Source: Streptococcus mitis 17/34 (GTDB lineage: Bacteria > Bacillota > Bacilli > Lactobacillales > Streptococcaceae). From it: a stretch of 64,000 bases of DNA. Under the pieces are notes generated by a model, which saw nothing but the letters and a program-made list of their open reading frames with translations, searched no databases and was not told the DNA's origin. Below, one piece after another: positions 1 to 64,000 of the stretch; within the stretch, counting starts at the first letter, position 1; each line of letters starts with the position of its first letter. A program made the translations under genes and the position numbers. The stretch spans positions 1 through 64,000 of the forward strand of contig ASZZ01000009.1 of the NCBI GenBank assembly GCA_000430305.1. Direction: 5' to 3'.

Positions 1-990
1 AGTCAACTTCAGGCTACTCCGAAAGAGGAAGTGAAACATTCCATAGTTCCAACGGATGGAGATAAGGAACTAGTTCAACCTCAACCAAGTCTTGAAGTAG
101 TAGAAAAAGTAATTAACTTCAAGAAAGTTAAACAAGAAGATTCAAGTCTTCCAAAAGGTGAAACTCGAGTGACTCAGGTAGGTCGTGCAGGCAAGGAACG
201 TATCTTGACTGAAGTAGCACCAGATGGAAGCCGTACTATAAAACTTCGTGAAGTTGTTGAAGTGGCGCAAGACGAAATTGTATTGGTCGGAACTAAGAAA
301 GAAGAATCAGGTAAAATCGCATCATATGTTCATGAGGTTCCAGAGTTTACTGGTGGTGTGACTGATTCTGAAGCAGCTATTCACAACTTACCAGAGTTTA
401 CTGGTGGTGTGACTGATTCTGAAGCAGCTATTCACAACTTACCAGAGTTTACTGGTGGTGTGACTGATTCTGAAGCAGCTATTCATAATTTACCAGAGTT
501 TACTGGTGGTGTGTCTGATTCTGAAGCAGCTACTCACAACTTACCAGAGTTTACTGGTGGTGTGACTGATTCTGAAGCAGCTATTCACAACTTACCAGAG
601 TTTACTGGTGGTGTGACTGATTCTGAAGCAGCTATTCACAATTTACCAGAGTTTACTGGTGGTATGACTGATTCTGAAGGAGTTGCTCATGGAGTTTCGA
701 ACGTTGAGGAAGGAGTTCCTAGTGGAGAAGCTACAAGTCATCAAGAATCAGGATCTACTAGTGATGTAACTGACTCTGAAACAACTATGAATGAAATCGT
801 AGATAAAAATGATGAGAAGTCATATGTAGTTCCGCCTATGTTAGAAGATAAGACTTATCAGGCACCTGCAAATCGTCAAGAAGTTCTACCTAAAACAGGA
901 AGTGAAGATGTTTCTGTTTTTGCATCTGTAGGAATTATGGGCATGTTCTTAGGAATGATTGGAATGGTCAAAAAAAAAAAGACTAGTTAA
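1..990 (+). CDS. LPXTG-anchored G5-domain surface protein, C-terminal part
   Basis: The frame is open from the first base, so the gene begins outside the window; the GTG at 31 is not a credible start. The visible part opens with a G5-like module (around TRVTQVGRAGKERILTE and the following VGTKKEE), then seven tandem 17-residue repeats, a Glu/Ser/Thr-rich spacer and a full cell-wall sorting signal: LPKTG at 885-899, a Gly/Met-rich hydrophobic segment and the charged tail VKKKKTS. G5 modules are known from streptococcal surface proteins, including IgA-type zinc proteases, and are thought to bind sugars or adhere. The protein should be linked to peptidoglycan by sortase A. The catalytic or adhesive N-terminus is not visible, so the exact protein cannot be named. 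Confidence 0.85.
   Translation, partial: SQLQATPKEEVKHSIVPTDGDKELVQPQPSLEVVEKVINFKKVKQEDSSLPKGETRVTQVGRAGKERILTEVAPDGSRTIKLREVVEVAQDEIVLVGTKKEESGKIASYVHEVPEFTGGVTDSEAAIHNLPEFTGGVTDSEAAIHNLPEFTGGVTDSEAAIHNLPEFTGGVSDSEAATHNLPEFTGGVTDSEAAIHNLPEFTGGVTDSEAAIHNLPEFTGGMTDSEGVAHGVSNVEEGVPSGEATSHQESGSTSDVTDSETTMNEIVDKNDEKSYVVPPMLEDKTYQAPANRQEVLPKTGSEDVSVFASVGIMGMFLGMIGMVKKKKTS
340..690 (+). repeat. 51-base in-frame tandem repeats in surface protein
   Basis: Six nearly identical 51-base units start at 340, 391, 442, 493, 544 and 595. A degenerate seventh follows at 646. Each encodes a 17-residue unit of the type PEFTGGVTDSEAAIHNL. Units differ by only a few bases (for example a T-to-A change in the fourth). 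This suggests recent expansion by slippage or recombination, and copy number is likely to differ between strains. The units form a stalk between the G5 module and the cell-wall anchor. Confidence 0.92.
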
Positions 991-1142
991 TATAAAATGT
1001 CCCTAAATAGTGTATTCGAATTGGATGCAAGAAGGTTGTAACAATTGGTTTTAGATTGTTTTCCTTGTATTAAGTGGAATATAATCAAGTAGACGAGAAA
1101 ATTGAGAGATGACTAAAGGGGCAGGGAAAGAAGTCACTTCTA

Positions 1143-1247
1143 ATACTTAATGAAAATCAAAGAGCAAACTAGGAAACTAGCCGCAGGCTGTACTTGAGTA
1201 CAGCAAGGCGATGTTGACATGATTTGAAGAGATTTTCGAAGAGTATA
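1143..1247. repeat. BOX element (boxA-boxC type, no boxB)
   Basis: The stretch begins with TGAAAATCAAAGAGCAAACT, passes CTAGCCGCAGGCTG and GCAAGGCGATGTTGACATG, and ends with GAAGAGATTTTCGAAGAGTA. These match the two ends of the BOX repeat of pneumococcus and relatives; the interior GCAAGGCGA-TG-TTGAC is a diverged form of the BOXA1R primer region. The central boxB modules are absent. BOX elements are non-autonomous, scattered in intergenic regions, and fold into a stem. This one lies between the surface-protein gene and the end of pepT. Confidence 0.85.
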
Positions 1248-1254
1248 AAATACT

Positions 1255-1294
1255 AAAACCGAGCATTTCCGTAGTTGGATATGCTCGGTTTTTT
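1255..1294. terminator. Bidirectional terminator between surface gene and pepT
   Basis: A perfect 12-bp stem (AAAACCGAGCAT with ATGCTCGGTTTT) has T-rich sequence on both sides. It can therefore stop rightward transcription and also end pepT, whose stop codon is just to the right on the minus strand. Confidence 0.85.
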
Positions 1295-1299
1295 ATCAA

Positions 1300-2520
1300 T
1301 TATTTATAAGCTACGATACCAATGATGGTATCAACTGCACGTTCCATAGTCTGAAGGCTAACATATTCAAAACGTCCATGCATGTTTTCGCCACCAGCAA
1401 AGATATTTGGAGTTGGGATTCCCATAAAGGAAATTTTAGAGCCGTCTGTCCCGCCGCGAATTGGTTCAATAATAGGCGTGATACCCAAATCTTCCATAAC
1501 GGCCTTAGCAATGGTAATTGGAGTCATATCTTTTTCAATGACTTCTTTCATATTGTAGTACTGGTCTGTCAGGTTTAGGGTGACACGGTCGCTACCAAGT
1601 TCTTGATTCATCTTATCAGCGATAGACTGCATAGCTGCTTTACGCGCTTCAAAGGCATCTTTTTCAAAATCACGAATGATGTAGCTTGCACGCGCCTCTT
1701 CGACACTACCTGTCACATCCATTAGATGGTAAAAACCTTGGTAGCCATCAGTTAATTCAGGTCGGTCATTCTCGGGAAGTTGATTATGGAAATCAATCGC
1801 TAGCTGAAGGGCGTTGACCATTTGCCCTTTTGCTGTACCAGGGTGGACATTACGACCTTGGAAATGCAATTCAGCACCAGCTGCTGAGAAAGTTTCGTAC
1901 TGAAGTTCACCTAGTGGTCCACCATCAACTGTGTAGGCAAAATCAACATCAAAATCTTCTGCATCAAATTTATTAGCACCAACACCGATTTCTTCATCTG
2001 GACCAAAACCAACACGAATCTCACAGTGTTTGATTTCAGGATGAGCATTTAGATATTCAATGGCTGTCATAATTTCAGCAATCCCTGACTTGTCATCGGC
2101 ACCTAGCAAGGTTGTTCCGTCGGTTGTGATAAGCGTTTGTCCAGGATATTTTTCAAGACTCTTGAAGTCAGCTGGATCTAATTTAAAACCAGAATTCCCT
2201 AGTTCAATCACACCACCATCGTAGTTTTCAATTACCTGAGGATTGACTCCTTCGGCATTAAAATCAGCAGTATCCATGTGGGAGATGAAGCCAATTTTAC
2301 GTGTTAAAGATGGATCATTGGCTGGCAAGGTTCCAATAGCAAAACCATTTGGTAGATAATAAACATTTTGCAGACCAACACGTTTCATTTCTGGGATCAG
2401 GATATTGGTTGCGAAATCAACCTGACTCTGCGTACTTGGAGTAGTAGTAGAGTGTTCATCAGAGCGCGTGTTGACCTTAACGTAGGTTAAAAAGCGGTCC
2501 AAGAGATTTGGATAAGTCAT
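1300..2520 (-). CDS. pepT: Peptidase T (tripeptide aminopeptidase)
   Basis: The 406-residue product is full length for PepT, an M20 metallopeptidase that removes the N-terminal residue from tripeptides in the cytoplasm. Dinuclear metal-site motifs are visible in order: SHMDTAD (first His, then the catalytic Asp), GADDKSG, GPDEEIG with the general-base Glu pair, TVDGGP, and the C-terminal [12 protein letters not shown] segment. The start is ATG at 2520, preceded by AAGGAG seven bases upstream on the minus strand. It is a single-gene unit ending at the shared terminator at 1255-1294. In streptococci it works in peptide nutrition together with oligopeptide uptake. Confidence 0.96.
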
Positions 2521-2673
2521 AAAAAACTCCTTTTGAATTCATTTTTTCCATTGTATCATAGAAAGAAGAGAAAAACAAAAGACAGAAGATTGAGAATGTC
2601 CCTATGTTAGCGTTTACTTATTGATGAATTAATGATAAAATAAAATTGATAAAAACATCACAAGGAAGCAGTT

Positions 2674-3768
2674 ATGAAAAAAGCAATTTTAATGATGACC
2701 TTCGGTTCACCAGAAGAGATTACCTTTGAAGGTGTAGCTGATTTTTTCACAAATATTCGTCGTGGAGTGAGACCCCAAGACCACGAGATTCAAACACTCT
2801 ATGATAATTATGTACTTATTGGAGGTACGCCTCTGCAAAGAATTACTCGTGAAGAAGTTGCCTTGGTAGAAGCTAGACTGGGGAATGAGTATAGTGTCTA
2901 TTTTGCCAATAAATTTTCCAGACCCTTTATTCCAGATGTGATTGGTCAGATGGAAGCAGACGGAATTGAGCAGTGTATTTGCCTGATTTTGGAGCCCCAT
3001 TATTCTTTTTACTCTGTCATGGGCTATGAAAAATTTTTAGAAAGCAAACAAATTCAATTTTTGGTCATTAAGGACTGGTATCAGGAAGAAGCGCTCTTAA
3101 ACTATTGGGCGGATGAAATTGGTAAGATTTTAAAAGCAGAAGTAAAGCAAGACAGCTTTAAAGTCATCTTTTCAGCCCATAGTGTGCCTATTTTTGCCTT
3201 GGACTTTGGTGATCCTTATATAGACCAAATTTTTGAAAATAGCAAGCTAATTGCTGAAAAATTAGGCTTGAAACCAGAGCAATATACCAACACTTGGCAG
3301 AGTGAAAGTGATATTGGTATTCCTTGGATTAAGCCAGATGTCCTGGAATATCTTAGAGAACAGGAAGAACATCCAGAGCATTATATTTTTATACCTATTA
3401 GTTTTATCAGTGAGCACATTGAAGTTTTATTTGACAACGATGTAGAATGTTATGACTTGTGTCAAGAATTGGGGGTGAACTACCATCGTCCACCAATGCC
3501 AAATACAGATTCTCGCTTGATTGATGCTTTGGTCAATACAGTTAGAGCCAATGAAAATCAAGAGTTTAAGAAATTTCTCCCAGAAGAAGAAACTTTTGAT
3601 GAATTAGTACCTTCAGATGAGACGAAAAACATTTTGGCTGAATCTGAAGATTTACAAATGCCAGAATTTGTGAAAAAACTGATTGAGAAAAAAGGTCGTG
3701 AAAATGTTAAGATGCCTTATCTGATTAAGAAAATGTTAGAGAAAGCAGGCAAGTTGCCGAAAGAGTAA
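2674..3768 (+). CDS. hemH: Ferrochelatase (coproporphyrin III type)
   Basis: The 364-residue HemH/CpfC-family protein inserts iron into a porphyrin ring. The catalytic His lies in SAHSVP and the metal-site Glu in [11 protein letters not shown], matching the His/Glu pair of Bacillus ferrochelatase. The start ATG at 2674 follows AAGGA. The C-terminal 50 residues are a Lys/Glu-rich extension beyond the usual fold, ending in two related [10 protein letters not shown]-type segments. No other haem-synthesis gene is near, and streptococci lack that pathway, so the enzyme probably acts on imported porphyrin or has a different role. The gene stands alone between terminators. Confidence 0.93.
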
Positions 3769-3771
3769 AGA

Positions 3772-3803
3772 AAAAGGATTTAGCTTTGTGCTAGATCCTT
3801 TTA
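3772..3803. terminator. Bidirectional terminator hemH / mscL
   Basis: An inverted repeat (AAAAGGATTTAGC and GCTAGATCCTTTT, with a short TTTGT loop and one bulge) lies between the convergent hemH and mscL genes, with A- and T-runs on both sides. Confidence 0.8.
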
Positions 3804-3808
3804 ATCGA

Positions 3809-4192
3809 TTATTTTTTCTCAAGAAGAGCTTTGATTTCTTGAAGTACTTCCAACTCAGTTGGAGCAGCTGGAGCTTCCTCTTCAACAACTTCTTCTTTCT
3901 TAGTAAGGCTTTGAGCTTTTTCCATAGCTTTAATAACGAAGAAGAGAACAGTACCTACAACAAGGAAGTTGATAATAGCACTCAAGAATTTACCATATGT
4001 AACACCATTCCATGCAAGTTCAGCGATGTTTTGTACTTTCGCAGCTTCCAAGGCTGGGTTCAATAATAGTGGAGTGATGATATCGTTAACGAATGAAGTT
4101 ACGATTGCACCAAAAGCAGAGGCAATGATCACACCGACAGCAAGGTCAACAACATTACCACGAAGCAAAAATGCTTTAAGATCTTTTAACAT
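3809..4192 (-). CDS. mscL: Large-conductance mechanosensitive channel MscL
   Basis: MscL forms a homopentameric membrane pore that opens under osmotic downshock. The sequence has the typical N-terminal amphipathic segment (FLLRGNVVDLAVGVIIASAF), the first membrane helix, a periplasmic-type loop, and a second helix around FLVVGTVLFFVIKA. A Glu/Pro-rich C-terminal coil follows. I place the start at the ATG at 4192 (127 residues, MLKDLKAF), because AAAGGG lies nine bases upstream. The in-frame ATG two codons earlier is only three bases from that ribosome site, and the TTG at 4210 lies before it. Confidence 0.93.
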   Translation of the reverse strand: MLKDLKAFLLRGNVVDLAVGVIIASAFGAIVTSFVNDIITPLLLNPALEAAKVQNIAELAWNGVTYGKFLSAIINFLVVGTVLFFVIKAMEKAQSLTKKEEVVEEEAPAAPTELEVLQEIKALLEKK

Positions 4193-4275
4193 TTTCATTT
4201 TCCCTTTCAAAAAATTTTTACTCTTAATTATATATTAATTAAGAAGAGCATGCAAGATATATGCTCAAAAATTTT

Positions 4276-4707
4276 CTATTTTTTAAAAATAAAAACCTTA
4301 CTAAAAATGTAATTAAGAATAATTATCAAGAATTGTGAAATAGCTGTTTCGATAGTATTAACCTTGTCTATATTATTATTTACAAATTGTCCAATAATAT
4401 TAGGAAACTGGGTTACAAAGAGAAAAGTTAAAAATAAGTCTAAAAGAAAAGTAGAAAGGCGGGCAAGAGTAAATTTCACTAAACGTCTTGGCCAATTCTG
4501 CCTAGCCTGCTTAAATACAATCGTATCATTTGTGATAAAGGCAAAGAGGATACCAATAATATTTGCTAGGGCAGTAGCAAGGAGTTCTTTATGAGTTAGT
4601 TGATAAATGACTAATCGGGATAGAATAGAAATAAGAGTAGTCGCTATACCAAAAAAGAGATAGGACAAGAGCTCGTTCTTAAAGAAACTTTGAATATGAT
4701 TTTTCAT
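4276..4707 (-). CDS. GtrA-like family membrane protein
   Basis: The 143-residue protein has four predicted membrane helices, typical of the GtrA/DPMS family. The family pattern FFGIATTLISI...VIYQLTHKELLATALANIIG...AFITNDTIVF is recognisable, and the second half has helices around LDLFLTFLFV and FLIIILNYIFSKVFIF. GtrA-like proteins are thought to flip lipid-linked sugars during cell-wall or teichoic-acid glycosylation. No glycosyltransferase gene lies next to it, so its substrate is unknown. It is transcribed away from queT and its start (4707) is close to that promoter. Confidence 0.85.
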   Translation of the reverse strand: MKNHIQSFFKNELLSYLFFGIATTLISILSRLVIYQLTHKELLATALANIIGILFAFITNDTIVFKQARQNWPRRLVKFTLARLSTFLLDLFLTFLFVTQFPNIIGQFVNNNIDKVNTIETAISQFLIIILNYIFSKVFIFKK

Positions 4708-4751
4708 GTTCTTAGTATAGCATAAAGAGGACTATTGTGCTATACTAGTAA

Positions 4752-4826
4752 GGTTGAATAAATCAACCCTTGGTGCTTAGCTTCTTTCACCAAGCATATT
4801 ACACGCGGACAACCGCCAAAGGAGAA
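4752..4826 (+). promoter_or_regulatory. preQ1-II riboswitch with upstream hairpin
   Basis: From 4769 the sequence CTTGGTGCTTAGCTTCTTTC, then ACCAAGCATATTACACGCGG, ACAACCGCC and AAAGGAGAA reproduces the preQ1-II (COG4708) riboswitch of streptococci almost base for base. GGTTGA-ATAAA-TCAACC at 4752-4768 forms the upstream P1 hairpin. The 3' strand of the pseudoknot contains the AAGGAG ribosome site of queT, so binding of pre-queuosine1 should hide it and shut translation. A TATACT -10 box lies at 4741-4746. Identification is from recall of the published motif. Confidence 0.95.
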
Positions 4827-4829
4827 AAG

Positions 4830-5339
4830 ATGAAAAAATTAACTATTCGTGACGTAGCAGATATTGCAATCGTTGCTGCTATCTACGTCGTTTTGACTGT
4901 CACACCGCCTCTCAATGCCATTAGCTATGGCGCTTATCAGTTCCGTATTTCAGAAATGATGAACTTTATGGCTTTTTACAATCCTAAGTACATCATCGGA
5001 GTTACCATCGGTTGTATGATTGCTAATTTCTTTAGCTTCGGACTGCTAGATGTCTTTGTTGGTGGTGGATCAACACTAGTATTCCTCAGTCTAGGTGTTT
5101 GGCTTTTTGCAAAATACAGCAAAGATTACCTTTTTAACGGATTGATTCGAAAAGATCATTTCTTCTTTTCGATCCTATTTTCAATTTCCATGTTTACTAT
5201 CGCTGCAGAGTTGAATATCGTAGCGCAATTACCATTTTTCCTTACTTGGTTCACAACAGGAATTGGTGAATTTGCATCATTGATTATTGGAGCGATTATT
5301 ATCGGTAAAATTGGTCGTCGAATCGATTTAAGCAAATAG
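4830..5339 (+). CDS. queT: Queuosine precursor transporter QueT
   Basis: The 169-residue, six-helix S-component of an ECF-type vitamin transporter imports queuosine precursors. Family features are the N-terminal RDVADIAIVAAIYVVLT helix and the Asn/Tyr-rich loop with YQFRISEMMNF. The reading frame is open further upstream to 4770, but the start is set at ATG 4830 because AAAGGAG of the riboswitch is placed for it and the upstream part lies within the riboswitch itself. The transporter needs the shared EcfAAT energy module, encoded elsewhere. A terminator hairpin follows. Confidence 0.93.
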   Translation: MKKLTIRDVADIAIVAAIYVVLTVTPPLNAISYGAYQFRISEMMNFMAFYNPKYIIGVTIGCMIANFFSFGLLDVFVGGGSTLVFLSLGVWLFAKYSKDYLFNGLIRKDHFFFSILFSISMFTIAAELNIVAQLPFFLTWFTTGIGEFASLIIGAIIIGKIGRRIDLSK

Positions 5340-5348
5340 AAGAAGATA

Positions 5349-5376
5349 AGCTAGGTAGCCTTTTCCTGGCTTTTTC
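5349..5376 (+). terminator. queT terminator
   Basis: A 7-bp stem (AGCTAGG with CCTGGCT, one G-U pair) is followed by TTTTTC, ten bases after the queT stop codon. Confidence 0.65.
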
Positions 5377-5399
5377 TTATGGAAAATGTCTAAGGAAAC

Positions 5400-5428
5400 T
5401 TGACAAGATTTTCTAACTGTAGTATACT
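5400..5428 (+). promoter_or_regulatory. Promoter of tRNA-Thr
   Basis: TTGACA at 5400-5405 and TATACT at 5423-5428 are separated by the optimal 17 bases. The -10 box ends ten bases before the first base of the tRNA. Confidence 0.85.
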
Positions 5429-5438
5429 TTTTAAGTAA

Positions 5439-5511
5439 GCTGATTTAGCTCAGTTGGCAGAGCGCATCCATGGTAAGGATGAGGTCGCCGGTTCAATCCC
5501 GGCAATTAGCA
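5439..5511 (+). tRNA. tRNA-Thr (anticodon GGT)
   Basis: The sequence folds as a full cloverleaf: acceptor GCTGATT pairs with AATTAGC and A is the discriminator base. The D arm is AGCTCAGTTGGCAGAGC, the anticodon stem is CATCC/GGATG around the loop ATGGTAA (anticodon GGT, threonine), and the T arm is GCCGGTTCAATCCCGGC. CCA is not encoded. It is a single tRNA gene with its own promoter and terminator. Confidence 0.96.
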
Positions 5512-5528
5512 TTAAATAGTCAGAAAAG

Positions 5529-5551
5529 CCCTTGATTTACAAGGGTTTTTT
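5529..5551 (+). terminator. tRNA-Thr terminator
   Basis: CCCTTG-ATTTA-CAAGGG followed by TTTTTTG forms a 6-bp stem and T-run 17 bases after the tRNA. The next 35 bases (TGTCTGTCCCAAATCTGCCCCCAA) have no assigned role. Confidence 0.85.
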
Positions 5552-5635
5552 GTTATGTCTGTCCCAAATCTGCCCCCAATTTTTCAAAGATATTTCTTAT
5601 GCACCCGTGTAAATAAAACTAAAGAGTTTCGTCTG

Positions 5636-5664
5636 TTGACAAAAGTCATTCTCTTTAGTAGAAT
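5636..5664 (+). promoter_or_regulatory. Promoter of asd RNA
   Basis: TTGACA at 5636-5641 and TAGAAT at 5659-5664 with 17-base spacing give a predicted transcript start near 5671. Confidence 0.85.
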
Positions 5665-5670
5665 AGAAGA

Positions 5671-5812
5671 CGCGATGAGTCGATAGGTAGTCTTCGGACT
5701 ACTATTGAGCATAAGGAGGTCATAACGCAGGAGCGGACCTTGATGAGTTGTGTGAACCTGCTCATCACATGAAGATGCCTCTTAGTCCCTGGTCTAACGA
5801 CTGGGGATTTTT
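5671..5812 (+). ncRNA. asd RNA motif upstream of asd
   Basis: A structured, non-coding stretch of about 140 bases lies upstream of asd, with a strong promoter and its own terminator. Visible pieces are the hairpin GATAGGTAGTCTTCGGACTA, a middle region with AAGGAGGTCATAACGCAGGA, the paired GATGAGT...TGCTCATC, and a final hairpin (AGTCCCTGGT with ACTGGGGATT, 5784-5809) followed by T-rich sequence. Its place and character fit the asd RNA motif described in lactic acid bacteria, whose function is unknown; in streptococci it is also seen as a free small RNA. Matching is from recall, without a covariance search. Confidence 0.75.
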
Positions 5813-5837
5813 ATTTTCTAAAAAATGATGAAAAAGC

Positions 5838-5866
5838 TTTGCAATTCATGGAAAAAGTAGTATAAT
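5838..5866 (+). promoter_or_regulatory. Promoter of asd-dapA
   Basis: TTTGCA at 5838-5843 and TATAAT at 5861-5866 are 17 bases apart. They lie downstream of the asd RNA terminator, so asd can be transcribed independently of the RNA. Confidence 0.75.
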
Positions 5867-5911
5867 ACATCTATTATAGAAATTTTTAGAAAATTCCGAA
5901 AGAGGTTACTT

Positions 5912-6988
5912 ATGGGATATACAGTTGCTGTAGTCGGCGCGACAGGTGCTGTCGGTGCTCAGATGATAAAAATGTTGGAAGAATCAACACTTCCAATTGA
6001 TAAAATTCGTTTACTTGCTTCTGCACGTTCAGCAGGCAAAACATTGAAATTTAAAGATCAAGATATTACGATTGAAGAAACGACTGAAACAGCTTTTGAA
6101 GGAGTTGACATTGCTCTCTTTTCAGCGGGTGGTTCGACATCAGCTAAGTATGCACCATACGCGGTTAAAGCTGGAGCGGTAGTGGTTGATAATACATCTT
6201 ATTTCCGTCAAAATCCAGACGTACCATTGGTTGTTCCAGAGGTCAATGCTCACGCACTTGATGCCCACAACGGTATCATTGCCTGCCCTAACTGTTCAAC
6301 AATCCAAATGATGGTGGCTCTTGAGCCTGTTCGCCAAAAATGGGGCTTGGATCGTATCATCGTTTCCACTTACCAAGCCGTTTCAGGTGCTGGTATGGGA
6401 GCGATTCTTGAGACACAACGTGAACTTCGTGAAGTTTTGAATGATGGTGTGAAACCACGTGATTTGCATGCGGAAATCTTACCTTCAGGCGGTGACAAGA
6501 AACACTATCCTATCGCCTTTAACGCTCTTCCACAAATCGATGTCTTCACAGACAATGATTATACTTACGAAGAGATGAAGATGACTAAGGAAACTAAGAA
6601 AATCATGGAAGATGATAGCATCGCAGTGTCTGCAACATGTGTGCGTATTCCAGTCTTGTCAGCTCACTCTGAGTCAGTTTATATCGAAACAAAAGAAGTG
6701 GCTCCAATTGAAGAAGTCAAAGCAGCTATCGCAGCCTTCCCAGGTGCTGTTCTTGAAGATGATGTAGCTCATCAAATCTATCCGCAAGCCATCAATGCAG
6801 TTGGTTCACGTGATACCTTCGTAGGTCGTATCCGTAAAGACTTGGATGCTGAAAAAGGAATTCACATGTGGGTTGTTTCAGATAACCTTCTCAAAGGTGC
6901 TGCTTGGAACTCAGTTCAAATTGCAGAAACTCTTCATGAACGTGGATTGGTTCGTCCAACGGCCGAATTGAAATTTGAATTAAAATAG
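5912..6988 (+). CDS. asd: Aspartate-semialdehyde dehydrogenase
   Basis: The 358-residue enzyme makes aspartate semialdehyde from aspartyl phosphate, the branch point to lysine/diaminopimelate, threonine and methionine. The N-terminus has the NADP-binding [10 protein letters not shown], the active-site Cys is in [10 protein letters not shown], and the substrate-binding His/Arg region includes [12 protein letters not shown] at 5912 is preceded by GAAAGAGG. It is followed by dapA after 56 bases and forms a two-gene lysine-branch operon. An upstream structured RNA may tune expression, but no attenuator switch is evident. Confidence 0.95.
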
Positions 6989-6999
6989 TCATATCGTTT

Positions 7000-7023
7000 A
7001 GGAGTTCAGATGAACTCCTTCTT
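7000..7023 (+). terminator. asd-dapA intergenic hairpin
   Basis: AGGAGTTCA-GA-TGAACTCCT is a 9-bp stem followed by TCTTT. The T-run is poor, so it is more likely a partial terminator or mRNA-stabilising hairpin within the operon than a full stop. Confidence 0.5.
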
Positions 7024-7044
7024 TGAAATAGAGAGGTGTTTCTC

Positions 7045-7980
7045 ATGTCTTATGAAGATTTAAAAGAGTGTAAAATCATCACAGCATTCATTACTCCTTT
7101 TCATGATGATGGTTCTATCAATTTTGATGCTATTCCAGCCTTGATTGAGCATTTGCTGGCTCATCACACGGATGGAATTCTTCTTGCTGGTACGACAGCT
7201 GAAAGTCCTACCTTGACTCACGATGAAGAGTTGGAGATTTTTACTGCTGTACAAAAAGTTGTTAATGGTCGGGTACCGCTTATTGCTGGTATCGGTACCA
7301 ATGATACTCGTGATTCAATCGAGTTTGTAAAAGAAGTAGCAGAGTTTGGTGGTTTTGCAGCTGGACTTGCAATCGTCCCTTACTACAACAAGCCTTCTCA
7401 AGAAGGGATGTATCAGCACTTTAAAGCAATTGCAGACGCTTCTGACTTACCAATTATTATCTATAACATTCCAGGGCGTGTGGTTGTCGAATTGACTCCA
7501 GAAACCATGCTTCGTTTGGCTGACCATCCAAATATCATTGGTGTCAAAGAATGTACTAGCTTGGCAAATATGGCTTACTTGATTGAGCACAAACCAGAAG
7601 AGTTCTTGGTCTATACTGGTGAGGATGGAGATGCTTTCCATGCCATGAACCTTGGTGCTGACGGGGTTATTTCTGTTGCCTCTCATACAAATGGGGATGA
7701 AATGCACGAGATGTTTACTGCCATTGCAGAAAGCGATATGAAAAAAGCCGCAGCTATTCAACGTAAATTCATTCCTAAAGTTAATGCCCTCTTCTCTTAT
7801 CCAAGTCCTGCTCCAGTTAAGGCCGTTCTGAACTATATGGGATTTGAAGCTGGACCAACTCGTCTACCTCTTGTTCCAGCACCAGAAGAAGATGCCAAAC
7901 GCATTATCAAGGTTGTCGTAGATGGCGACTACGAAGCGACTAAGGCAACCGTAACAGGGGTCTTAAGACCAGATTACTAA
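7045..7980 (+). CDS. dapA: 4-hydroxy-tetrahydrodipicolinate synthase
   Basis: The 311-residue TIM-barrel enzyme condenses pyruvate with aspartate semialdehyde, the first committed step to lysine and cell-wall precursors. The Schiff-base Lys is in GVKECTS, the catalytic Tyr in YNIPGR, and the family signatures GTTAESPTL and [10 protein letters not shown] are present. The open frame extends three codons upstream, but ATG at 7045 has GAGAGGTG at a suitable distance and gives the usual N-terminus. It follows asd, the enzyme making its substrate, in the same operon. Confidence 0.95.
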
Positions 7981-7990
7981 TAAAGATAAT

Positions 7991-8027
7991 AAAATCCATG
8001 ACCGCAAGAAGGATCATGGATTTTATT
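7991..8027. terminator. Bidirectional terminator dapA / mnmE
   Basis: AAAATCCATGA and TCATGGATTTT form a perfect 11-bp stem around a 12-base loop, between convergent genes. The T-run serves dapA on the plus strand, and the A-run serves mnmE on the minus strand. Confidence 0.85.
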
Positions 8028-9399
8028 ATTTTCCTAAACAGAATTGGCTAAAGAGTTGGGTGATAAGTTCATCAGGAGCCGCATCTCCAGTGATTTCACC
8101 AAGAATTTCCCAAGTACGGGTCAAATCTACTTGAAGCAAGTCAACTGGCATACCCAGTTCAAGACCTTGGTTAACAGCTTGTAGGCTTTCAACTGCTTTT
8201 TCAATCAGGGAAATGTGACGTGCGTTAGACAAGTAAGTCGCATCTTGCTCCACAAGACCTGCATTTTCAAAGAAGAGCTCATTGATTCGTTCCTCAATCT
8301 TGTCAATGTTTTGGTTTTTAAGGACTGAAATACGGATGATATCTTTTGGAAGTTCCGAAGTTTCAATCGCTTCAGGCAGGTCAGTTTTATTAAGTAGAAT
8401 AATGCGATTAGTATCTTGGCTGATTTCTAAGAGTTGACGATCTTGGGCGGTCAGTGGTTCACTGGCATTTAATACTAGTAGTACCAAGTCAGCTTCTTTT
8501 AGGGCTTTTTTCGAACGCTCAACACCGATTTGTTCTACAATGTCATCTGTTTCACGAATTCCGGCTGTATCAATCAATTTGAGAGGTACCCCATTGATGT
8601 TGACGTATTCTTCGATGACATCACGGGTGGTACCGGCGATGTCGGTTACGATAGCCTTATCTTCACGCAAGAGGTTGTTGAGCAGGCTAGATTTTCCAAC
8701 GTTGGGACGGCCGATGATAGCAGTGGAAATTCCCTCACGGAGGATTTTACCACGACGGGCTGTTCGAAGCAAATTGGTTAGCAATTGCTCAAACTCCATA
8801 GTCTTCTCACGGACAACAGCAATAGTAGCTTCCTCAACATCGTCATATTCAGGATAATCAATATTGACCTCAACTTGGGCAAGAGTATTGAGGATTTCTT
8901 GGCGAGTATTATTAATGAGGTCAGAAAGGGAGCCGTCTAACTGCTTAACTGCAATGTTCATGGCCTTGTCAGTCTTGGCGCGGATGATATCCATCACTGC
9001 CTCGGCCTGTGTCAAGTCCACACGACCATTTAGGAAGGCACGTTTGGTAAATTCACCAGGTTCTGCCAACCGAGCTCCTTCACGGATAGCCAGCTGGAGA
9101 ATCTCATTGGTCACCGCAATCCCACCGTGGGTATTAATCTCAATAATATCCTCACGAGTAAAGGTCTTTGGAGACTTCATAGCTCCAACCATAACCTCGT
9201 CCATGACTTTTCCTGTCTGAGGATCAACAATGTGACCGTAGTTGAGAGTGTGGCTGGCAACCTGACTCAAGTCTTTTCCTTTAAAAATCTTTTGCGCAAT
9301 TGCAAAACTTTCTGTTCCGCTTAGGCGGACAATACCAATAGCCCCTTCACCTAGTGGAGTAGAGATAGCAGCGATGGTATCAAATTCACGTGTAATCAT
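8026..9399 (-). CDS. mnmE: tRNA uridine-5-carboxymethylaminomethyl modification GTPase
   Basis: The 457-residue protein (also TrmE/ThdF) works with MnmG to modify the wobble uridine of several tRNAs. The order is standard: N-terminal folate-binding domain starting with [19 protein letters not shown], a helical region, and an inserted G domain with [20 protein letters not shown] and LLNKTDLP. The essential C-terminal CLGK motif ends the protein. ATG at 9399 is preceded by an AAAGGAAAC-type ribosome site. Monocistronic, facing dapA. Confidence 0.96.
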
Positions 9400-9499
9400 A
9401 ATGTTTCCTTTAATAGCTTTTTATTGGAAATTTCTCCAAGTCTCTTTTCAAATTGTAACAAATTTAGGCTATTTCTTCAATGGATGCTACTTGGAGATT

Positions 9500-9528
9500 G
9501 AAAAAGCCTAAGCAATTCTGCTTAAGCT
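9500..9528 (-). terminator. Terminator of the tautomerase gene
   Basis: Read on the minus strand, AGCTTAAGCA-GAAT-TGCTTAGGCT (one mismatch) is followed by TTTTTC, immediately after the stop codon of the tautomerase gene. Confidence 0.8.
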
Positions 9529-9531
9529 AGC

Positions 9532-9714
9532 TTATTTGGTGCGCATTTCCCCTTGTGGGAAATAAGTTCCTTCTGGCATGTCGTTGATGATGACATGGAC
9601 AGCAGATTGAGGGGCTCCAGTGTTGCGAACAACAGCTTCTGTTACTTCCTTAGCAAGAGCTTTCTTTTGCTCGAGCGTGCGTCCTTCAAATAAATCGATA
9701 CGTACAAATGGCAT
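9532..9714 (-). CDS. 4-oxalocrotonate tautomerase family protein
   Basis: The 60-residue protein has the family N-terminus MPFVRIDLFEGR. After Met removal Pro1 is the catalytic base, so the start must be ATG at 9714; the open frame runs five codons further. GAGGAAG precedes this ATG. The motif VIINDMPEGTYFPQGE is typical of DmpI-like enzymes. Such proteins form hexamers and tautomerise 2-hydroxymuconate-type enols, but in streptococci the true substrate is unknown. Single gene with its own terminator. Confidence 0.9.
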   Translation of the reverse strand: MPFVRIDLFEGRTLEQKKALAKEVTEAVVRNTGAPQSAVHVIINDMPEGTYFPQGEMRTK

Positions 9715-9765
9715 AATGGCTTCCTCCACTAGTTTTGATTTCTTCTATTTTACCACATTTTGCCG

Positions 9766-9794
9766 TTTAAAGCTTAAGAAAATTATGATATACT
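9766..9794 (+). promoter_or_regulatory. Promoter of the tdk-prfA-prmC-tsaC operon
   Basis: TTTAAA at 9766-9771 and TATACT at 9789-9794 with 17-base spacing lie about 40 bases before tdk. Confidence 0.6.
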
Positions 9795-9836
9795 AGAATG
9801 TAGCAAAAATTTAGAAATGGACGTGAAGCAAGAAAC

Positions 9837-10427
9837 ATGGCACAGTTGTATTATCGTTATGGGACCATGAACTCTGGTAAGACAATCGAGATTCTCAAGG
9901 TGGCCTATAACTATGAGGAGCAAGGAAAAGGTGTTGTGATTATGACCTCGGCTCTGGATACGCGTGACGGTGTTGGCTATGTGTCGAGTCGAATCGGTAT
10001 GAAGCGCCCTGCCCTTGCGATTGAGGACACGACGGATATCTTCGGCTATATCCGAGATTTAGCTGAAAAACCTTACTGTGTTTTGGTCGATGAAGCCCAG
10101 TTTCTCAAACGTCACCATGTTTACGACCTAGCTCGTGTTGTGGACGAGCTAGACATACCTGTCATGGCTTTTGGTTTGAAAAATGACTTTCGTAATGAAT
10201 TGTTCGAAGGTTCCAAATATCTTTTGCTTTTAGCAGATAAGATTGACGAAATCAAGACCATCTGTCAGTACTGTAAGAAAAAGGCGACCATGGTGTTGCG
10301 AACTCAGGATGGACTGCCCGTTTATGATGGTGAACAGATCCAAATCGGTGGGAATGAGACCTATATCTCGGTCTGCCGTAAACATTATTTTGCCCCTGAA
10401 ATCAATAAGGAGAATGAAGAAAAATGA
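9837..10427 (+). CDS. tdk: Thymidine kinase
   Basis: The 196-residue type II thymidine kinase salvages thymidine to dTMP. The P-loop is GTMNSGKT, Walker B is VLVDEAQFL with the catalytic Glu, and the C-terminal lasso holds a zinc site (CQYC and the later CRKH). ATG 9837 follows AGAAAC with a weak upstream GAAGC. The stop codon overlaps the start of prfA by four bases (ATGA), so the two are translationally coupled. First gene of a long co-directional core run. Confidence 0.96.
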
Positions 10428-11503
10428 ACATCTATGATCAACTACAAGCTGTAGAAGACCGTTATGAAGAATTAGGAGAATTGCTGAGTGACCCAGATGT
10501 GGTATCGGATACCAAGCGATTTATGGAATTATCCAAGGAAGAAGCTAGTACCCGTGACACGGTTACAGCCTACCGTGAGTATAAACAAGTCCTTCAAAAC
10601 ATCGTTGATGCCGAAGAGATGATTAAGGAATCAGGCGGAGATGCGGACTTGGAAGAAATGGCCAAGCAAGAGCTCAAAGATGCCAAGGCTGAAAAAGAAG
10701 AATACGAAGAAAAACTAAAAATCTTGCTCCTTCCAAAGGATCCAAATGATGACAAGAACATCATCCTTGAAATCCGTGGAGCAGCTGGTGGAGATGAAGC
10801 AGCACTATTCGCTGGGGATTTGCTCACCATGTACCAAAAGTATGCGGAAGCCCAAGGCTGGCGCTTTGAAGTCATGGAGGCTTCTATGAACGGTGTCGGT
10901 GGTTTCAAAGAAGTGGTTGCCATGGTGTCAGGTCAGTCTGTATACTCTAAACTCAAGTACGAATCAGGTGCTCACCGTGTGCAACGTGTCCCTGTGACAG
11001 AAAGCCAAGGTCGCGTACATACTTCGACAGCGACAGTTCTTGTCATGCCTGAAGTGGAAGAAGTAGAATACGATATCGATCCTAAAGACCTTCGTGTCGA
11101 TATCTACCACGCATCTGGTGCTGGTGGACAGAACGTCAACAAGGTTGCGACTGCCGTTCGTATCGTTCACTTGCCAACCAATATTAAGGTTGAGATGCAG
11201 GAAGAACGTACCCAGCAGAAGAACCGTGAGAAGGCTATGAAAATCATCCGTGCTCGTGTTGCTGACCACTTTGCACAAATTGCACAAGATGAACAAGATG
11301 CCGAGCGTAAGTCAACAATCGGTACTGGTGACCGTTCAGAACGAATCCGTACTTATAACTTCCCACAAAACCGTGTCACAGATCACCGTATCGGCTTGAC
11401 CCTCCAAAAACTAGATACCATTTTGTCCGGTAAATTGGATGAAGTTGTGGATGCCTTGGTGCTCTATGACCAAACACAAAAATTAGAAGAATTAAACAAA
11501 TAA
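10424..11503 (+). CDS. prfA: Peptide chain release factor 1
   Basis: The 359-residue RF1 reads UAA and UAG and releases nascent peptides. The catalytic GGQ lies in [10 protein letters not shown], the codon-recognition region is in the middle domain, and [18 protein letters not shown] is the family signature. It overlaps tdk upstream, and its stop TAATG overlaps the start of prmC, whose product methylates the Gln of this GGQ motif. Modifier and target are thus encoded side by side. Confidence 0.97.
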
Positions 11504-12337
11504 TGAAATTAGCTCAATTATTTTCAGATTTTGAAGAAGAGTTGGTTAGACAAGGAGAGGAAGCTGAAAGCCTCTCTTTTGTCTATCGTAGCCTGAAAAA
11601 TCTTTCTTTTACAGACTTTGTTTTTGCCCTCCAGAAAGAGGTAACAGAGGAAGAAAAACAATTTGTAAAAGGAATTTTTCAACAGTTAGTAGATCATAAA
11701 CCAGCACAGTATATCATCGGACAGGCTGATTTTTATGGAATGCAGTTAAAGGTGGATGAGCGAGTTTTGATTCCCCGTCCAGAGACAGAGGAGTTAGTGG
11801 AGCATATTCTAGCTGAAAATCCTGAGACGAATCTTTCAGTTCTGGATATCGGCACAGGTAGCGGAGCTATTGCTCTCGCCTTAGCAAAAAATAGACCAGC
11901 TTGGTCAGTGACAGCAGTGGATATTTCCCAAGATGCTTTAGATTTAGCTAGCGAAAATGCTAAAAATCAAAAACTTAATATATTTTTAAAAATCTGATTG
12001 TTTTGCAGAAATTTCTGAAAAATATGATATAATTGTATCCAATCCACCCTATATCTCTCGTGAAGATGAGTCAGAGGTCGGCTTGAATGTCTTATATTCG
12101 GAGCCCCATCTAGCTCTCTTTGCAGACGAGGATGGCCTAGCTATTTACCGTAGAATTGCGGAAGATACAAAGTACCATCTCAAGGATGGTGGTAAGATTT
12201 ACCTTGAAATTGGATACAAGCAAGGTCAAAGTGTTCCTGATCTTTTTAGGAAACATCTTCCTGAAAAACGAGTACGAACACTCAAGGACCAGTTTGGTCA
12301 AGATAGGATGGTTGTCGTTGATGATGGACAAGATTAG
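11503..12337 (+). pseudogene. prmC: Release-factor glutamine methyltransferase, frameshifted
   Basis: PrmC (HemK) N5-methylates the GGQ glutamine of release factors. Residues 1-160 are in one frame (N-terminal helical domain, then the SAM motif VLDIGTGSGAIALAL). At TTTTTAAAAA (11983-11992) one extra base shifts the frame and a stop follows at 11995. The rest continues in the next frame, with the catalytic NPPY in SNPPYIS, through to 12337. Removing one A restores about 277 residues, the normal length. The truncated product would lack NPPY and be inactive. Loss of prmC is strongly deleterious in other bacteria, so a base-call error is as likely as a real mutation. Confidence 0.9.
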
Positions 12338-12923
12338 ACAAGAGTTAGAAAAGGGTGGGGCTGTCGTTCTGCCTACAGAGACTGTTTATGGTCTTTTTGC
12401 TAAGTCCTTAGATGAAAAAGCAGTTGAGCATGTTTACCAGCTCAAACGTCGTCCTAGAGATAAGGCACTAAATCTCAATATCGCCTCTCTAGAGGACATC
12501 TTGCACTTTTCTAAGAATCAGCCATCTTATCTGCAAAAACTTGTAGAGACCTTTTTACCAGGTCCCTTGACCATTATACTCGAAGCCAATGACCGAGTTC
12601 CCTATTGGGTCAATTCTGGTCTCGCGACTGTTGGATTTCGGATGCCGAGTCATCCTATTACCCTTGATTTGATTCGAGAGACAGGTCCCTTGATTGGGCC
12701 GTCTGCCAATATCTCAGGTCAGGCAAGTGGCGTGACCTTTGATCAGATTCTAGAGGATTTTGACCAAGAGGTTCTGGGTCTGGAAGACGATGCTTTTCTA
12801 ACTGGACAGGATTCGACTATTTTGGATTTGTCTGGAGATAAGGTGAAAATCTTACGCCAAGGGGCCATTAAGCGAGAAGATATTCTTGCTAGGTTGCCAG
12901 AGATTTCTTTTGAGGAGGCATGA
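12324..12923 (+). CDS. tsaC: L-threonylcarbamoyladenylate synthase (Sua5/YciO/YrdC)
   Basis: The 199-residue enzyme makes threonylcarbamoyl-AMP for the universal t6A37 tRNA modification. The YrdC fold is visible: GGAVVLPTETVYGLFA at the start, KRRPRDKALN, the ATP-site region FLPGPLTIIL, and GPSANISGQASG. Length suggests the YrdC-only form rather than long Sua5. The start is taken as ATG 12324 (or ATG 12321 just before), overlapping the last 14 bases of prmC. The frame is open further upstream but only through prmC in another frame. Confidence 0.93.
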   Translation: MDKIRQELEKGGAVVLPTETVYGLFAKSLDEKAVEHVYQLKRRPRDKALNLNIASLEDILHFSKNQPSYLQKLVETFLPGPLTIILEANDRVPYWVNSGLATVGFRMPSHPITLDLIRETGPLIGPSANISGQASGVTFDQILEDFDQEVLGLEDDAFLTGQDSTILDLSGDKVKILRQGAIKREDILARLPEISFEEA

Positions 12924-12924
12924 A

Positions 12925-13356
12925 ATGCTAAGAAATTTAAGAGAAACTGATGTGAAAGCTATATGTGACATTAACCAAGAAGCTTTGGGCTATTCTTTTA
13001 GTCAAGAGGAGACAGCTAGTCAACTAACCAGATTATCTCAAGATGAACATCATTTCCTACTTGGCTATGAGGAAGCAGGCAGTCGTGTCTTACTTGGTTA
13101 TGTCCACGCTGAAGTTTACGAATCACTCTATTCCAAAGCAGGATTTAATATCTTAGCCTTAGCAGTTTCACCTCAAGCACAAGGTCAAGGTATTGGTAAA
13201 AGCTTATTACAAGGGTTGGATCAAGAAGCAAAAAGACGTGGTTATGGGTTTATCCGCTTAAACTCTGCCGATCATCGTCTGGGTGCTCATGCATTTTATG
13301 AAAAAGTTGGTTATACTTGTGATAAAATGCAGAAACGGTTTATTCGCATCTTTTAG
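12925..13356 (+). CDS. GNAT-family N-acetyltransferase
   Basis: The 143-residue protein has the GNAT acetyl-CoA site: the beta4-alpha3 motif LALAVSPQAQGQGIGKSLL with the Q-x-x-G-x-G loop, then DHRLGAHAFYEKVGY at the C-terminus. ATG 12925 has GAGGAGG seven bases upstream and begins one base after the tsaC stop codon. The acceptor is unknown. It is not close enough to RimI to call ribosomal protein S18 as substrate. Its place in the tdk-glyA run is conserved in pneumococcus, as far as I recall. Confidence 0.88.
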   Translation: MLRNLRETDVKAICDINQEALGYSFSQEETASQLTRLSQDEHHFLLGYEEAGSRVLLGYVHAEVYESLYSKAGFNILALAVSPQAQGQGIGKSLLQGLDQEAKRRGYGFIRLNSADHRLGAHAFYEKVGYTCDKMQKRFIRIF

Positions 13357-13415
13357 TTTCTTTTCTTATTGTAAAACAAACTGAAGGACAAGTCACGCTA
13401 TAAAGGAGAAGACCT

Positions 13416-14672
13416 ATGATTTTTGACAAAGACGATTTTAAAGCATACGATGCTGATCTCTGGAATGCTATTGCCAAAGAAGAAGAACGCCAACAAAACA
13501 ACATTGAGTTGATTGCTTCGGAAAACGTTGTTTCCAAGGCTGTTATGGCAGCTCAAGGGTCTATCTTGACAAATAAATACGCCGAAGGCTACCCAGGCCG
13601 CCGTTATTATGGTGGAACTGATGTGGTAGACGTGGTAGAAAGTCTAGCCATTGAACGCGCAAAAGAAATTTTCGGTGCAAAATTTGCCAATGTCCAACCA
13701 CACTCAGGAAGCCAAGCCAACTGTGCGGCTTACATGGCCTTGATTGAGCCAGGTGATACCGTTATGGGAATGGATTTGGCAGCAGGTGGACACTTGACCC
13801 ACGGGGCTCCTGTAAGCTTCTCTGGTCAAACCTACAACTTTGTTTCTTATAGTGTGGATCCTGAAACGGAACTCTTAGACTTTGATGCTATTTTGAAACA
13901 AGCCCAAGAAGTAAAACCTAAACTAATCGTAGCAGGTGCTTCAGCCTATTCTCAAATTATTGACTTCTCAAAATTCCGTGAAATTGCGGATGCTGTTGGT
14001 GCGAAGCTCATGGTAGATATGGCCCACATCGCTGGTTTGGTTGCAGCTGGTCTACACCCAAGTCCAGTGCCATACGCTCATATCACGACAACAACGACCC
14101 ACAAAACCCTTCGTGGCCCTCGTGGTGGTTTGATTTTAACCAATGATGAGGAATTAGCTAAGAAAATCAATTCAGCAATTTTCCCCGGTATTCAGGGCGG
14201 TCCTTTGGAGCATGTTGTGGCTGCTAAGGCTGTTTCCTTCAAAGAAGTTTTGGATCCAGCCTTCAAGGAATACGCTGCTAATGTGATCAAAAACAGCAAG
14301 GCTATGGCAGATGTCTTCTTGCAAGACCCTGATTTCCGTATCATTTCTGGTGGAACTGAAAACCACCTTTTCCTAGTTGATGTAACCAAGGTTGTAGAAA
14401 ACGGAAAAGTTGCTCAAAATTTGCTGGATGAAGTCAATATTACCCTAAATAAAAACTCAATCCCTTACGAAACTTTGTCACCATTCAAGACAAGTGGGAT
14501 TCGTATCGGATCTGCAGCCATTACTGCACGTGGATTTGGTGAAGAAGAGAGTCGCAAAGTGGCTGAACTCATCATTAAAACCCTTAAGAATGCAGAAAAT
14601 GAAGCTGTCTTAGAAGAAGTGAGAAGTGAAGTCAAATCATTGACAGATGCCTTCCCATTATACGAGGACTAA
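13416..14672 (+). CDS. glyA: Serine hydroxymethyltransferase
   Basis: The 418-residue PLP enzyme interconverts serine and glycine and loads one-carbon units on tetrahydrofolate. It shows [15 protein letters not shown] at the N-terminus, the [13 protein letters not shown] folate/substrate segment, and the Schiff-base Lys in [17 protein letters not shown] 13416 follows AAAGGAGAA. Full length for the family. The next gene begins seven bases downstream and is probably co-transcribed. Confidence 0.97.
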
Positions 14673-14679
14673 AATTTTT

Positions 14680-15654
14680 ATGGACATTTATATTAAGAAA
14701 GCCATTATCCATCAGTTCAGTCCGGATGATACCGAGCTGTTCCTAGCGGATAAGTTTCTCAATATCACTCCAAAAATCGAAGAATACCTGCGCAAAAAAA
14801 TCGAACGTGTGTATTCAGATGAAGCCAAGACTGGGATTTTCGAAGAAGAAAATCCCTTCTTCAATCACATCACAGACGATTTGTTGGAGACATCAGTAAC
14901 ACTGGCTAATCTCTGGAAAGAAGAGTTCAGCATTTCTGAAAACCTCAAGACCAATGACTTGATTTTTGTGCAGTTTTCTAAAGAAGGCGTGGAACATTTC
15001 GCTTTCTTGAGAATTGCCCTGCGTGAGACCCTGACCCACCTCGGAGGAGAAGTTGATAATCCAATCAAGCTAACTCAGAATAACCTGCCTGGATTTGGAA
15101 CGGGTGCCGACGAAGCCTTGGTGGTCAATCTTCAGAGTCGCAAGTACCATCTGATTGAAAAACGCATCAAGTACAACGGGGCTTTCTTGAACTATTTTTC
15201 AGAAAATCTTCTTGCTGTCGCCCCTAAGATTTCACCCAAGAAATCCATCAAGGAACTGGAAAAGACAGCCCAGAGAATTGCTGAGACTTTTAACACAGAT
15301 GATTTTCAATTTCAATCCAAGGTAAAATCTGCTATTTTTAATAATCTAGAAGAAAGCAATGAATTGTCACCTGAAAAATTGGCCAACGACCTTTTTGACA
15401 ACAATCTAACGGCTCGTTTGAGCTTTATTGACCAAGTCAAAGAAGTCGTACCAGAGCCTGTTCAATTTGATGAAATTGATGCCAGTCGCCAATTAAAGAA
15501 ATTTGAAAACCAAAAACTCTCCTTGTCAAATGGAATTGAGCTCATCGTTCCCAATAACGTCTATCAAGACGCCGAGTCTGTTGAGTTTATCCAAAATGAC
15601 AATGGAACCTACTCTATCTTAATCAAAAATATCGAGGATATTCAAAGTAAATAA
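14680..15654 (+). CDS. Nucleoid-associated protein (YejK/NdpA-like family)
   Basis: The 324-residue protein resembles the 37-kDa nucleoid-associated family PF04245. Recognisable parts are the N-terminal [32 protein letters not shown], and the C-terminal [20 protein letters not shown]. The start is put at ATG 14680; the open frame reaches back into glyA, but only the ATG gives the family N-terminus. Family members bind DNA in Gram-negative bacteria; the role in streptococci is untested. It ends one base into the pvaA start codon. Confidence 0.87.
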
Positions 15655-16268
15655 TGTTTAAACGAATTCGAAGAGTGCTTGTACTAGCAGTCTTCCTTTT
15701 TGCTGGCTATAAAGCTTACCGTGTTCACCAAGATGTCAAGCAAGTCATGACCTATCAACCCATGGTGCGAGAAATCTTGAGTGAAAAAGATACCCCAGCA
15801 AACGAAGAGCTTGTGCTCGCTATGATTTATACCGAAACAAAAGGAAAAGAAGGCGATGTCATGCAGTCTAGTGAGTCTGCAAGTGGTTCCACCAATACCA
15901 TCAATGATAATGCCTCTAGCATTCGACAAGGTGTGCAAACTCTGACAGACAATCTCTATCTGGCTCAAAATAAAGGTGTTGATGTCTGGACAGCTGTTCA
16001 AGCCTACAATTTTGGCCCTGCCTATATTGATTATATCGCCCAAAATGGCAAGGAAAATACCTTGGCTCTGGCCAAACAGTACTCCCGTGATACTGTTGCT
16101 CCCTTGCTTGGCAATACCACTGGAAAGACTTATAGTTATATTCACCCTATTTCTATCTTTCACGGTGCTGAACTTTACGTAAATGGGGGAAACTATTATT
16201 ATTCTAGACAGGTGCAACTCAACCTTTATATCATCAAATGTTTCACTCTCTTTTCGACATCTGGCTAG
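15654..16268 (+). CDS. pvaA: Lysozyme-like exported protein (PvaA)
   Basis: The 204-residue protein matches pneumococcal vaccine antigen A, a bifunctional lysozyme-like surface protein (PF13702). An uncleaved-type N-terminal helix ([17 protein letters not shown]) anchors it. The catalytic Glu is probably in [19 protein letters not shown], and [11 protein letters not shown] is the typical substrate-cleft segment. Translation is coupled to the upstream gene (stop and start share a base). It likely cleaves peptidoglycan near the membrane. A terminator hairpin overlaps its last codons. Confidence 0.9.
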
Positions 16269-16283
16269 TCCAGGTGTTTTTGT
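16257..16283 (+). terminator. Terminator overlapping the pvaA stop
   Basis: ACATCTGG-CTAGT-CCAGGTGT (8 bp, one G-U pair) followed by TTTTTG. The stop codon TAG lies in the loop. Confidence 0.75.
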
Positions 16284-16341
16284 TATAAGTTTTCTTTAAG
16301 ATAGATATATTACTCTAGAAAGGTAAAGGAGGGAATTCCCC

Positions 16342-17316
16342 ATGAGAAAGAAACTCTTTCTGACCAGTGCTGCGGTCTTGTGGGCAGTAACAGCTATGAG
16401 TAGCGCCCATGCAGCAACAGATGTGCAAAAAGTTATCGATGAAACCTATGTCCAACCTGAATATGTCCTAGGTTCATCATTATCTGAAGACCAAAAAAAT
16501 CAAACCCTTAAAAAACTGGGCTACAATGCCTCATCGGATACCAAAGAACTCAAGACCATGACACCTGATGTCTATTCTAAGATTATGAATGTTGCCAATG
16601 ACTCTAGCTTACAATTGTATTCATCAGCCAAGATTCAAAAACTAGGTGACAAGTCGCCACTTGAGGTCAAGATTGAAACACCAGAAAACATCACTAAGGT
16701 GACTCAGGATATGTATCGAAATGCAGCTGTAACTCTGGGCATGGAACATGCCAAAATCATTGTAGCATCACCCATTCCCGTTACAGGTGAGAGTGCCTTA
16801 GCAGGGATTTACTACTCGCTAGAGGCTAATGGAGCTAAGGTACCACAAGCCAATAAAGACTTGGCTCAAGAAGAGCTAAAGGCTTTGTCAGATATCAATG
16901 CTGAAAACAAGGACAAAACTGGCTATGATGCTAATAAATTAAATGTTGCCCTAGCCGATATCAAGTCAGGACTTGCCAAAGCTAAAGAAAGCAAGGGTAA
17001 TCTGACAGAAGAAGATGTACGTAAAATTGTTGAAGATACCTTGAAAAATTACAAACTTGATCAGGTCATAACAGGAAACCAGATCAATATCATCATCAAT
17101 TTTGCTTTGAATCTCTCAAAGAGTGATATCCTCAGCAATACAGACTTCACTAAAACCCTAAATGACCTTAAACAAAGTATTGTTTCACAAGCTGGCGACA
17201 GTTTTAAAAATATCAACCTTAACTTTGATGCGGATAAGGCGCTAGAGGACGGCGGTAATTTCCTAAGCTCCCTCTGGCAAGCCATTGTCAACTTCTTCAA
17301 GAGTTTTGGTTCTTAA
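16342..17316 (+). CDS. DUF1002 family secreted protein
   Basis: The 324-residue protein has a clear signal peptide (KKLFLTSAAVLWAVTAMSS, cleavage near AHA-AT), so it is exported. The mature part shows DUF1002 features, such as LGSSLSEDQKNQTLKKLGY near the N-terminus and SPIPVTGESALAGIYY, and is related to Bacillus YpuA. The C-terminus has a Lys/Asp-rich helical segment and a short hydrophobic end (LWQAIVNFFKSFG). Function unknown. A good AAAGGAGGG site precedes ATG 16342. Single-gene unit between the pvaA terminator and the rlmD promoter. Confidence 0.85.
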   Translation: MRKKLFLTSAAVLWAVTAMSSAHAATDVQKVIDETYVQPEYVLGSSLSEDQKNQTLKKLGYNASSDTKELKTMTPDVYSKIMNVANDSSLQLYSSAKIQKLGDKSPLEVKIETPENITKVTQDMYRNAAVTLGMEHAKIIVASPIPVTGESALAGIYYSLEANGAKVPQANKDLAQEELKALSDINAENKDKTGYDANKLNVALADIKSGLAKAKESKGNLTEEDVRKIVEDTLKNYKLDQVITGNQINIIINFALNLSKSDILSNTDFTKTLNDLKQSIVSQAGDSFKNINLNFDADKALEDGGNFLSSLWQAIVNFFKSFGS

Positions 17317-17335
17317 GAAATTTCATGGTATAATA

Positions 17336-17344
17336 GATGGTAAC
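17336..17344 (+). promoter_or_regulatory. Extended -10 promoter of rlmD
   Basis: TGG-TATAAT forms an extended -10 element (TGN before TATAAT at 17339-17344). No convincing -35 box is present at 17 bases. The 5' leader is about 40 bases. Confidence 0.65.
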
Positions 17345-17377
17345 CGTAACGTTGCCGTCTTTTTTGTCGGCCAATAG

Positions 17378-18750
<1,373 letters not shown>

Positions 18751-18757
<7 letters not shown>

Positions 18758-18778
18758 GGTTCACCCAAACCTTTTGAG
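18751..18778 (+). terminator. rlmD terminator
   Basis: CTCAAAAGGTT and AACCTTTTGAG form a perfect 11-bp stem with a CACCCA loop directly after the rlmD stop. There is no T-run, so efficiency is uncertain. Confidence 0.6.
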
Positions 18779-18783
18779 TCCCA

Positions 18784-18828
18784 CAAACACATCACGTGGA
18801 GTGTGTAGCTTTGCTTGTAAAAGCATAG
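18784..18828 (+). repeat. rlmD 3'-end scar, copy 2
   Basis: CATCACGTGGAGTGTGTAGC... translates in frame as HHVECVALLVKA plus stop, closely matching the rlmD C-terminus [13 protein letters not shown] but with a different last codon. This is what an attachment-site scar from an element that arrived with a foreign rlmD tail would look like. Confidence 0.75.
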
Positions 18829-18852
18829 AAAGCTTGGTATGAATCAATAATG

Positions 18853-18878
18853 AAAAGCCTTGATTGTAAGGCTTTTTT
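18853..18878 (+). terminator. Terminator after scar copy 2
   Basis: AAAAGCCTT-GATTG-TAAGGCTTTT with T6 forms a strong 9-bp stem. It probably was the terminator of a foreign rlmD tail, carried in with the scar. Confidence 0.8.
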
Positions 18879-18975
18879 GTGTTTTTATGATAGAATATAG
18901 GTAGTTATAATCGAGAGCAACTAAGAAGCAGTAAAAAAATATTATACGTAGAATAATCAAGATTAGGAAGATAAA

Positions 18976-19719
18976 ATGACAGAAATTGACAAAAAGAATT
19001 TAAAAAATTATCTTTATTGTACATTTGGAATTACTTATATAGCTTGGGTGCTTCTTGCCATATTTACTCAATTTCATATTTTGGGGTTAGAAACGATTAT
19101 AGGAAGAGCATTACATATAGTAGGTGCACTTGGACCAGCTATTGCAAGTGGCTTTTATTTGAAAAGGAATAATATAAAATTTAAACATTTTGTATTTAGT
19201 AAGAAAGAAAATAGTAGTATTTATTTCATTATTCATTTGTTAGCAATTTTGATACTATTTTCTGTATCTTCCTTAGAATTAAATGGAATATCAATTTATC
19301 TGATGCCATTATTCTTTATACAACTAATTTTTTTTGGTGGTGGACATGAAGAATTAGGATGGAGAGGAATATTACAGCCATTACTTGATAAAAAATATAC
19401 TTATTGGCAATCTAATTTGATTGTAGGATCAATTTGGGGAATATGGCATCTGCTTTATGGTTTATAGTTGGAGAAAGCCATCAAGGATTTCCTTTTTATT
19501 TTATTTTTTATATATACATTATTTTTAAGTTTTGTTTTAGGGCTTCTTTATCGTCAAACGAAATCTGTGGGGTACTGTCTATTATTTCATGCGTTCGCAA
19601 ATTTGTTAAATCTCTATTTTGTGTTAAAAATTAATCTTATTTTTATTATCATATTTATTATTTATTTAATTTATACAATATTGGCGAGTAATAGAATTAG
19701 TAAGGAAATAACATTTTAA
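18976..19719 (+). pseudogene. CPBP intramembrane protease, disrupted
   Basis: A CPBP/Abi family membrane protease gene. The EExxxR motif is in HEELGWRG, the second motif in WGIWHL and the third in FHAFANLL; several hydrophobic helices flank them. After IWHL the expected continuation (LWFIVGESHQGFPFYF) is in another frame from about 19449, and from about 19510 the original frame resumes (FIYTLFLSFVLGLLY). As written, a stop at 19465 truncates it. Two compensating single-base changes near T-rich runs would restore about 247 residues. Such proteins mature prenylated peptides or give bacteriocin self-immunity. A broken 3' copy lies at 24964-25052. Confidence 0.75.
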
Positions 19720-19929
19720 AATTTAGATAAGCATATCTTTTATTGAAAGTAACGATTTGCTAATTAGATGATCTATGTTAGAGAAATATCTATTATAATT
19801 TAAAGTGGAGTGATGAATGTCGTTTCTTTTGAAGTGGTGAAAATCTTTCCGTTCCACAGTATCATTCTAAAATGATTTTTGCTGCCTTTCGTTGATTAGT
19901 ATAAAAGAAGAATATTAACACACGTTGAG
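19637..19929 (+). repeat. 293-base direct repeat, copy A
   Basis: It covers the last 83 bases of the CPBP gene and the following intergenic DNA up to CACACGTTGAG. The same stretch recurs at 24964-25256 in the same orientation with the same length, and by eye roughly 85% identity. Shared blocks include GAAAGTAACGATTTG, GAATGTCGTTTCTTTTG and CTTTCCGTTCCACAGTATCA. The repeat brackets the module from 19.9 to 25.0 kb. Confidence 0.85.
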
Positions 19930-19953
19930 GCATATCACTGCTTGTACGAGCTG
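19919..19953 (+). repeat. rlmD 3'-end scar, copy 3
   Basis: CACACGTTGAGGCATATCAC followed by TGCTTGTACGAG. With one base restored it encodes HVEAVSLLV, the rlmD tail of a diverged host. The next 110 bases also resemble those after copy 5 (GAACTAGAAGTAGATGCT versus GAGATAGAAGTAGATGCT), so both came from the same source element. Confidence 0.65.
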
Positions 19954-20103
19954 AGGCATCAGCGAACTAGAAGTAGATGCTCCATCTATGGGATAGGACT
20001 CGTAGAATGAGGGGGGAACCGACGAAATGATACAGAAAGCCTTAACTGGTCAAGTGACGTGCTTATTTACATTAGCCTAATAATGAAAATGGAGAGATTA
20101 TCG

Positions 20104-20670
20104 ATGGTTATATTGAAATTGTACCAAAATGATTATTCTAAAGATTTAGTTGCGTTTGATTCCATAGAAGATGGGAAAGCCTTTGTAGTTCAAATCCCGG
20201 GATACACTCTGGAAACAGAAGATGGTTTTGAAGTGGAATATTTTAATCCTAAAAACATACCGGATTATATGGAAATTATTTTTAACGGAAATATTGTTCC
20301 TTTATCTAAATTTATGTTCGATCCTGAGGAAAATGTAGACATTATTTGGAAAGAGATTTCAAATTTATCCCTCAAAAACGATAGAGTGATCGAAGGATAT
20401 TCAAAAATTGATGCATATGTCGTTAACAACCATGAAGTTAAAGCCTATGTCGAAATAAGAGAAACGAACTATCGTAAAGCAAAAGACTTCTTAGAAAGGC
20501 GCGGATATGAAATCGACAGAAGCTTTTTCGGAAGTGAAGACGGTGAAGCGATTCTTTACAGAAAAAAAGGGAGCGAAGATTGGCATTTCTTGTGTCACTT
20601 AGACCCAATGTTTGTAGAGATTGAAGATGTAGAAGAATATGTTAAAGAAGAGGTGGGAGAGATTCAATAG
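20104..20670 (+). CDS. Hypothetical protein (paralogue of the pseudogene at 24252)
   Basis: I do not recognise this 188-residue, acidic, soluble protein. It starts MVILKLYQNDYSKDLVAF and has a central segment EVKAYVEIRETNYRKAKDFL with a charged C-terminus. The frame is open to 20059, but ATG 20104 has GGAGAG about ten bases upstream, and similarity to the broken copy at 24252-24408 begins here. No membrane helix or catalytic motif is visible. It sits between two rlmD scars and has no close co-directional partner. The duplication suggests cargo of an element that entered more than once. Confidence 0.7.
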   Translation: MVILKLYQNDYSKDLVAFDSIEDGKAFVVQIPGYTLETEDGFEVEYFNPKNIPDYMEIIFNGNIVPLSKFMFDPEENVDIIWKEISNLSLKNDRVIEGYSKIDAYVVNNHEVKAYVEIRETNYRKAKDFLERRGYEIDRSFFGSEDGEAILYRKKGSEDWHFLCHLDPMFVEIEDVEEYVKEEVGEIQ

Positions 20671-20679
20671 TCAACTAAA

Positions 20680-20776
20680 GTTCCTTGTGAGTATGTACCT
20701 TTGCTAGTAAAAGCGTCAAAACCTTGTAACGAAGGGAGTTAAGAAACCCCTTGAGTGTAAGCCTTTTTCTTGTTTA
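20680..20776 (+). repeat. rlmD 3'-end scar, copy 4, with terminator remnant
   Basis: CCTTGTGAGTATGTACCTTT followed by GCTAGTAAAAGCG encodes CEYVPLLVKA, a worn form of [11 protein letters not shown] seen in copy 2. The following bases up to CCCTTGAGTGTAAGCCTTTT are a decayed version of the terminator that follows copy 2. The interval 20671-20942 otherwise shows nothing coding. Confidence 0.6.
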
Positions 20777-20942
20777 GAGGGAAAGTATTAGAGTAACCGC
20801 TCATAATTTATACTAGATTTGATAACTTATTTGAGGTAGATTTTATTTCTATAATACTGTGAAAATTTTTTAATACCAAAGATTTAAAGTTACTGTGTTA
20901 AAAATCCTCTCCACTTTTAAACTAATGTATTATAAAAGCCAG

Positions 20943-20972
20943 TTGACACAAGTGTTACACCTGTGATAGAAT
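20943..20972 (+). promoter_or_regulatory. Promoter and operator of RHH gene
   Basis: TTGACA at 20943-20948 and TAGAAT at 20967-20972 frame the near-palindrome AGTGTTACACCT followed by GTGATA (20951-20968). The inverse form of the same 12 bases recurs before the next gene. An operator between the -35 and -10 boxes implies repression, most simply by the RHH protein encoded here. Confidence 0.7.
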
Positions 20973-20990
20973 TAACTAGAGGTGAAGAAA

Positions 20991-21179
20991 ATGGCAACTG
21001 ATAAAAATAGAATTATGATTAGCTTGGATGATAAAAATCTAGAGAAACTTGAAAATTTAGTAGAAGATGCTAGAGATAGAAGAGGAATGCGACTAACAAA
21101 GTCCCAAGTTATTGAATTACTCCTAAATACCGTTGATTATTTCGATGATATTATGGGAGCTATTTACTCAAAGAAATAA
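20991..21179 (+). CDS. Small ribbon-helix-helix-type regulator
   Basis: The 62-residue protein has the layout of MetJ/Arc (RHH) DNA-binding proteins: a short strand RIMISLDDKNLEKLENLV, a helix, a charged turn, and a second helix LTKSQVIELLLNTV. ATG 20991 is chosen because GAGGTG lies five to ten bases upstream; the GTG at 20982 overlaps that site. A matching operator sits in its own promoter and before the ATP-grasp gene, so it probably represses both. Paired short regulators of this type often act as antitoxins, but the partner here is not a classical toxin. Confidence 0.75.
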   Translation: MATDKNRIMISLDDKNLEKLENLVEDARDRRGMRLTKSQVIELLLNTVDYFDDIMGAIYSKK

Positions 21180-21200
21180 GAGCAAAATTGCTATTATTTT

Positions 21201-21232
21201 TTTACAAATAGGTGTAACACTAGTGATATAGG
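21201..21232 (+). promoter_or_regulatory. Second RHH-type operator before ATP-grasp gene
   Basis: TTTACA (21201-21206) is followed three bases later by AGGTGTAACACT, the reverse complement of the 12-base element at 20951, and again by GTGATA. The geometry relative to the -35 box is the same as in the upstream promoter; the -10 box is weak. Confidence 0.65.
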
Positions 21233-21241
21233 AGTGATGAA

Positions 21242-22006
21242 ATGGTTGTTTATATTAGACAAAGCAAACTACCAAGTGAAGTTTCAATTAATAAGTACAA
21301 TGCTCAAGTAGGTGCCTACTTACAAGGAGAAGAAGTTATTTTATATCAATCTTTTTCTGAAATAAAACAGTTAACAAGTGATGATACAGTTGTAGATTAT
21401 ATAACGGAGACTAGAGCATTACTAAAAATGATGGGCTTAAAGGTTCCGGTTTATGACTATCCTATTGAGCTTAAAGACTTTTATGGTCGAAAGATTTATG
21501 CTGGTATTTTAGGAGAGATTGTAAATATACCTGATAATTGGGGAAAATTTATTAAGCCTAAAGCTGGTTCAAAAGTCTTTACTGGAAGAGTTGTGAATGG
21601 TACTCGAGATTTGATAGGTATTGGTCTACCTTTTGACTATCCTATATGGATTAGTGAGGTTGTAGAATTCATAGCAGAATGGCGTTGTTTTGTATTAGAT
21701 GGTCGCGTATTAGATGTTCGACCCTATACAGGTGATTATCATGCACAATTTGATCCTAGTATAATTGATGAAGCCATATCATGTTGGAAAGATGCGCCAA
21801 TAGCTTATGGACTAGATATCGGTGTTACTAGTGATGGCAGGACACTTGTTGTTGAAGTAAATGATGGTTATGCATTGGGAAATTATGGCCTATCTCCTTT
21901 AAACTCAATCAATTTTCATAAAGCTAGATGGAAAGAAATGGTAAAACCTTATTTTGAAAAAAACTTTGTCTTTACTATGCCTGAAAATGAAAATATAAGT
22001 TTCTAA
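21242..22006 (+). CDS. ATP-grasp domain protein (R2K-like clade)
   Basis: The 254-residue protein resembles the ATP-grasp group with the SEVVEFIAEWRCFVLDGRVL segment (DUF4343/R2K_3 type). A lysine-bearing strand KFIKPKAGSKVFTG and an acidic metal-binding end VVEVNDGYALGNYG complete the fold. R2K ATP-grasp enzymes have been proposed, from genome context, to ligate amino acids or modify RNA in conflict systems; the substrate here is unknown. GGAG lies seven bases before ATG 21242. The upstream RHH gene and matching operators make a two-gene regulated unit, ended by a strong terminator. Confidence 0.75.
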   Translation: MVVYIRQSKLPSEVSINKYNAQVGAYLQGEEVILYQSFSEIKQLTSDDTVVDYITETRALLKMMGLKVPVYDYPIELKDFYGRKIYAGILGEIVNIPDNWGKFIKPKAGSKVFTGRVVNGTRDLIGIGLPFDYPIWISEVVEFIAEWRCFVLDGRVLDVRPYTGDYHAQFDPSIIDEAISCWKDAPIAYGLDIGVTSDGRTLVVEVNDGYALGNYGLSPLNSINFHKARWKEMVKPYFEKNFVFTMPENENISF

Positions 22007-22028
22007 AAAAACAGAATTAAATCTGTGT

Positions 22029-22058
22029 AACTGCAACGAGTAAGTTGCAGTTTTTTGT
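22029..22058 (+). terminator. Terminator of the RHH/ATP-grasp unit
   Basis: AACTGCAAC-GAGTAA-GTTGCAGTT followed by TTTTG forms a perfect 9-bp stem. Confidence 0.88.
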
Positions 22059-22197
22059 TTTGAATAATGATATAATAGGTTAAGAAAATAATGAAAACGC
22101 TATATATTTGAAAGTTGATTAGGAAAGCAGGAAGTATGTAAAACAATTGATATGATAATTAAATCCTCAACTTGAATTATAACAAAGGAGTACTAAC

Positions 22198-22542
22198 ATG
22201 CCGAAATATACCGACGAAGATATTAGAAAATTAAATAAAATCACATTAAAAATTGCTGGTGATTATTTAGGTATAAGTTCACAGGCAGTTGCTATAGGTC
22301 TTAGAAATAATCTTCTTCCAATTGGTTTTGCTATTCATAACGAAGAAAGAGACAGACGTTTCACTGAGAGTTGGTCATATCATATTATCGCTGAAAGAAT
22401 GATTTCATACAATCACGGTAAGTTATCAGAGATTCGTGTTGAAAATATTGAAACTAGTTTAGATAAGATTATAGAGGAATTTAACGGTTTAAAACAAGAT
22501 TTACTTTTTATATTAAGCGAAAATGCAGAAGTGAAGAATTAG
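22198..22542 (+). CDS. Hypothetical protein with HTH-like N-terminus
   Basis: The 114-residue protein is not assigned to a family. Its first half (LNKITLKIAGDYLGISSQAVAIGLRN) looks like a helix-turn-helix in which GISSQAVAIGLR would be the recognition helix. The second half is a predicted coiled coil (ETSLDKIIEEFNGLKQDL). AAAGGAG precedes ATG 22198. Such small excisionase-like or replication-related proteins are common on streptococcal integrative elements, so a DNA-binding role is inferred only. The next gene follows after 75 bases. Confidence 0.65.
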   Translation: MPKYTDEDIRKLNKITLKIAGDYLGISSQAVAIGLRNNLLPIGFAIHNEERDRRFTESWSYHIIAERMISYNHGKLSEIRVENIETSLDKIIEEFNGLKQDLLFILSENAEVKN

Positions 22543-22617
22543 AAGTTTTTGAATTTGCGTTTTCGCTTGGTAAATATAAAAACAGTGATGTAAAGTATAA
22601 GGGTAAAGGTGTTTCAA

Positions 22618-23901
22618 ATGAAGATGATAAAGACCTTTTCTAGAGAAGAACTCTATGAAGAAATCTGGGAGAAAAGTGCGAAACAAGTTTCATTAAAATA
22701 TGATTTAAGTTATTCTGACTTACTCAAGAAATGTAAAGAATTTGAAATCCCAATTCCAAAGGGTAGTTATTGGTATCGTAAGAATACTGGACAAGACTTA
22801 AGTGAACTTATCGTTCCATTACCACAAAATGATGTAAATGAGGTTCATATTGATAGAAAAAGTTTAAAGAACAGTAGAATTAAAGCTGCTAAACATAAAG
22901 AAGATAGTACGGAAGATAAAAAAGAAGATACTGTTAAACTTGATACAACTAGTATAAGAAGTTCATTATCATTTTTAGAGGACGATAAAATAGAGCGTAT
23001 TATTGAAACAGTTTCAAATCTAAACCAGTCTCCAAATAAGAGATTACATAAATCTGTAGCTAATCTAAGGGATAAAATTGCAGAGTGGAATAAGAGGGAA
23101 AAAGCTGCTTCTTATCCTTACTTTGATTCTAGGCACAGATATAATGATTTAAAAGAACCTAAATTTGTAAAAAATATTTCACTAAATTCTCTTCCGCGTT
23201 TATATCGCTTTTTAGATACACTAGTTACTGTAATTGAAAAAATCGGCGATAATGTAACTTCAAATTGGGATATTCAAATTGAAAAGGATATTGTTCGTTT
23301 TGAAGTTATAGAATCAACAGACAAAGTAACTCATGAATTAACAAAAGAAGAAGCTAAAGAACTAGCAGAGTACAATGATAGCGTTAAGTTTAATAGATAT
23401 GCTTTTAAACCAAGAATAAAGAAGTATGACTATATTCCAAATGGAAAATTTCGATTTAAGATAATAGATGGTAAATACATTAAAGATACTAAAGAATTCT
23501 CGATTGAGCAATCAATCCCAGAAATAATCGTTTTAATTTACCAAGAGTATTATAAAGTTAAGAACTTACGACTTGAACGTGAAGAGAGAGTAAGACTATA
23601 TGAAGAGGAGCAGGAGCGAAAAAGAAAATTACAAAATAGAATCGAAGAAGAGAAGAAGCGAACAATGTCTCTTCTTAATATGCTGGAAGACTTTCAAACA
23701 GCAAATGATTTAAGACTAATGGCTGATAAATTGGAGATAGCAGGGAAACTTAGTAAAGAGGAAATTGATTGGATTAGATCAAAAGCTGACTGGATCGACC
23801 CAATAGTTTCTTCAACAGACGAATTACTAGGAATTAGAAGTCATGAAGATTCTAGAGAACAAAAAGAACAATATCTTTGTGAGAAAAGGTACTACTGGTA
23901 A
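22618..23901 (+). CDS. Hypothetical protein with N-terminal HTH-like motif and coiled coil
   Basis: A 427-residue protein of unknown function. The N-terminus (TFSREELYEEIWEKSAKQVS, then YDLSYSDLLKKCKEFEIPIP and KGSYWYRK) resembles a segment seen in uncharacterised bacterial proteins where it looks like a DNA-binding HTH followed by a PxxG-x-W motif. A Lys/Glu-rich linker follows, then a central folded domain (about residues 120-310) and a long coiled coil (EEEQERKRKLQNRIEEEKKR). ATG 22618 follows AAAGGTG; the GTG at 22609 is less suitable. No nuclease or ATPase motif is visible. Confidence 0.7.
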   Translation: MKMIKTFSREELYEEIWEKSAKQVSLKYDLSYSDLLKKCKEFEIPIPKGSYWYRKNTGQDLSELIVPLPQNDVNEVHIDRKSLKNSRIKAAKHKEDSTEDKKEDTVKLDTTSIRSSLSFLEDDKIERIIETVSNLNQSPNKRLHKSVANLRDKIAEWNKREKAASYPYFDSRHRYNDLKEPKFVKNISLNSLPRLYRFLDTLVTVIEKIGDNVTSNWDIQIEKDIVRFEVIESTDKVTHELTKEEAKELAEYNDSVKFNRYAFKPRIKKYDYIPNGKFRFKIIDGKYIKDTKEFSIEQSIPEIIVLIYQEYYKVKNLRLEREERVRLYEEEQERKRKLQNRIEEEKKRTMSLLNMLEDFQTANDLRLMADKLEIAGKLSKEEIDWIRSKADWIDPIVSSTDELLGIRSHEDSREQKEQYLCEKRYYW

Positions 23902-24033
23902 ATTTGTGTTTTTAGTTTTTACACATTTATTTTAAATGGCCATTTGATATAAGACAGTATATATACTCGTTAAAAAGTGTTATTTAAATGTTGATTCTAT
24001 CATTTTCGTTCTATAATATATAAGTTTGCTAGC

Positions 24034-24200
24034 ACCACATGTTGAGGCCGTATCACTGCTTGTATGAGCAGAGGAATCGGCGAGATAGAAGTAGATGCTA
24101 CGCCCATGCGACAAGGTGAGACCGAAGGTCGAGAAGGTGCCCTAGGGTATAGCTGTCGCAGAGTGAGGAGATTACGACGAACCGCTGAATGTGTAAGATT
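24034..24200 (+). repeat. rlmD 3'-end scar, copy 5, with shared downstream block
   Basis: CATGTTGAGGCCGTATCACT followed by GCTTGTATGA encodes HVEAVSLLV plus stop, the tail of a diverged rlmD. The next bases (AGATAGAAGTAGATGCT...) match those after copy 3, and both are followed by a copy of the same hypothetical gene (intact at 20104, broken at 24252). The interval 23902-24033 shows no gene. Confidence 0.65.
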
Positions 24201-24251
24201 GTTTGTTAAATGTGGATAATCGTTCAAAAATCAGAAGGACTAGAGATGTAT

Positions 24252-24408
24252 ATGTTGGAATCATATCAAAATCCTTCTTAATAAAAATCTAGTCGCATTT
24301 GGGTCCTTAAAAGAAGGAAAAGAATTTGTATCTAAAATAACTGGATATACTCTAGAAAATGAAAATGATTTTGTTCAAGGTAATAAAGTAGAAATAACGA
24401 ACATTTAG
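24252..24408 (+). pseudogene. Truncated paralogue of the 20104 hypothetical gene
   Basis: After a short start (MLESYQN, then a frame break) the sequence NLVAFGSLKEGKEFVSKITG and YTLENENDF aligns with DLVAFDSIEDGKAFVVQIPG and YTLETEDGF of the gene at 20104. A stop at 24406-24408 ends it after about a quarter of the parent length. It is a decayed duplicate and is not expected to make a product. Confidence 0.8.
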
Positions 24409-24428
24409 ATGAAAGGTTTAGAGTAAAC

Positions 24429-24920
24429 ATGAGTCTCTTATTTGAAGAATTTAAAACCATTGGTTTCCATTTAAATCGAGTCGGAATTACACCGACACTG
24501 ATGGGTTCTTTGGGATTGGAGTTTAGAACGAAAGAAAATTGGGGGCCGTCTGATATTGACATTCATGTGCCTGGTGATCCTAGAGGTTGGGAAGCACCTG
24601 ATCATCTCAGAATTTATGACTGGGACAAGATAATGAAAGTGATGAAAGACTTAGGCTACGTCTTAATAGATATTCATGAGCATGAATTCCAAAAGGATAG
24701 AGTGAGTGTTGAATTTGGAAGTATCGATTCCTTACTTGATTTTGCAGGAGTTTCGGAATCGGATATAGGGCTTATTCACATTGAAGACATCACTTTTCGT
24801 CTTCCAAGTCTGGAGCAGTATCTAAGTATTTACAAAGCTTCTTCTCAAGACTCCTATCGAAATGATCACAATAACAATAAGGATTTTAAAAAGATCGAGT
24901 GGCTGGAAAGACATTTGTAA
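24429..24920 (+). CDS. Nucleotidyltransferase-fold protein
   Basis: The 163-residue protein has the minimal polymerase-beta-type NTase signature: LMGSLGLEF followed by GPSDIDIHVPGD, that is G-S then a D-x-D metal pair. A later acidic residue lies in DRVSVEFGSIDSL. A short helical C-terminus follows (LEQYLSIYKASSQDS). Relatives are small aminoglycoside-type or MNT-like NTases; MNT proteins AMPylate toxins in some toxin-antitoxin pairs, but no HEPN partner is adjacent. ATG 24429 has only a distant AAAGG. The real target is unknown. Confidence 0.7.
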   Translation: MSLLFEEFKTIGFHLNRVGITPTLMGSLGLEFRTKENWGPSDIDIHVPGDPRGWEAPDHLRIYDWDKIMKVMKDLGYVLIDIHEHEFQKDRVSVEFGSIDSLLDFAGVSESDIGLIHIEDITFRLPSLEQYLSIYKASSQDSYRNDHNNNKDFKKIEWLERHL

Positions 24921-24963
24921 ATTATCATATGAAAAGTAGTAAGTTGTAAGACTGGCAGCTATG

Positions 24964-25052
24964 TTATTTTTATCATCATTTTTATTGGTCATTTAATTTA
25001 TACTATATTGGCTAGTAATAGAATTAGTAAAGAAAAGGATTTTAAATTTTAG
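24964..25052 (+). pseudogene. 3' fragment of a CPBP protease gene
   Basis: The fragment ends with codons for LASNRISKEKDF-type residues and a stop, matching the end of the disrupted CPBP gene at 18976-19719. No 5' part precedes it; only the terminal 30 codons remain. It is the left end of repeat copy B. Confidence 0.75.
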
Positions 25053-25256
25053 ATCAGCTTATCCATTATTGAAAGTAACGATTTGTTAATTAGGTGATTA
25101 ATGTTAGAGAATTTTCAATTGTAATTTTAAGTGGAGTTATGAATGTCGTTTCTTTTGGAAGTAGTGATAATCTTTCCGTTCCACAGTATCATTTTAAAAT
25201 GATTTTCATTACCTTTTGTTTATTAGTATAAAAGCAGAATATTACCACACGTCGAG
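24964..25256 (+). repeat. 293-base direct repeat, copy B
   Basis: Same orientation and length as copy A (19637-19929), beginning inside a CPBP 3' fragment and ending at CACACGTCGAG. With copy A it delimits a module of about 5 kb holding the RHH/ATP-grasp, hypothetical and NTase genes, as expected after tandem insertion or recombination between related elements. Confidence 0.85.
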
Positions 25257-25345
25257 TGTGTAAGTTTGTTAGAGAAACGCAGGTCTCACAAATGCATCAT
25301 ATCAAATGTGTAAGCTTGTTAGTGAAACGTAGCTAATCCTCAAAA
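25245..25345 (+). repeat. rlmD 3'-end scars, copies 6 and 7 in tandem
   Basis: Copy 6 (25245-25281) encodes [11 protein letters not shown]; copy 7 (25287-25345) encodes [13 protein letters not shown] plus stop and continues with CTAATCCTCAAAA, the same bases that follow the native rlmD stop. Copy 7 is thus the best candidate for the right-hand site of an original insertion. The interval 25053-25409 has no gene. Confidence 0.75.
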
Positions 25346-25409
25346 TAAAGAAACTAAAACTCCATTATTTTAAGATGACAACCTAAATTGGTTTTAAGGA
25401 GGTGTTATA

Positions 25410-26027
25410 TTGATAGAAAGCAGACCTGAGTTTGATCAAATCGTATCATTCGATGAGTTTAATAAATACTATTGGTATCGTGATGAACTTTCACAACTAT
25501 GTAAATCATTAGGATTAGAATATAGAGGTACCAAACAAGAACTCAATCATATTATTGAGCAGTACTTTAAGGGTAATTTGATTAAAAAATCATCAATAAA
25601 AAGGAAAAAGAAACGAGTAGAAGTCGTTACCTTAAATACGCCCTTACTTGAATGTGGATTCTCCTTTAACCCTTACTTTAGAGAATATTTCTCAACTTTA
25701 ACAGATGTTTCCCCTTTTAAATTTACTGCTGATATGGCTACAGCTTGGAGAAAAGTAAAAAAAGAACATGATTTGAGTTTTACAATACAAGATATGCTAA
25801 AAGTTTATTATGGAAATTCAGATTATGCCAAGTATGACCATTCAGTTTGTCAATGGAATCAATTTTTAAAGGATTTCTGTGCAGACGAAAATAGTCGTAA
25901 TTACTTGAATAAATTAAAAGTGGCTTCTATCCTATGGAAAGAAGTTCGAAATTCAAGTAATGAAAAAAGTTATTCAAAGAATCTTTTGACTGAATATGCT
26001 GATAAAATAAACGAGTATGGAAAATAG
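25410..26027 (+). CDS. SAP domain-containing protein
   Basis: The 205-residue protein has a SAP-like helix-extended loop-helix near the N-terminus (RDELSQLCKSLGLEYRGTKQ, then ELNHIIEQYF), a DNA-binding motif. A Lys/Arg-rich linker (KKSSIKRKKKRVEV) and a conserved C-terminal domain follow (FTADMATAWRKVKKEH, then SDYAKYDHSVCQWNQF). Streptococcal proteins of this layout are annotated as SAP domain/DUF6434. The TTG start at 25410 is supported by AAGGAGG seven bases upstream; no ATG fits. Function unknown. Confidence 0.78.
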   Translation: MIESRPEFDQIVSFDEFNKYYWYRDELSQLCKSLGLEYRGTKQELNHIIEQYFKGNLIKKSSIKRKKKRVEVVTLNTPLLECGFSFNPYFREYFSTLTDVSPFKFTADMATAWRKVKKEHDLSFTIQDMLKVYYGNSDYAKYDHSVCQWNQFLKDFCADENSRNYLNKLKVASILWKEVRNSSNEKSYSKNLLTEYADKINEYGK

Positions 26028-26067
26028 AAAAATCAGTCTAAACCAATAGTTCACAAGGAGGTATCTT

Positions 26068-26922
26068 ATGCTCGGAGCAATCGTTGGATACATTATTGGT
26101 TCTGTTTACGAATGGAACAATATCAAAACAAAGGACTTTCCTTTATTTCGGAAAGACTGCTTTTTCACAGATGATACGGTTATGACCTGTGCTGTTGCAG
26201 AGGCGATTATGAATGGGGGACAAAAAGTCGACTTCATTGACGCGATGAAAAAATATGGCAGAATGTATCTGGATGCTGATTATGGTGCTCGGTTTAATGC
26301 ATGGCTAAACAGTGATAACCGTGAGCCTTATAATAGCTTTGGGAATGGATCAGCTATGCGTATTTCTCCCTGTGCTTGGGTCGTGGACTGTGGTTTTTAT
26401 GCAAGAGCTGGTATGTGGCCATCATCTAGAGGACTTGCTATTCTTTCTGCAGAGGTAACTCATAACCATCCAGAAGGTATCAAAGGTGCCATGGCTACAG
26501 CTGATGCTATCTTTCTATGTCGATTTTACTTTGGTGGTTATTGTAGCGAATATGAGCAACCAATTAACGACAATCCTACCGAATGTAAAAAACGGATTAA
26601 GGATTATATAGAGAAGGAATACAGCTACAATCTATCTCAAACTTTAGATGAGATTCGCCCTAACTATCGTTTTAACGAAACATGCCAGGATACTGTCCCT
26701 CAGGCCATTATTGCCTTTCTTGAAAGTACAGACTTCGAAGATGCTATAAGAAATGCTATCTCACTTGGTGGCGACAGTGATACTCTCGCTGCAATCACTG
26801 GCAGCATAGCAGAGGCATCTTATGGTATTCCTGATTGGATTAAGGAAAAGGCCTATTCTTACTTGGATGAACCCTTAAAGGATGTACTCAGACGATGGGA
26901 TAATAAGGTTGATATAAAATAA
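26068..26922 (+). CDS. ADP-ribosylglycohydrolase family protein
   Basis: The 284-residue DraG/ARH-type hydrolase removes ADP-ribose from proteins or nucleic acids, using two Mg ions. Metal ligands are visible in FTDDTVMT (N-terminal TDD) and GGDSDTLAAITGSIAEA (C-terminal DxDT), and GNGSAMRISP is the family substrate-loop motif. AAGGAGG precedes ATG 26068. Its partner ADP-ribosyltransferase is not seen here. In accessory islands such enzymes often counter ADP-ribosylating toxins or phage proteins; that role here is inferred. Confidence 0.92.
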   Translation: MLGAIVGYIIGSVYEWNNIKTKDFPLFRKDCFFTDDTVMTCAVAEAIMNGGQKVDFIDAMKKYGRMYLDADYGARFNAWLNSDNREPYNSFGNGSAMRISPCAWVVDCGFYARAGMWPSSRGLAILSAEVTHNHPEGIKGAMATADAIFLCRFYFGGYCSEYEQPINDNPTECKKRIKDYIEKEYSYNLSQTLDEIRPNYRFNETCQDTVPQAIIAFLESTDFEDAIRNAISLGGDSDTLAAITGSIAEASYGIPDWIKEKAYSYLDEPLKDVLRRWDNKVDIK

Positions 26923-27044
26923 AAGAGTTTAAATCTATAGTACTTCATATTTCTCTTTTCTGTACTTTCATTATATAATGGGAGTACATTTACTTACACA
27001 CGATGAAATGTAAACATTTTTAACGAATTTTGAGGAGAAAATCA

Positions 27045-27928
27045 ATGAAAAAAGCAATGGTAATTATCAACCCTACCTCTGGTGGTGAGAAGGCTTTGGA
27101 TTACAAAGATAAGCTGGAAAATAAAGCAAAAGAATACTTTGAGCACGTAGAAACCAAAATTACCGAAAAGGCACTGGATGCAACACATTTTGCTGAAGAG
27201 GCTTCTCGTGAGCAGTACGATGCAGTGGTTGTGTTTGGTGGAGATGGAACTGTCAATGAAGTTATTTCGGGTATTGCTGAGAGAGACTACGTTCCTAAGT
27301 TGGGTATTATCCTGGGGGTACGGGTAACCTCATTACAAAACTTTTGGAAATCAATCAAGACATCGATGGCGCAATTGATGAACTGGATTTTGATTTAACA
27401 AATAAGATTGATATCGGTAAAGCAAATGACAATTATTTTGGTTATATCTTTAGTATTGGTTCTCTGCCTGAGGCGATTCACAATGTTGAAATCGAGGATA
27501 AGACAAAATTCGGTATTTTAGCCTATGCTGTTAATACCATGAAGTCTGTCATGACGGATCAGGTCTTTAACATTAAGGTTGAGACAGAAAATGGAAATTA
27601 TGTTGGTGAAGCGAGCCATGTTTTGGTTCTCTTGACAAATTACTTCGCTGACAAAAAAATCTTTGAAGAAAATAAAGATGGCTATGCCAATATTTTGATT
27701 TTAAAAGATGCGTCTCTATTCTCCAAATTATCCGTCATTCCTGATTTATTGAAAGGCGATGTTGTCGCAAATGATAATATCGAATATATCAAAGCGCGCA
27801 ATATTAAAATCTCTTCAGATAGTGAATTGGAGTCAGACGTTGACGGCGATAAATCGGATAACCTACCTGTAGAAATCAAAGTCCTAGCTCAACGAGTAGA
27901 AGTATTTTCAAAACCGAAAGAGGAATAG
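27045..27928 (+). pseudogene. Diacylglycerol kinase family lipid kinase, frameshifted
   Basis: A DgkB/YegS-type gene. The first part has INPTSGG and FGGDGTVNEVISGIAERD, the nucleotide-binding GGDGT motif. At ATCCTGGGGGTACGG (about 27308-27322) one base is missing, so the expected PGGTGN turns into LGVRV and a stop follows at 27396. The rest (LLEINQDIDGAIDELDFDL to the end) is intact in the next frame. Adding one C restores 294 residues, the normal length. DgkB recycles diacylglycerol to phosphatidic acid. A good GAGGAG site and a terminator flank the gene. Confidence 0.88.
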
Positions 27929-27937
27929 TATATAGAG

Positions 27938-27960
27938 AAAGCCTTTTTTAAGGCTTTTTG
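27938..27960 (+). terminator. Terminator of lipid kinase gene
   Basis: AAAGCCTT-TTTT-AAGGCTTT followed by a T-run, ten bases after the stop codon. Confidence 0.85.
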
Positions 27961-27999
27961 TATACTTTAAAATATAGTTCCTTTAAGGACGGACATTCC

Positions 28000-28056
28000 T
28001 TGCAAATAGTTTACAAAAATAGTATACTGGATTTATTGTTTTTGAAAACGTTTGCG
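28000..28056 (+). promoter_or_regulatory. Promoter and cre site of nplT
   Basis: TTGCAA at 28000-28005 and TATACT at 28023-28028 are 17 bases apart. TGAAAACGTTTGCG at 28043-28056 matches the catabolite-responsive element consensus at 13 of 14 positions and lies just after the predicted start point. CcpA bound there would block transcription when glucose is present. Confidence 0.8.
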
Positions 28057-28089
28057 TGAAATTGAATTTAAAATTTAGGAGACAATTTG

Positions 28090-29829
28090 ATGGAATTAAG
28101 TGCTATTTACCATAGGCCTGAGTCGGAGTATGCCTATCTTTATAATGATAAGAAACTCCATATTCGGATTCGAACCAAGAAAGGGGACATTGAAAGTATC
28201 AACTTGCATTATGGTGACCCTTTTATCTTTATGGAGGAGTTTTATCAAGATATAAAGAAAATGGCCAAGATAACTTCAGATGCCTTATTTGACTATTGGC
28301 AGGTTGATGTGTCCGTTGATTTTGCACGGATCCAATATCTCTTTGAAGTCACGGATACAGAAGGCCAGAGCATTTTGTACGGCGATAAAGGCTGCGTGGA
28401 AAATTCTCTAGAAAATCTTCATGCTATTGGAAATGGCTTTAAGTTGCCCTATCTTCATGAGATTGATGCCTGTCAGGTTCCTGACTGGGTTTCAGATACG
28501 GTATGGTATCAGATATTTCCTGAGCGGTTTGCTAATGGAAATGCTCGATTAAACTCAGAAGGGACATTAGACTGGAATTCCTCTATCACGCCTAAGAGTG
28601 ATGATTTCTTTGGTGGTGATTTACAAGGAATTATTGACCATCTGGATTACTTGCAAGACTTGGGCATTACTGGTCTTTATCTCTGTCCCATCTTTGAATC
28701 TACGAGCAATCACAAGTATAATACGACGGATTACTTTGAAATTGACCGTCATTTTGGGGATAAAGAGACCTTTCAAGAGCTGGTAGAGCAAGCCCATCAG
28801 CGTGGTATGAAAATCATGCTGGATGCTGTATTTAACCATATTGGTTCGCAATCGCCTCAATGGCAAGATGTTGTCAAAAATGGTGAACAGTCTGCTTATA
28901 AAGATTGGTTCCATATTCAACAATTTCCAGTGACGACTGAAAAGCTAGCCAATAAGAGAGAGTTACCCTATCATGCTTTTGGTTTCGAGGACTATATGCC
29001 TAAGCTAAATACAGCCAATCCAGAGGTCAAGGATTATCTTTTAAAGGTTGCGACATATTGGATTGAAGAGTTTGATATTGATGCTTGGCGTTTGGATGTG
29101 GCTAATGAGATTGACCATCAGTTTTGGAAGGATTTTCGGAAGGCAGTTTTAGCTAAAAAGCCTGATCTTTATATCCTTGGAGAAGTCTGGCATACGGCTC
29201 AACCTTGGCTAAATGGAGATGAGTTCCATGCTGTCATGAATTATCCTTTATCTGATAGTATCAAAGAGTATTTCTTACGAGGTGTTAAGAAGACAGGCCA
29301 ATTCATCGATGAAATCAATGGCCAGTCTATGTATTACAAGCAGCAGATTTCAGAAGTGATGTTTAATCTTCTAGATTCGCATGATACAGAACGTATTTTG
29401 TGGACGGCCAATGATGATGTTCAACTGGTCAAATCAGCCTTAGCCTTTCTCTTTTTACAAAAAGGAACCCCCTGTATCTATTACGGAACAGAGTTATCCT
29501 TGACAGGAGGACCAGATCCAGATTGCCGTCGTTGTATGCCTTGGGAACGCGTATCAAGTGACAATGATATGTTGAACTTTATCAAGAAGCTAATCAAGAT
29601 TCGCAAACACGCCTCAGCAACCATTCAGCACGGCATGTACAGCCTCCAAGAAATCAAAGCTGATGTACTAACCTTGCAATGTAATTACGATAACCAAGTC
29701 CTCAAAGCCATTTTCAACCAATCAAAAGAAGATTATCATTTACAAAAAGAAGCAGTAGCACTAGCAAGCAATTGCAAAGAATTGGAGAATCAGCTTGTGA
29801 TCTCTCCAAAAGGTTTTGTGATTTTCTAA
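28090..29829 (+). CDS. nplT: Neopullulanase / cyclomaltodextrinase-type alpha-glycosidase
   Basis: The 579-residue GH13_20-type enzyme hydrolyses pullulan, cyclodextrins and maltodextrins in the cytoplasm; no signal peptide. It has an N-terminal beta-sandwich (CBM34-like) and a catalytic barrel with DAVFNHIG, nucleophile Asp in AWRLDVANEID, acid/base Glu in ILGEVWH and transition-state Asp in LLDSHDTERI. ATG 28090 is preceded by TTAGGAG; TTG 28087 is less likely. Preceded by a cre site. It is a carbohydrate gene inside the island, found in pneumococcal genomes too as I recall. Confidence 0.93.
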   Translation: MELSAIYHRPESEYAYLYNDKKLHIRIRTKKGDIESINLHYGDPFIFMEEFYQDIKKMAKITSDALFDYWQVDVSVDFARIQYLFEVTDTEGQSILYGDKGCVENSLENLHAIGNGFKLPYLHEIDACQVPDWVSDTVWYQIFPERFANGNARLNSEGTLDWNSSITPKSDDFFGGDLQGIIDHLDYLQDLGITGLYLCPIFESTSNHKYNTTDYFEIDRHFGDKETFQELVEQAHQRGMKIMLDAVFNHIGSQSPQWQDVVKNGEQSAYKDWFHIQQFPVTTEKLANKRELPYHAFGFEDYMPKLNTANPEVKDYLLKVATYWIEEFDIDAWRLDVANEIDHQFWKDFRKAVLAKKPDLYILGEVWHTAQPWLNGDEFHAVMNYPLSDSIKEYFLRGVKKTGQFIDEINGQSMYYKQQISEVMFNLLDSHDTERILWTANDDVQLVKSALAFLFLQKGTPCIYYGTELSLTGGPDPDCRRCMPWERVSSDNDMLNFIKKLIKIRKHASATIQHGMYSLQEIKADVLTLQCNYDNQVLKAIFNQSKEDYHLQKEAVALASNCKELENQLVISPKGFVIF

Positions 29830-29914
29830 AAACTAGTTGATGAAGATTATGGTTTATTTTACAACTTATATAGTATAATAAGGCTAGTTACTAAACTTGT
29901 AAAGGAAAACTTAA

Positions 29915-30157
29915 ATGAATTGTAGAGGACATGAAACAAGACAAAGAATTGTTAGAGATTTTGAAGTTCAGCCTAAAGCACATATTAAGCTGTTAGCAAA
30001 TCAACAAAAACATAGTGATGCAGGAGCAACTATTGAAGATGAATATAAGGTGAATCGTTATAAATATATTTGTAGATATCGTTTGCGCATCGAAAAAATT
30101 AATGCAAGAATAAATATTTATGGCTCTTTAGGTGACTTTTACAGAAGTAAAGTTTAG
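29915..30157 (+). CDS. Small basic hypothetical protein
   Basis: An 80-residue, Arg/Lys-rich protein (NCRGHETRQRIVRDFEVQPK, later YKYICRYRLRIEKINARINI) with no recognisable domain. AAAGGAAA precedes ATG 29915, and a TATAAT box is at 29874-29879. It is a single gene with its own promoter and terminator directly before pezAT. Charge and size suggest nucleic-acid binding, but nothing proves it. Confidence 0.6.
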   Translation: MNCRGHETRQRIVRDFEVQPKAHIKLLANQQKHSDAGATIEDEYKVNRYKYICRYRLRIEKINARINIYGSLGDFYRSKV

Positions 30158-30175
30158 GATAGAAAAACAATAAAT

Positions 30176-30205
30176 AACGCACCATTTTTGGTGCGTTTTG
30201 CTTTT
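30176..30205 (+). terminator. Terminator before pezA
   Basis: AACGCACCA-TTTT-TGGTGCGTT followed by a T-rich run forms a perfect 9-bp stem. Confidence 0.9.
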
Positions 30206-30208
30206 TTA

Positions 30209-30217
30209 TGCTATAAT
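30209..30217 (+). promoter_or_regulatory. pezAT promoter (extended -10)
   Basis: TGC-TATAAT (30212-30217) is an extended -10 element 28 bases before the pezA start. PezA is known to repress its own promoter. Confidence 0.7.
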
Positions 30218-30244
30218 GGATTTAGAAAAATAAAGGAGTTTGCC

Positions 30245-30721
30245 ATGATTGGAAAGAACATAAAATCCTTACGTAAAACACACGACTTAACACAACCCGA
30301 ATTTGCCCGAATTATAGGAATTTCTCGAAATAGCTTGAGTCGTTATGAAAATGGAACGAGTTCAGTCTCTACCGAATTAATAGACATCATTTGTCAGAAG
30401 TTTAATGTATCTTATGTCGATATTGTAGGAGAAGATAAAATGCTCAATCCTGTTGAAGATTATGAATTGACTTTAAAAATTGAAATTGTCAAAGAACGAG
30501 GTTCTAATCTATTATCTCGACTCTATCGTTATCAAGATAGTCAGGGAATTAGCATCGATGATGAATCTAATCCTTGGATTTTAATGAGTGATGATCTATC
30601 TAACTTGATTCATACGAATATCTATCTAGTAGAAACTTTTGATGAAATAGAGAGATATAGCGGCTATTTGGATGGAATTGAACGTATGTTAGAGATATCT
30701 GAAAAACGGATGGTAGCCTAA
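30245..30721 (+). CDS. pezA: PezA antitoxin / autorepressor
   Basis: The 158-residue antitoxin of the PezAT (epsilon/zeta-like) system nearly equals the pneumococcal protein. An N-terminal XRE-type helix-turn-helix (IKSLRKTHDLTQPEFARI, then GISRNSLSRYENGT) binds the promoter, and the C-terminal helical domain (RLYRYQDSQGISIDDE...ERYSGYLDGIERMLE) covers the toxin's ATP site. ATG 30245 follows AAAGGAG; the longer open frame is ignored. Its stop codon overlaps the pezT start (TAATG). The system is known from PPI-1. Confidence 0.96.
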   Translation: MIGKNIKSLRKTHDLTQPEFARIIGISRNSLSRYENGTSSVSTELIDIICQKFNVSYVDIVGEDKMLNPVEDYELTLKIEIVKERGSNLLSRLYRYQDSQGISIDDESNPWILMSDDLSNLIHTNIYLVETFDEIERYSGYLDGIERMLEISEKRMVA

Positions 30722-31491
30722 TGGGAATCCAAGATTATACTGATAGTCAATTTAAACAGGCTTTAGCAAGGAACCTTCGCTCACTGACAAGAGGAAAAAA
30801 GTCCAGTAAGCAACTTATAGCGATTTTACTTGGAGGACAAAGTGGTGCTGGTAAGACTACAATTCATCGTATTAAACAGAAAGAATTTCAAGGAAATATT
30901 GTTATCATAGATGGCGATAGTTTTCGTTCTCAGCATCCACACTATTTAGAACTGCAGCAAGAATATGGCAAAGATAGTGTAGAATACACCAAAGATTTTG
31001 CAGGGAAAATGGTAGAGTCTTTAGTAACAAAATTGAGTAGTTTGGGATACAATCTTTTGATAGAGGGAACTTTACGAACAGTTGATGTTCCAAAGAAAAC
31101 AGCACAACTCTTGAAAAATAAGGGATATGAAGTACAATTAACCTTGATTGCGACAAAGCCTGAGCTGTCCTATCTAAGTACTCTTATCCGTTATGAAGAA
31201 CTGTACGCCATCAATCCAAATCAAGCACGCGCAACTCCAAAAGAACATCATGATTCCATTGTAAATCATCTAGTTGATAATACACGACAATTGGAAGAAC
31301 TAGCTATCTTTGAAAGAATTCAAATTTATCAACGAGATAGAAGTTGTGTATATGATTCAGGAGAAAATACAACTTCAGCAGCAACCGTTCTACATGATTT
31401 ACTATTTGGAGAATGGAACCAAGTGGAGAAAGAGATGCTTAAATCTGGAGAAGAAAGATTGAAAGATTTAACTAATCGAAATGGTTGTTAG
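30721..31491 (+). CDS. pezT: PezT zeta-type toxin (UDP-N-acetylglucosamine kinase)
   Basis: The 256-residue zeta toxin phosphorylates UDP-N-acetylglucosamine at the 3' hydroxyl and so blocks cell-wall synthesis. Walker A is GGQSGAGKTT; the catalytic Asp is in IIDGDSFRSQHPHY; EGTLRTVDVP and RYEELY match PezT. It is full length and looks active. The C-terminal tail, ending KDLTNRNGC, differs from the pneumococcal form I recall. It is co-expressed with pezA through overlapping codons and stabilises the island in populations by killing cells that lose it. Confidence 0.96.
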   Translation: MGIQDYTDSQFKQALARNLRSLTRGKKSSKQLIAILLGGQSGAGKTTIHRIKQKEFQGNIVIIDGDSFRSQHPHYLELQQEYGKDSVEYTKDFAGKMVESLVTKLSSLGYNLLIEGTLRTVDVPKKTAQLLKNKGYEVQLTLIATKPELSYLSTLIRYEELYAINPNQARATPKEHHDSIVNHLVDNTRQLEELAIFERIQIYQRDRSCVYDSGENTTSAATVLHDLLFGEWNQVEKEMLKSGEERLKDLTNRNGC

Positions 31492-31623
31492 AACACAAAT
31501 TTTAAAACAAAAGATATTTAAATTTTTTATCGGAATAGAATTGGAACTATCTATATAGATTGTTCAATATCTTAATGAATATAAAAATTATAAAACCAAT
31601 AGAATTAATAAAAGGTAGAAAAA

Positions 31624-32568
31624 ATGGTGAAAAAAGAAAAACCAGCTCTTTCTGAGCTAGAATATAATGCGTTAATGCTTTCTAAAATTGCTCACAAAAA
31701 ATATGAATATTATGTTATAAGTCGTATTATTCATAAGTTAGATGATAATCAAATTGAATTTTCAACTCAGCAATTAGTTCGTGGAGAAGATGGGAAGCGA
31801 TATTTGGTAGATTTATATTTTCCTCAATTCAACATTGGTATTGAAGTTGACGAATCTTACCACAAAAATCAAGTCGCGGAAGATTCTTATCGTGAGCGCG
31901 TAATTGTAGAAAAAACTCAAATGCAATTATATCGTTTTGATTGTAATAATCGGACAAAAGAAGATTTAGATGGTCAAATTCAAGAGTTTGTTAAAAAGAT
32001 TCGTTTAAAGAAATCGGAATTAAAAAAAGATGGCAAGTTCATTCCTTACGATTACAATAAGCTTTATAACCCATATGCATGGAAAGGTTCTATTAAAGTC
32101 GGAGATCGTGTGCGCTTGCGTACCCATGATCAAGTTTTGACAATGTTTGGAATAAAAAAGAAAAATGGTGAAAATTATGTCTCATGGGAAAGTGCTACCT
32201 ATCCAAAAGGAAAGAAAGAATTTTCTAAAACAAACAATCCTGGGGAACATTATATTTGGTTTCCTAAAGTTTACGAAAATGATGGTTGGATGAACAAGCT
32301 TACAACTGATGAAAATGGAAAAACAATTATTATTCAACGCAATAAAAATAAAAAAGAAATGGTTGTAGGCTATGATGAAATCTTGACTGGAAATATAGTT
32401 GTATTCGTTCACCAAAAAGATGAATTTGGAACAACCGCTTATGAGTTTAAAGGAGTTTTTAAAAAACGTCCTCATCCAAGAGTTCATTCAGAAGCTATTT
32501 TTGAAAAGGTTTCTGATACAATTAATTTCCAAGAATTTATTGAGTGGATTAGTGAAGTAAGAGAATAA
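31624..32568 (+). CDS. AbaSI/PvuRts1I-like modification-dependent restriction endonuclease
   Basis: A 314-residue protein with the AbaSI layout. The N-terminal nuclease has KYEYYVISRIIHKLDDNQIE, then FSTQQLVRGEDGKRYLVDLY and GIEVDESYHKNQVAEDSYRE, with Asp and Glu-Asp-Glu metal ligands of a Vsr-like PD-(D/E)XK fold. The C-terminal half (IWFPKVYENDGWMN, YEFKGVFKKRPHPR) resembles the SRA-like base-reading domain. Known family members cut DNA bearing 5-hydroxymethylcytosine or its glucosylated form, as in some phages. No methylase is adjacent, as expected for a type IV enzyme. It sits between pezAT and the WYL-linked cluster. Assignment is by recalled similarity. Confidence 0.75.
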   Translation: MVKKEKPALSELEYNALMLSKIAHKKYEYYVISRIIHKLDDNQIEFSTQQLVRGEDGKRYLVDLYFPQFNIGIEVDESYHKNQVAEDSYRERVIVEKTQMQLYRFDCNNRTKEDLDGQIQEFVKKIRLKKSELKKDGKFIPYDYNKLYNPYAWKGSIKVGDRVRLRTHDQVLTMFGIKKKNGENYVSWESATYPKGKKEFSKTNNPGEHYIWFPKVYENDGWMNKLTTDENGKTIIIQRNKNKKEMVVGYDEILTGNIVVFVHQKDEFGTTAYEFKGVFKKRPHPRVHSEAIFEKVSDTINFQEFIEWISEVRE

Positions 32569-32601
32569 TAAAAAGATTGGACAAAAAGTCTTTAAAATCA
32601 G

Positions 32602-32652
32602 AAAAACGTATAGTGTCAGTTCTTGAGAGAACTTGATATTATGCGTTTTATT
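32602..32652 (+). terminator. Long imperfect hairpin, probable terminator
   Basis: AAAACGTATAGTGTCAGTTCT and AGAACTTGATATTATGCGTT form a stem of about 20 bp with a few mismatches around a TGAG loop. It ends in TTTTATTG and lies 34 bases after the endonuclease stop codon. Confidence 0.65.
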
Positions 32653-32730
32653 GTGAAAAGATTTTCTTCATTTTCTCCTGAAATAGAATTTTTGTCCTGC
32701 TTCATAATTTCAACATTAAATTGTAGAATA

Positions 32731-32763
32731 TAGACAAAATATGTCTACCTTATGCTGTATAAT
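32731..32763 (+). promoter_or_regulatory. Operator 1 (TAGACA-N5-TGTCTA) and -10 box
   Basis: The palindrome TAGACAAAATATGTCTA (32731-32747) begins 27 bases before the TATAAT box (32758-32763). The same palindrome with the same 27-base offset occurs at two more promoters in the cluster (36981 and 39399). There is no good -35 box, and the palindrome occupies that place. It drives the four-gene unit 32853-34729. Confidence 0.75.
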
Positions 32764-32852
32764 ACTTATATAGAAATAAGAGAAAGATAGAATCACTTGA
32801 ATCGTCAATTCCTGAGTTAAAAGAATATGTAGAAAAGAATAAGGAGTAAAAA

Positions 32853-33077
32853 ATGAAAGCTATTATTAAAAATCCAAAAAGATTCTTTGTACTTTTAAGG
32901 TTGTATTTCGTACCAGTAAAAGGTAGGAAAGTAGTTCATGTACCAGCTTATGCTTATAAAGAAGATGAAAATGAAAAGATTTATCTCCATAACAATGAAC
33001 TTCATTTATCTAAAAGGATGTTTGAATTTCTAGTAAATCAAGGTTTAGAGTTAGTCGAGTGTCCTCTAGAAGAGTAA
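32853..33077 (+). CDS. Small hypothetical protein in the WYL-linked cluster
   Basis: A 74-residue basic protein (KAIIKNPKRFFVLLRLYFVP, then RKVVHVPAYAYKEDENEKIY) with no family I recognise. ATAAGGAG precedes ATG 32853. It is the first gene after operator 1; the HD gene follows after 75 bases. No membrane helix is convincing. Being first in a regulated operon suggests a functional product. Confidence 0.65.
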   Translation: MKAIIKNPKRFFVLLRLYFVPVKGRKVVHVPAYAYKEDENEKIYLHNNELHLSKRMFEFLVNQGLELVECPLEE

Positions 33078-33152
33078 TTCAGTTTCTTCTGAATTAACAA
33101 GAAGTGTATCGAAAATACCTAGCTAAAAAAGATTAATGGAGGAAAAAATTTT

Positions 33153-33719
33153 ATGACAAATGCCAAAGAATTCGCATTGACTGCTCACAAAAATCAAACA
33201 AGAAAAGGGAAAATCACACCTTATTCATTTCACTTATTTTTGGTCAATAATATATTAGAAACACTAACAGAAGATTCTAATATTATTGCTACTGGATGGT
33301 TACACGATACTGTTGAAGATACCGATGTCAGTCTTGAAGATATTAAACAAGAATTTAATGATGAAATTTATTCATATATGTCTTTGGAATCTGAAGATAA
33401 ATCAATTAAAGATTGGCAAACTCGTAAAGAGCTTCAATTAGCAAAATTTCGAGAAGTAGCAGAAGATGAGTCGCTAAGAAAAGTTTTACTTGTAACTTTT
33501 TCTGATAAATTAGCGAATTTAATGGAACTGTATCAAGATTACTTAATAATTGGTGATTTACTATGGGACCGTTTTAATTCTAAAGATCCGAAAAAACAAC
33601 GATGGTATTTTAAAGAGTTTTATAAAATCTTTAAAGATAACAAAGACTTATTTTCGAACAACGAAGAGATTTTAGATAGCTATAGAGAAATTTTAAAGCT
33701 TTTATTCCATAACAATTAA
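33153..33719 (+). CDS. HD-domain phosphohydrolase, small alarmone hydrolase-like
   Basis: The 188-residue protein has the RelA/SpoT-type hydrolase pattern: AHKNQTRKGKITPYSFH, then GWLHDTVEDTD (the HD pair plus ED), and FSDKLANLMELY holding the last Asp. Length fits a single-domain hydrolase (MESH1/SAH type), which removes pyrophosphate from (p)ppGpp or acts on related nucleotides. The synthetase domain is absent. ATG 33153 follows GGAGG. Between a small protein gene and a HAD phosphatase gene in the same operon, it may process a nucleotide signal; that is inference. Confidence 0.85.
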   Translation: MTNAKEFALTAHKNQTRKGKITPYSFHLFLVNNILETLTEDSNIIATGWLHDTVEDTDVSLEDIKQEFNDEIYSYMSLESEDKSIKDWQTRKELQLAKFREVAEDESLRKVLLVTFSDKLANLMELYQDYLIIGDLLWDRFNSKDPKKQRWYFKEFYKIFKDNKDLFSNNEEILDSYREILKLLFHNN

Positions 33720-33771
33720 AAAGATGTTTTTAAAATTATATTTCAATTAAATGTAATTAGAAAGGAAACAA

Positions 33772-34476
33772 ATGAATAAACCAATAGCAGCTATATTTGA
33801 TATCGACGGAACAATTTTTAGAGACTCTTTACTTTTAAAGCATATGGAAAAGTGTGTTTCCTATGATGTATTTCCAAATAGTGTCAATACTGAAATTAAA
33901 TTTCACAAAAACGCTTGGGAAAATAGAGAACTAGACTATGATGATTATCTCTATATTGCTGCAAAACTTTATACAAAATATATTGCAGATAAAGATGTAC
34001 TTGATATTGATTTTGTCGCCAAAAAAGTTATTGAAAAAGAAAGTAAAAAACTTTATCGATACACTCGTGATCGGATTAAATGGCATAAGGAACAGGGACA
34101 CCAGATTATATTTATTTCAGGCTCTCCTGATTTCTTAGTCTCAAAAATGTCAGAAAAATTGGGCGCAGATACCTGGTATGCAACAAATTATCTTCAACTC
34201 GATAGTAAGTACACTGGTGAAGTAATTCCTATGTGGGATTCAGCTTCAAAATTACAAGTCTTAAAAAAATTGTTTATTGATTTCGAAAAATCCTATGCTT
34301 ATGGAGACACAACTGGTGATTTTACAATGCTTCAATCTGTTGGCTTTCCGACAGCAATAAATCCCAATAAGAAATTGTTGGACAAGATTACAAAAGAGAA
34401 ACTAGACTGTAAAATTATTATTGAGAGAAAAGATGTGATTTATAAACTAGATGAGGTCACGCATGGAATTTATTAA
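33772..34476 (+). CDS. HAD-IB family phosphatase
   Basis: The 234-residue SerB-like haloacid dehalogenase hydrolase has all four motifs: FDIDGTIF with the nucleophile Asp, FISGSP, the Lys in ASKLQVLKK, and YGDTTGDFTML for Mg binding. A helical cap lies between motifs 1 and 2. Substrates of this group are small phosphomonoesters such as phosphoserine or lysophospholipids. GAAAGGA precedes ATG 33772. Its last 14 bases overlap the next gene, so they are probably translated together. Confidence 0.87.
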   Translation: MNKPIAAIFDIDGTIFRDSLLLKHMEKCVSYDVFPNSVNTEIKFHKNAWENRELDYDDYLYIAAKLYTKYIADKDVLDIDFVAKKVIEKESKKLYRYTRDRIKWHKEQGHQIIFISGSPDFLVSKMSEKLGADTWYATNYLQLDSKYTGEVIPMWDSASKLQVLKKLFIDFEKSYAYGDTTGDFTMLQSVGFPTAINPNKKLLDKITKEKLDCKIIIERKDVIYKLDEVTHGIY

Positions 34477-34729
34477 AGTTGCGAATCAATTTATAGAAAT
34501 TTATTATCAAAAAGTAGATCTCGACCGTATTGAAAGTATAGAGATAGGAATAAGGGATTCTGAAAATTATTCTCGATATTTTTTAGAAATTCAGAAACAA
34601 TCTGAAGACTTTGATTGTGATTTCTTTAATTTTGATAACATGGATTATTATGAAGTGGATGACTCTGTTCATTTTAAACAGATTATTAACTTAGAGAATA
34701 GTTCCTATGTATTTTGGAAAGATTATTAA
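34463..34729 (+). CDS. Small acidic hypothetical protein, paralogue of 47085
   Basis: The 88-residue protein (starting MEFIKVANQFIEIYYQ) is clearly related to the 84-residue protein at 47085-47339: VNQFIE near the start, DYYE in the middle, and NLENSSYVFWKDY versus HLENITYIFWQED at the end. Both are strongly acidic. The start is set at ATG 34463, overlapping the HAD gene by 14 bases; the open frame begins four codons earlier. Family and function are unknown; small acidic repeated proteins next to toxins often are immunity proteins, but no toxin partner is proven. Confidence 0.72.
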   Translation: MEFIKVANQFIEIYYQKVDLDRIESIEIGIRDSENYSRYFLEIQKQSEDFDCDFFNFDNMDYYEVDDSVHFKQIINLENSSYVFWKDY

Positions 34730-35153
34730 TTTTACCAACTGACACATAAAATTTCACCTCTTAAAAATAGTGTTTAAGAATTTGAATTGCTAAGAACTTA
34801 ATTGAGTATTCCTATAGGTATTAAATCGGCTATAAATTGCTCATGGTTAATATTTATGGTAAAATTAACAATAGAATAGATATGAAAACACTTACAACTT
34901 ATTGCACAATTTTAAAATGTGATCATAGTCTTTAACGTAGATTTTAATTTAGCTTGTAAGAGTTCATTCAAAAAATACCTAGGAGATAGGTGTTGTATTG
35001 TTTTTGGTGTAAGGGGGAAGTACAGTTTTTTAATATATATGTTACCAAAAAATAATCGAATCTTTCTACAAACAAAAAAGATTCAATGTATATGTTTAAT
35101 CACTCTATTTTGGAGTGATTTGTCTTATTTTTATATTTATGAAAGGATTGCTT
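34730..35153. other. Non-coding gap before the KAP NTPase gene
   Basis: No convincing gene is seen in these 424 bases. An 8-bp hairpin (GAATCTTT/AAAGATTC, 35058-35084) lies near the right end, followed by the terminator at 35098. The rest is AT-rich, with an open 84-codon frame (34919-35173) that lacks a start site and resembles nothing. Confidence 0.6.
35098..35125 (+). terminator. Terminator upstream of KAP gene
   Basis: AATCACTC-TATTTTG-GAGTGATT followed by TGTCTTATTTTT forms an 8-bp perfect stem 28 bases before the KAP start. It could be an attenuator for that gene, or the end of the upstream operon. Confidence 0.7.
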
Positions 35154-36955
35154 ATGAGCGGCTCGTTTTCTGATAGTCCTACCCACGATGACAAATTTAG
35201 CATTGAGAACTATATTAATGGTTTATCAAATTTTATTACTGAGTGTGAAACACCCTTAACGATTGCAATTCAAGGAGATTGGGGTACTGGAAAAACCAGT
35301 ATTATGTATCAAGTTGAAAAAAGATTAAATCCTGAAAAACAAGATAAAAAAATTCAAACTATTTTTTTCAATACTTGGCAATACTCACAGTTTGATATGG
35401 GAAATAATTTAGCAGTAGCATTAATTACAGATTTAATTAGTGAGTTAAATGTAGAAGATTCAAAAAAGAAACAGTTTTTTAAAAAAGCAAAAGGTGCGCT
35501 ATTTAAAGGCTTAGAATATGTAAATTTAGACTTTGGCATACTAAATGGCGAAAAATTAACTGAAAAATTTCAAGATTTAATCATAGGTTTTGGTGAGAGA
35601 ACTGATGATATCAAGCACTTAAAAGAAAACTTACAAGACATTATTAATGATGCTATTAAGGAAAATAAAAGTGACCGAATAGTTATTTTTATTGACGATC
35701 TGGATCGATTGGTTCCTGAAAAGGCCATAGAACTCTTAGAAGTTTTAAAATTATTTTTAGACTGTGAACATTGTGTCTTTGTATTGGCTATAGATTATAA
35801 TGTTGTTGTTAGAGGTGCAAAAAGTAAATATGGTAAAGATTTAGATGATGAGAAGGGGAAAGCTTTCTTTGAAAAAATTATTCAGGTTCCATTTACAGTA
35901 CCAGTAGCAAATTATGATTTACAGAATTTCATTAGAAATTCATTGGAAAAACTGGACTTTAAATTCAACGAGAAGAACGGTGATAAAAGTATCATTGAAA
36001 CTGTTACTCAATTAATTAGATATACTATTGGAAATAATCCTCGTACTATTAATAGACTATTTAATTCTGTTAGTCTACTAACGTATATTAATGGCAATGT
36101 TGATATTTCTGATGTAGAAAAATTGATGATTTTAACAATGGTATGTTTCCAATTGAGGTTTGAAGAAGCATATGATTATCTATTAACAGCATATAATAAC
36201 ACTCCAGAGGACGATGATCAGGATGGTATTGTAGAATCCTACTTAATAAATTTACTGGAAAATTCATTTGAAGAAATTGAAAATCCATTATATGAGAAAT
36301 TAATATTACTTCACGGAAAATACAGCTTCAAAAATGTTAAGGATAAAGATGATTTTACCAATTTTATATAAGTTTGAAGAAACTACTTGGGTATAATGAG
36401 CAAAAATTAAGCTTAGAGCATTTTAACAAACTTATAGAACAGATGACCTTTTCAAATGCAGTTTCGATTGGAAATACGGATACAATTACAGCAGAAAAGA
36501 AAAAACAAACACATGTACCAAATAGAAATGTACAATTGATCATTCGCAAACTTTTTAATAAATTTGCTGGTGTTAAAAATCATTTTGATATAACTAATCC
36601 TGAGTTATTTGGTACAGAATCAAATGAACAGCGAAATATGCCTTTAGCTAAAGAGTATATAAAGGAAGAAAATATATTTGATAGAATACGTTTAACTGGT
36701 AGTAAGGGACAAGGAATATATATTTTATCTTCCAGTGATCCATCAAATACTATTTATCTTTCGGGTGATACTCATGGACGGTTATTTAATGATGGACTTC
36801 AACTTATTATAGATGGTAAACAAATAAAGAAAATAAAGATAAATTACTTGGCTGATGAATTGGTAAAGAACGCCAATATGTATAAAGAATTTGAAGAAAT
36901 ATTTTTCAAACAATATAATAAATTAGTAGACATCGCAAAGGAATATTTAAGATAA
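35154..36955 (+). pseudogene. KAP-family P-loop NTPase, frameshifted
   Basis: Residues 1-405 form a KAP NTPase: Walker A GDWGTGKTS near residue 41, FFNTWQYSQ, Walker B VIFIDDLDRLVPEKA near 180, and the NPRTINRLFN sensor region. A stop at 36369 ends this frame at FTNFI. The following frame, open from 36353 to 36955, continues with SLKKLLGYNEQKLSLEHFNK and has no ribosome site of its own. Adding one base near ATATAAG gives 600 residues, a normal KAP size. Two separate genes are the alternative. ATG 35154 has GAAAGGA upstream. KAP NTPases occur in anti-phage systems and beside membranes; no membrane helices are inserted here. Confidence 0.75.
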
Positions 36956-36980
36956 TAAAATCTTGACAAAATTTTATATA

Positions 36981-37013
36981 TAGACATTAATTGTCTATGG
37001 AATATGCTAAACT
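36981..37013 (+). promoter_or_regulatory. Operator 2 (TAGACA-N5-TGTCTA) and -10 box
   Basis: TAGACATTAATTGTCTA (36981-36997) begins 27 bases before TAAACT (37008-37013), which is preceded by TGC. A TTGACA at 36963-36968 lies further upstream and could serve an alternative promoter. It drives the NPR-motif gene and the WYL regulator gene. Confidence 0.72.
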
Positions 37014-37062
37014 GATATCGTTGATGAAGTAAACATGCAATAAATAAAGTGAGGATAGATTT

Positions 37063-38440
37063 ATGTCAAAAAATGAAGGTTTGAAAGAAAAATTAAAAAA
37101 AACTTGTGATTTATTTTTTCAGTGTGAAGATGAAGAAAAGTTATCAAAAGAGTTAAAAGATAATTTAGAAAAATTCTTTAAAGTTATTAATGATAAATAT
37201 GGGAAGAATTTTCACCTTAATGATGGTAACGATGGTGCGAATGAGTTTTTAGACGAGTTTAGTCCTTGGCATCAAGATAGAGGTAAAAAGTTAATCGAAG
37301 ATTTTGTAGAAATCGTCAATCAAAACTCTACTGAGGATTTTTCTTGGTTAGATATTTTGGAAAAAGATGAACAGTGGAAAAAATCATGGGAAGAGTCAAA
37401 TGAAGAAGTAAAAATAAAAGAAGAAGTCACGGATAAAAATAAACATGTAAATATGCGTTATCAAATTCCAACCCATTTTCATGGAGATATTGACAATGCA
37501 GTAATCTTCCACTGCATGGAAAATCCTAGGGGATACCTAGGAGAGTGGAAGGATAATCAGATTGATGAAGAATTTGCAGGAGCAAGTCTAGAAAAATTTT
37601 ATATTGAATCAGCTATTAAACGTAAAGAAGAAAGTAAAACTATAAAAGATATAATTAAAGAAAGATATCAATTACAAGATGTTTCTTATAGCTCGATAAC
37701 AAAAATTATTCATAGTTATACTAGTCCTTTATCACGTGAATTAAAAATAATGTTCGATAAATTTGAAGACTCAGATTATAAAACCTATGATTTTTCAAAA
37801 GGTAGTTCAGATTTAGAAGATTATTATTATTTCAAAAATTATTACAAACAATTTTTTATAGGAAAAGATAATAATTTAGAACCATTTAAGGTAGAAGAAA
37901 ATCAAGATAAAGCTCTAGAATGTGCTAAAAAAAATTTGTAACTTAGAAATATATCCTTTTTCATGTAAAGATCCAAAATTAGGTAATGATGGTATTGGTA
38001 AAAAGATTCTTCTTAACTCAGACTTATCTCGTTTAGGTGCTTATATTGTACTAAGAAGAATCTATAAGTATTTAGATAAATTTGAAGAATCAAAAACGAA
38101 TAATGAAGAGGAACCTCAGAAACCAGTTTTTGTTTTTCGTAAATACGATAGAGCATGGGAGGGATTATTTAATTCAATATTTAAAGAAGCAGAAGAAGAA
38201 GAAAATAATTATGGATTTCAAAATGAACAAACACTAAAAAATTTAGAAAAATTATTTTTTTATTGTCAAACAGGACAACAGGGTGGAGGGATAACATCTG
38301 GTAATGTAATTTCAATTAAAAATTATAAAATTTATAAAGATATTTTTAAAACTCTAAAACAAACTGCTTTTAAGGAAATTTCTGACGTATTCCGCCGAGG
38401 TGATATTGATAAAAATAGTTCAGGAAAATCAGGTGACTAA
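37063..38440 (+). pseudogene. Unrecognised NPR-motif protein, frameshifted at A8
   Basis: Two consecutive frames make one protein. Residues 1-292 (37063-37941) are acidic and helical, with the segment IPTHFHGDIDNAVIFHCMEN followed by PRGYLGEW near 135-162; this G-D/N-x-x-x-A-x-V-x-x-x-x-x-NP pattern resembles the core of UDG-like proteins seen in many defence-island hypotheticals. At the run of eight A (37927-37934) the frame shifts. Removing one A gives AKKICNLEIYPFSCKDP and 458 residues in all, ending with a Gly/Ser/Lys tail. GTGAGG precedes ATG 37063. Function unknown. An A8 run can also slip during transcription, so both products might be made. Confidence 0.65.
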
Positions 38441-39393
38441 TGATGAAACCACAAGAACGACTTTTAACAATCTTTTTCCGTTTACAAGCAGGCGAGAGGC
38501 TATCAAAAGCTCAATTAAGTGATGAATATGAGATTGATTATAGGACTGCACAAAGATATATGAGCACCTTAAAAAATTTTTTGCAAGAGCAGCATATATC
38601 AAATACAGAGATAAAATTCGATACTTCAGATAATACCTATCGTTTGATTGCTAAAACAACTTTTAATAAAAAGGATATTTTAGTAATTTCAAAAATTCTT
38701 TTGGAGAATCGTGCACTAAACAAATCAGAACTATATTCATTACTCGAAGATCTTCTATCTTTACTCTCAAGCGAAGAACAAAAAGAGATAGATGCAATTA
38801 TTGGCAGTGAGCGTTTTAACTATAAATCACTGACTAATGATAAAGACAGAATTGATACAATTTGGTTTTTATCGGAAGCTATTCGCAGGGAACAAATGCT
38901 CGAAATAGAATATAAAGCTCCATTAAAAGATGTTAAAAGCCACATCATTTTTCCTGTTTCCCTCTATTATGATGCCCACTATTTTTATCTGGTTGCTTAC
39001 CATTTGAAACATGAAAAGTATACAACGTATCGTGTTGACAGAATTGAGACTCTTAATAAATCTCAAAAAAAGAAACCATTGATTTCACTTAAGGATAAGT
39101 ATAAAGATGGGGATGTTCGAAATCGTAAAGTAGATGCTTTTGCAGGAAAAAAAATTTATGTTACTTTAATCTATAAAGGAAATGCTGAAATTGTTTTAGA
39201 TCAGTTTCCAGAGCATGAAATTCTTTCTGAGAATTATGATGAAATAAAAGTAAAAATTACAAGTCAAAACACTCCAGGTCTCAAACGATGGATTCTAGGA
39301 CAAGGTGAAGCAGTAACTCTTTTATCTCCTCCAGAGTTGATTAAAGAAATACAAGAATCTCTTGAAAAAACATTAAAAATTTATAAAGAATGA
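38440..39393 (+). CDS. WYL-domain transcriptional regulator
   Basis: The 317-residue protein has a DeoR-like winged helix at the N-terminus (LSKAQLSDEYEIDYRTAQRY) and a WYL ligand-binding domain with LYYDAHYFYLVAYHLK and TTYRVDRIETL. A WCX-like C-terminus follows (PGLKRWILGQGEAVTLLSP). WYL regulators bind nucleic acids or nucleotides and often control phage-defence operons. The start overlaps the previous stop (TAATG), with a second ATG at 38443. Three identical palindromes at promoters around it (32731, 36981, 39399) are the likely binding sites; one lies at its own operon. Confidence 0.88.
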   Translation: MMKPQERLLTIFFRLQAGERLSKAQLSDEYEIDYRTAQRYMSTLKNFLQEQHISNTEIKFDTSDNTYRLIAKTTFNKKDILVISKILLENRALNKSELYSLLEDLLSLLSSEEQKEIDAIIGSERFNYKSLTNDKDRIDTIWFLSEAIRREQMLEIEYKAPLKDVKSHIIFPVSLYYDAHYFYLVAYHLKHEKYTTYRVDRIETLNKSQKKKPLISLKDKYKDGDVRNRKVDAFAGKKIYVTLIYKGNAEIVLDQFPEHEILSENYDEIKVKITSQNTPGLKRWILGQGEAVTLLSPPELIKEIQESLEKTLKIYKE

Positions 39394-39394
39394 A

Positions 39395-39431
39395 GAGGTA
39401 GACATTTTTTGTCTACCTCTTCATTTATAAT
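39395..39431 (+). promoter_or_regulatory. Operator 3 (TAGACA-N5-TGTCTA) and -10 box
   Basis: AGAGGTAGACA-TTTTT-TGTCTACCTCT (39395-39420) is a perfect 11-bp inverted repeat whose core starts at 39399. TATAAT (39426-39431) begins 27 bases after that core start, as at the two other sites. It lies directly after the WYL gene and before the Clp-like ATPase gene, and may also act as a terminator hairpin. Confidence 0.78.
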
Positions 39432-39464
39432 AGAGATACAAATAAGGAAAGAAGGTAACAATAG

Positions 39465-42341
39465 ATGGGTAACTTTTATATGAAATCTGAGTTTCAAATA
39501 GAATGGTTTAAAAATATAGAAGAAGTAGAAGAGTTTCATGATGATTATTTTGGTGGTGAAATGATTTCGCTATCTTTAGCAGATTTAAGACACTTAGCAG
39601 ACGGAAATTTTCTTGCTTGGCATGTAAAGGGTGAGTATTCAGAATCACTATGTCTTGATGAAAATGCTAAGGAAGCACTAAAAAAAATTATTGTAAGGGG
39701 AAATCACATGTCAAAAAAACATATTGTAAAATATAAAGTTAGTCGCCAATTAAAACTTGCTTTGAAAGCATTGCCTGATCGTATTCTTCAAAAAGAGTAT
39801 AAAGTAATAGAGAGTCAGGATATTCTGTTTAGTCTATTGGATGTACGGGATACAGGAATAGGATATGCTTTAGGATATTATTCTTTAACAAAAGGCAAAT
39901 TGTTAAAGGAATTTGCTAATGGAAAAATGATTGGAAGTAGACCTCGTACCACTATTGAGAGCGAAGAATTAGTAGCTTTTTCTAAAAGAAAGATAATCCA
40001 TAATCAAATTACTTCTTCACCTGTAGAAATCATAAAAGAAGCTCCCTCTTCCTACTATTTTGCTGAGTGTGATGAATTTCCAATGTCTGAATATATGAAA
40101 TCTATCTTTGATTTTGCTGAAGAGATGCGCTTGCAAAATTCTCCCGATGGTGTCATTGATTCTTATTGGATTCTATCTGGAATTTCCCAAGAGCAGGAAA
40201 CAAATGCTAATCACTTGATTTACAAACAATACTTATTAAGTGGTAGAAATAGTTATTCTGAGGATGGATTGCTAGATGTTTTTACAAATTCGTGGTTTAG
40301 ATTTCGTGTGCTAACAGATGGCAAAGCGGAGAGAGATAGAGCCAGCAAAGAAAAAAGAGCAGCACATATCTCCTCTAAATTATCAAATCCAGATTACTCT
40401 CTTTTAAATGATATAGCTACAGATATCACTTTGAAGGCTCGAAATGGAGAGTTAATGGAGGTTGTAGGACGTGATGATGAGATTCGAAAAGTGGAGATTG
40501 CCCTCACACGTAGAGATAAAAATAATGTAGTGCTACTAGGAGATGGAGGCGTTGGTAAGTCGGCCATTGTAGATGGTATCGCTATGCGTATCTCTAGAGA
40601 TGAGGTTTTATCTCTTAAGGGAAAGAAAATCCTTCAATTTAATTTAAATGATTTGCATGCAACACTGAATGCCTATACAAGTGAAGGTATCAATAGATTC
40701 ATAGAAGAAATGAAGCGAGAAAAAGATATTATCTTGTTTGTTGATGAAATTCATATGTTAGGAAGAGCCAAATCTTTAATAGATTTATTCAAGCCTTTAA
40801 TGGCTCGGGGAGATTTTCGAATTATTGGAGCAACCACTCCGTCAGAGTGGAACACATATGTTTCAGGTGACACTGCTTTTGTACGTCGCTTTGAGAAAGT
40901 AATTGTAGAGGAACCAAGTATCGAAGATACAGTGAAAATTGTTGAGACAATAGCACCTGCATATGAAAATTTCCATCATGTTAATTTTGAACAAGACACA
41001 ATCGAACTAGCTGTGAGACTTGCTAAGAAGTATTTAAAAGGAGAAAAACTGCCCGATTCCGCCTTAACAATCATTGATAATGCAGGTGCTTTGGTCCGGA
41101 TTGAAGCCAAACAAGAAGTTACTTTAATTAGAGATTACCAAAATGAAGTCAATGAGTTGAAGGAAGAATTAGAAAAAGCACAAGCTATTGAATACAATGA
41201 GGAGGCTATAGAAGAAATAAGAGAAAGACTTGAAAATAAACTTGGTGAATTTCTAGGAGCTCGCAACAACTTAACTGTTAGTAAGTATGAGCTTAAAATT
41301 TCAAAAGATGACATAAAGAAAGCAGTAGAACAAAAAGCAGGTGTTGAAGTTAAGGAACAAGATATGAAGGTTGGAAAAGAAGCAGAGGGACAAGAGTTAC
41401 TTCGTCTTTCCAATTTAAAAAATACTTTAGCAGAAAAAGTTATTGGTCAATCAGATGCTACAAATTCTATTGCAGAAGCTGTAATTCGTTCAAAAACAGG
41501 ATTTAGAAATCCTAAACGTCCTATCGGAGTCTTTTTGTTCCTAGGTACTAGTGGCGTAGGTAAAACAGAAACAGCAAAGATATTATCAGAAGAGCTAACA
41601 GGTTCAGTAGAGGATCTTATTCGATTGGATATGTCAGAATACCAACAAGAACATGAAGTCTCAAAATTAATAGGCGCTCCCCCAGGTTATGCTGGATTTG
41701 GTCAAGGTGGACTTTTAACAAATGCTGTTAAAAGAAGTCCGAAAGCAGTTGTACTTCTTGATGAGATTGAAAAAGCTCACCCCAAAGTCTATGATTTAAT
41801 GTTACAAGTTTTTGATGATGGTATCCTAACGGATGCTATGGGACAAAAAGTTGATTTTACCGATACGATTATTATCTTAACCTCTAATCTAGGTTTAAAT
41901 GCCATTAAAAAAGATAAAAAGGTTGGTTTTTCAAGAATTGAAACGCAAGAACAATCTGAACAAACAATTCGAGAACAGACGATGGAAGCTGTTCAAAACT
42001 TTTTCCGTCCAGAATTATTAAATCGTATAGATGAAATTGTAACCTTTAAACCTTTTACGGAAGAATCAATTCTTCAAATTACAAAATTATTACTTGAAAA
42101 AGAAATAAACATCATTAAGGATAGTGGTTATGAACTGGAATTTTACGAAGATGCAATCGAATTACTTGCGAGAGAAACATATGATCCTGAAAACGGCGCT
42201 CGCCCAATTAGGAGAGGTATTACAAAATTAGTTGAAACACCATTGTCAGAGTTAATCATCAATGGTTGTCTCAATAAAGGAGACAAGGTAGTTGTATATT
42301 CAGATGGAGTTGAATTACTTTTTGAAGTCTTGAAGAAATAA
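39465..42341 (+). CDS. Clp-like double AAA+ ATPase
   Basis: The 958-residue protein has two AAA+ modules. D1 holds GDGGVGKSAIVDG (near residue 357), FVDEIHML and an arginine-finger region FVRRFEK; D2 holds GTSGVGKTETAK (near 693), VLLDEIEKAH and RPELLNRIDEIVTFKPF. A coiled coil (about 560-610) sits where ClpB has its middle domain. The N-terminal 330 residues are not the usual Clp repeat domain and match nothing I know. It is thus a diverged ClpA/B/C relative with a private N-terminus, probably unfolding or disassembling a specific target. GAAGG lies before ATG 39465. Under operator 3. Confidence 0.9.
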   Translation: MGNFYMKSEFQIEWFKNIEEVEEFHDDYFGGEMISLSLADLRHLADGNFLAWHVKGEYSESLCLDENAKEALKKIIVRGNHMSKKHIVKYKVSRQLKLALKALPDRILQKEYKVIESQDILFSLLDVRDTGIGYALGYYSLTKGKLLKEFANGKMIGSRPRTTIESEELVAFSKRKIIHNQITSSPVEIIKEAPSSYYFAECDEFPMSEYMKSIFDFAEEMRLQNSPDGVIDSYWILSGISQEQETNANHLIYKQYLLSGRNSYSEDGLLDVFTNSWFRFRVLTDGKAERDRASKEKRAAHISSKLSNPDYSLLNDIATDITLKARNGELMEVVGRDDEIRKVEIALTRRDKNNVVLLGDGGVGKSAIVDGIAMRISRDEVLSLKGKKILQFNLNDLHATLNAYTSEGINRFIEEMKREKDIILFVDEIHMLGRAKSLIDLFKPLMARGDFRIIGATTPSEWNTYVSGDTAFVRRFEKVIVEEPSIEDTVKIVETIAPAYENFHHVNFEQDTIELAVRLAKKYLKGEKLPDSALTIIDNAGALVRIEAKQEVTLIRDYQNEVNELKEELEKAQAIEYNEEAIEEIRERLENKLGEFLGARNNLTVSKYELKISKDDIKKAVEQKAGVEVKEQDMKVGKEAEGQELLRLSNLKNTLAEKVIGQSDATNSIAEAVIRSKTGFRNPKRPIGVFLFLGTSGVGKTETAKILSEELTGSVEDLIRLDMSEYQQEHEVSKLIGAPPGYAGFGQGGLLTNAVKRSPKAVVLLDEIEKAHPKVYDLMLQVFDDGILTDAMGQKVDFTDTIIILTSNLGLNAIKKDKKVGFSRIETQEQSEQTIREQTMEAVQNFFRPELLNRIDEIVTFKPFTEESILQITKLLLEKEINIIKDSGYELEFYEDAIELLARETYDPENGARPIRRGITKLVETPLSELIINGCLNKGDKVVVYSDGVELLFEVLKK

Positions 42342-42361
42342 TCACTGAGAGGAGGAAGAGT

Positions 42362-42892
42362 ATGGGACTTTCTTATGCACCACAGTATACATGGACGGAC
42401 CATTTTGCACAAAGAGCTCAGGAACGATTTGAGGTAAATGAAGACTCTCTTTCCAAATGGGTTGGAAGGCAAATTGCTAGCTTAACTATTTATGACTCGA
42501 CGGTAGAACAACGGCCAGAAGAGAAAAAATATGTTTCAGATTATGGGGTAATTTTTGTATGTAATACAATCGAACAAAAATTTATTACTTGTTATGAGGC
42601 AAATGATGTCATTATGGAAGGAAAGAAGATTACCATTCATGAATATAATGTTGATTCATTCAAGGAAGAAGTTGAAAATTTAGCAAGAAAATATTACTTA
42701 AAGGATGCTAAGGAAATGTTGTTAAGTGTAGAGAGTCATTTATATAATTTCCAAGAAATTTCCCAAAAAATAATGTCAGGAAGATTAACTCGACAAAACT
42801 ACTATCTTCTTGGAAAGTTAATTGATGAATTTCATGCAGTTAAAGCGGCAATGAGAGTTATTGAAACAAAACGAAGTGATTTTAATATTTAG
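42362..42892 (+). CDS. Small HxxxRxxxR protein, DUF4258-like
   Basis: A 176-residue protein whose N-terminal 90 residues have the pattern TDHFAQRAQERFEV...YGVIFVCNTIEQKFITCYE, that is H-x3-R-x3-R followed by two strands. This resembles DUF4258/BECR-type small ribonuclease toxins. The C-terminal half is helical. GAGGAGG precedes ATG 42362, 20 bases after the ATPase stop, so it shares that operon. It could be an effector RNase or a partner of the Clp-like ATPase; neither is proven. Confidence 0.68.
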   Translation: MGLSYAPQYTWTDHFAQRAQERFEVNEDSLSKWVGRQIASLTIYDSTVEQRPEEKKYVSDYGVIFVCNTIEQKFITCYEANDVIMEGKKITIHEYNVDSFKEEVENLARKYYLKDAKEMLLSVESHLYNFQEISQKIMSGRLTRQNYYLLGKLIDEFHAVKAAMRVIETKRSDFNI

Positions 42893-42948
42893 ATTTTCTT
42901 ATCTTATAGATTCTAAAATACTTAAGTCTCAGTATTTAACACCATACG

Positions 42949-42975
42949 TGAAAACGCTTTTAAATGTGGTATAAT
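42949..42975 (+). promoter_or_regulatory. Helicase promoter with cre-like element
   Basis: TGG-TATAAT (extended -10, box at 42970-42975) is preceded by TGAAAACGCTTTTA (42949-42962), which resembles a CcpA cre site and covers the -35 region. It drives the helicase-nuclease gene, the one large transcript start in the cluster without a TAGACA palindrome. Confidence 0.6.
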
Positions 42976-43015
42976 TAACACAAAAGAAGTACTTATTGTT
43001 AAGTGAGGTAAAACG

Positions 43016-46000
43016 ATGACAACATTAGATTTTAAAACTTTATTTAAAGAAGAATATGATAAACTTAATAAACAACAGAAAAAAGCAGTTGATACGGTGG
43101 AAGGACCTGTTATGGTTATTGCTGGTCCTGGTACAGGTAAAACTCAAATTCTGTCACGTCGTGTCGCAAATATTTTAACAAATTATCATACAAGTCCAGA
43201 AGAAATTGTCTGTTTAACATATACAGAGGCAGGTGCATCAGAAATGTTGGATAGATTAGAAAAATTGATTGGAGAAGAAGGACGTAAGGTAAGAGTATCA
43301 ACAATCCATGCTTTTTGTAGTGAATTAATCTTAAGAAACTCTGAAATTTTCGGTGGACAACCAAAAATTATATCAACAGCAGCCAAATATGAAATCCTAA
43401 AAGAAATTATGGATGAATATGTTATAGAAGGAAATCCTCTTTATAAAACTCTGGTAAACGTTATTCTGCTAAAGACCAGCTATTAGAACTTTTTTATAAA
43501 ATGAAACGTGAAAACCTGAACAAAGAGGATTTTGAAAAAGAGATAGATGAATACTTTAAAATGATTGATTTATCCATACCTGGAGATGATTTGTATAGTA
43601 AATTCAAATATGCTAGAAATTCTAAGTCTAAAGACAAGAAAGTTGGAGATTATAAAGATAAAGCATTAAAAGAATTACAAGAAAACATGGAAAAGTTACT
43701 TGCTGGAGTTGAAATTGTTGAAAAGTATAGCGATGATATTAGTGAACATAATTATTTTGATTTTGATGATATGATTTTATGGACAATTGAAAAGTTGGAG
43801 GAAAATGACGATTTTCAAAGAAGTGTATCTGATACTATAAAATATTTATTTGTTGATGAGTTTCAGGATACTTCAGTTTTTCAGAATAAACTTGTAGATT
43901 TACTAGTAAAAGGAAAAGATAATCCAAATATTTTTGTTGTAGGGGATGATAATCAAAGTATTTATCGTTTCCAAGGAGTAAGTGCGAATAATATTCGAGA
44001 TTTTGATAAGAAGTATAAGCCTTCGAAAATAGTTCTTGAAGAAAATTACCGTTCTTCCCAGGCTATCATTGATGCTTCAAGACAACTAATCAGTCATAAT
44101 CCAAGAGAAGAGAAACTTCTTATTGCAGCAGGCGCTAACAAAGATTATGACTATCAATTGCCAATCTTGAAATCCTACGCAAATGCAAAAGCTGAAATGT
44201 TTGGTGTGCTTACTGAGATTAAAGAGTTGATTGATTCGGGTGTATCTCCTGATGAAATCGGTGTCATTTATGGAAGAAATTCTTACGGAGAAGAGTTTGC
44301 GAAGATTCTTCGTGATAATGGTATTTTCGTTCAAATGAAAGAAAATAAAGATTTATTTAGTGAACCTTTTTTCAAAAAAATTGTAGCTATTTTAAAATAT
44401 CTTTGCCAACCATCAAGAAATGTTAGAGAACTTCGAAAAATTGTATATTTTGATTTCTTTGAGGTAGAACTATCACAAATCGCAATGATACGGAATCTAA
44501 AGAAAGATGAAAAAATTTCAATCCCCACTATAGCAGAAATTGATCAAAAATTAGAAATCATTCGAAAAAAAGTAAATAAATCATCAAAATACCTATCGCC
44601 TATGTATGTCCTTAGCGATGTTTTAAAATCTCTAAGTATCGATGAGTATATTATGAAGTCAAAAGAAAAATATCATTTGGTTTCTGTTTTAAATGAACTT
44701 TACAAGTTAATGTTGATGGAATGCCACATCCATCCTAAATTGACTGTAAAAGGATTTTTAAATCAATTATCAGCTTTAGAAGAAATGGGAATTAGTCTAC
44801 CAATTGAAGATATCTCAGGTTCTCCAAGTAACTGCGTTCAATTAATGACAGCTCATGGTTCCAAAGGACTGGAGTTTGAACATGTATTTATAATGAAATG
44901 CAATGATGGAAAGAAAAAGAGTGAAGCTTGGCCAGGAGGTGAAAATAATTCAGGTAGATTCGCTTATCCACCAAGTTTAAATGGAAAAGATGAAAATGAA
45001 TCTCAACTAAAAGAAGAGGAGAACCGTCGCTTGTTTTATGTTGCCATGACCCGGGCAAAGAAGGTACTCCATCTCTCTTATTCTGATGATTCTACTAAAA
45101 CCCACTTTATTAATGAATTTGAGGAATTTATTGATGAGGTAGACGTGACAGAATCTTGTGATGATTTTCAATCTGTAGATAAAGTAGTAATACCGAAATT
45201 TTCTAACAATGTTATCAATGAAATTTTTGACGAATTGAGTTTAAGCGTTAGTACATTAAATGCTTTTCTAAAATGTCCTTTGAGTTTTTATTTCAATAAA
45301 GGATTAAAATTACCTTCTGAGACGAACGAAGCTATGGTATTTGGCAGCATTATTCACGAAGTCTTAGAAAAAATATATATTTCTGTAGATGGTTCACAAA
45401 GTTCAGAATTAACTGCAAAAACAGTACTTTCTCCAGAAGAAGCTTTAAAATTATTTGAGACAGTATTTGAAGAAAAATCTTATCAATTGACTTCAGATAG
45501 AATAAAGAAAGATGACTATGCTAGAGGGAAAAAGATTATTGAAAATCTTTACAATAAAACTGGATACCTCAAAGATGGTGTAATAGCAGTTGAAGTGCCT
45601 ATTCAAGGTGTTAAACTTGGCAGTATTTTGAATACCACTGTAGACCTATCGGAAGTAGCTGATATTCAGTTAAACGGAAAAATCGATAAAATTGAATTGG
45701 ACGGCAATATAGTGCGTCTAGTCGACTATAAAACAGGAAATTTTGACAAGGCTAAAGATAAATTAGTAGCTCCGAGTAAAAAAGAGCCCCTTGGTGGTGA
45801 TTATTGGCGTCAGGCTGTATTCTATTATATCCTCTTCAAAAATGCCGGTATCGATATTTCTGACAAAGAAATACTTGTTAAATATGTTTTGGTTGAGAAT
45901 TCAACTAATGAAGATGGTTTTTCTGAAACTGAAGATATACGAATCACTCAAAAAGAAGTTGATATAGTGCTTAATCAGATTAAAGAATCTATTATGAAAA

Positions 46001-47019
46001 TTAAACAAGGCGATTTCAACTGTGGTTGTGGAGTATTGAAAAAGGACAGAGATAATTACCCATGCGACTACTGTCTCCAAGTATTAGCTAACACAGAACC
46101 TAAATTCGATAATACTGAAGCTTTAGATATTGCCACCTATCAACAAACACGGGGAAATTATAAGAGTTTAAGTGTTAGCAAATTGAATCGTTACCTGCGT
46201 TGTCCAAAGAGCATCTACTTTGAAGATATTTTACAGTTATCTCAAGCAGCAGGATTATCAGCAGGAGCAAAAGAAAAATCTACAAAAATAACAATCAATC
46301 ATGCCCCCACAGGTCCCGTATTTGGGACTGCAATTCATGAAACAATGGAAAAAATCTATAAAGAAGATTTACAATTAGAGGACGCAATTGAATTCTATGA
46401 CAGTTCATTGTACTCTCATCAAGAGGAAATCATTGATACAATGTCTGTAGAAGAATTAAAAGAATATGGACATAACTTGTTGACTAATCTTTTTGAACAT
46501 TATATTCCTAATAGTTTAAAAGGGGAGCATGTTTCCTTAGAGAAAGAACTTCGTGTTAAATTAGGAGATAATTACTTAATCAATGGGATTATCGATAAGC
46601 TTGAATTTGATAATGATCTTATTAGAGTTGTAGATTATAAGACAGGTTCTGCTCAAAGAGGTGTTGAGGAACTAGAAGTTGGACATGATTATTGGCGTCA
46701 AGCAGTCTTCTATAATCTTTTATTAGAAAATTCTTCTGAAATAGATACGACTGATAAACGAATTGAAACTCAGTATATTTTTCTTGATGATAATAGTACT
46801 GAAAATGGCTATTCAATTCACACTATACAAGTTACGAAAGAGGATTTAGACTTGGTTACATCACAAATTCAAAACTTCTGGTCTCATATGAATACAGCTG
46901 ATTTTACTGGTGGTTGTGGTAAAAACGATTGTGATTATTGTCGATTAGCTGAGTTTGTTGATTTTGAATTATTAAAAGAAGCTATAGAATCTGGAAAAGA
47001 AAGTAATTTAGTTAATTAA
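43016..47019 (+). pseudogene. UvrD-like helicase with two tandem Fe-S RecB-type nuclease domains, frameshifted
   Basis: Superfamily 1 helicase motifs are in order: Q motif with LNKQQKKAV, Walker A AGPGTGKTQ (residue ~35), LTYTEAGASEM, VDEFQDTS (~279), GDDNQSIYRFQG, TAHGSKGLEFEHVF and FYVAMTRAKK (~673). Then come two PD-(D/E)XK modules. The first has AFLKCPLSFYF, FGSIIHEVLE, VDYKTG and CGCG...CDYC; the second has RYLRCPKSIYF, FGTAIHETME, VDYKTG and CGKNDCDYC. Each thus carries one plus three Cys for an AddB-type 4Fe-4S cluster. At ACTCTGGTAAACG (about 43450) one base is missing and a stop follows at 43484; adding a G gives 1334 residues. As written, the larger open part (43501-47019) lacks Walker A. 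Confidence 0.85.
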
Positions 47020-47084
47020 GTGGTCTAAATCATTTGCTAGTATAGAATGCTAAGTTAAGTTTCCTAATAATTACGAGGTAAATA

Positions 47085-47339
47085 ATGGAATATGTTGAGG
47101 CCGTTAATCAATTTATCGAGAGACATTATAAAGAGAAAGATATCCATCATATAGAGATAGATTTTTGGGGGAACGAAAATCATCCTCATAGCTTGTACAT
47201 ATACAAACGTTCTAAAAAAATTGAGTATGATTATTTTTTCTTTGATTCTATTGATTATTATGAAGAACCAAATTTTCTAGAGTTTAAGTATATCGTTCAT
47301 TTAGAAAATATTACGTATATATTTTGGCAGGAAGATTAG
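47085..47339 (+). CDS. Small acidic hypothetical protein, paralogue of 34463
   Basis: The 84-residue protein begins MEYVEAVNQFIERHY and ends with HLENITYIFWQED, matching the protein at 34463-34729 along its length. CGAGG precedes ATG 47085. It lies just after the helicase-nuclease gene, at the far right of the cluster, while its relative lies in the left operon. A strong hairpin follows. No known family or motif. Confidence 0.72.
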   Translation: MEYVEAVNQFIERHYKEKDIHHIEIDFWGNENHPHSLYIYKRSKKIEYDYFFFDSIDYYEEPNFLEFKYIVHLENITYIFWQED

Positions 47340-47383
47340 GAATTATATAAAATAATTGGATTTAAAATCAATATCAGTTATTG

Positions 47384-47436
47384 ACTCCATAATATTCGTA
47401 ATGGTGAAAACTAATATGAATATTATGGGGTTTTCT
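47384..47436 (+). terminator. Terminator at the right end of the defence cluster
   Basis: ACTCCATAATATTC and GAATATTATGGGGT form a stem of 14 pairs (one G-U) around a 20-base loop, followed by TTTCTTTTG. Confidence 0.72.
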
Positions 47437-47543
47437 TTTGATAACTTCTCCAAGTTTTTTCCGATATACTTTAAAAATCAGATAATATTTTTCACTTTGG
47501 GGGATCTTTTATTTATATTTTTGATGAGTTATTCGTTAATAGC

Positions 47544-47654
47544 CAGAAACCACGAAAAAATGAAACATTTATTGGTTATATCCAAAGATACGATATTGAT
47601 GGGGAAGGCTATCAATCAGAAGTATGGGAAGTGACTGAGGAGGAAGATTCATAA
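47544..47654 (+). pseudogene. C-terminal gene remnant
   Basis: An open stretch encoding NETFIGYIQRYDIDGEGYQS and EVWEVTEEEDS plus stop has coding-like composition but no start or 5' part. It looks like the end of a lost gene at the island boundary. Family unknown. Confidence 0.4.
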
Positions 47655-47766
47655 TTAAAAATCAGAGTCTTCTTTACAGTATTGCTCGTATTTCCAAACA
47701 GTCCATTTGTAGTTTTATCTGGATTGGTATATAATTTAACTTAGAGAAAATAGGAGGACTAATCGA

Positions 47767-48078
47767 ATGGAATTAAAAGATTTTACAGAAAAAGAACAGG
47801 AAATGATTAAGAAGGGCCTGACTACATCTAAGATTAGTGACAAGGAAACTGCTGAGAAGATTCTTTCACTTATCCCACAAGACTTGATTAAGCGCATCCC
47901 ATTTTTCGTCAGAAAACATGCTACGACACGTACCATTAAACGCATTTCAATTGAACACCCTGAACTCTACGCTGCAGCTCAAACAAGTGGTGAGATTCCA
48001 GAAAAAGAACGTGAAGAATTGCGTCAGATTATCACGACTATCTTTGAACAAAAGATGAATAAGCATAGTATTAAGTAG
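47767..48078 (+). CDS. Conserved streptococcal hypothetical protein
   Basis: The 103-residue helical protein (MELKDFTEKEQEMIKKGLTT, ending FEQKMNKHSIK) is, as I recall, present in most mitis-group genomes without known function. AGGAGG precedes ATG 47767 and a TATAAT box lies at 47730-47735. A charged C-terminal helix and the RTIKRISIEHPEL segment suggest a soluble cytoplasmic protein. Three bases separate it from the next gene. It marks return to core DNA. Confidence 0.78.
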   Translation: MELKDFTEKEQEMIKKGLTTSKISDKETAEKILSLIPQDLIKRIPFFVRKHATTRTIKRISIEHPELYAAAQTSGEIPEKEREELRQIITTIFEQKMNKHSIK

Positions 48079-48081
48079 AGA

Positions 48082-48810
48082 ATGAAGATATTTTTTATTG
48101 GCGGTCTGGGAAGCAATGTTTATCATAGCAAGGATTTTCTTCAAGAGCTAGATTTGCAGGTCTGTTTTCTAAATCCGTATGAAAAGCATCTTCGAGATGA
48201 AACAGAATTGAAATCATGGTTTAAAAAATCGATAGAAGAGGAAGAATCTATTTGTCTGATAGGCCATTCTCTTGGAGGAGATTTGGCTCGTTATCTTGCA
48301 TCGGAACCTGAAGAAGTGAAGAAACTGATTCTTTTGGATGGTGGCTATCTAGATTTAGATAAGATTTTACCTTTAGATACAGAGTTAGAGGAAACTAAAA
48401 ACTATATTGAATCTCAAGTCGTTTCGGACTTAAATCTTCTTATTTCTAAAGAAAAATCCGAAGCAAAGCATTGGTCAGAAAATATGGAGGAAGCTGTAAG
48501 ACAGTCTTATCACTGGAATGCGGAGTATAATAGATATGAGTTAGCTATAAATTATGAAAATATAGAAGCGATCCTCCGCCTACGGCGGAAAATACAAGCT
48601 TTTAAGAGAGAAGTGGGGGCTACTTTATTTATTAGTCCTCGCTATCCTAATGAAGCTACATGGAGAGAGGAAGCCCTAAAAGAATTGCCAGACTGTTTTG
48701 ATACTATTTTTTTGGAAAACTTCGACCATGAGCTTTATACTGAAGCACCTAAAGAAATCGCTAGTCTGATTAATGAGTGGCTCGCTTATTCATACCGAAT
48801 CATTGATTGA
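48082..48810 (+). CDS. Alpha/beta hydrolase
   Basis: The 242-residue protein begins with FFIGGLGSN (oxyanion-type turn). It has the nucleophile elbow GHSLGGDLARY with catalytic Ser, and DHELY near the end for the His. It is close to short lipase/esterase-type hydrolases; no signal peptide, so it is cytoplasmic. Substrate unknown. Its ATG at 48082 comes three bases after the preceding stop, so the two genes are an operon. A bidirectional terminator follows. Confidence 0.82.
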   Translation: MKIFFIGGLGSNVYHSKDFLQELDLQVCFLNPYEKHLRDETELKSWFKKSIEEEESICLIGHSLGGDLARYLASEPEEVKKLILLDGGYLDLDKILPLDTELEETKNYIESQVVSDLNLLISKEKSEAKHWSENMEEAVRQSYHWNAEYNRYELAINYENIEAILRLRRKIQAFKREVGATLFISPRYPNEATWREEALKELPDCFDTIFLENFDHELYTEAPKEIASLINEWLAYSYRIID

Positions 48811-48854
48811 TCTGTTATAATCAACATAAGATTAAAGTTTACTTAAATTTAACC

Positions 48855-48908
48855 AAAAAACGAACAGGCTCTTTTTCTGTCATTCAGAAGAGAACTTGTT
48901 CGTTTTGT
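48855..48908. terminator. Bidirectional terminator
   Basis: AAAAACGAACAGGCTCT and AGAACTTGTTCGTTTT form a long stem (about 15 pairs) between the convergent hydrolase and TIGR03943 genes, with A- and T-runs on its two sides. Confidence 0.85.
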
Positions 48909-48911
48909 CTT

Positions 48912-49727
48912 TTAAAACACGCGATATACGTATGGATTTTCTGGTTTATCGACTTTGGTAAAGCTATCGATTTCTAAGGTTGGGAGATTTTGTTTGAGTT
49001 CTTTATGGTAGTGATTGATCAGTTTTCCTTTGGCTGTAATCCAGGTGTTATTTTCATACTGACGGGTATTTCCCTTAGTCAGCAATCCATAAACACCTGA
49101 ATCTGCGATACAGTGGATAATGCCGAAGCGGAACAGAAATTGGCTATTAGCATGACTGGGGTCATTATAGACAAAACCTGTGAACTGGACTGTCTTGCTC
49201 TCAAATTCATCTGGATAGTCATAGATAGCCTCCATGACTTCCATATAGTTTTCATTCGTAATCTGAATGCTATCTTGGGACAAGTATTTATCCGCCGCCG
49301 TTCGCATTTCCTTTTCATAGGCTGTTTTTGAGAAATAAGAACTGGTATCTGGTTTCAAATACTGGCTTGTCGTCCCTTCACTTGTCTGAATGGCTTGATC
49401 CGTGCCTTCTGATAAAGGGAAATGATAGCCTTTAGCAGAAACGGTCTGAGAATCCAAGCTAACAGTTGGGAAAGTTAAGCCGACGACAATTGGAATGGCC
49501 ATAAGAGCAATACTCGTCACCTTCGCCAATCGGTTGTTCAGATGACTATGGGTTTTGACTTGCTTCATCCAGATATACAATTGAACGATTGCCAAAGTAA
49601 ATGAAAGCACCATGGAAATATAGGCCAGATAGGAATAGTGCATGTTGATGTACTGGTTTAATTTGCCCGACAAATGGAGATAAATGGTCAGTTCAAAATA
49701 GCCAGCCAAAACTAAAAATCGAATCAT
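48912..49727 (-). CDS. TIGR03943 family membrane protein
   Basis: The 271-residue protein has about four N-terminal helices and a soluble C-terminal domain with YPDEFESKTVQFTGFVYND and FRFGIIHCIADSGVYGLL, typical of the YcgQ/TIGR03943 family. These proteins are encoded with UPF0718 permeases, here upstream and overlapping by four bases. In other Firmicutes the pair belongs to zinc-responsive regulons; I see no Zur or AdcR box with certainty. It probably forms a membrane complex with the permease. Confidence 0.85.
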   Translation of the reverse strand: MIRFLVLAGYFELTIYLHLSGKLNQYINMHYSYLAYISMVLSFTLAIVQLYIWMKQVKTHSHLNNRLAKVTSIALMAIPIVVGLTFPTVSLDSQTVSAKGYHFPLSEGTDQAIQTSEGTTSQYLKPDTSSYFSKTAYEKEMRTAADKYLSQDSIQITNENYMEVMEAIYDYPDEFESKTVQFTGFVYNDPSHANSQFLFRFGIIHCIADSGVYGLLTKGNTRQYENNTWITAKGKLINHYHKELKQNLPTLEIDSFTKVDKPENPYVYRVF

Positions 49728-50628
49728 AGGATGACTCCAATCAAGAGAGAATAGACTAAAACGACCAGAGTAACAATCGTTATGAAGTGACTGATAAATC
49801 GTGCTTTCAAGTAATTTTTCATCATGAGAATATTTTTAATATCCAGCATTGGGCCGATAACGAGAAAGGCCAGAACTGGTGCTAAGCCGAAACTCGAGAG
49901 AAGAGAAGCACCGATAAAGGCATCCGCCTCACTACAGAGCGAAAGAAGAAAGGCCAAAAGCATCAAGAGCAGGATGGCAAAAAGAGGGGTTGCACTGATC
50001 GAGGTCAAAATCCGAGTCGGAACGTAGACCTGTATAACAGAGGCAAAGAGACAGCCAAATACCAAGTAACGTCCCGTATCAAAAAATTCATCAATGGCTT
50101 GCACAAAGACCTGAAAAACTTTTTTTGCAGGAGTCAAGTGAGAAAAATCATGCTCATGACAGGCCAGACGATTTTCTTTTTGAATGGTTCTTGCCAGAAA
50201 AATCCCAGAAAAATCCCAAGTATAACAGCCACAACAATGGATCCTAGAGCTCGTAACAGGGCGACATGGAAGGAGTTGCCAAAGGCAGAATAGGTCGCAA
50301 AAAGTACAATGGGATTGATAACCGGTGCAGTCACAAGAAAAGGAACAGCCGTGTAACTGGGAACCTTCTTTTCTAGAAAACGATTGATAATAGGGACGAT
50401 TCCACATTCACAAGAAGGGAAAAGAATCCCTACGAAAGTCCCAAAAAAGATTCTCCCCCAACGATTTCGAGGGAGAAAATGATAAACCTTGTCAGGTGTG
50501 ATATAAACCTCAATCAGCCCTGAGACAATACTTCCTATCAGCACGAAGGGGAGAGCTTCAATGATAATGGAGAGAAAAATAGCTCCAGTCTGAAGTACAC
50601 TAGATGGGAGTTGTTGGAAAGCAGTCAT
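49724..50628 (-). pseudogene. UPF0718/DUF318 permease, frameshifted
   Basis: A YraQ/YcgR-like permease with eight predicted helices. The first part (50628 to about 50180) has EALPFVLIGSIVSGLIEVY and FPSCECGIVPI, the family Cys motif. At the T-run 50177-50181 (A-run on the coding strand) one base is missing: KKENRLACHEHDFSHL is lost to a stop at 50134. The second part continues in the other frame to 49724, with CSEADAFIGASLL repeating the Cys/Glu motif. Adding one A gives 301 residues. It overlaps the TIGR03943 gene by four bases and follows the small gene at 50629-50760 without a gap. Confidence 0.85.
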
Positions 50629-50760
50629 CTAGTTTTTCTTTTCTGCTTTGGCTTTTTTCTCTTTGTCATCAGGGAAAGTAACTTGTTTCAAATCTGGGAG
50701 TTTAGCAAACTCTTCAAACATCTTGTCCAAGTCGTCTCGTTTTGTAAATTTTACAGCCAT
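50629..50760 (-). CDS. 43-residue Lys-rich small protein
   Basis: The open frame MAVKFTKRDDLDKMFEEFAK-LPDLKQVTF ends in a Lys/Glu/Ala tail. Its stop codon is directly followed by the permease ATG, and GAGGT lies six bases before its own ATG; a TATAAT box is 30 bases upstream on the minus strand. I recall the same small protein in pneumococcal SPJ_0164-like annotations. Its position as the first gene of the permease operon argues that it is real. Function unknown. Confidence 0.78.
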   Translation of the reverse strand: MAVKFTKRDDLDKMFEEFAKLPDLKQVTFPDDKEKKAKAEKKN

Positions 50761-50891
50761 AGGTGTACCTCGATTCTAAATTCTACCTCTATTATACTAT
50801 TATTTTGAGGAAAAGGGAAAAGTTAAAATTGAGTATCTAACGAATAATAGAGCTTGATAAAGCCTGATTAAGTCTGGTAGATTGAGAAAGT

Positions 50892-50920
50892 TTGACAAAA
50901 AAAGTAGATGGTGCTAGAAT
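50892..50920 (+). promoter_or_regulatory. Promoter of the small RNA upstream of tex
   Basis: TTGACA (50892-50897) and TAGAAT (50915-50920) with exact 17-base spacing; start expected near 50927. Confidence 0.82.
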
Positions 50921-50926
50921 AACATT

Positions 50927-51107
50927 AACGAAAGATATTTGAGGGCAGAAAGGTTCCTGCCTCACCTTGAAAAAAGGTATCTGAGATGCTGGGTACACCG
51001 ACCAGCCAAATGTCCGTTATTTCAAAAGAGGGGCTTAAATGCTCCTTTTCTATTTAAAATTTCAAAATAGATTACACCCACCGCAGGCTCAGGCTTGCGG
51101 TTTTTTT
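50927..51107 (+). ncRNA. Unclassified structured small RNA, about 180 nt
   Basis: A strong promoter is followed by highly structured non-coding DNA and a strong terminator (CCGCAGGC-TCAG-GCTTGCGG then T7, 51081-51107). AGATA and TATCT can close a three-way junction that encloses two hairpins (GAGGGCAG/CTGCCTC and ACCTT/AAGGT). A further hairpin GCTGG/CCAGC and AGGGGC/GCTCCT follow. No open frame with a ribosome site is seen. It does not fit FMN, TPP, T-box, SRP or tmRNA consensus that I can recall; 6S RNA is possible but not shown. It ends 250 bases before tex. Confidence 0.7.
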
Positions 51108-51136
51108 ATTTCGATAAAAATTAAAAAAGTCAGTGC

Positions 51137-51244
51137 GTTATTCCAGGACAGGAACATCTTCCAGAACTGGATATTATGTCTGATCCATTAAATACTTTTG
51201 ATATCATGGCTTGGTTAAAAAAGGCGGCAATGCTATATAAATAA
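51137..51244 (+). pseudogene. C-terminal remnant of an unknown gene
   Basis: The frame reads VIPGQEHLPELDIMSDPLNT then FDIMAWLKKAAMLYK plus stop, protein-like but without any start or ribosome site. It is probably the last 35 codons of a deleted gene. No family is recognised. Confidence 0.45.
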
Positions 51245-51340
51245 TACGTTATTTGCACCATAGAATATTGAAATGGAGTAAATTTATTTCCCAACTTATG
51301 TTTTAAAATTGTAAGAGATAATTTGAATAATATTAGCTTG

Positions 51341-51349
51341 TGGTATAAT
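51341..51349 (+). promoter_or_regulatory. Extended -10 promoter of tex
   Basis: TGG-TATAAT (box at 51344-51349) ends only six bases before the tex ATG at 51356, so the transcript would start at or next to the initiation codon. Confidence 0.65.
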
Positions 51350-51355
51350 AGATTC

Positions 51356-53485
51356 ATGGATAAGAAATATGAAAAAATCTCCCAGGATTTGGGAGTGACG
51401 TTAAAGCAAATTGATACCGTTCTAAGTTTGACAGCTGAAGGGGCGACTATTCCCTTTATCGCGCGTTATCGAAAGGACATGACTGGTAGTCTGGATGAGG
51501 TGGCGATTAAGGCTATTATTGATCTAGATAAAAGCCTGACTAACCTCAATGATCGTAAAGAAGCTGTCTTGGCTAAGATTCAAGAACAAGGCAAGCTGAC
51601 CAAGGAATTGGAAGAAGCTATCTTAGCTGCCGAAAAATTAGCAGACGTTGAAGAACTCTATCTTCCTTATAAGGAAAAGCGTCGGACCAAGGCAACCATT
51701 GCCCGTGAAGCAGGGCTCTTTCCACTTGCTCGCTTGATTTTGCAGAATGTAGCTGACTTAGAGAAAGAAGCTGAAAAGTTTGTCTGTGAAGGATTTGCGA
51801 CTGGTAAGGAAGCTTTGGCTGGTGCAGTTGATATCTTAGTCGAAGCCTTATCGGAAGATGTGACACTGCGCGCCATGACTTATCAGGAGGTGCTGAGACA
51901 CTCTAAACTCACTTCTCAAGTCAAGGATGAAAGTCTTGATGAAAAGCAGGTTTTTCAGATCTATTATGATTTTTCAGAGACGGTTGGAAATATGCAGGGT
52001 TATCGTACCTTGGCCCTCAATCGTGGGGAGAAGCTAGGTGTCTTGAAGGTCGGTTTTGAACATGCGACGGACCGTATTCTAGCTTTCTTTGCTGCTCGTT
52101 TCAAGGTAAAAAATGCCTATATTGATGAAGTCGTTCAGCAATCTGTTAAGAAAAAAGTCTTGCCTGCTATCGAGCGCCGTATTCGGACAGAATTAACTGA
52201 AAAGGCAGAAGAGGGAGCTATTCAACTCTTTTCGGACAACCTACGCAATCTCCTCTTGGTTGCTCCGCTGAAAGGGCGCGTGGTTCTGGGATTTGATCCT
52301 GCCTTTCGTACAGGTGCCAAGCTAGCTGTCGTTGATGCAACAGGAAAAATGCTAACGACTCAAGTCATTTATCCTGTTAAACCCGCATCAGCCCGTCAAA
52401 TCGAAGAAGCCAAGAAAGATTTGGCAGATTTGATTGGTCAACACGGTGTAGAGATTATTGCTATCGGAAATGGAACTGCCAGTCGTGAAAGTGAAGCCTT
52501 TGTGGCGGAAGTTCTGAAAGATTTCCCAGAAGTCAGCTATGTTATCGTCAATGAAAGTGGTGCCTCGGTCTACTCTGCCAGCGAACTTGCTCGTCAGGAG
52601 TTTCCAGACTTGACTGTTGAAAAACGCTCTGCTATTTCTATCGCCCGTCGTTTGCAAGATCCCCTTGCTGAATTGGTCAAAATCGATCCTAAGTCAATTG
52701 GTATCGGTCAATACCAACACGATGTCAGCCAGAAGAAATTATCTGAAAGTTTGGATTTTGTCGTAGATACCGTGGTGAACCAAGTCGGTGTCAATATCAA
52801 TACGGCCAGCCCAGCCCTCCTTTCCCATGTTGCTGGACTCAATAAAACCATTTCTGAAAATATTGTCAAATACCGTGAGGAAGAAGGAAAAATCACTTCA
52901 CGCGCTCAAATCAAGAAGGTTCCTCGTCTGGGAGCCAAGGCTTTTGAACAGGCCGCTGGTTTCCTCCGTATCCCTGAAAGTAGCAATATCCTTGACAATA
53001 CAGGGGTTCACCCAGAAAATTACGCTGCTGTCAAGGAACTTTTCAAACGCTTGGATATCAAAGACTTGAATGAAGAGGCCCAAAGCAAACTCAAGTCCCT
53101 TTCAATCAAGGATATGGCGCAAGAGCTAGACCTTGGTCCCGAAACTCTTAAGGATATCATTGCAGACCTTCTCAAACCAGGTCGAGATCTCCGTGATTCC
53201 TTTGACGCACCTGTGCTTCGCCAAGATGTCCTAGATATCAAAGACTTAGTGGTTGGTCAGAAGCTAGAAGGTGTGGTGCGTAATGTCGTTGACTTCGGTG
53301 CCTTCGTTGATATCGGGATTCACGAGGATGGTTTGATCCATATTTCTCATATGAGTCGCAAATTTATCAAACATCCTAGTCAAGTGGTGTCCGTCGGAGA
53401 TTTGGTAACCGTTTGGGTTAAGAAAATCGATACTGAACGGGAAAAAGTCAATCTGTCGCTCCTGGCTCCAGATGAAACTGACTGA
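51356..53485 (+). CDS. tex: Tex transcription accessory protein
   Basis: The 709-residue RNA-binding protein, first named in Bordetella, is needed for wild-type transcription and fitness; it resembles eukaryotic Spt6. In order it has an N-terminal helical region, a YqgF-like RNase H fold ([18 protein letters not shown]), tandem helix-hairpin-helix segments ([17 protein letters not shown]) and a C-terminal S1 domain ([20 protein letters not shown]). The start is ATG 51356 ([13 protein letters not shown]); a longer frame to 51323 overlaps the promoter. No ribosome site is seen, so translation may be leaderless. Its end overlaps sprT by 14 bases. Confidence 0.95.
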
Positions 53486-53921
53486 TTACGTCAAGCAGGT
53501 TTCGCTAGAAGACTTCGGAAGACCTTTTATCCATCAAGCCCAGTGGAATTCTCGTCTACGTTCGACAGGTGGGCGATTTTTCCCAAAAGATGGGCATTTA
53601 GATTTTAACCCTAAGGTTTATCAAGAACTGGGTTTGGATGTTTTTAGGAAAATTGTCCGCCATGAACTCTGTCATTATCACCTCTATTTTCAAGGGAAGG
53701 GCTATCAACACAAGGATCGGGATTTTAAGAAACTGTTGAAAGCAGTGGATGGATTACGCTTTGTACCATCCTTGCCTAATAGCAACTCCAAGGCCATCAA
53801 GCTCTATCGTTGCCAATCCTGCCAGCAAACTTATCAGCGTAAGCGCAGAATTGATACCAAACGCTATCGCTGTGGACTTTGTCGAGGAAAGTTGCTACTA
53901 GTAAATCAGCCTGAGGACTGA
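53472..53921 (+). CDS. SprT-like zinc metalloprotein
   Basis: The 149-residue protein has the zinc-protease motif [12 protein letters not shown] and a C-terminal zinc ribbon (CQSCQQTY...CGLCRGKL). SprT-like proteins are relatives of the eukaryotic SPRTN DNA-protein crosslink protease; the bacterial role is unproven. It is translationally coupled to tex by a 14-base overlap, a pairing common in Firmicutes. Length is standard. Confidence 0.92.
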
Positions 53922-53979
53922 TGAAAGCCGAGCCTACCCGTGATATACTATGACTAACCTAGCAGAAAGAGGAAATAAC

Positions 53980-54252
53980 ATGAATAGTAAATTTTATAAA
54001 ATGAGACGAAATCGCATGATTTCAGGAGTTCTGGCAGGTCTTTCAGACAAGTGGAACTTTGATGTCACTCTTGTTCGTTTCTTGTTTGCCATTTTTACAG
54101 TCGCAAACTTTGGACTCGGTGTGATTATCTATATCATCCTAGCTTCTGTCATGCCAACCAAGGAAGAAATCGAAGCAGAAATGTACGGAACAGGCCCACG
54201 CAAACGCAAAGAAGCCCAAGCCATTGACGATAATGAAGGATGGTTTTGGTGA
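53980..54252 (+). CDS. PspC domain-containing membrane protein
   Basis: The 90-residue protein has the PspC motif: FYKMRRNRMISGVLAGLSDK followed by WNFDVTLVRFLFAIFTVANF, one to two membrane helices, and a hydrophilic C-terminus. PspC proteins sense or respond to membrane stress; no PspA or LiaF partner is adjacent. Start at ATG 53980, with GAGGA upstream; the open frame before it has no ribosome site. Confidence 0.87.
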   Translation: MNSKFYKMRRNRMISGVLAGLSDKWNFDVTLVRFLFAIFTVANFGLGVIIYIILASVMPTKEEIEAEMYGTGPRKRKEAQAIDDNEGWFW

Positions 54253-54313
54253 GGTAGAAACAGTTATTTTACTGTTAGTCTATGAATTCGACTAATCTAT
54301 TTTAACATTTCTT

Positions 54314-54338
54314 GAACCCTTGTATCCGCAAGGGTTTT
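54314..54338 (+). terminator. PspC gene terminator
   Basis: AACCCTTG-TATCCG-CAAGGGTTTT forms an 8-bp stem with T-run 60 bases after the stop codon. Confidence 0.85.
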
Positions 54339-54394
54339 CTTCTTACTCTCTTTTTATGGTAAAATATTTTTAATGAAATGACTACATTCCCCCC

Positions 54395-54416
54395 AATCTT
54401 ACAAAAATGTAAGATT
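54395..54416 (+). promoter_or_regulatory. Candidate operator palindrome of the ABC transporter operon
   Basis: AATCTTACA-AAAA-TGTAAGATT is a perfect 9-bp inverted repeat. Part of it, TTTTGTAAGGTTAGG, recurs 15 bases downstream. It lies 85 bases before the small protein gene. BceAB-type transporters are usually induced by peptide antibiotics through a two-component regulator, so this is the likely binding site; the regulator is not encoded next to it. Confidence 0.65.
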
Positions 54417-54500
54417 AAAGTCTCTTTTGTAAGGTTAGGTTATGGCAAGCGGTCTTTTTTTGATGTAAACTAGACTCATAAAGAACAAAGGAGTAACATC

Positions 54501-54611
54501 ATGAAACAAATCTTACATAAGAAAACTAGAAAACCAAGCCGCAAAGATATCGAGCGCGTTCAGTTGGGATGCGCTATGATGCAAGCTACATTTCATTTGA
54601 TGGGATATTAA
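54501..54611 (+). CDS. 36-residue small basic protein
   Basis: An open frame (MKQILHKKTRKPSRKDIERV, then QLGCAMMQATFHLMGY) with AAAGGAG seven bases before ATG 54501. It lies 14 bases before the ABC ATPase gene in the same direction, so it would be the first gene of that operon. The basic N-terminal half and hydrophobic Cys/Met C-terminus suggest a small membrane-associated peptide or leader. Confidence 0.65.
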   Translation: MKQILHKKTRKPSRKDIERVQLGCAMMQATFHLMGY

Positions 54612-54625
54612 GAAAGGGGATTCTC

Positions 54626-55384
54626 ATGACACTTTTAGATGTAAAGCACGTTCAAAAAATTTATAAAACTCGTTTTCAGGGCAACCAAGTAGAAGCCCTT
54701 AAGGATATTCACTTTACCGTAGAAAAGGGTGACTACGTTGCCATCATGGGTGAGTCTGGTTCTGGTAAATCAACTCTTCTCAATATTCTAGCTATGTTGG
54801 ATAAACCAAGTCGTGGTCAGGTTTACTTGAATGGAACTGACACAGCAACCATTAAAAATTCACAGGCTTCTAGCTTCCGTCGTGAAAAGCTAGGATTTGT
54901 CTTCCAAGACTTTAACTTGCTAGATACTCTGTCTGTTAAGGACAATATCTTGCTTCCGCTTGTCTTGTCAAGAAGACCTATTACGGAAATGATGAAGAAA
55001 TTGGTGGTGACAGCTGAGAATCTAGGTATCAACCAATTGCAAGAGAAGTACCCTTACGAGATTTCAGGTGGGCAGAAACAGCGTGTAGCAGTAGCCCGCG
55101 CCATCATCACAGAACCTGAAATTCTCCTTGCGGACGAGCCAACAGGAGCTCTTGATTCCAAGTCATCTGCAGCCTTACTTGATGTTTTTGATGAAATCAA
55201 TGAGCGTGGTCAAACTATTCTCATGGTAACCCACTCAACTGCAGCGGCCAGCAGGGCTAAGCGTGTACTCTTTATCAAGGACGGCATTCTTTACAATCAA
55301 ATCTACCGCGGAGAGAAGACAGAGCGTCAGATGTTCCAAGAAATCTCTGATACCTTGACTGTCATGGCAAGCGAGGTGAATTAG
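54626..55384 (+). CDS. BceA-like ABC transporter ATP-binding protein
   Basis: The 252-residue ATPase has Walker [10 protein letters not shown], signature [13 protein letters not shown], and Walker [12 protein letters not shown], as in the MacB/BceA/LolD subfamily. The start is ATG 54626 with AAAGGGG upstream; a longer open frame has no site. It ends two bases before the permease gene. The pair resembles pneumococcal SP_0913/SP_0912, which I recall being linked to bacitracin and antimicrobial-peptide tolerance. Confidence 0.92.
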
Positions 55385-55385
55385 T

Positions 55386-57374
55386 ATGTTTCGATTAACC
55401 AATAAGTTAGCGGTATCGAACTTGATTAAAAACCGCAAACTCTACTATCCTTTTGCGCTGGCTGTTCTCTTAGCAGTCACCGTCACCTATCTCTTTTACT
55501 CTCTAACCTTCAATCCCAAGATTGCGGAAATCCGTGGAGGTGAAACGATTCAAGCTACTCTTGGATTTGGTATGTTTGTCGTCACCCTAGCGTCAGCCAT
55601 TATCGTCCTTTATGCCAATAGTTTTGTTATGAAAAACCGTTCCAAGGAACTGGGGATTTATGGCATGTTGGGCTTGGAGAAGCGTCATCTGATCAGTATG
55701 TCCTTTAAAGAGTTGGTGCTATTTGGAATTTTAACTGTTGGAGCAGGTATCGGTGTTGGAGCCTTGTTTGACAAGTTGATTTTCGCTTTCCTACTCAAAC
55801 TGATGAAATTGAAGGTTGAACTGGTCGCTACCTTCCAGATGAAAGTTGTCATTACAGTACTTGTTGTTTTTGGCTTGATTTTCCTAGGCCTCATGTTCCT
55901 GAATGCCCTTCGAATAGCCCGTATGAATGCCCTCCAGCTCTCACGTGAGAAAGCTAGTGGTGAGAAAAAAGGTCGCTTTCTTCCTCTCCAAACGATTCTT
56001 GGTTCGATTAGTTTAGGGATTGGCTATTATCTTGCCCTTACGGTAAAAGATCCTCTTACAGCCCTAACAACTTTCTTCCTAGCTGTTTTACTGGTTATCT
56101 GTGGTACTTATCTTTTGTTCAATGCAGGGATTACCGTCTTCCTTCAAATCTTAAAGAAAAACAAGAAATACTATTACCAACCTAATAACCTCATCTCAGT
56201 GTCTAACTTGATTTTCCGTATGAAGAAAAATGCGGTTGGACTAGCAACTATCGCTATCTTGTCAACAATGGTTTTGGTAACCATGTCAGCAGCGACTAGT
56301 ATTTTTAATGCTTCAGAAAGCTTTAAAAAAGTTCTAAATCCTCATGATTTTGGGGTTACAGGGCAAAATGTTGAAAAAGAAGACTTGGACAAACTCTTGA
56401 GCCAGTTTGCAAGTGACAAAGGTTATAAGATTAAAGAGAAAGAAGTGCTTCGTTACACTTACTTTGGTGTTGCGAACCAAGAAGGAACCAAGTTAACCCT
56501 TTTTGAAAAAGGACAAAATCGTGTCCAACCCACAACAGTTTTCATGGTATTTGACCAAAAAGATTATGAAAATATGACTGGTCAAAAACTGTCTCTATCA
56601 GGAAATGAGGTCGGCCTCTTCGCTAAGAATGATGGACTGAAAGGACAGAAAGCTCTAACTCTAAATAACCATCAATTTTCTGTAAAAGAAGAATTTAATA
56701 CAGATTTTATTGTGAACCATGTCCCAAATCAGTTTAATATTTTTACTACTGATTACAATTACCTTGTTGTACCTGATTTACAAGCATTTTTAGATCAATT
56801 CCCAGATTCGGCTATCTATAATCAGCTTTACGGTGGTATAAATGTAAATATCAGTGAAGAAGAACAACTCAAAGTCGCTGAAGAATATGAAAAATACTTA
56901 CAAAAGTTTAATGCTCAATTAAACACGGAAGGTAGCTATGTGTATGGTAGCAATCTAGCAGATGCTAGTGCTCAAATGAGTGCCCTCTTTGGTGGTGTCT
57001 TCTTTATCGGTATTTTCCTATCCATTATCTTTATGGTCGGAACCGTTCTGGTCATCTACTACAAGCAAATTTCTGAAGGCTATGAAGACCGTGAGCGCTT
57101 TATTATCTTGCAGAAAGTCGGTTTAGATCAAAAGCAAATCAAGCAAACCATCAACAAACAGGTTTTAACTGTTTTCTTCCTTCCTTTGCTTTTTGCCTTT
57201 ATACATCTAGCCTTTGCCTACCATATGCTTAGTCTGATTTTAAAAGTGATTGGTGTAATAGATACGAATATGATGTTGATTGTGACCTTGTCTATCTGCG
57301 CTATCTTCCTCATCGCCTATGTGCTGATTTTCATGATTACATCAAGAAGCTATCGCAAGATTGTGCAAATGTAA
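55386..57374 (+). CDS. BceB-like ABC transporter permease
   Basis: The 662-residue FtsX-type permease has ten predicted helices and a large extracellular domain (about residues 310-540) between helices seven and eight, the BceB arrangement that recognises lipid II-targeting peptides. Helix pattern: one after KNRKLYYPFALAVLLAV, pairs near 50-170, 200-260, then three at the C-terminus. It is co-transcribed with the ATPase gene. A perfect terminator follows. Confidence 0.9.
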   Translation: MFRLTNKLAVSNLIKNRKLYYPFALAVLLAVTVTYLFYSLTFNPKIAEIRGGETIQATLGFGMFVVTLASAIIVLYANSFVMKNRSKELGIYGMLGLEKRHLISMSFKELVLFGILTVGAGIGVGALFDKLIFAFLLKLMKLKVELVATFQMKVVITVLVVFGLIFLGLMFLNALRIARMNALQLSREKASGEKKGRFLPLQTILGSISLGIGYYLALTVKDPLTALTTFFLAVLLVICGTYLLFNAGITVFLQILKKNKKYYYQPNNLISVSNLIFRMKKNAVGLATIAILSTMVLVTMSAATSIFNASESFKKVLNPHDFGVTGQNVEKEDLDKLLSQFASDKGYKIKEKEVLRYTYFGVANQEGTKLTLFEKGQNRVQPTTVFMVFDQKDYENMTGQKLSLSGNEVGLFAKNDGLKGQKALTLNNHQFSVKEEFNTDFIVNHVPNQFNIFTTDYNYLVVPDLQAFLDQFPDSAIYNQLYGGINVNISEEEQLKVAEEYEKYLQKFNAQLNTEGSYVYGSNLADASAQMSALFGGVFFIGIFLSIIFMVGTVLVIYYKQISEGYEDRERFIILQKVGLDQKQIKQTINKQVLTVFFLPLLFAFIHLAFAYHMLSLILKVIGVIDTNMMLIVTLSICAIFLIAYVLIFMITSRSYRKIVQM

Positions 57375-57380
57375 AAAAAG

Positions 57381-57411
57381 ATACCTCGACTTCAGAATCG
57401 AGGTATTTTTT
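57381..57411. terminator. Bidirectional terminator permease / VIT gene
   Basis: ATACCTCGA-CTTCAGAA-TCGAGGTAT followed by TTTTTTG, with a run of A before it, between convergent genes. Confidence 0.9.
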
Positions 57412-57416
57412 GTGTT

Positions 57417-58112
57417 CTAAATGCTGAAGAGTTGTCCGAGTAAGAAGGTAACGCCCATGGTCAAGATGCCAATAGCGAGGTTCCGAATCATAGCTGTTTT
57501 GGTTGGGGCTTTTCCAAGTTTGGCACTAGTGTAACCAGTGAGAAGAAGGGCCACACCGACGATAAGGACGGTAGCAGGGATGCGGTATTCACTTGGGAAA
57601 ATGGTCACTGACAGCATTGGTGGTAAGCTACCAAGGAAAAAGGAAATAAAGCTAGAGATGGCAGCATGCCAAGGATTGGTAAACTCTTCATACTCAATCC
57701 CATATTTTTCCTCTACCAAAGCCTTGAGTGGATTATTTAAAAAGGCTTTGTTGGTGAGAAGTTGGGCTGATGTTTCACACTCGCCATTTTGGATATAGGC
57801 AGCATAGAGGGACTTTTTGGCTAACTCTATATCTTGGTCTAGCAAGACTTGCTCACGCGCAACGGCCGCTTCCTCGGTATCTTTTTGAGTTGAAACGGAT
57901 ACATATTCTCCACCAGCCATTGAAAAGGCACCAGCTAAGATAGCTGCAAATCCTGATAAAAAGATAATCCAGATATTGCTCGTAGCACTGGCAACCCCGA
58001 TAACCACACCAGCAATGGAAATAATTCCATCATTAGCACCAAGAACACCAGCACGCAGGATATTTAAACGACCTGCAAAATTTGAATCAATTTCGTGATT
58101 TGTTTCTGACAT
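57417..58112 (-). CDS. VIT1/CCC1 family metal transporter
   Basis: The 231-residue membrane protein begins NILRAGVLGANDGIISIAG and has five helices, as in the vacuolar iron transporter family, which exports Fe2+ or Mn2+. The central acidic loop (DTEEAAVAREQVLL...YEEFTNPWHAA) holds the metal-gathering Glu residues. The start is ATG 58112, with AAGGAG seven bases upstream; the open frame continues 26 codons without a site. Single gene. Confidence 0.9.
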   Translation of the reverse strand: MSETNHEIDSNFAGRLNILRAGVLGANDGIISIAGVVIGVASATSNIWIIFLSGFAAILAGAFSMAGGEYVSVSTQKDTEEAAVAREQVLLDQDIELAKKSLYAAYIQNGECETSAQLLTNKAFLNNPLKALVEEKYGIEYEEFTNPWHAAISSFISFFLGSLPPMLSVTIFPSEYRIPATVLIVGVALLLTGYTSAKLGKAPTKTAMIRNLAIGILTMGVTFLLGQLFSI

Positions 58113-58238
58113 ACTATTCTCCTTTTTATCCAGTATAAAGGAAAGAGGTAATGAAATCAATCTTTTAAAAGTATCTGAAAAAAGTTGCACGATTTTAATG
58201 AAAGAGAGCTTTTCTGTTTAAGCTTTATCAATAAAACA

Positions 58239-58247
58239 TGCTATAAT
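58239..58247 (+). promoter_or_regulatory. Promoter of the two-component operon (extended -10)
   Basis: TGC-TATAAT with the box at 58242-58247, 22 bases before the response-regulator ATG. Confidence 0.7.
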
Positions 58248-58269
58248 AGTTGCAGAAAGGTTGGTGTTT

Positions 58270-58971
58270 ATGGCTAGGATATTGGTTATTGAAGACAATA
58301 GTGACATTCAAGAGATATTACGAACACTTCTTACTGAGAAGCATGAGGTGATTCAAGCTTTTTCAGGAACTGAAGGAATCATGCGTTTTGACCAAGGTGG
58401 GATTGACCTCGTTTTGCTAGATATCATGCTTCCTGGGAAAAATGGGGATCAGGTTTTAAAAGCTATTAGGGAACAAAGTCAAACTCCAGTCATTATGCTA
58501 ACAGCTTTGAGTGATAAGAAGTTAATCAGTCAATACCTCTTGGACGGTGCCAATGATTACATAGTCAAGCCTTTTGATTTGGACGAAGTCTTTGCCAGAG
58601 TTACTGTTCAATTACGTCAAAGCGCAGAAAAACAGCCCATAGAAATAGGAAAAACTGAAAATCTGCCACAAAACTTGAAAAATATCCAGTTCGATGCGGA
58701 AAGTTTTGAAATCAAAAATAGTCAGGAAACGATTCGCCTTGCTAAGAAAGAATGCTTGATTCTCCAAATTCTCCTAAAACATCCTAAGAAAATTTTCACC
58801 AAGGAAGAACTTTATGAGTTGGTCTGGGAGGATAGCTACCTACCTGGAGATAATACCCTCAATACGCATTTGAGTAATCTTCGTAAAAAATTAAACCAGC
58901 TTGACCCAAATCAAGAATATATTGAAACTATCTGGGGCGTTGGGGTAAGATTAAAAGGAGACAAGCAATGA
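58270..58971 (+). CDS. OmpR-family response regulator
   Basis: The 233-residue regulator has a receiver domain with the acidic pair in VIEDNSD, phospho-Asp in LVLLDIMLPG, Thr in MLTAL and Lys in VKPFD. A winged-helix output domain follows (TKEELYELVWEDSYLPGDN, TIWGVGVRLKG). AGAAAGG lies nine bases before ATG 58270. It overlaps the kinase gene by four bases. The convergent ABC exporter 40 bases after the kinase is a plausible target; no operator is evident. Confidence 0.93.
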   Translation: MARILVIEDNSDIQEILRTLLTEKHEVIQAFSGTEGIMRFDQGGIDLVLLDIMLPGKNGDQVLKAIREQSQTPVIMLTALSDKKLISQYLLDGANDYIVKPFDLDEVFARVTVQLRQSAEKQPIEIGKTENLPQNLKNIQFDAESFEIKNSQETIRLAKKECLILQILLKHPKKIFTKEELYELVWEDSYLPGDNTLNTHLSNLRKKLNQLDPNQEYIETIWGVGVRLKGDKQ

Positions 58972-59846
58972 CCTACATGATAATTTTTGTCCTACTAGTA
59001 CTCCTAATTATTTTATCGATTTCATTGATTCGCTATCATCTAGCACTTAAAAACTTGAGTCAACAGATTGAAGACAAGATTCTCACGGGTAGTATGAAAA
59101 GAGTCGGAGTCAGCATTTTTTCCAAACATTTTTTACATCTCTACCAGCAGATTGAGAATCTATTTCAGGAGGTGGAACAATCTCGGTTGGTGATGAAAAG
59201 GGAAAAGCAGACTCTGGATATGGCCATCAGCAATATCGCCCATGATATTCGGACACCTTTGACTATCGCGTCAGGTTACACCCAACAATTGATGAAGTCC
59301 CCTGAAGACAAAGCAGAAACCTTACAAAAAATCGCCCAGCATCTTGATTTAGTTTCCAAACGTTTAGAGGCTCTCCTAGAATACCGTCGTTTGATGGAAG
59401 GAGCTGTCAAACCGAAACTGGAAGAAGTAGATATTTCAGCTTTTATCACCAAAAAGACTCTGGCTTATTATGATGTTTTTCAGGCGGCAAATATCACGCT
59501 TGATTTTAAGGTTGAATCTGGTTTAAAAACGAGGACTGATGAAGACTTGCTGGATCGTATTTTACAAAATTTACTTGGAAATGTCCTCAAGCATGGTAAG
59601 GAAGAAGCGCGGCTATCTTTGCGAAAGGAAAAGGAACAGCCTGTCTTAGAGATTGCAAACCTTGTTAAACAGCCCATCAAAAAAATAGAAAATCTCAGCA
59701 ATCGTTTTTATTCTGAAAATCTATCAGACACGGAAGAATCCTCTGGTTTAGGCCTTTATATCACTGAGGAATTATGTCATCTTCTCGGTACAGAGATGAA
59801 ACTGAGCACAGATGGGCAGTGGTTATCGGTTTTCATTTATTTTTAA
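58968..59846 (+). CDS. Sensor histidine kinase
   Basis: The 292-residue kinase has one N-terminal membrane helix (IIFVLLVLLIILSISLIRYH) and almost no extracellular part, so it may sense through a partner in the membrane. The H-box is NIAHDIRTPLT, the N-box NLLGNVLKHG and the G2 box SSGLGLYITEEL. This layout resembles kinases paired with lantibiotic-immunity-type transporters. It forms an operon with the response regulator by a four-base overlap and ends at a bidirectional terminator. Confidence 0.92.
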   Translation: MTYMIIFVLLVLLIILSISLIRYHLALKNLSQQIEDKILTGSMKRVGVSIFSKHFLHLYQQIENLFQEVEQSRLVMKREKQTLDMAISNIAHDIRTPLTIASGYTQQLMKSPEDKAETLQKIAQHLDLVSKRLEALLEYRRLMEGAVKPKLEEVDISAFITKKTLAYYDVFQAANITLDFKVESGLKTRTDEDLLDRILQNLLGNVLKHGKEEARLSLRKEKEQPVLEIANLVKQPIKKIENLSNRFYSENLSDTEESSGLGLYITEELCHLLGTEMKLSTDGQWLSVFIYF

Positions 59847-59852
59847 CGAAAA

Positions 59853-59886
59853 GAACCCTCCTCTGTAGCTAGAGGAGGTCATTTTT
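59853..59886. terminator. Bidirectional terminator kinase / ABC permease
   Basis: CCTCCTCT-GTAGCT-AGAGGAGG is a perfect 8-bp stem followed by TCATTTTTTT, with AAAAGAA on its left. Confidence 0.85.
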
Positions 59887-60639
59887 TTATAGACTTTTCT
59901 TTTTGAAAACTGCCAGTCCACCTATATTAAAGATTACAATAACAACTAAAGTAACTATAATTGTGTAGAAAATGGATTCACTATTAGCAGTCATAGCATA
60001 AGCAAATTGCAATGATAAATATGGCAAAATTTTGATACTTGGAAAAATGAGCATTGGCATAGAAAGTAAGATCGAGCTGACAAAATAACCAATAAATACT
60101 GCAAGATAAGAATGGCTAACATAGAGAATAAAGGAAACAATGGAAAGCCAAGCAAGGAGGCAAAACAATTGAAGGGAAATGGTTATCAGTAGATTGCCAA
60201 TAAAGCCATCAGGCATAGTTCCAAATCCATTTAAGATAGTTGCTGGAATAAAGGCAATCACAAGGCTGATGATAAGTTGCAAAAGTGCAATACAAGCCAC
60301 TACAAAGGCTTTGGCAAGGAAAAACTCGGTACGAGAAACCCCTACTGTCAAACTATTTTTATAGAGCTTTCCGATTAAATCAACACCGAGAACTAGACAA
60401 GTTAGAATAATACAGAGAAAAACGAGGTTTGAACCTTGACTAGATGCGTTAATCAGGGCTTGTACACCGTCCCAACCATGGGTTGGAATTTCTGGCTCTT
60501 CTGTCTGGATTGCCATCAGATGGCCAGTAGCTCCAATACTTGCGCCCATTAGCATGAGAGAAAAGAGAATGACCTCTGTAATCCAAAAACCTTTGGAACG
60601 GAAAAGACGGTAAAAGTCTGCTTGAATGGTATGTATCAT
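59887..60639 (-). CDS. ABC-2 type exporter permease
   Basis: The 250-residue membrane protein has six helices and the layout of the lantibiotic-immunity/BcrB-type permease group: FYRLFRSKGFWITEVILFSL at the N-terminus, then a helix pair around 75-135, FLAKAFVVACIALL, and further helices. GGAGGAAAATC precedes its ATG at 60639. The ATPase gene lies directly upstream with a ten-base gap. The pair could export a peptide or confer tolerance, under control of the facing two-component system. Confidence 0.85.
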   Translation of the reverse strand: MIHTIQADFYRLFRSKGFWITEVILFSLMLMGASIGATGHLMAIQTEEPEIPTHGWDGVQALINASSQGSNLVFLCIILTCLVLGVDLIGKLYKNSLTVGVSRTEFFLAKAFVVACIALLQLIISLVIAFIPATILNGFGTMPDGFIGNLLITISLQLFCLLAWLSIVSFILYVSHSYLAVFIGYFVSSILLSMPMLIFPSIKILPYLSLQFAYAMTANSESIFYTIIVTLVVIVIFNIGGLAVFKKKSL

Positions 60640-60649
60640 GATTTTCCTC

Positions 60650-61558
60650 CTATTCGACCAATTGAGTGAAGTATTCTTCTAGGTTTTGACGGGCGTAGTA
60701 AATCTCGTCAATAGCGACATCTGCCAAGGTTAAGTCCTTAAGAATCTGTTTAACATCTTGTTCCTGACCAAAGATGTGGATTTCATTTTCTGGATTGACA
60801 GCCTTGAACTGGAGCTGGATTTGTTCTTTCAATACTTGACAAGCTTTCTCTCGGTCAGCTGTCTTAAGAACAATATAATCCTCACTCAGTGTTTCAAATT
60901 CAGCTTTGCTGATTTCACGGATTATCTTGCCTTGATCTAAAATACCAAAGCGATTTGCTAGGAGATAGAGTTCTGACAAGATATGGCTAGAGATGAGAAT
61001 GGTGATCCCTTTTTCTTGATTGAGCCGTTGAATCATCAGACGAAATTCTTTGATACCAATTGGGTCAAGTCCATTGATAGGTTCATCCAAGATTAGGAAG
61101 TCTGGTTTGGAGAGAAGGGCAATGGCGATGCCAAGTCTTTGCTTCATTCCCAGAGAGAAATCTCGAAAGACTTTTTTACCTGTATTAGACAAACCTACAT
61201 AGTCCAGTGTTTCTCGAATGACTTGATCAGCATTTGGAATATGACGAATCATACAGTAATATTTCAGATTTTGGTAGGCTGTTAAGTGATTATGAGCTAC
61301 AGGCGATTCAATAACAGAGCTTACTCGAGATAGAGCCTTGGTCCACTCATTTTCCGATTTACTAGAAAAGAGGGAAACAGTTCCTTTATCCGCAAACAGT
61401 AGTTGCGTAATGATTTTGATTAAGGTGGTCTTCCCAGCTCCATTCTTCCCGATAAGTCCATAAATATCTCCCTCTCTTATCGTTAGATGAAGATCCTGAA
61501 GAATAGCTTGTTTGTCGAAGTTTTTGGACAATCCATGAATATCAAGTACTGTTTTCAT
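60650..61558 (-). CDS. ABC exporter ATP-binding protein
   Basis: The 302-residue ATPase has Walker A GKNGAGKTTL, signature LGMKQRLGIA, and Walker B LILDEPINGLD, typical of the CcmA/BcrA group. The C-terminal 90 residues form the usual extension, ending ARQNLEEYFTQLVE. Start at ATG 61558 (MKTVLDIHGLSKNF), with AAAGGAG eight bases upstream. The frame is open 23 codons further without a site. First gene of the two-gene exporter operon. Confidence 0.9.
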   Translation of the reverse strand: MKTVLDIHGLSKNFDKQAILQDLHLTIREGDIYGLIGKNGAGKTTLIKIITQLLFADKGTVSLFSSKSENEWTKALSRVSSVIESPVAHNHLTAYQNLKYYCMIRHIPNADQVIRETLDYVGLSNTGKKVFRDFSLGMKQRLGIAIALLSKPDFLILDEPINGLDPIGIKEFRLMIQRLNQEKGITILISSHILSELYLLANRFGILDQGKIIREISKAEFETLSEDYIVLKTADREKACQVLKEQIQLQFKAVNPENEIHIFGQEQDVKQILKDLTLADVAIDEIYYARQNLEEYFTQLVE

Positions 61559-61667
61559 GATTCTCTCCTTTTGATTTATTTTGATAACTTTAGTATAAAG
61601 CATAGAAATCAAAGAAAGTTCAAGCATTTCTAAAGAGTTTCTAAAGTTTTAGGAATTCTTAAATATC

Positions 61668-61694
61668 AAAACCCAGTTGACATGAACTGGGCTT
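61668..61694 (-). terminator. Terminator of the Cof phosphatase gene
   Basis: Minus strand: CCCAGTT-CATGTC-AACTGGG followed by TTTTGA, five bases after the stop codon. Confidence 0.8.
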
Positions 61695-61699
61695 CTTAT

Positions 61700-62509
61700 T
61701 TATAGAATATATTTCTCAATGGCACGCGCAACGCCGTCTTCTTCGTTGCTGGCTGTAACATCATCAGCTAGGGATTTGACATAATCGCTGGCATTTCCCA
61801 TTGCAATCCCAAGTCCTGCAAACTGGAGCATTTCGATATCGTTATTAGCATCGCCCATAGCCATAATTTCTGACGGCTCAATCTTCAAAATTTCAGCTAG
61901 TCGAGAAAGAGCGGTAGCCTTGGTCGTTCCAAGTGGCATGGCTTCATAAATGACAGGCTGTGAACGAACTCCACTGAATCGTTGGCAAAGCTCCTCAGCA
62001 AAACGCTCTTCAAAATCATCTGTTTGCTCCTCTGTACCTAAAAACATACCTTGGAACATACGATACTTGCCACTGGTAGCTTCCTCTAGTGAAATTTCAG
62101 TTAGGTCTGAAAAGACTAACTCGGCATCATTTTCAATGACTTGATTCGGCTTACCACCGAGGACAAAATAATGTTTCTCATCAAAAAGAGTCAACTGCAC
62201 ATCACTTTTTTCAGCTAGGTCATAGAGGTATTCGATGTCAGCTGGACTGAGTTCCTGCCAATCAACTAGCCCCCAGTCACTGGTCTGGTGAGTTGAACAA
62301 CCGTTGTTAACAATGACATACTCATTCTGGAGGTCAAGTCCCAGTTTTTGATAGTAGGGGAGGACGCCAAAAAGCGGGCGACCCGTACAGAGAACCAGTT
62401 TGACACCTTTTTCGATAGCTTGGTGAATAGCAGTAATGTGGGCTTGTGGGATTTCCTTGGCTTCATTGAGGAGGGTTCCGTCCATATCCAAGGCTAGTAG
62501 TTTAATCAT
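61700..62509 (-). CDS. Cof-type HAD-IIB phosphatase
   Basis: The 269-residue HAD phosphatase has nucleophile Asp in LALDMDGTLL, Thr in LCTGRP, Lys in GTTKATALSRLA, and GDANNDIEML for Mg. A C2-type cap lies between motifs 2 and 3. Relatives dephosphorylate sugar phosphates, flavin or pyridoxal phosphate; substrate not predictable. Start at ATG 62509, with AAGGAAG upstream; the longer frame is rejected. Monocistronic. Confidence 0.91.
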   Translation of the reverse strand: MIKLLALDMDGTLLNEAKEIPQAHITAIHQAIEKGVKLVLCTGRPLFGVLPYYQKLGLDLQNEYVIVNNGCSTHQTSDWGLVDWQELSPADIEYLYDLAEKSDVQLTLFDEKHYFVLGGKPNQVIENDAELVFSDLTEISLEEATSGKYRMFQGMFLGTEEQTDDFEERFAEELCQRFSGVRSQPVIYEAMPLGTTKATALSRLAEILKIEPSEIMAMGDANNDIEMLQFAGLGIAMGNASDYVKSLADDVTASNEEDGVARAIEKYIL

Positions 62510-62653
62510 AAGACTTCCTTCTTTATCTTTTGGTATTATTATAGCATATAGACTATAAAATGTCTGACAGAATTGTAACATTCGACTTTCCTTTTCTTGA
62601 AAAACAAAATAAATCCTTATATAATATGTATACTTACTATTTAAGGAGAAAAA

Positions 62654-63115
62654 ATGTCAAAGTATCACTTTAATTCAATTTACAAAAATGATGAAACAGA
62701 ATCTACAGGCCTTCTTTTCATCAAAGTCTACAACAAGTGGGAAAACAACTTAAAAAGAGTTTTGAAATCGCTTGGCCTCACTTTGCTCCAATTTATCGTT
62801 TTAACCTCGCTCTTGTTCCTGAGCAATAGAGAGGAATATGTAACGCAAGTTGATATTGCTCGGTTCACCGGTATGGATGTTATGACGGTTTCCCAGATTG
62901 TTAGACTATTAGAGAAGAAAGACTACATTAAACGTGATCAACATCCAAAGGATAGTCGGGCAAAACTGGTCTCAGTGACGAAGTCTGGCGCAGAGAAGGT
63001 CAATCATGCTTTACCCTTAGTAGAGGGGATTGATGAAGAATTTTTTGAAAAACTTTCTAACGATAGAGAAGGTTTTAATCGCATGTTAGTAGAGTTGGAG
63101 GATAAAAATGCCTAG
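62654..63115 (+). CDS. MarR-family transcriptional regulator
   Basis: The 153-residue protein has a winged helix with TQVDIARFTGMDVMTVSQIV as the recognition region and the wing DQHPKDSRAKLVSVT. It is a dimeric repressor of the MarR type, ligand unknown. TAAGGAG precedes ATG 62654. The last eight bases overlap the EVE-domain gene, so the two form one operon. Confidence 0.91.
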   Translation: MSKYHFNSIYKNDETESTGLLFIKVYNKWENNLKRVLKSLGLTLLQFIVLTSLLFLSNREEYVTQVDIARFTGMDVMTVSQIVRLLEKKDYIKRDQHPKDSRAKLVSVTKSGAEKVNHALPLVEGIDEEFFEKLSNDREGFNRMLVELEDKNA

Positions 63116-63527
63116 ATATTGGGTCGGAGTTGTTTCGAAGAACCATGTTTTAAGAGGAGTTGAAGGGAATTTTTGCCAGGTCTGTCATGGAAAGGGTGGC
63201 CCCTTAAATCGTATGAAAAAAGGCGACTACCTTTTATACTATAGTCCAAAATACGATATGAACGGTCAAGACAAGTTACAGGCTTTTGTGGCTGTAGGTA
63301 AAATTATTGATGTCAAAGCCTATCAAGTAGAGCAGTTTGAAGGATTCTTTCCCTTTAGACGAAATGTTGAGTATTATCAACCGGTCAAAGATTGCTCCAT
63401 AGAAATAGCCAGACAACATCCTGAATGGAAAGACTATACTTCTCGACTTCGTTATGGACATTTTGAAGTTTCCAAAGACTTTTTCCTCTATATCTTTCAG
63501 CATATGAAAGTGGATGATGAAACATGA
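63108..63527 (+). CDS. EVE domain-containing protein
   Basis: The 139-residue protein is a single EVE (PUA-like) domain: RYWVGVVSKNHVLRGVEGNF at the start, MKKGDYLLYYSPKY, FVAVGKIIDV, and a C-terminal FEVSKDFFLYIFQHM. EVE domains bind modified bases in nucleic acids and are often found with defence systems. It overlaps the MarR gene. Its ligand is not predictable. Confidence 0.88.
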   Translation: MPRYWVGVVSKNHVLRGVEGNFCQVCHGKGGPLNRMKKGDYLLYYSPKYDMNGQDKLQAFVAVGKIIDVKAYQVEQFEGFFPFRRNVEYYQPVKDCSIEIARQHPEWKDYTSRLRYGHFEVSKDFFLYIFQHMKVDDET

Positions 63528-63569
63528 TTGATTTGCTAATTAAATGATTGTCAACTAGAATTTTGGATT

Positions 63570-63597
63570 TTGTCTGTGAAGCGAACTTTGCTATAAT
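63570..63597 (+). promoter_or_regulatory. Promoter of rexB
   Basis: TTGTCT (63570-63575) and an extended -10, TGC-TATAAT (63592-63597), with 16-base spacing, 37 bases before the rexB ATG. Confidence 0.75.
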
Positions 63598-63633
63598 AGA
63601 GTAAGACACTTTGATAAACCAAACGAGGCTGAG

Positions 63634-64000
63634 ATGAAACTACTTTATACTGATATTCGAACTTCTTTGACTAAAATTCTAACCAGAGAGGCGGAAGAGC
63701 TAGTTGCTGCTGGCAAGCGGGTCTTCTACATCGCTCCCAACTCTCTTTCTTTTGAAAAGGAACGCGCCGTGCTGGAATGCTTGTCCCAGCAGGCTTCTTT
63801 TGCGATTACCGTCACGCGCTTTGCTCAAATGGCTCGTTACCTGGTCTTGAATGACTTGCCTGCCAAGACCAGTCTTGATGATATCGGTCTTGGGATGACC
63901 TTTTACAAATGCCTTGCCGAACTTGATCCCAAGGACTTACGTGTTTATGGTGCAATTAAGCAAGATCCTCAGTTTATCCAGCAGTTGATTGAGCTTTATC
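63634..64000 (+). CDS. rexB: ATP-dependent nuclease subunit B, N-terminal part
   Basis: The gene starts at ATG 63634 ([20 protein letters not shown]) and runs off the right edge after 122 codons. The Walker-like loop of AddB/RexB is [16 protein letters not shown], with the usual [12 protein letters not shown] helix next. RexAB is the streptococcal RecBCD/AddAB counterpart that processes double-strand ends and loads RecA. The nuclease domain lies outside the window. It belongs to core DNA. Confidence 0.93.

What the first reader, a model, noticed from the sequence alone, without database searches (positions are those of the whole stretch)
32731..47339. Candidate undescribed multi-gene defence system
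A 14-kb AT-rich block holds an HD alarmone-type hydrolase, HAD phosphatase, KAP NTPase, an NPR-motif protein of unknown fold, a WYL regulator, a double-AAA+ Clp-like ATPase with a private N-terminus, a DUF4258-like small protein and a helicase with two nuclease domains. Shared operators link three of its transcripts. I know each component class from anti-phage contexts, but not this combination. The neighbours (pezAT, AbaSI-like nuclease) strengthen the defence-island reading.
Basis: inference. Interest (0 to 1): 0.85.

Follow-up and report, generated by a model that had tools for sequence, protein, structure and literature searches.

The report
Protease-linked candidate phage-defence gene cluster
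A block of foreign DNA in a streptococcus carries a recurring gene set that joins a protein-unfolding machine to a DNA-cutting helicase under one shared switch; it looks like an undescribed antiviral system, but its function has not been tested here.

Summary
The block lies in a 17.9-kb, 31% GC insertion (29.83-47.69 kb) with pezAT and an AbaSI-like gene; relative G117 has the empty site. Three operators (TAGACA-N5-TGTCTA) are the only exact copies in the own genome; their promoter layout recurs in G291, Gemella and S. suis.

The combination needs redrawing. The core is NPR - WYL - small protein SP - Clp ATPase - 176-aa protein - UvrD helicase with two nuclease domains, contiguous in Gemella. 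Of 11 Clp loci laid out, two have all six and two have five; seven have fewer. HD, HAD and KAP are accessories.

New: the Clp keeps a ClpP-docking-type loop; SP is related to a phage protein encoded between terminase genes; NPR alone sits in the pur operon of four genomes. NPR, KAP and helicase are split by frame changes here. DUF4258 failed; a DNA-glycosylase fold for NPR was tested and not established. No PADLOC model matched the core NPR, SP or 176-aa proteins. Best reading: a modular WYL-switched, ClpP-linked defence set; phage phenotype untested.

The parts
29829..47690 (.). Variable segment (pezAT + AbaSI-like gene + the block) absent from the matching site of relative G117
   Evidence: blastn: window 27989-29828 and 47691-50868 meet within about 50 bases in L164; GC 30.7% against 40-42%
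30242..31491 (+). pezA/pezT-like toxin-antitoxin pair (epsilon antitoxin, zeta toxin)
   Evidence: PF08998 113 bits, PF06414 204 bits
31624..32568 (+). AbaSI/PvuRts1I-like modification-dependent endonuclease
   Evidence: PF21598, PF18491; PADLOC mREase_II E 7e-73
32731..32747 (.). operator 1, in front of small0-HD-HAD
   Evidence: TAGACA-N5-TGTCTA, 10 nt before TATAAT
32853..33078 (+). small0, 74-aa protein, first gene of the HD transcript
   Evidence: ORF and 84% identical match in G291
33153..33719 (+). HD hydrolase, small alarmone hydrolase-like
   Evidence: HD_4 48 bits; spoT_relA 62 bits, far below its cut-off of 499
33772..34476 (+). HAD-IB phosphatase
   Evidence: TIGR01490 142 bits over cut-off 98; 73% identical gene beside the helicase in G206
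34463..34729 (+). orphA, small protein, paralogue of orphB
   Evidence: cross-matches in G291
35154..36371 (+). KAP NTPase, first part of a gene that is one frame in G291 (597 aa) and S. varani (593 aa)
   Evidence: PF07693 139 bits
36374..36955 (+). second part of the KAP gene (separate frame here)
36981..36997 (.). operator 2, in front of NPR-WYL
   Evidence: -10-like hexamer is a loose TAAACT
37063..37941 (+). NPR protein, first part (motifs FSW, IP.H..GD, NPR)
   Evidence: 44% identical to Gemella NPR, which is one 480-aa frame
37922..38440 (+). NPR protein, second part (motifs CNLE..PF, FR), other frame
   Evidence: 51% identical to Gemella NPR C-terminal part
38440..39393 (+). WYL regulator
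   Evidence: PF13280 46 bits, PF25583 31 bits; 66% identical in Gemella
39399..39415 (.). operator 3, in front of SP-Clp
   Evidence: inverted repeat I15 with 23-nt arms, 87% complementary, 5 nt between
39480..39707 (+). SP domain, in frame with Clp here, separate gene elsewhere
   Evidence: alignment A8; HMM of four defence SPs matches two phage proteins at 55 bits
39708..42341 (+). Clp/Hsp100 ATPase with two AAA+ domains and VGF loop
   Evidence: PF07724, PF00004, PF10431; loop alignment
42362..42892 (+).
   Evidence: 75% identical in Gemella, 64% in S. suis; these two match phrog_5083, unknown function
43016..43486 (+). UvrD helicase, first part (Walker A)
   Evidence: PF00580
43501..47019 (+). 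helicase remainder and two RecB/AddB-type nuclease domains, each with DYK and cysteine sets
   Evidence: PF13361, PF12705 two stretches; motif alignment
47085..47339 (+). orphB, small protein, paralogue of orphA

Best explanation
A horizontally moved, WYL-controlled antiphage module whose core is NPR - WYL - SP - Clp ATPase - 176-aa protein - helicase/double nuclease. Shown here by sequence: the gene set and order shared by two genera, the shared operator, the variable segment, and intact motifs of the motor and nuclease domains. Inferred: the WYL dimer sits on an operator that covers the expected -35 region and represses its own NPR-WYL transcript and the SP-Clp transcript (in this strain also the HD-HAD transcript); a ligand made or released during infection lifts it. 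The Clp ring then unfolds a specific substrate and hands it to the host's ClpP, with SP as a substrate-selecting adaptor; the helicase with two cysteine-bearing RecB/AddB-type nuclease domains degrades phage DNA from ends or nicks. NPR, of unknown fold, is the most likely sensor or effector, because after the regulator it is the commonest neighbour of the Clp (5 of 11 loci laid out) and the only partner gene kept in the staphylococcal versions. HD, HAD, KAP and the AbaSI-like enzyme are add-on layers.
For: Gemella core contiguous, gaps from -4 to 96 bases. S. suis 10581 WYL-Clp-176aa-SP-GxNP protein-helicase-AbaSI-like. NPR-Clp in Staphylococcus caledonicus, S. epidermidis pSE48-1 and pSBR1, with a weakly WYL-like gene beside the first two (tblastn E 4e-5). 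NPR of Gemella and of staphylococci linked at 91% probability. Operators unique in the own genome; a -10-like hexamer 10 nt after the operator in the 9 sites laid out from four genomes, 6 of them TATAAT, the three at NPR looser. BrxR binds an inverted repeat with a 5-bp spacer (passages of PMC9122601); CapW binds palindromes at promoters (passages of PMC9122588). VGF/IGF/IGL/VGL loop in 9 of 9 Clps of this family at the place of VGF in two ClpC-type host proteins, absent in four ClpL/ClpB-type ones. Helicase motifs and both nuclease sites kept in Gemella, S. suis, G206, G291 and the window, apart from one motif III substitution in the window. Defence-type company: pezAT and AbaSI-like, a helicase relative beside brxL-pglZ-pglX, PDC-S02 in the G206 locus.
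Against: No phage phenotype. The full set is rare: of 11 Clp loci laid out, two (window, Gemella) have all six genes; G291 lacks NPR; S. suis has a GxNP protein in place of NPR, not shown to be related to it; the others lack SP, 176-aa and helicase, and G271, G280 and G371 have none of the partners. NPR occurs without the Clp in 7 of 290 genomes, helicase without the Clp in G206 and G241, the 176-aa family as a chromosomal gene near an RNase J-like gene in four of five loci looked at. Clp region in 8 of 295 (two of them SP part only), 3 of 398 and 1 of 348 genomes, own included. Operators at most one mismatch away were not found in five of eight further genomes or records. The window copies of KAP, NPR and helicase are in two frames. 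Repression rather than activation by WYL is assumed. ClpP docking is read from a loop only.
Confidence: 0.5

Rival explanations
1. Not one system but a pile-up of independent defence genes in an insertion hotspot that share a regulator by proximity; NPR, Clp-NPR, helicase and AbaSI-like genes each work alone.
For: NPR alone between purN and purH in four genomes and near type I restriction-like genes in two loci; NPR beside the 176-aa protein, without Clp, in G117; helicase with HAD but no Clp in G206; Clp alone in G271, G280 and G371.
Against: Six genes keep order and strand between Gemella and the window in unrelated surroundings; operators precede NPR-WYL and SP-Clp in both genera.
Confidence: 0.3
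2. A self-poisoning switch: NPR is a toxic enzyme kept low by Clp-ClpP degradation (the 176-aa protein or SP as adaptor); a phage that blocks proteolysis or binds the adaptor releases NPR and the cell dies.
For: NPR-Clp is the pair kept in the staphylococcal loci; WYL control as for CapW (passages of PMC9122588); a phage relative of SP exists.
Against: NPR exists in the pur operon of genomes without this Clp, which is odd for a toxin needing a dedicated protease; nothing shows toxicity.
Confidence: 0.15
3. A mobile stress or DNA-repair module, not antiviral: a RecB/AddAB-like nuclease-helicase with an Hsp100 unfoldase under a damage-sensing WYL protein.
For: WYL proteins respond to DNA damage in mycobacteria (SiwR abstract in the listing; PafBC in passages of PMC9122588); the helicase is nearest to PcrA/Rep/UvrD models, below their cut-offs.
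Against: Patchy distribution, plasmid carriage in staphylococci, restriction-type company and a BREX-adjacent helicase relative.
Confidence: 0.1
4. In this strain the block is a decaying remnant.
For: KAP, NPR and the helicase are in two frames; one motif III residue of the helicase differs from the five relatives aligned.
Against: Frame-changing gaps against G291 also occur outside the block (for example near 50186 and 59869) and some lie in G291 itself, so assembly error is possible; operators and the other genes are intact.
Confidence: 0.35

Closest known systems
BrxR/CapW WYL regulators of defence operons
   Same: WYL + WCX domains; inverted-repeat operator with 5-nt spacer; sits with defence-type genes
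   Different: Regulates a set without BREX or CBASS genes among the 16 window proteins scanned; HTH below the Pfam cut-off
Dodola (DolA/DolB, ClpB-like) and candidate PDC-M37B
   Same: A Clp-like ATPase in an antiphage setting; PDC-M37B 129 bits and DolB 127 bits against the window Clp
   Different: Here a full two-AAA Hsp100 with VGF loop; no DolA among the 16 window proteins scanned
Gabija GajB and AddAB/RecB
   Same: UvrD helicase core (GajB models up to 170 bits); RecB/AddB-type nuclease domains
   Different: Helicase and two nuclease domains in one gene; no GajA seen among the neighbours scanned
Qat QatA / PDC-S20 / PifA KAP NTPases
   Same: KAP domain
   Different: QatA 126 bits against a cut-off of 600; no QatB, QatC or QatD among the proteins scanned; KAP is an accessory here
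Brig1 and other antiviral DNA glycosylases
   Same: NPR has a hydrophobic strand ending in NP[GR], reminiscent of UDG motif A (read by eye; Brig1 paper seen as passages, PMC11078745)
   Different: No statistical link
AbaSI/PvuRts1I modification-dependent endonucleases
   Same: Relatives near the block in the window and next to the helicase in S. suis and G241
   Different: A neighbour, not shown to be part of the system; absent from the G291 and Gemella loci

Membership tests
BrxR/CapW-type WYL regulator | WYL and WCX domains | tested here: met
   PF13280 and PF25583 over cut-off
BrxR/CapW-type WYL regulator | N-terminal winged HTH | tested here: inconclusive
   HTH_11 17.5 bits, cut-off 25
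BrxR/CapW-type WYL regulator | palindromic operator at its own and target promoters | tested here: met
   binding not tested
Dodola | DolA partner next to DolB | tested here: not met
   no DolA model among the 16 window proteins scanned
Gabija | GajA nuclease next to GajB | tested here: not met
   no GajA hit shown for the 16 window proteins (only the best 25 families listed for the two helicase parts)
Qat | QatA over its cut-off with QatB-D | tested here: not met
   QatA 126 bits, cut-off 600; no QatB-D among the proteins scanned
BREX | pglX, pglZ and brxL or brxC | tested here: not met
   no such model shown for the 16 window proteins
ClpP-partner Hsp100 (ClpA/C/E type) | two AAA+ domains with Walker motifs | tested here: met
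ClpP-partner Hsp100 (ClpA/C/E type) | ClpP-docking hydrophobic tripeptide loop | tested here: met
   9 of 9 Clps of this family aligned; role of the loop recalled
ClpP-partner Hsp100 (ClpA/C/E type) | binds and feeds ClpP | not testable with these tools
   needs biochemistry
UDG/Mug DNA glycosylase superfamily (NPR) | profile similarity to UDG families | tested here: inconclusive
   hhalign at noise level; two UDG groups (fam1, fam4) also failed to find each other with these shallow profiles; no Pfam match over cut-off and no meaningful PDB match
DUF4258 (176-aa protein) | Pfam DUF4258 match | tested here: not met
Mesh1/SpoT-type alarmone hydrolase (HD) | HD_4 domain | tested here: met
   48 bits, cut-off 27; activity untested
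PezAT | epsilon antitoxin + zeta toxin pair | tested here: met
AbaSI/PvuRts1I | PvuRts1I-like nuclease domain + SRA domain | tested here: met

The most novel reading that the evidence does not exclude
SP marks the target. SP-like proteins are encoded in streptococcal phages between the small and large terminase genes. In the defence locus an SP is encoded beside, and in this window in frame with, the Clp ATPase. SP would be a captured phage domain that docks onto the phage packaging machinery and brings it to Clp-ClpP for destruction, while the helicase-nuclease degrades the unpackaged DNA; the phage copy of SP would be the bound partner or a counter-defence mimic. This would be immunity by targeted proteolysis of the packaging motor.
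Probability: 0.08. Interest if true: 0.88.

Novelty: new variant of a known kind. Interest (0 to 1): 0.62.

Why it matters
If it protects, it would add a defence system that couples an Hsp100 unfoldase with a ClpP-docking-type loop to a helicase-nuclease under one WYL switch, with a small protein shared with phage packaging modules as a testable lead to the trigger. It also gives a clean unit (Gemella, six open genes) that can be cloned, and an unclassified protein family (NPR) that occurs alone, with Clp, or with the 176-aa protein.

Tried and rejected
DNA-glycosylase fold for NPR: the motif order (strand-NP, N...P, FR, S..N) suggested UDG or DUF1643. hhalign of NPR profiles (4 and 12 sequences) and of two GxNP proteins against six UDG groups and two DUF1643 groups stayed at noise level; the best single score, S. 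suis GxNP against one UDG group (22.8), is barely above a shuffled maximum of 22.1 seen for another query. The test is weak: two UDG groups (fam1, fam4) also missed each other, several template sequences were badly cut by my frame picking, and three shuffled controls gave artefact scores near 133, so that control is unusable. Four PDB sequence searches gave no meaningful match.

Link between NPR and the GxNP proteins of S. suis and S. varani: position and motif by eye only. Profile comparison did not support it, and the NPR profile did not ring in those two genomes, G120 and G089.

DUF4258: dropped.

SP-Clp fusion as a natural fusion: doubtful. Against G291 the window has frame-changing gaps at 39687 and 39719, and in Gemella the two are separate genes.

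Viral and plasmid carriage: six scans of viral contigs gave one contig, for the phage SP. Of seven plasmid tblastn searches two matched: Clp in three staphylococcal plasmids, helicase in two Hymenobacter plasmids. Of four phage tblastn searches one matched, for SP, in one record.

Literature: ten searches answered; seven papers opened by term search, passages only (in PMC12479173 none of my five terms occurs). I saw no description of this set. The library lacks most subscription papers, so this does not prove that it is unpublished.

Frame breaks: could not decide between assembly error and decay. An opening probe of the own genome with PF13588 found nothing and was not used.


Full report
WHAT IS THERE. 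The window belongs to a 1.87-Mb genome of 51 contigs, of the genus Streptococcus (inferred: named relatives of its own genus handle are S. suis and S. varani). The 'DUF4258-like' label has no support; its Gemella and S. suis orthologues match phrog_5083, of unknown function.

INSERTION. In relative G117 the window positions 29828 and 47691 lie about 50 bases apart, so the whole 17.9 kb, including pezAT and the AbaSI-like gene, is one variable segment. In G004 and G022 the same two flanking genes are about 2.1 kb apart, with no match to the block between them. GC is 30.7% against 40-42% in the flanks; the Gemella core has 29%. Near relative G291 has the site filled with pezAT, small0, HD, HAD, KAP, WYL, SP, Clp, 176-aa and helicase; NPR and the AbaSI-like gene gave no match in the 30 kb examined.

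WHAT RECURS. The Clp N-terminal query (with SP) rang in 8 of 295 genomes of the family at E<=0.001; two of these (G206, G293) matched only the SP part. The Clp profile rang in 3 of 398 of the class and 1 of 348 of the phylum, own genome included each time. One scan of the species-genome collection, with two short peptide patterns, gave four loci from 54 stretches; two of them, S. suis 10581 and S. varani FF10, are the contigs already seen as G120 and G089, and pSBR1 is G576's contig. Layouts: Gemella sanguinis NPR-WYL-SP-Clp-176aa-helicase, one strand, gaps -4, 72, 11, 12 and 96 bases; S. suis WYL-Clp-176aa-SP-GxNP protein-helicase-AbaSI-like; S. varani KAP-GxNP protein-Clp; Staphylococcus caledonicus and S. 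epidermidis pSE48-1 NPR-Clp with a weakly WYL-like gene beside (the window WYL matches the S. caledonicus one at E 4e-5); pSBR1 NPR-Clp.

COUNTS. WYL or WYL-like 6 of 11; NPR 5 of 11; SP, 176-aa and helicase 4 of 11 each; KAP 3 of 11; all six core genes 2 of 11 (window, Gemella); G291 lacks NPR and S. suis has the GxNP protein instead; G271, G280 and G371 have no partner (weak helicase matches near G271 and G280 belong to ordinary AddA-like genes).

PARTS APART. Helicase in 5 of 295 genomes at E<=1e-20: own, G291, G206, G241 and G120. G206 has SP-helicase-HAD-another AAA ATPase-WYL, then a PDC-S02 gene; G241 has a helicase fragment at a contig end followed by an AbaSI-like gene. NPR in 8 of 290 genomes: own and seven that one search had searched without finding the Clp. 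In eight NPR loci of these seven genomes: four have a lone NPR between purN and purH, two lie near type I restriction-like genes, one is beside the 176-aa protein, one is in another context (names read from sequence, recalled). 176-aa family in 26 of 176 genomes, one a weak match with stops; of five loci fetched, four are a 41-44% identical gene next to an RNase J-like gene (name recalled).

REGULATION. TAGACA-N5-TGTCTA occurs three times in the window; with one mismatch allowed 0 of 100 shuffles reach three. It occurs exactly three times in the own genome, reversed control 0; G291 has two exact copies with one control hit; Gemella has none exact, control 0. In loci of eight further genomes or records, two (G291, Gemella) have copies with at most one mismatch or one extra spacer base, five have none; in S. 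suis a changed palindrome with the same spacer was found by eye in the WYL-Clp gap. Laid out together, the nine chosen sites stand 10 nt before a -10-like hexamer: TATAAT in six, TAAACT, TAGACT and TAAAAT at the three NPR sites. They precede small0-HD-HAD, NPR-WYL and SP-Clp. The operator covers the expected -35 position, which favours repression; activation is not excluded. BrxR uses an 11-bp inverted repeat with a 5-bp spacer (passages of PMC9122601); CapW binds promoter palindromes (passages of PMC9122588).

MOTOR AND NUCLEASE. All 9 Clps of this family aligned (two lone ones included) have VGF, IGF, IGL or VGL where two ClpC-type host proteins have VGF; four ClpL- or ClpB-type host proteins lack it; 4 of 10 host sequences pulled were unusable because the wrong frame was read (types assigned by length and motif, role of the loop recalled). 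The D1 segment around the usual KYRGEFEER pore loop differs from that of host Clps. The helicase keeps motifs I, II, V and VI; motif III has one substitution in the window only; both nuclease domains keep the H, D, DYK, QxxxY and cysteine positions in Gemella, S. suis, G206, G291 and the window. A Hymenobacter relative aligns with the first nuclease domain only and stands beside brxL, pglZ and pglX.

NPR. Twelve sequences share W, FSW, P, GD, NP, N, P, I, R, Y (A7). No Pfam or NCBIfam family over threshold; PADLOC none for the window and Gemella copies, and one weak Cas9 match (E 0.011) for the pur-operon copy. The UDG idea did not reach significance.

SP. A profile of four defence SPs scores the G293 prophage protein and the Javan68 protein at 55 bits; the best of 2000 shuffles scored 9. 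In Javan68 it lies between the annotated terminase small and large subunit genes; the G293 prophage has the same layout (terminases read from sequence).

FRAME BREAKS. KAP, NPR and helicase are each in two frames here; single-frame versions exist in G291 and S. varani (KAP), Gemella (NPR), and Gemella, S. suis, G206 and G291 (helicase). Frame-changing gaps against G291 also occur outside the block, so assembly error is possible.

MECHANISM. Shown: gene set, operators, variable segment, intact motifs in relatives. Inferred: WYL repression lifted on infection; Clp unfolding into ClpP with SP as adaptor; DNA degradation by the helicase-nuclease; NPR as sensor or effector. The chief rival is a pile-up of separable defence genes, supported by the many partial layouts.

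VERDICT. A modular, WYL-controlled candidate defence set with a ClpP-linked motor, which I did not find described in ten literature searches of an incomplete library; no PADLOC model matched the window or Gemella NPR, SP or 176-aa proteins.

Noticed in passing
L116 9183-10172, L117 8704-9696, L118 9080-10072, L119 8871-9857: A lone NPR gene sits inside the purine operon between purN and purH in four streptococcal genomes: a variable slot in a housekeeping operon.
   Followed up: partly
L021 12347-12583; L167 (phage Javan68) 3992-4207: SP-like gene between the terminase small and large subunit genes of streptococcal (pro)phages.
   Followed up: partly
L152 7691-8233, L153 9045-9587, L154 8497-9039, L155 7713-8249: The 176-aa protein has a 41-44% identical chromosomal relative next to an RNase J-like gene in four of five loci looked at; 21 genomes have matches of like score. 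Function unknown.
   Followed up: partly
L081 6355-9552: Helicase-nuclease relative directly beside BREX genes on a Hymenobacter plasmid; could be an unlisted BREX companion.
   Followed up: no
L113 6088-10754; L151 7009-9995: Small islands with a 261-aa cysteine-motif protein (partly masked in L151) and a 179-aa protein next to the 176-aa protein, with NPR in L113; no Pfam match for the 261-aa and 179-aa proteins, one weak PglX match (E 0.004) for the former.
   Followed up: no
L016 11307-14000, L018 12321-15008: A lone Clp paralogue of the same family beside an alanine dehydrogenase-like gene (name recalled) in two streptococci, without any partner.
   Followed up: no
window 34463-34729 and 47085-47339: Two paralogous small proteins, one after the HAD gene and one after the helicase; unknown function.
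   Followed up: no
window 49724-50628: A permease-like gene outside the block is also split between two frames (gap against G291 at 50186), hinting at assembly errors in this genome.
   Followed up: partly
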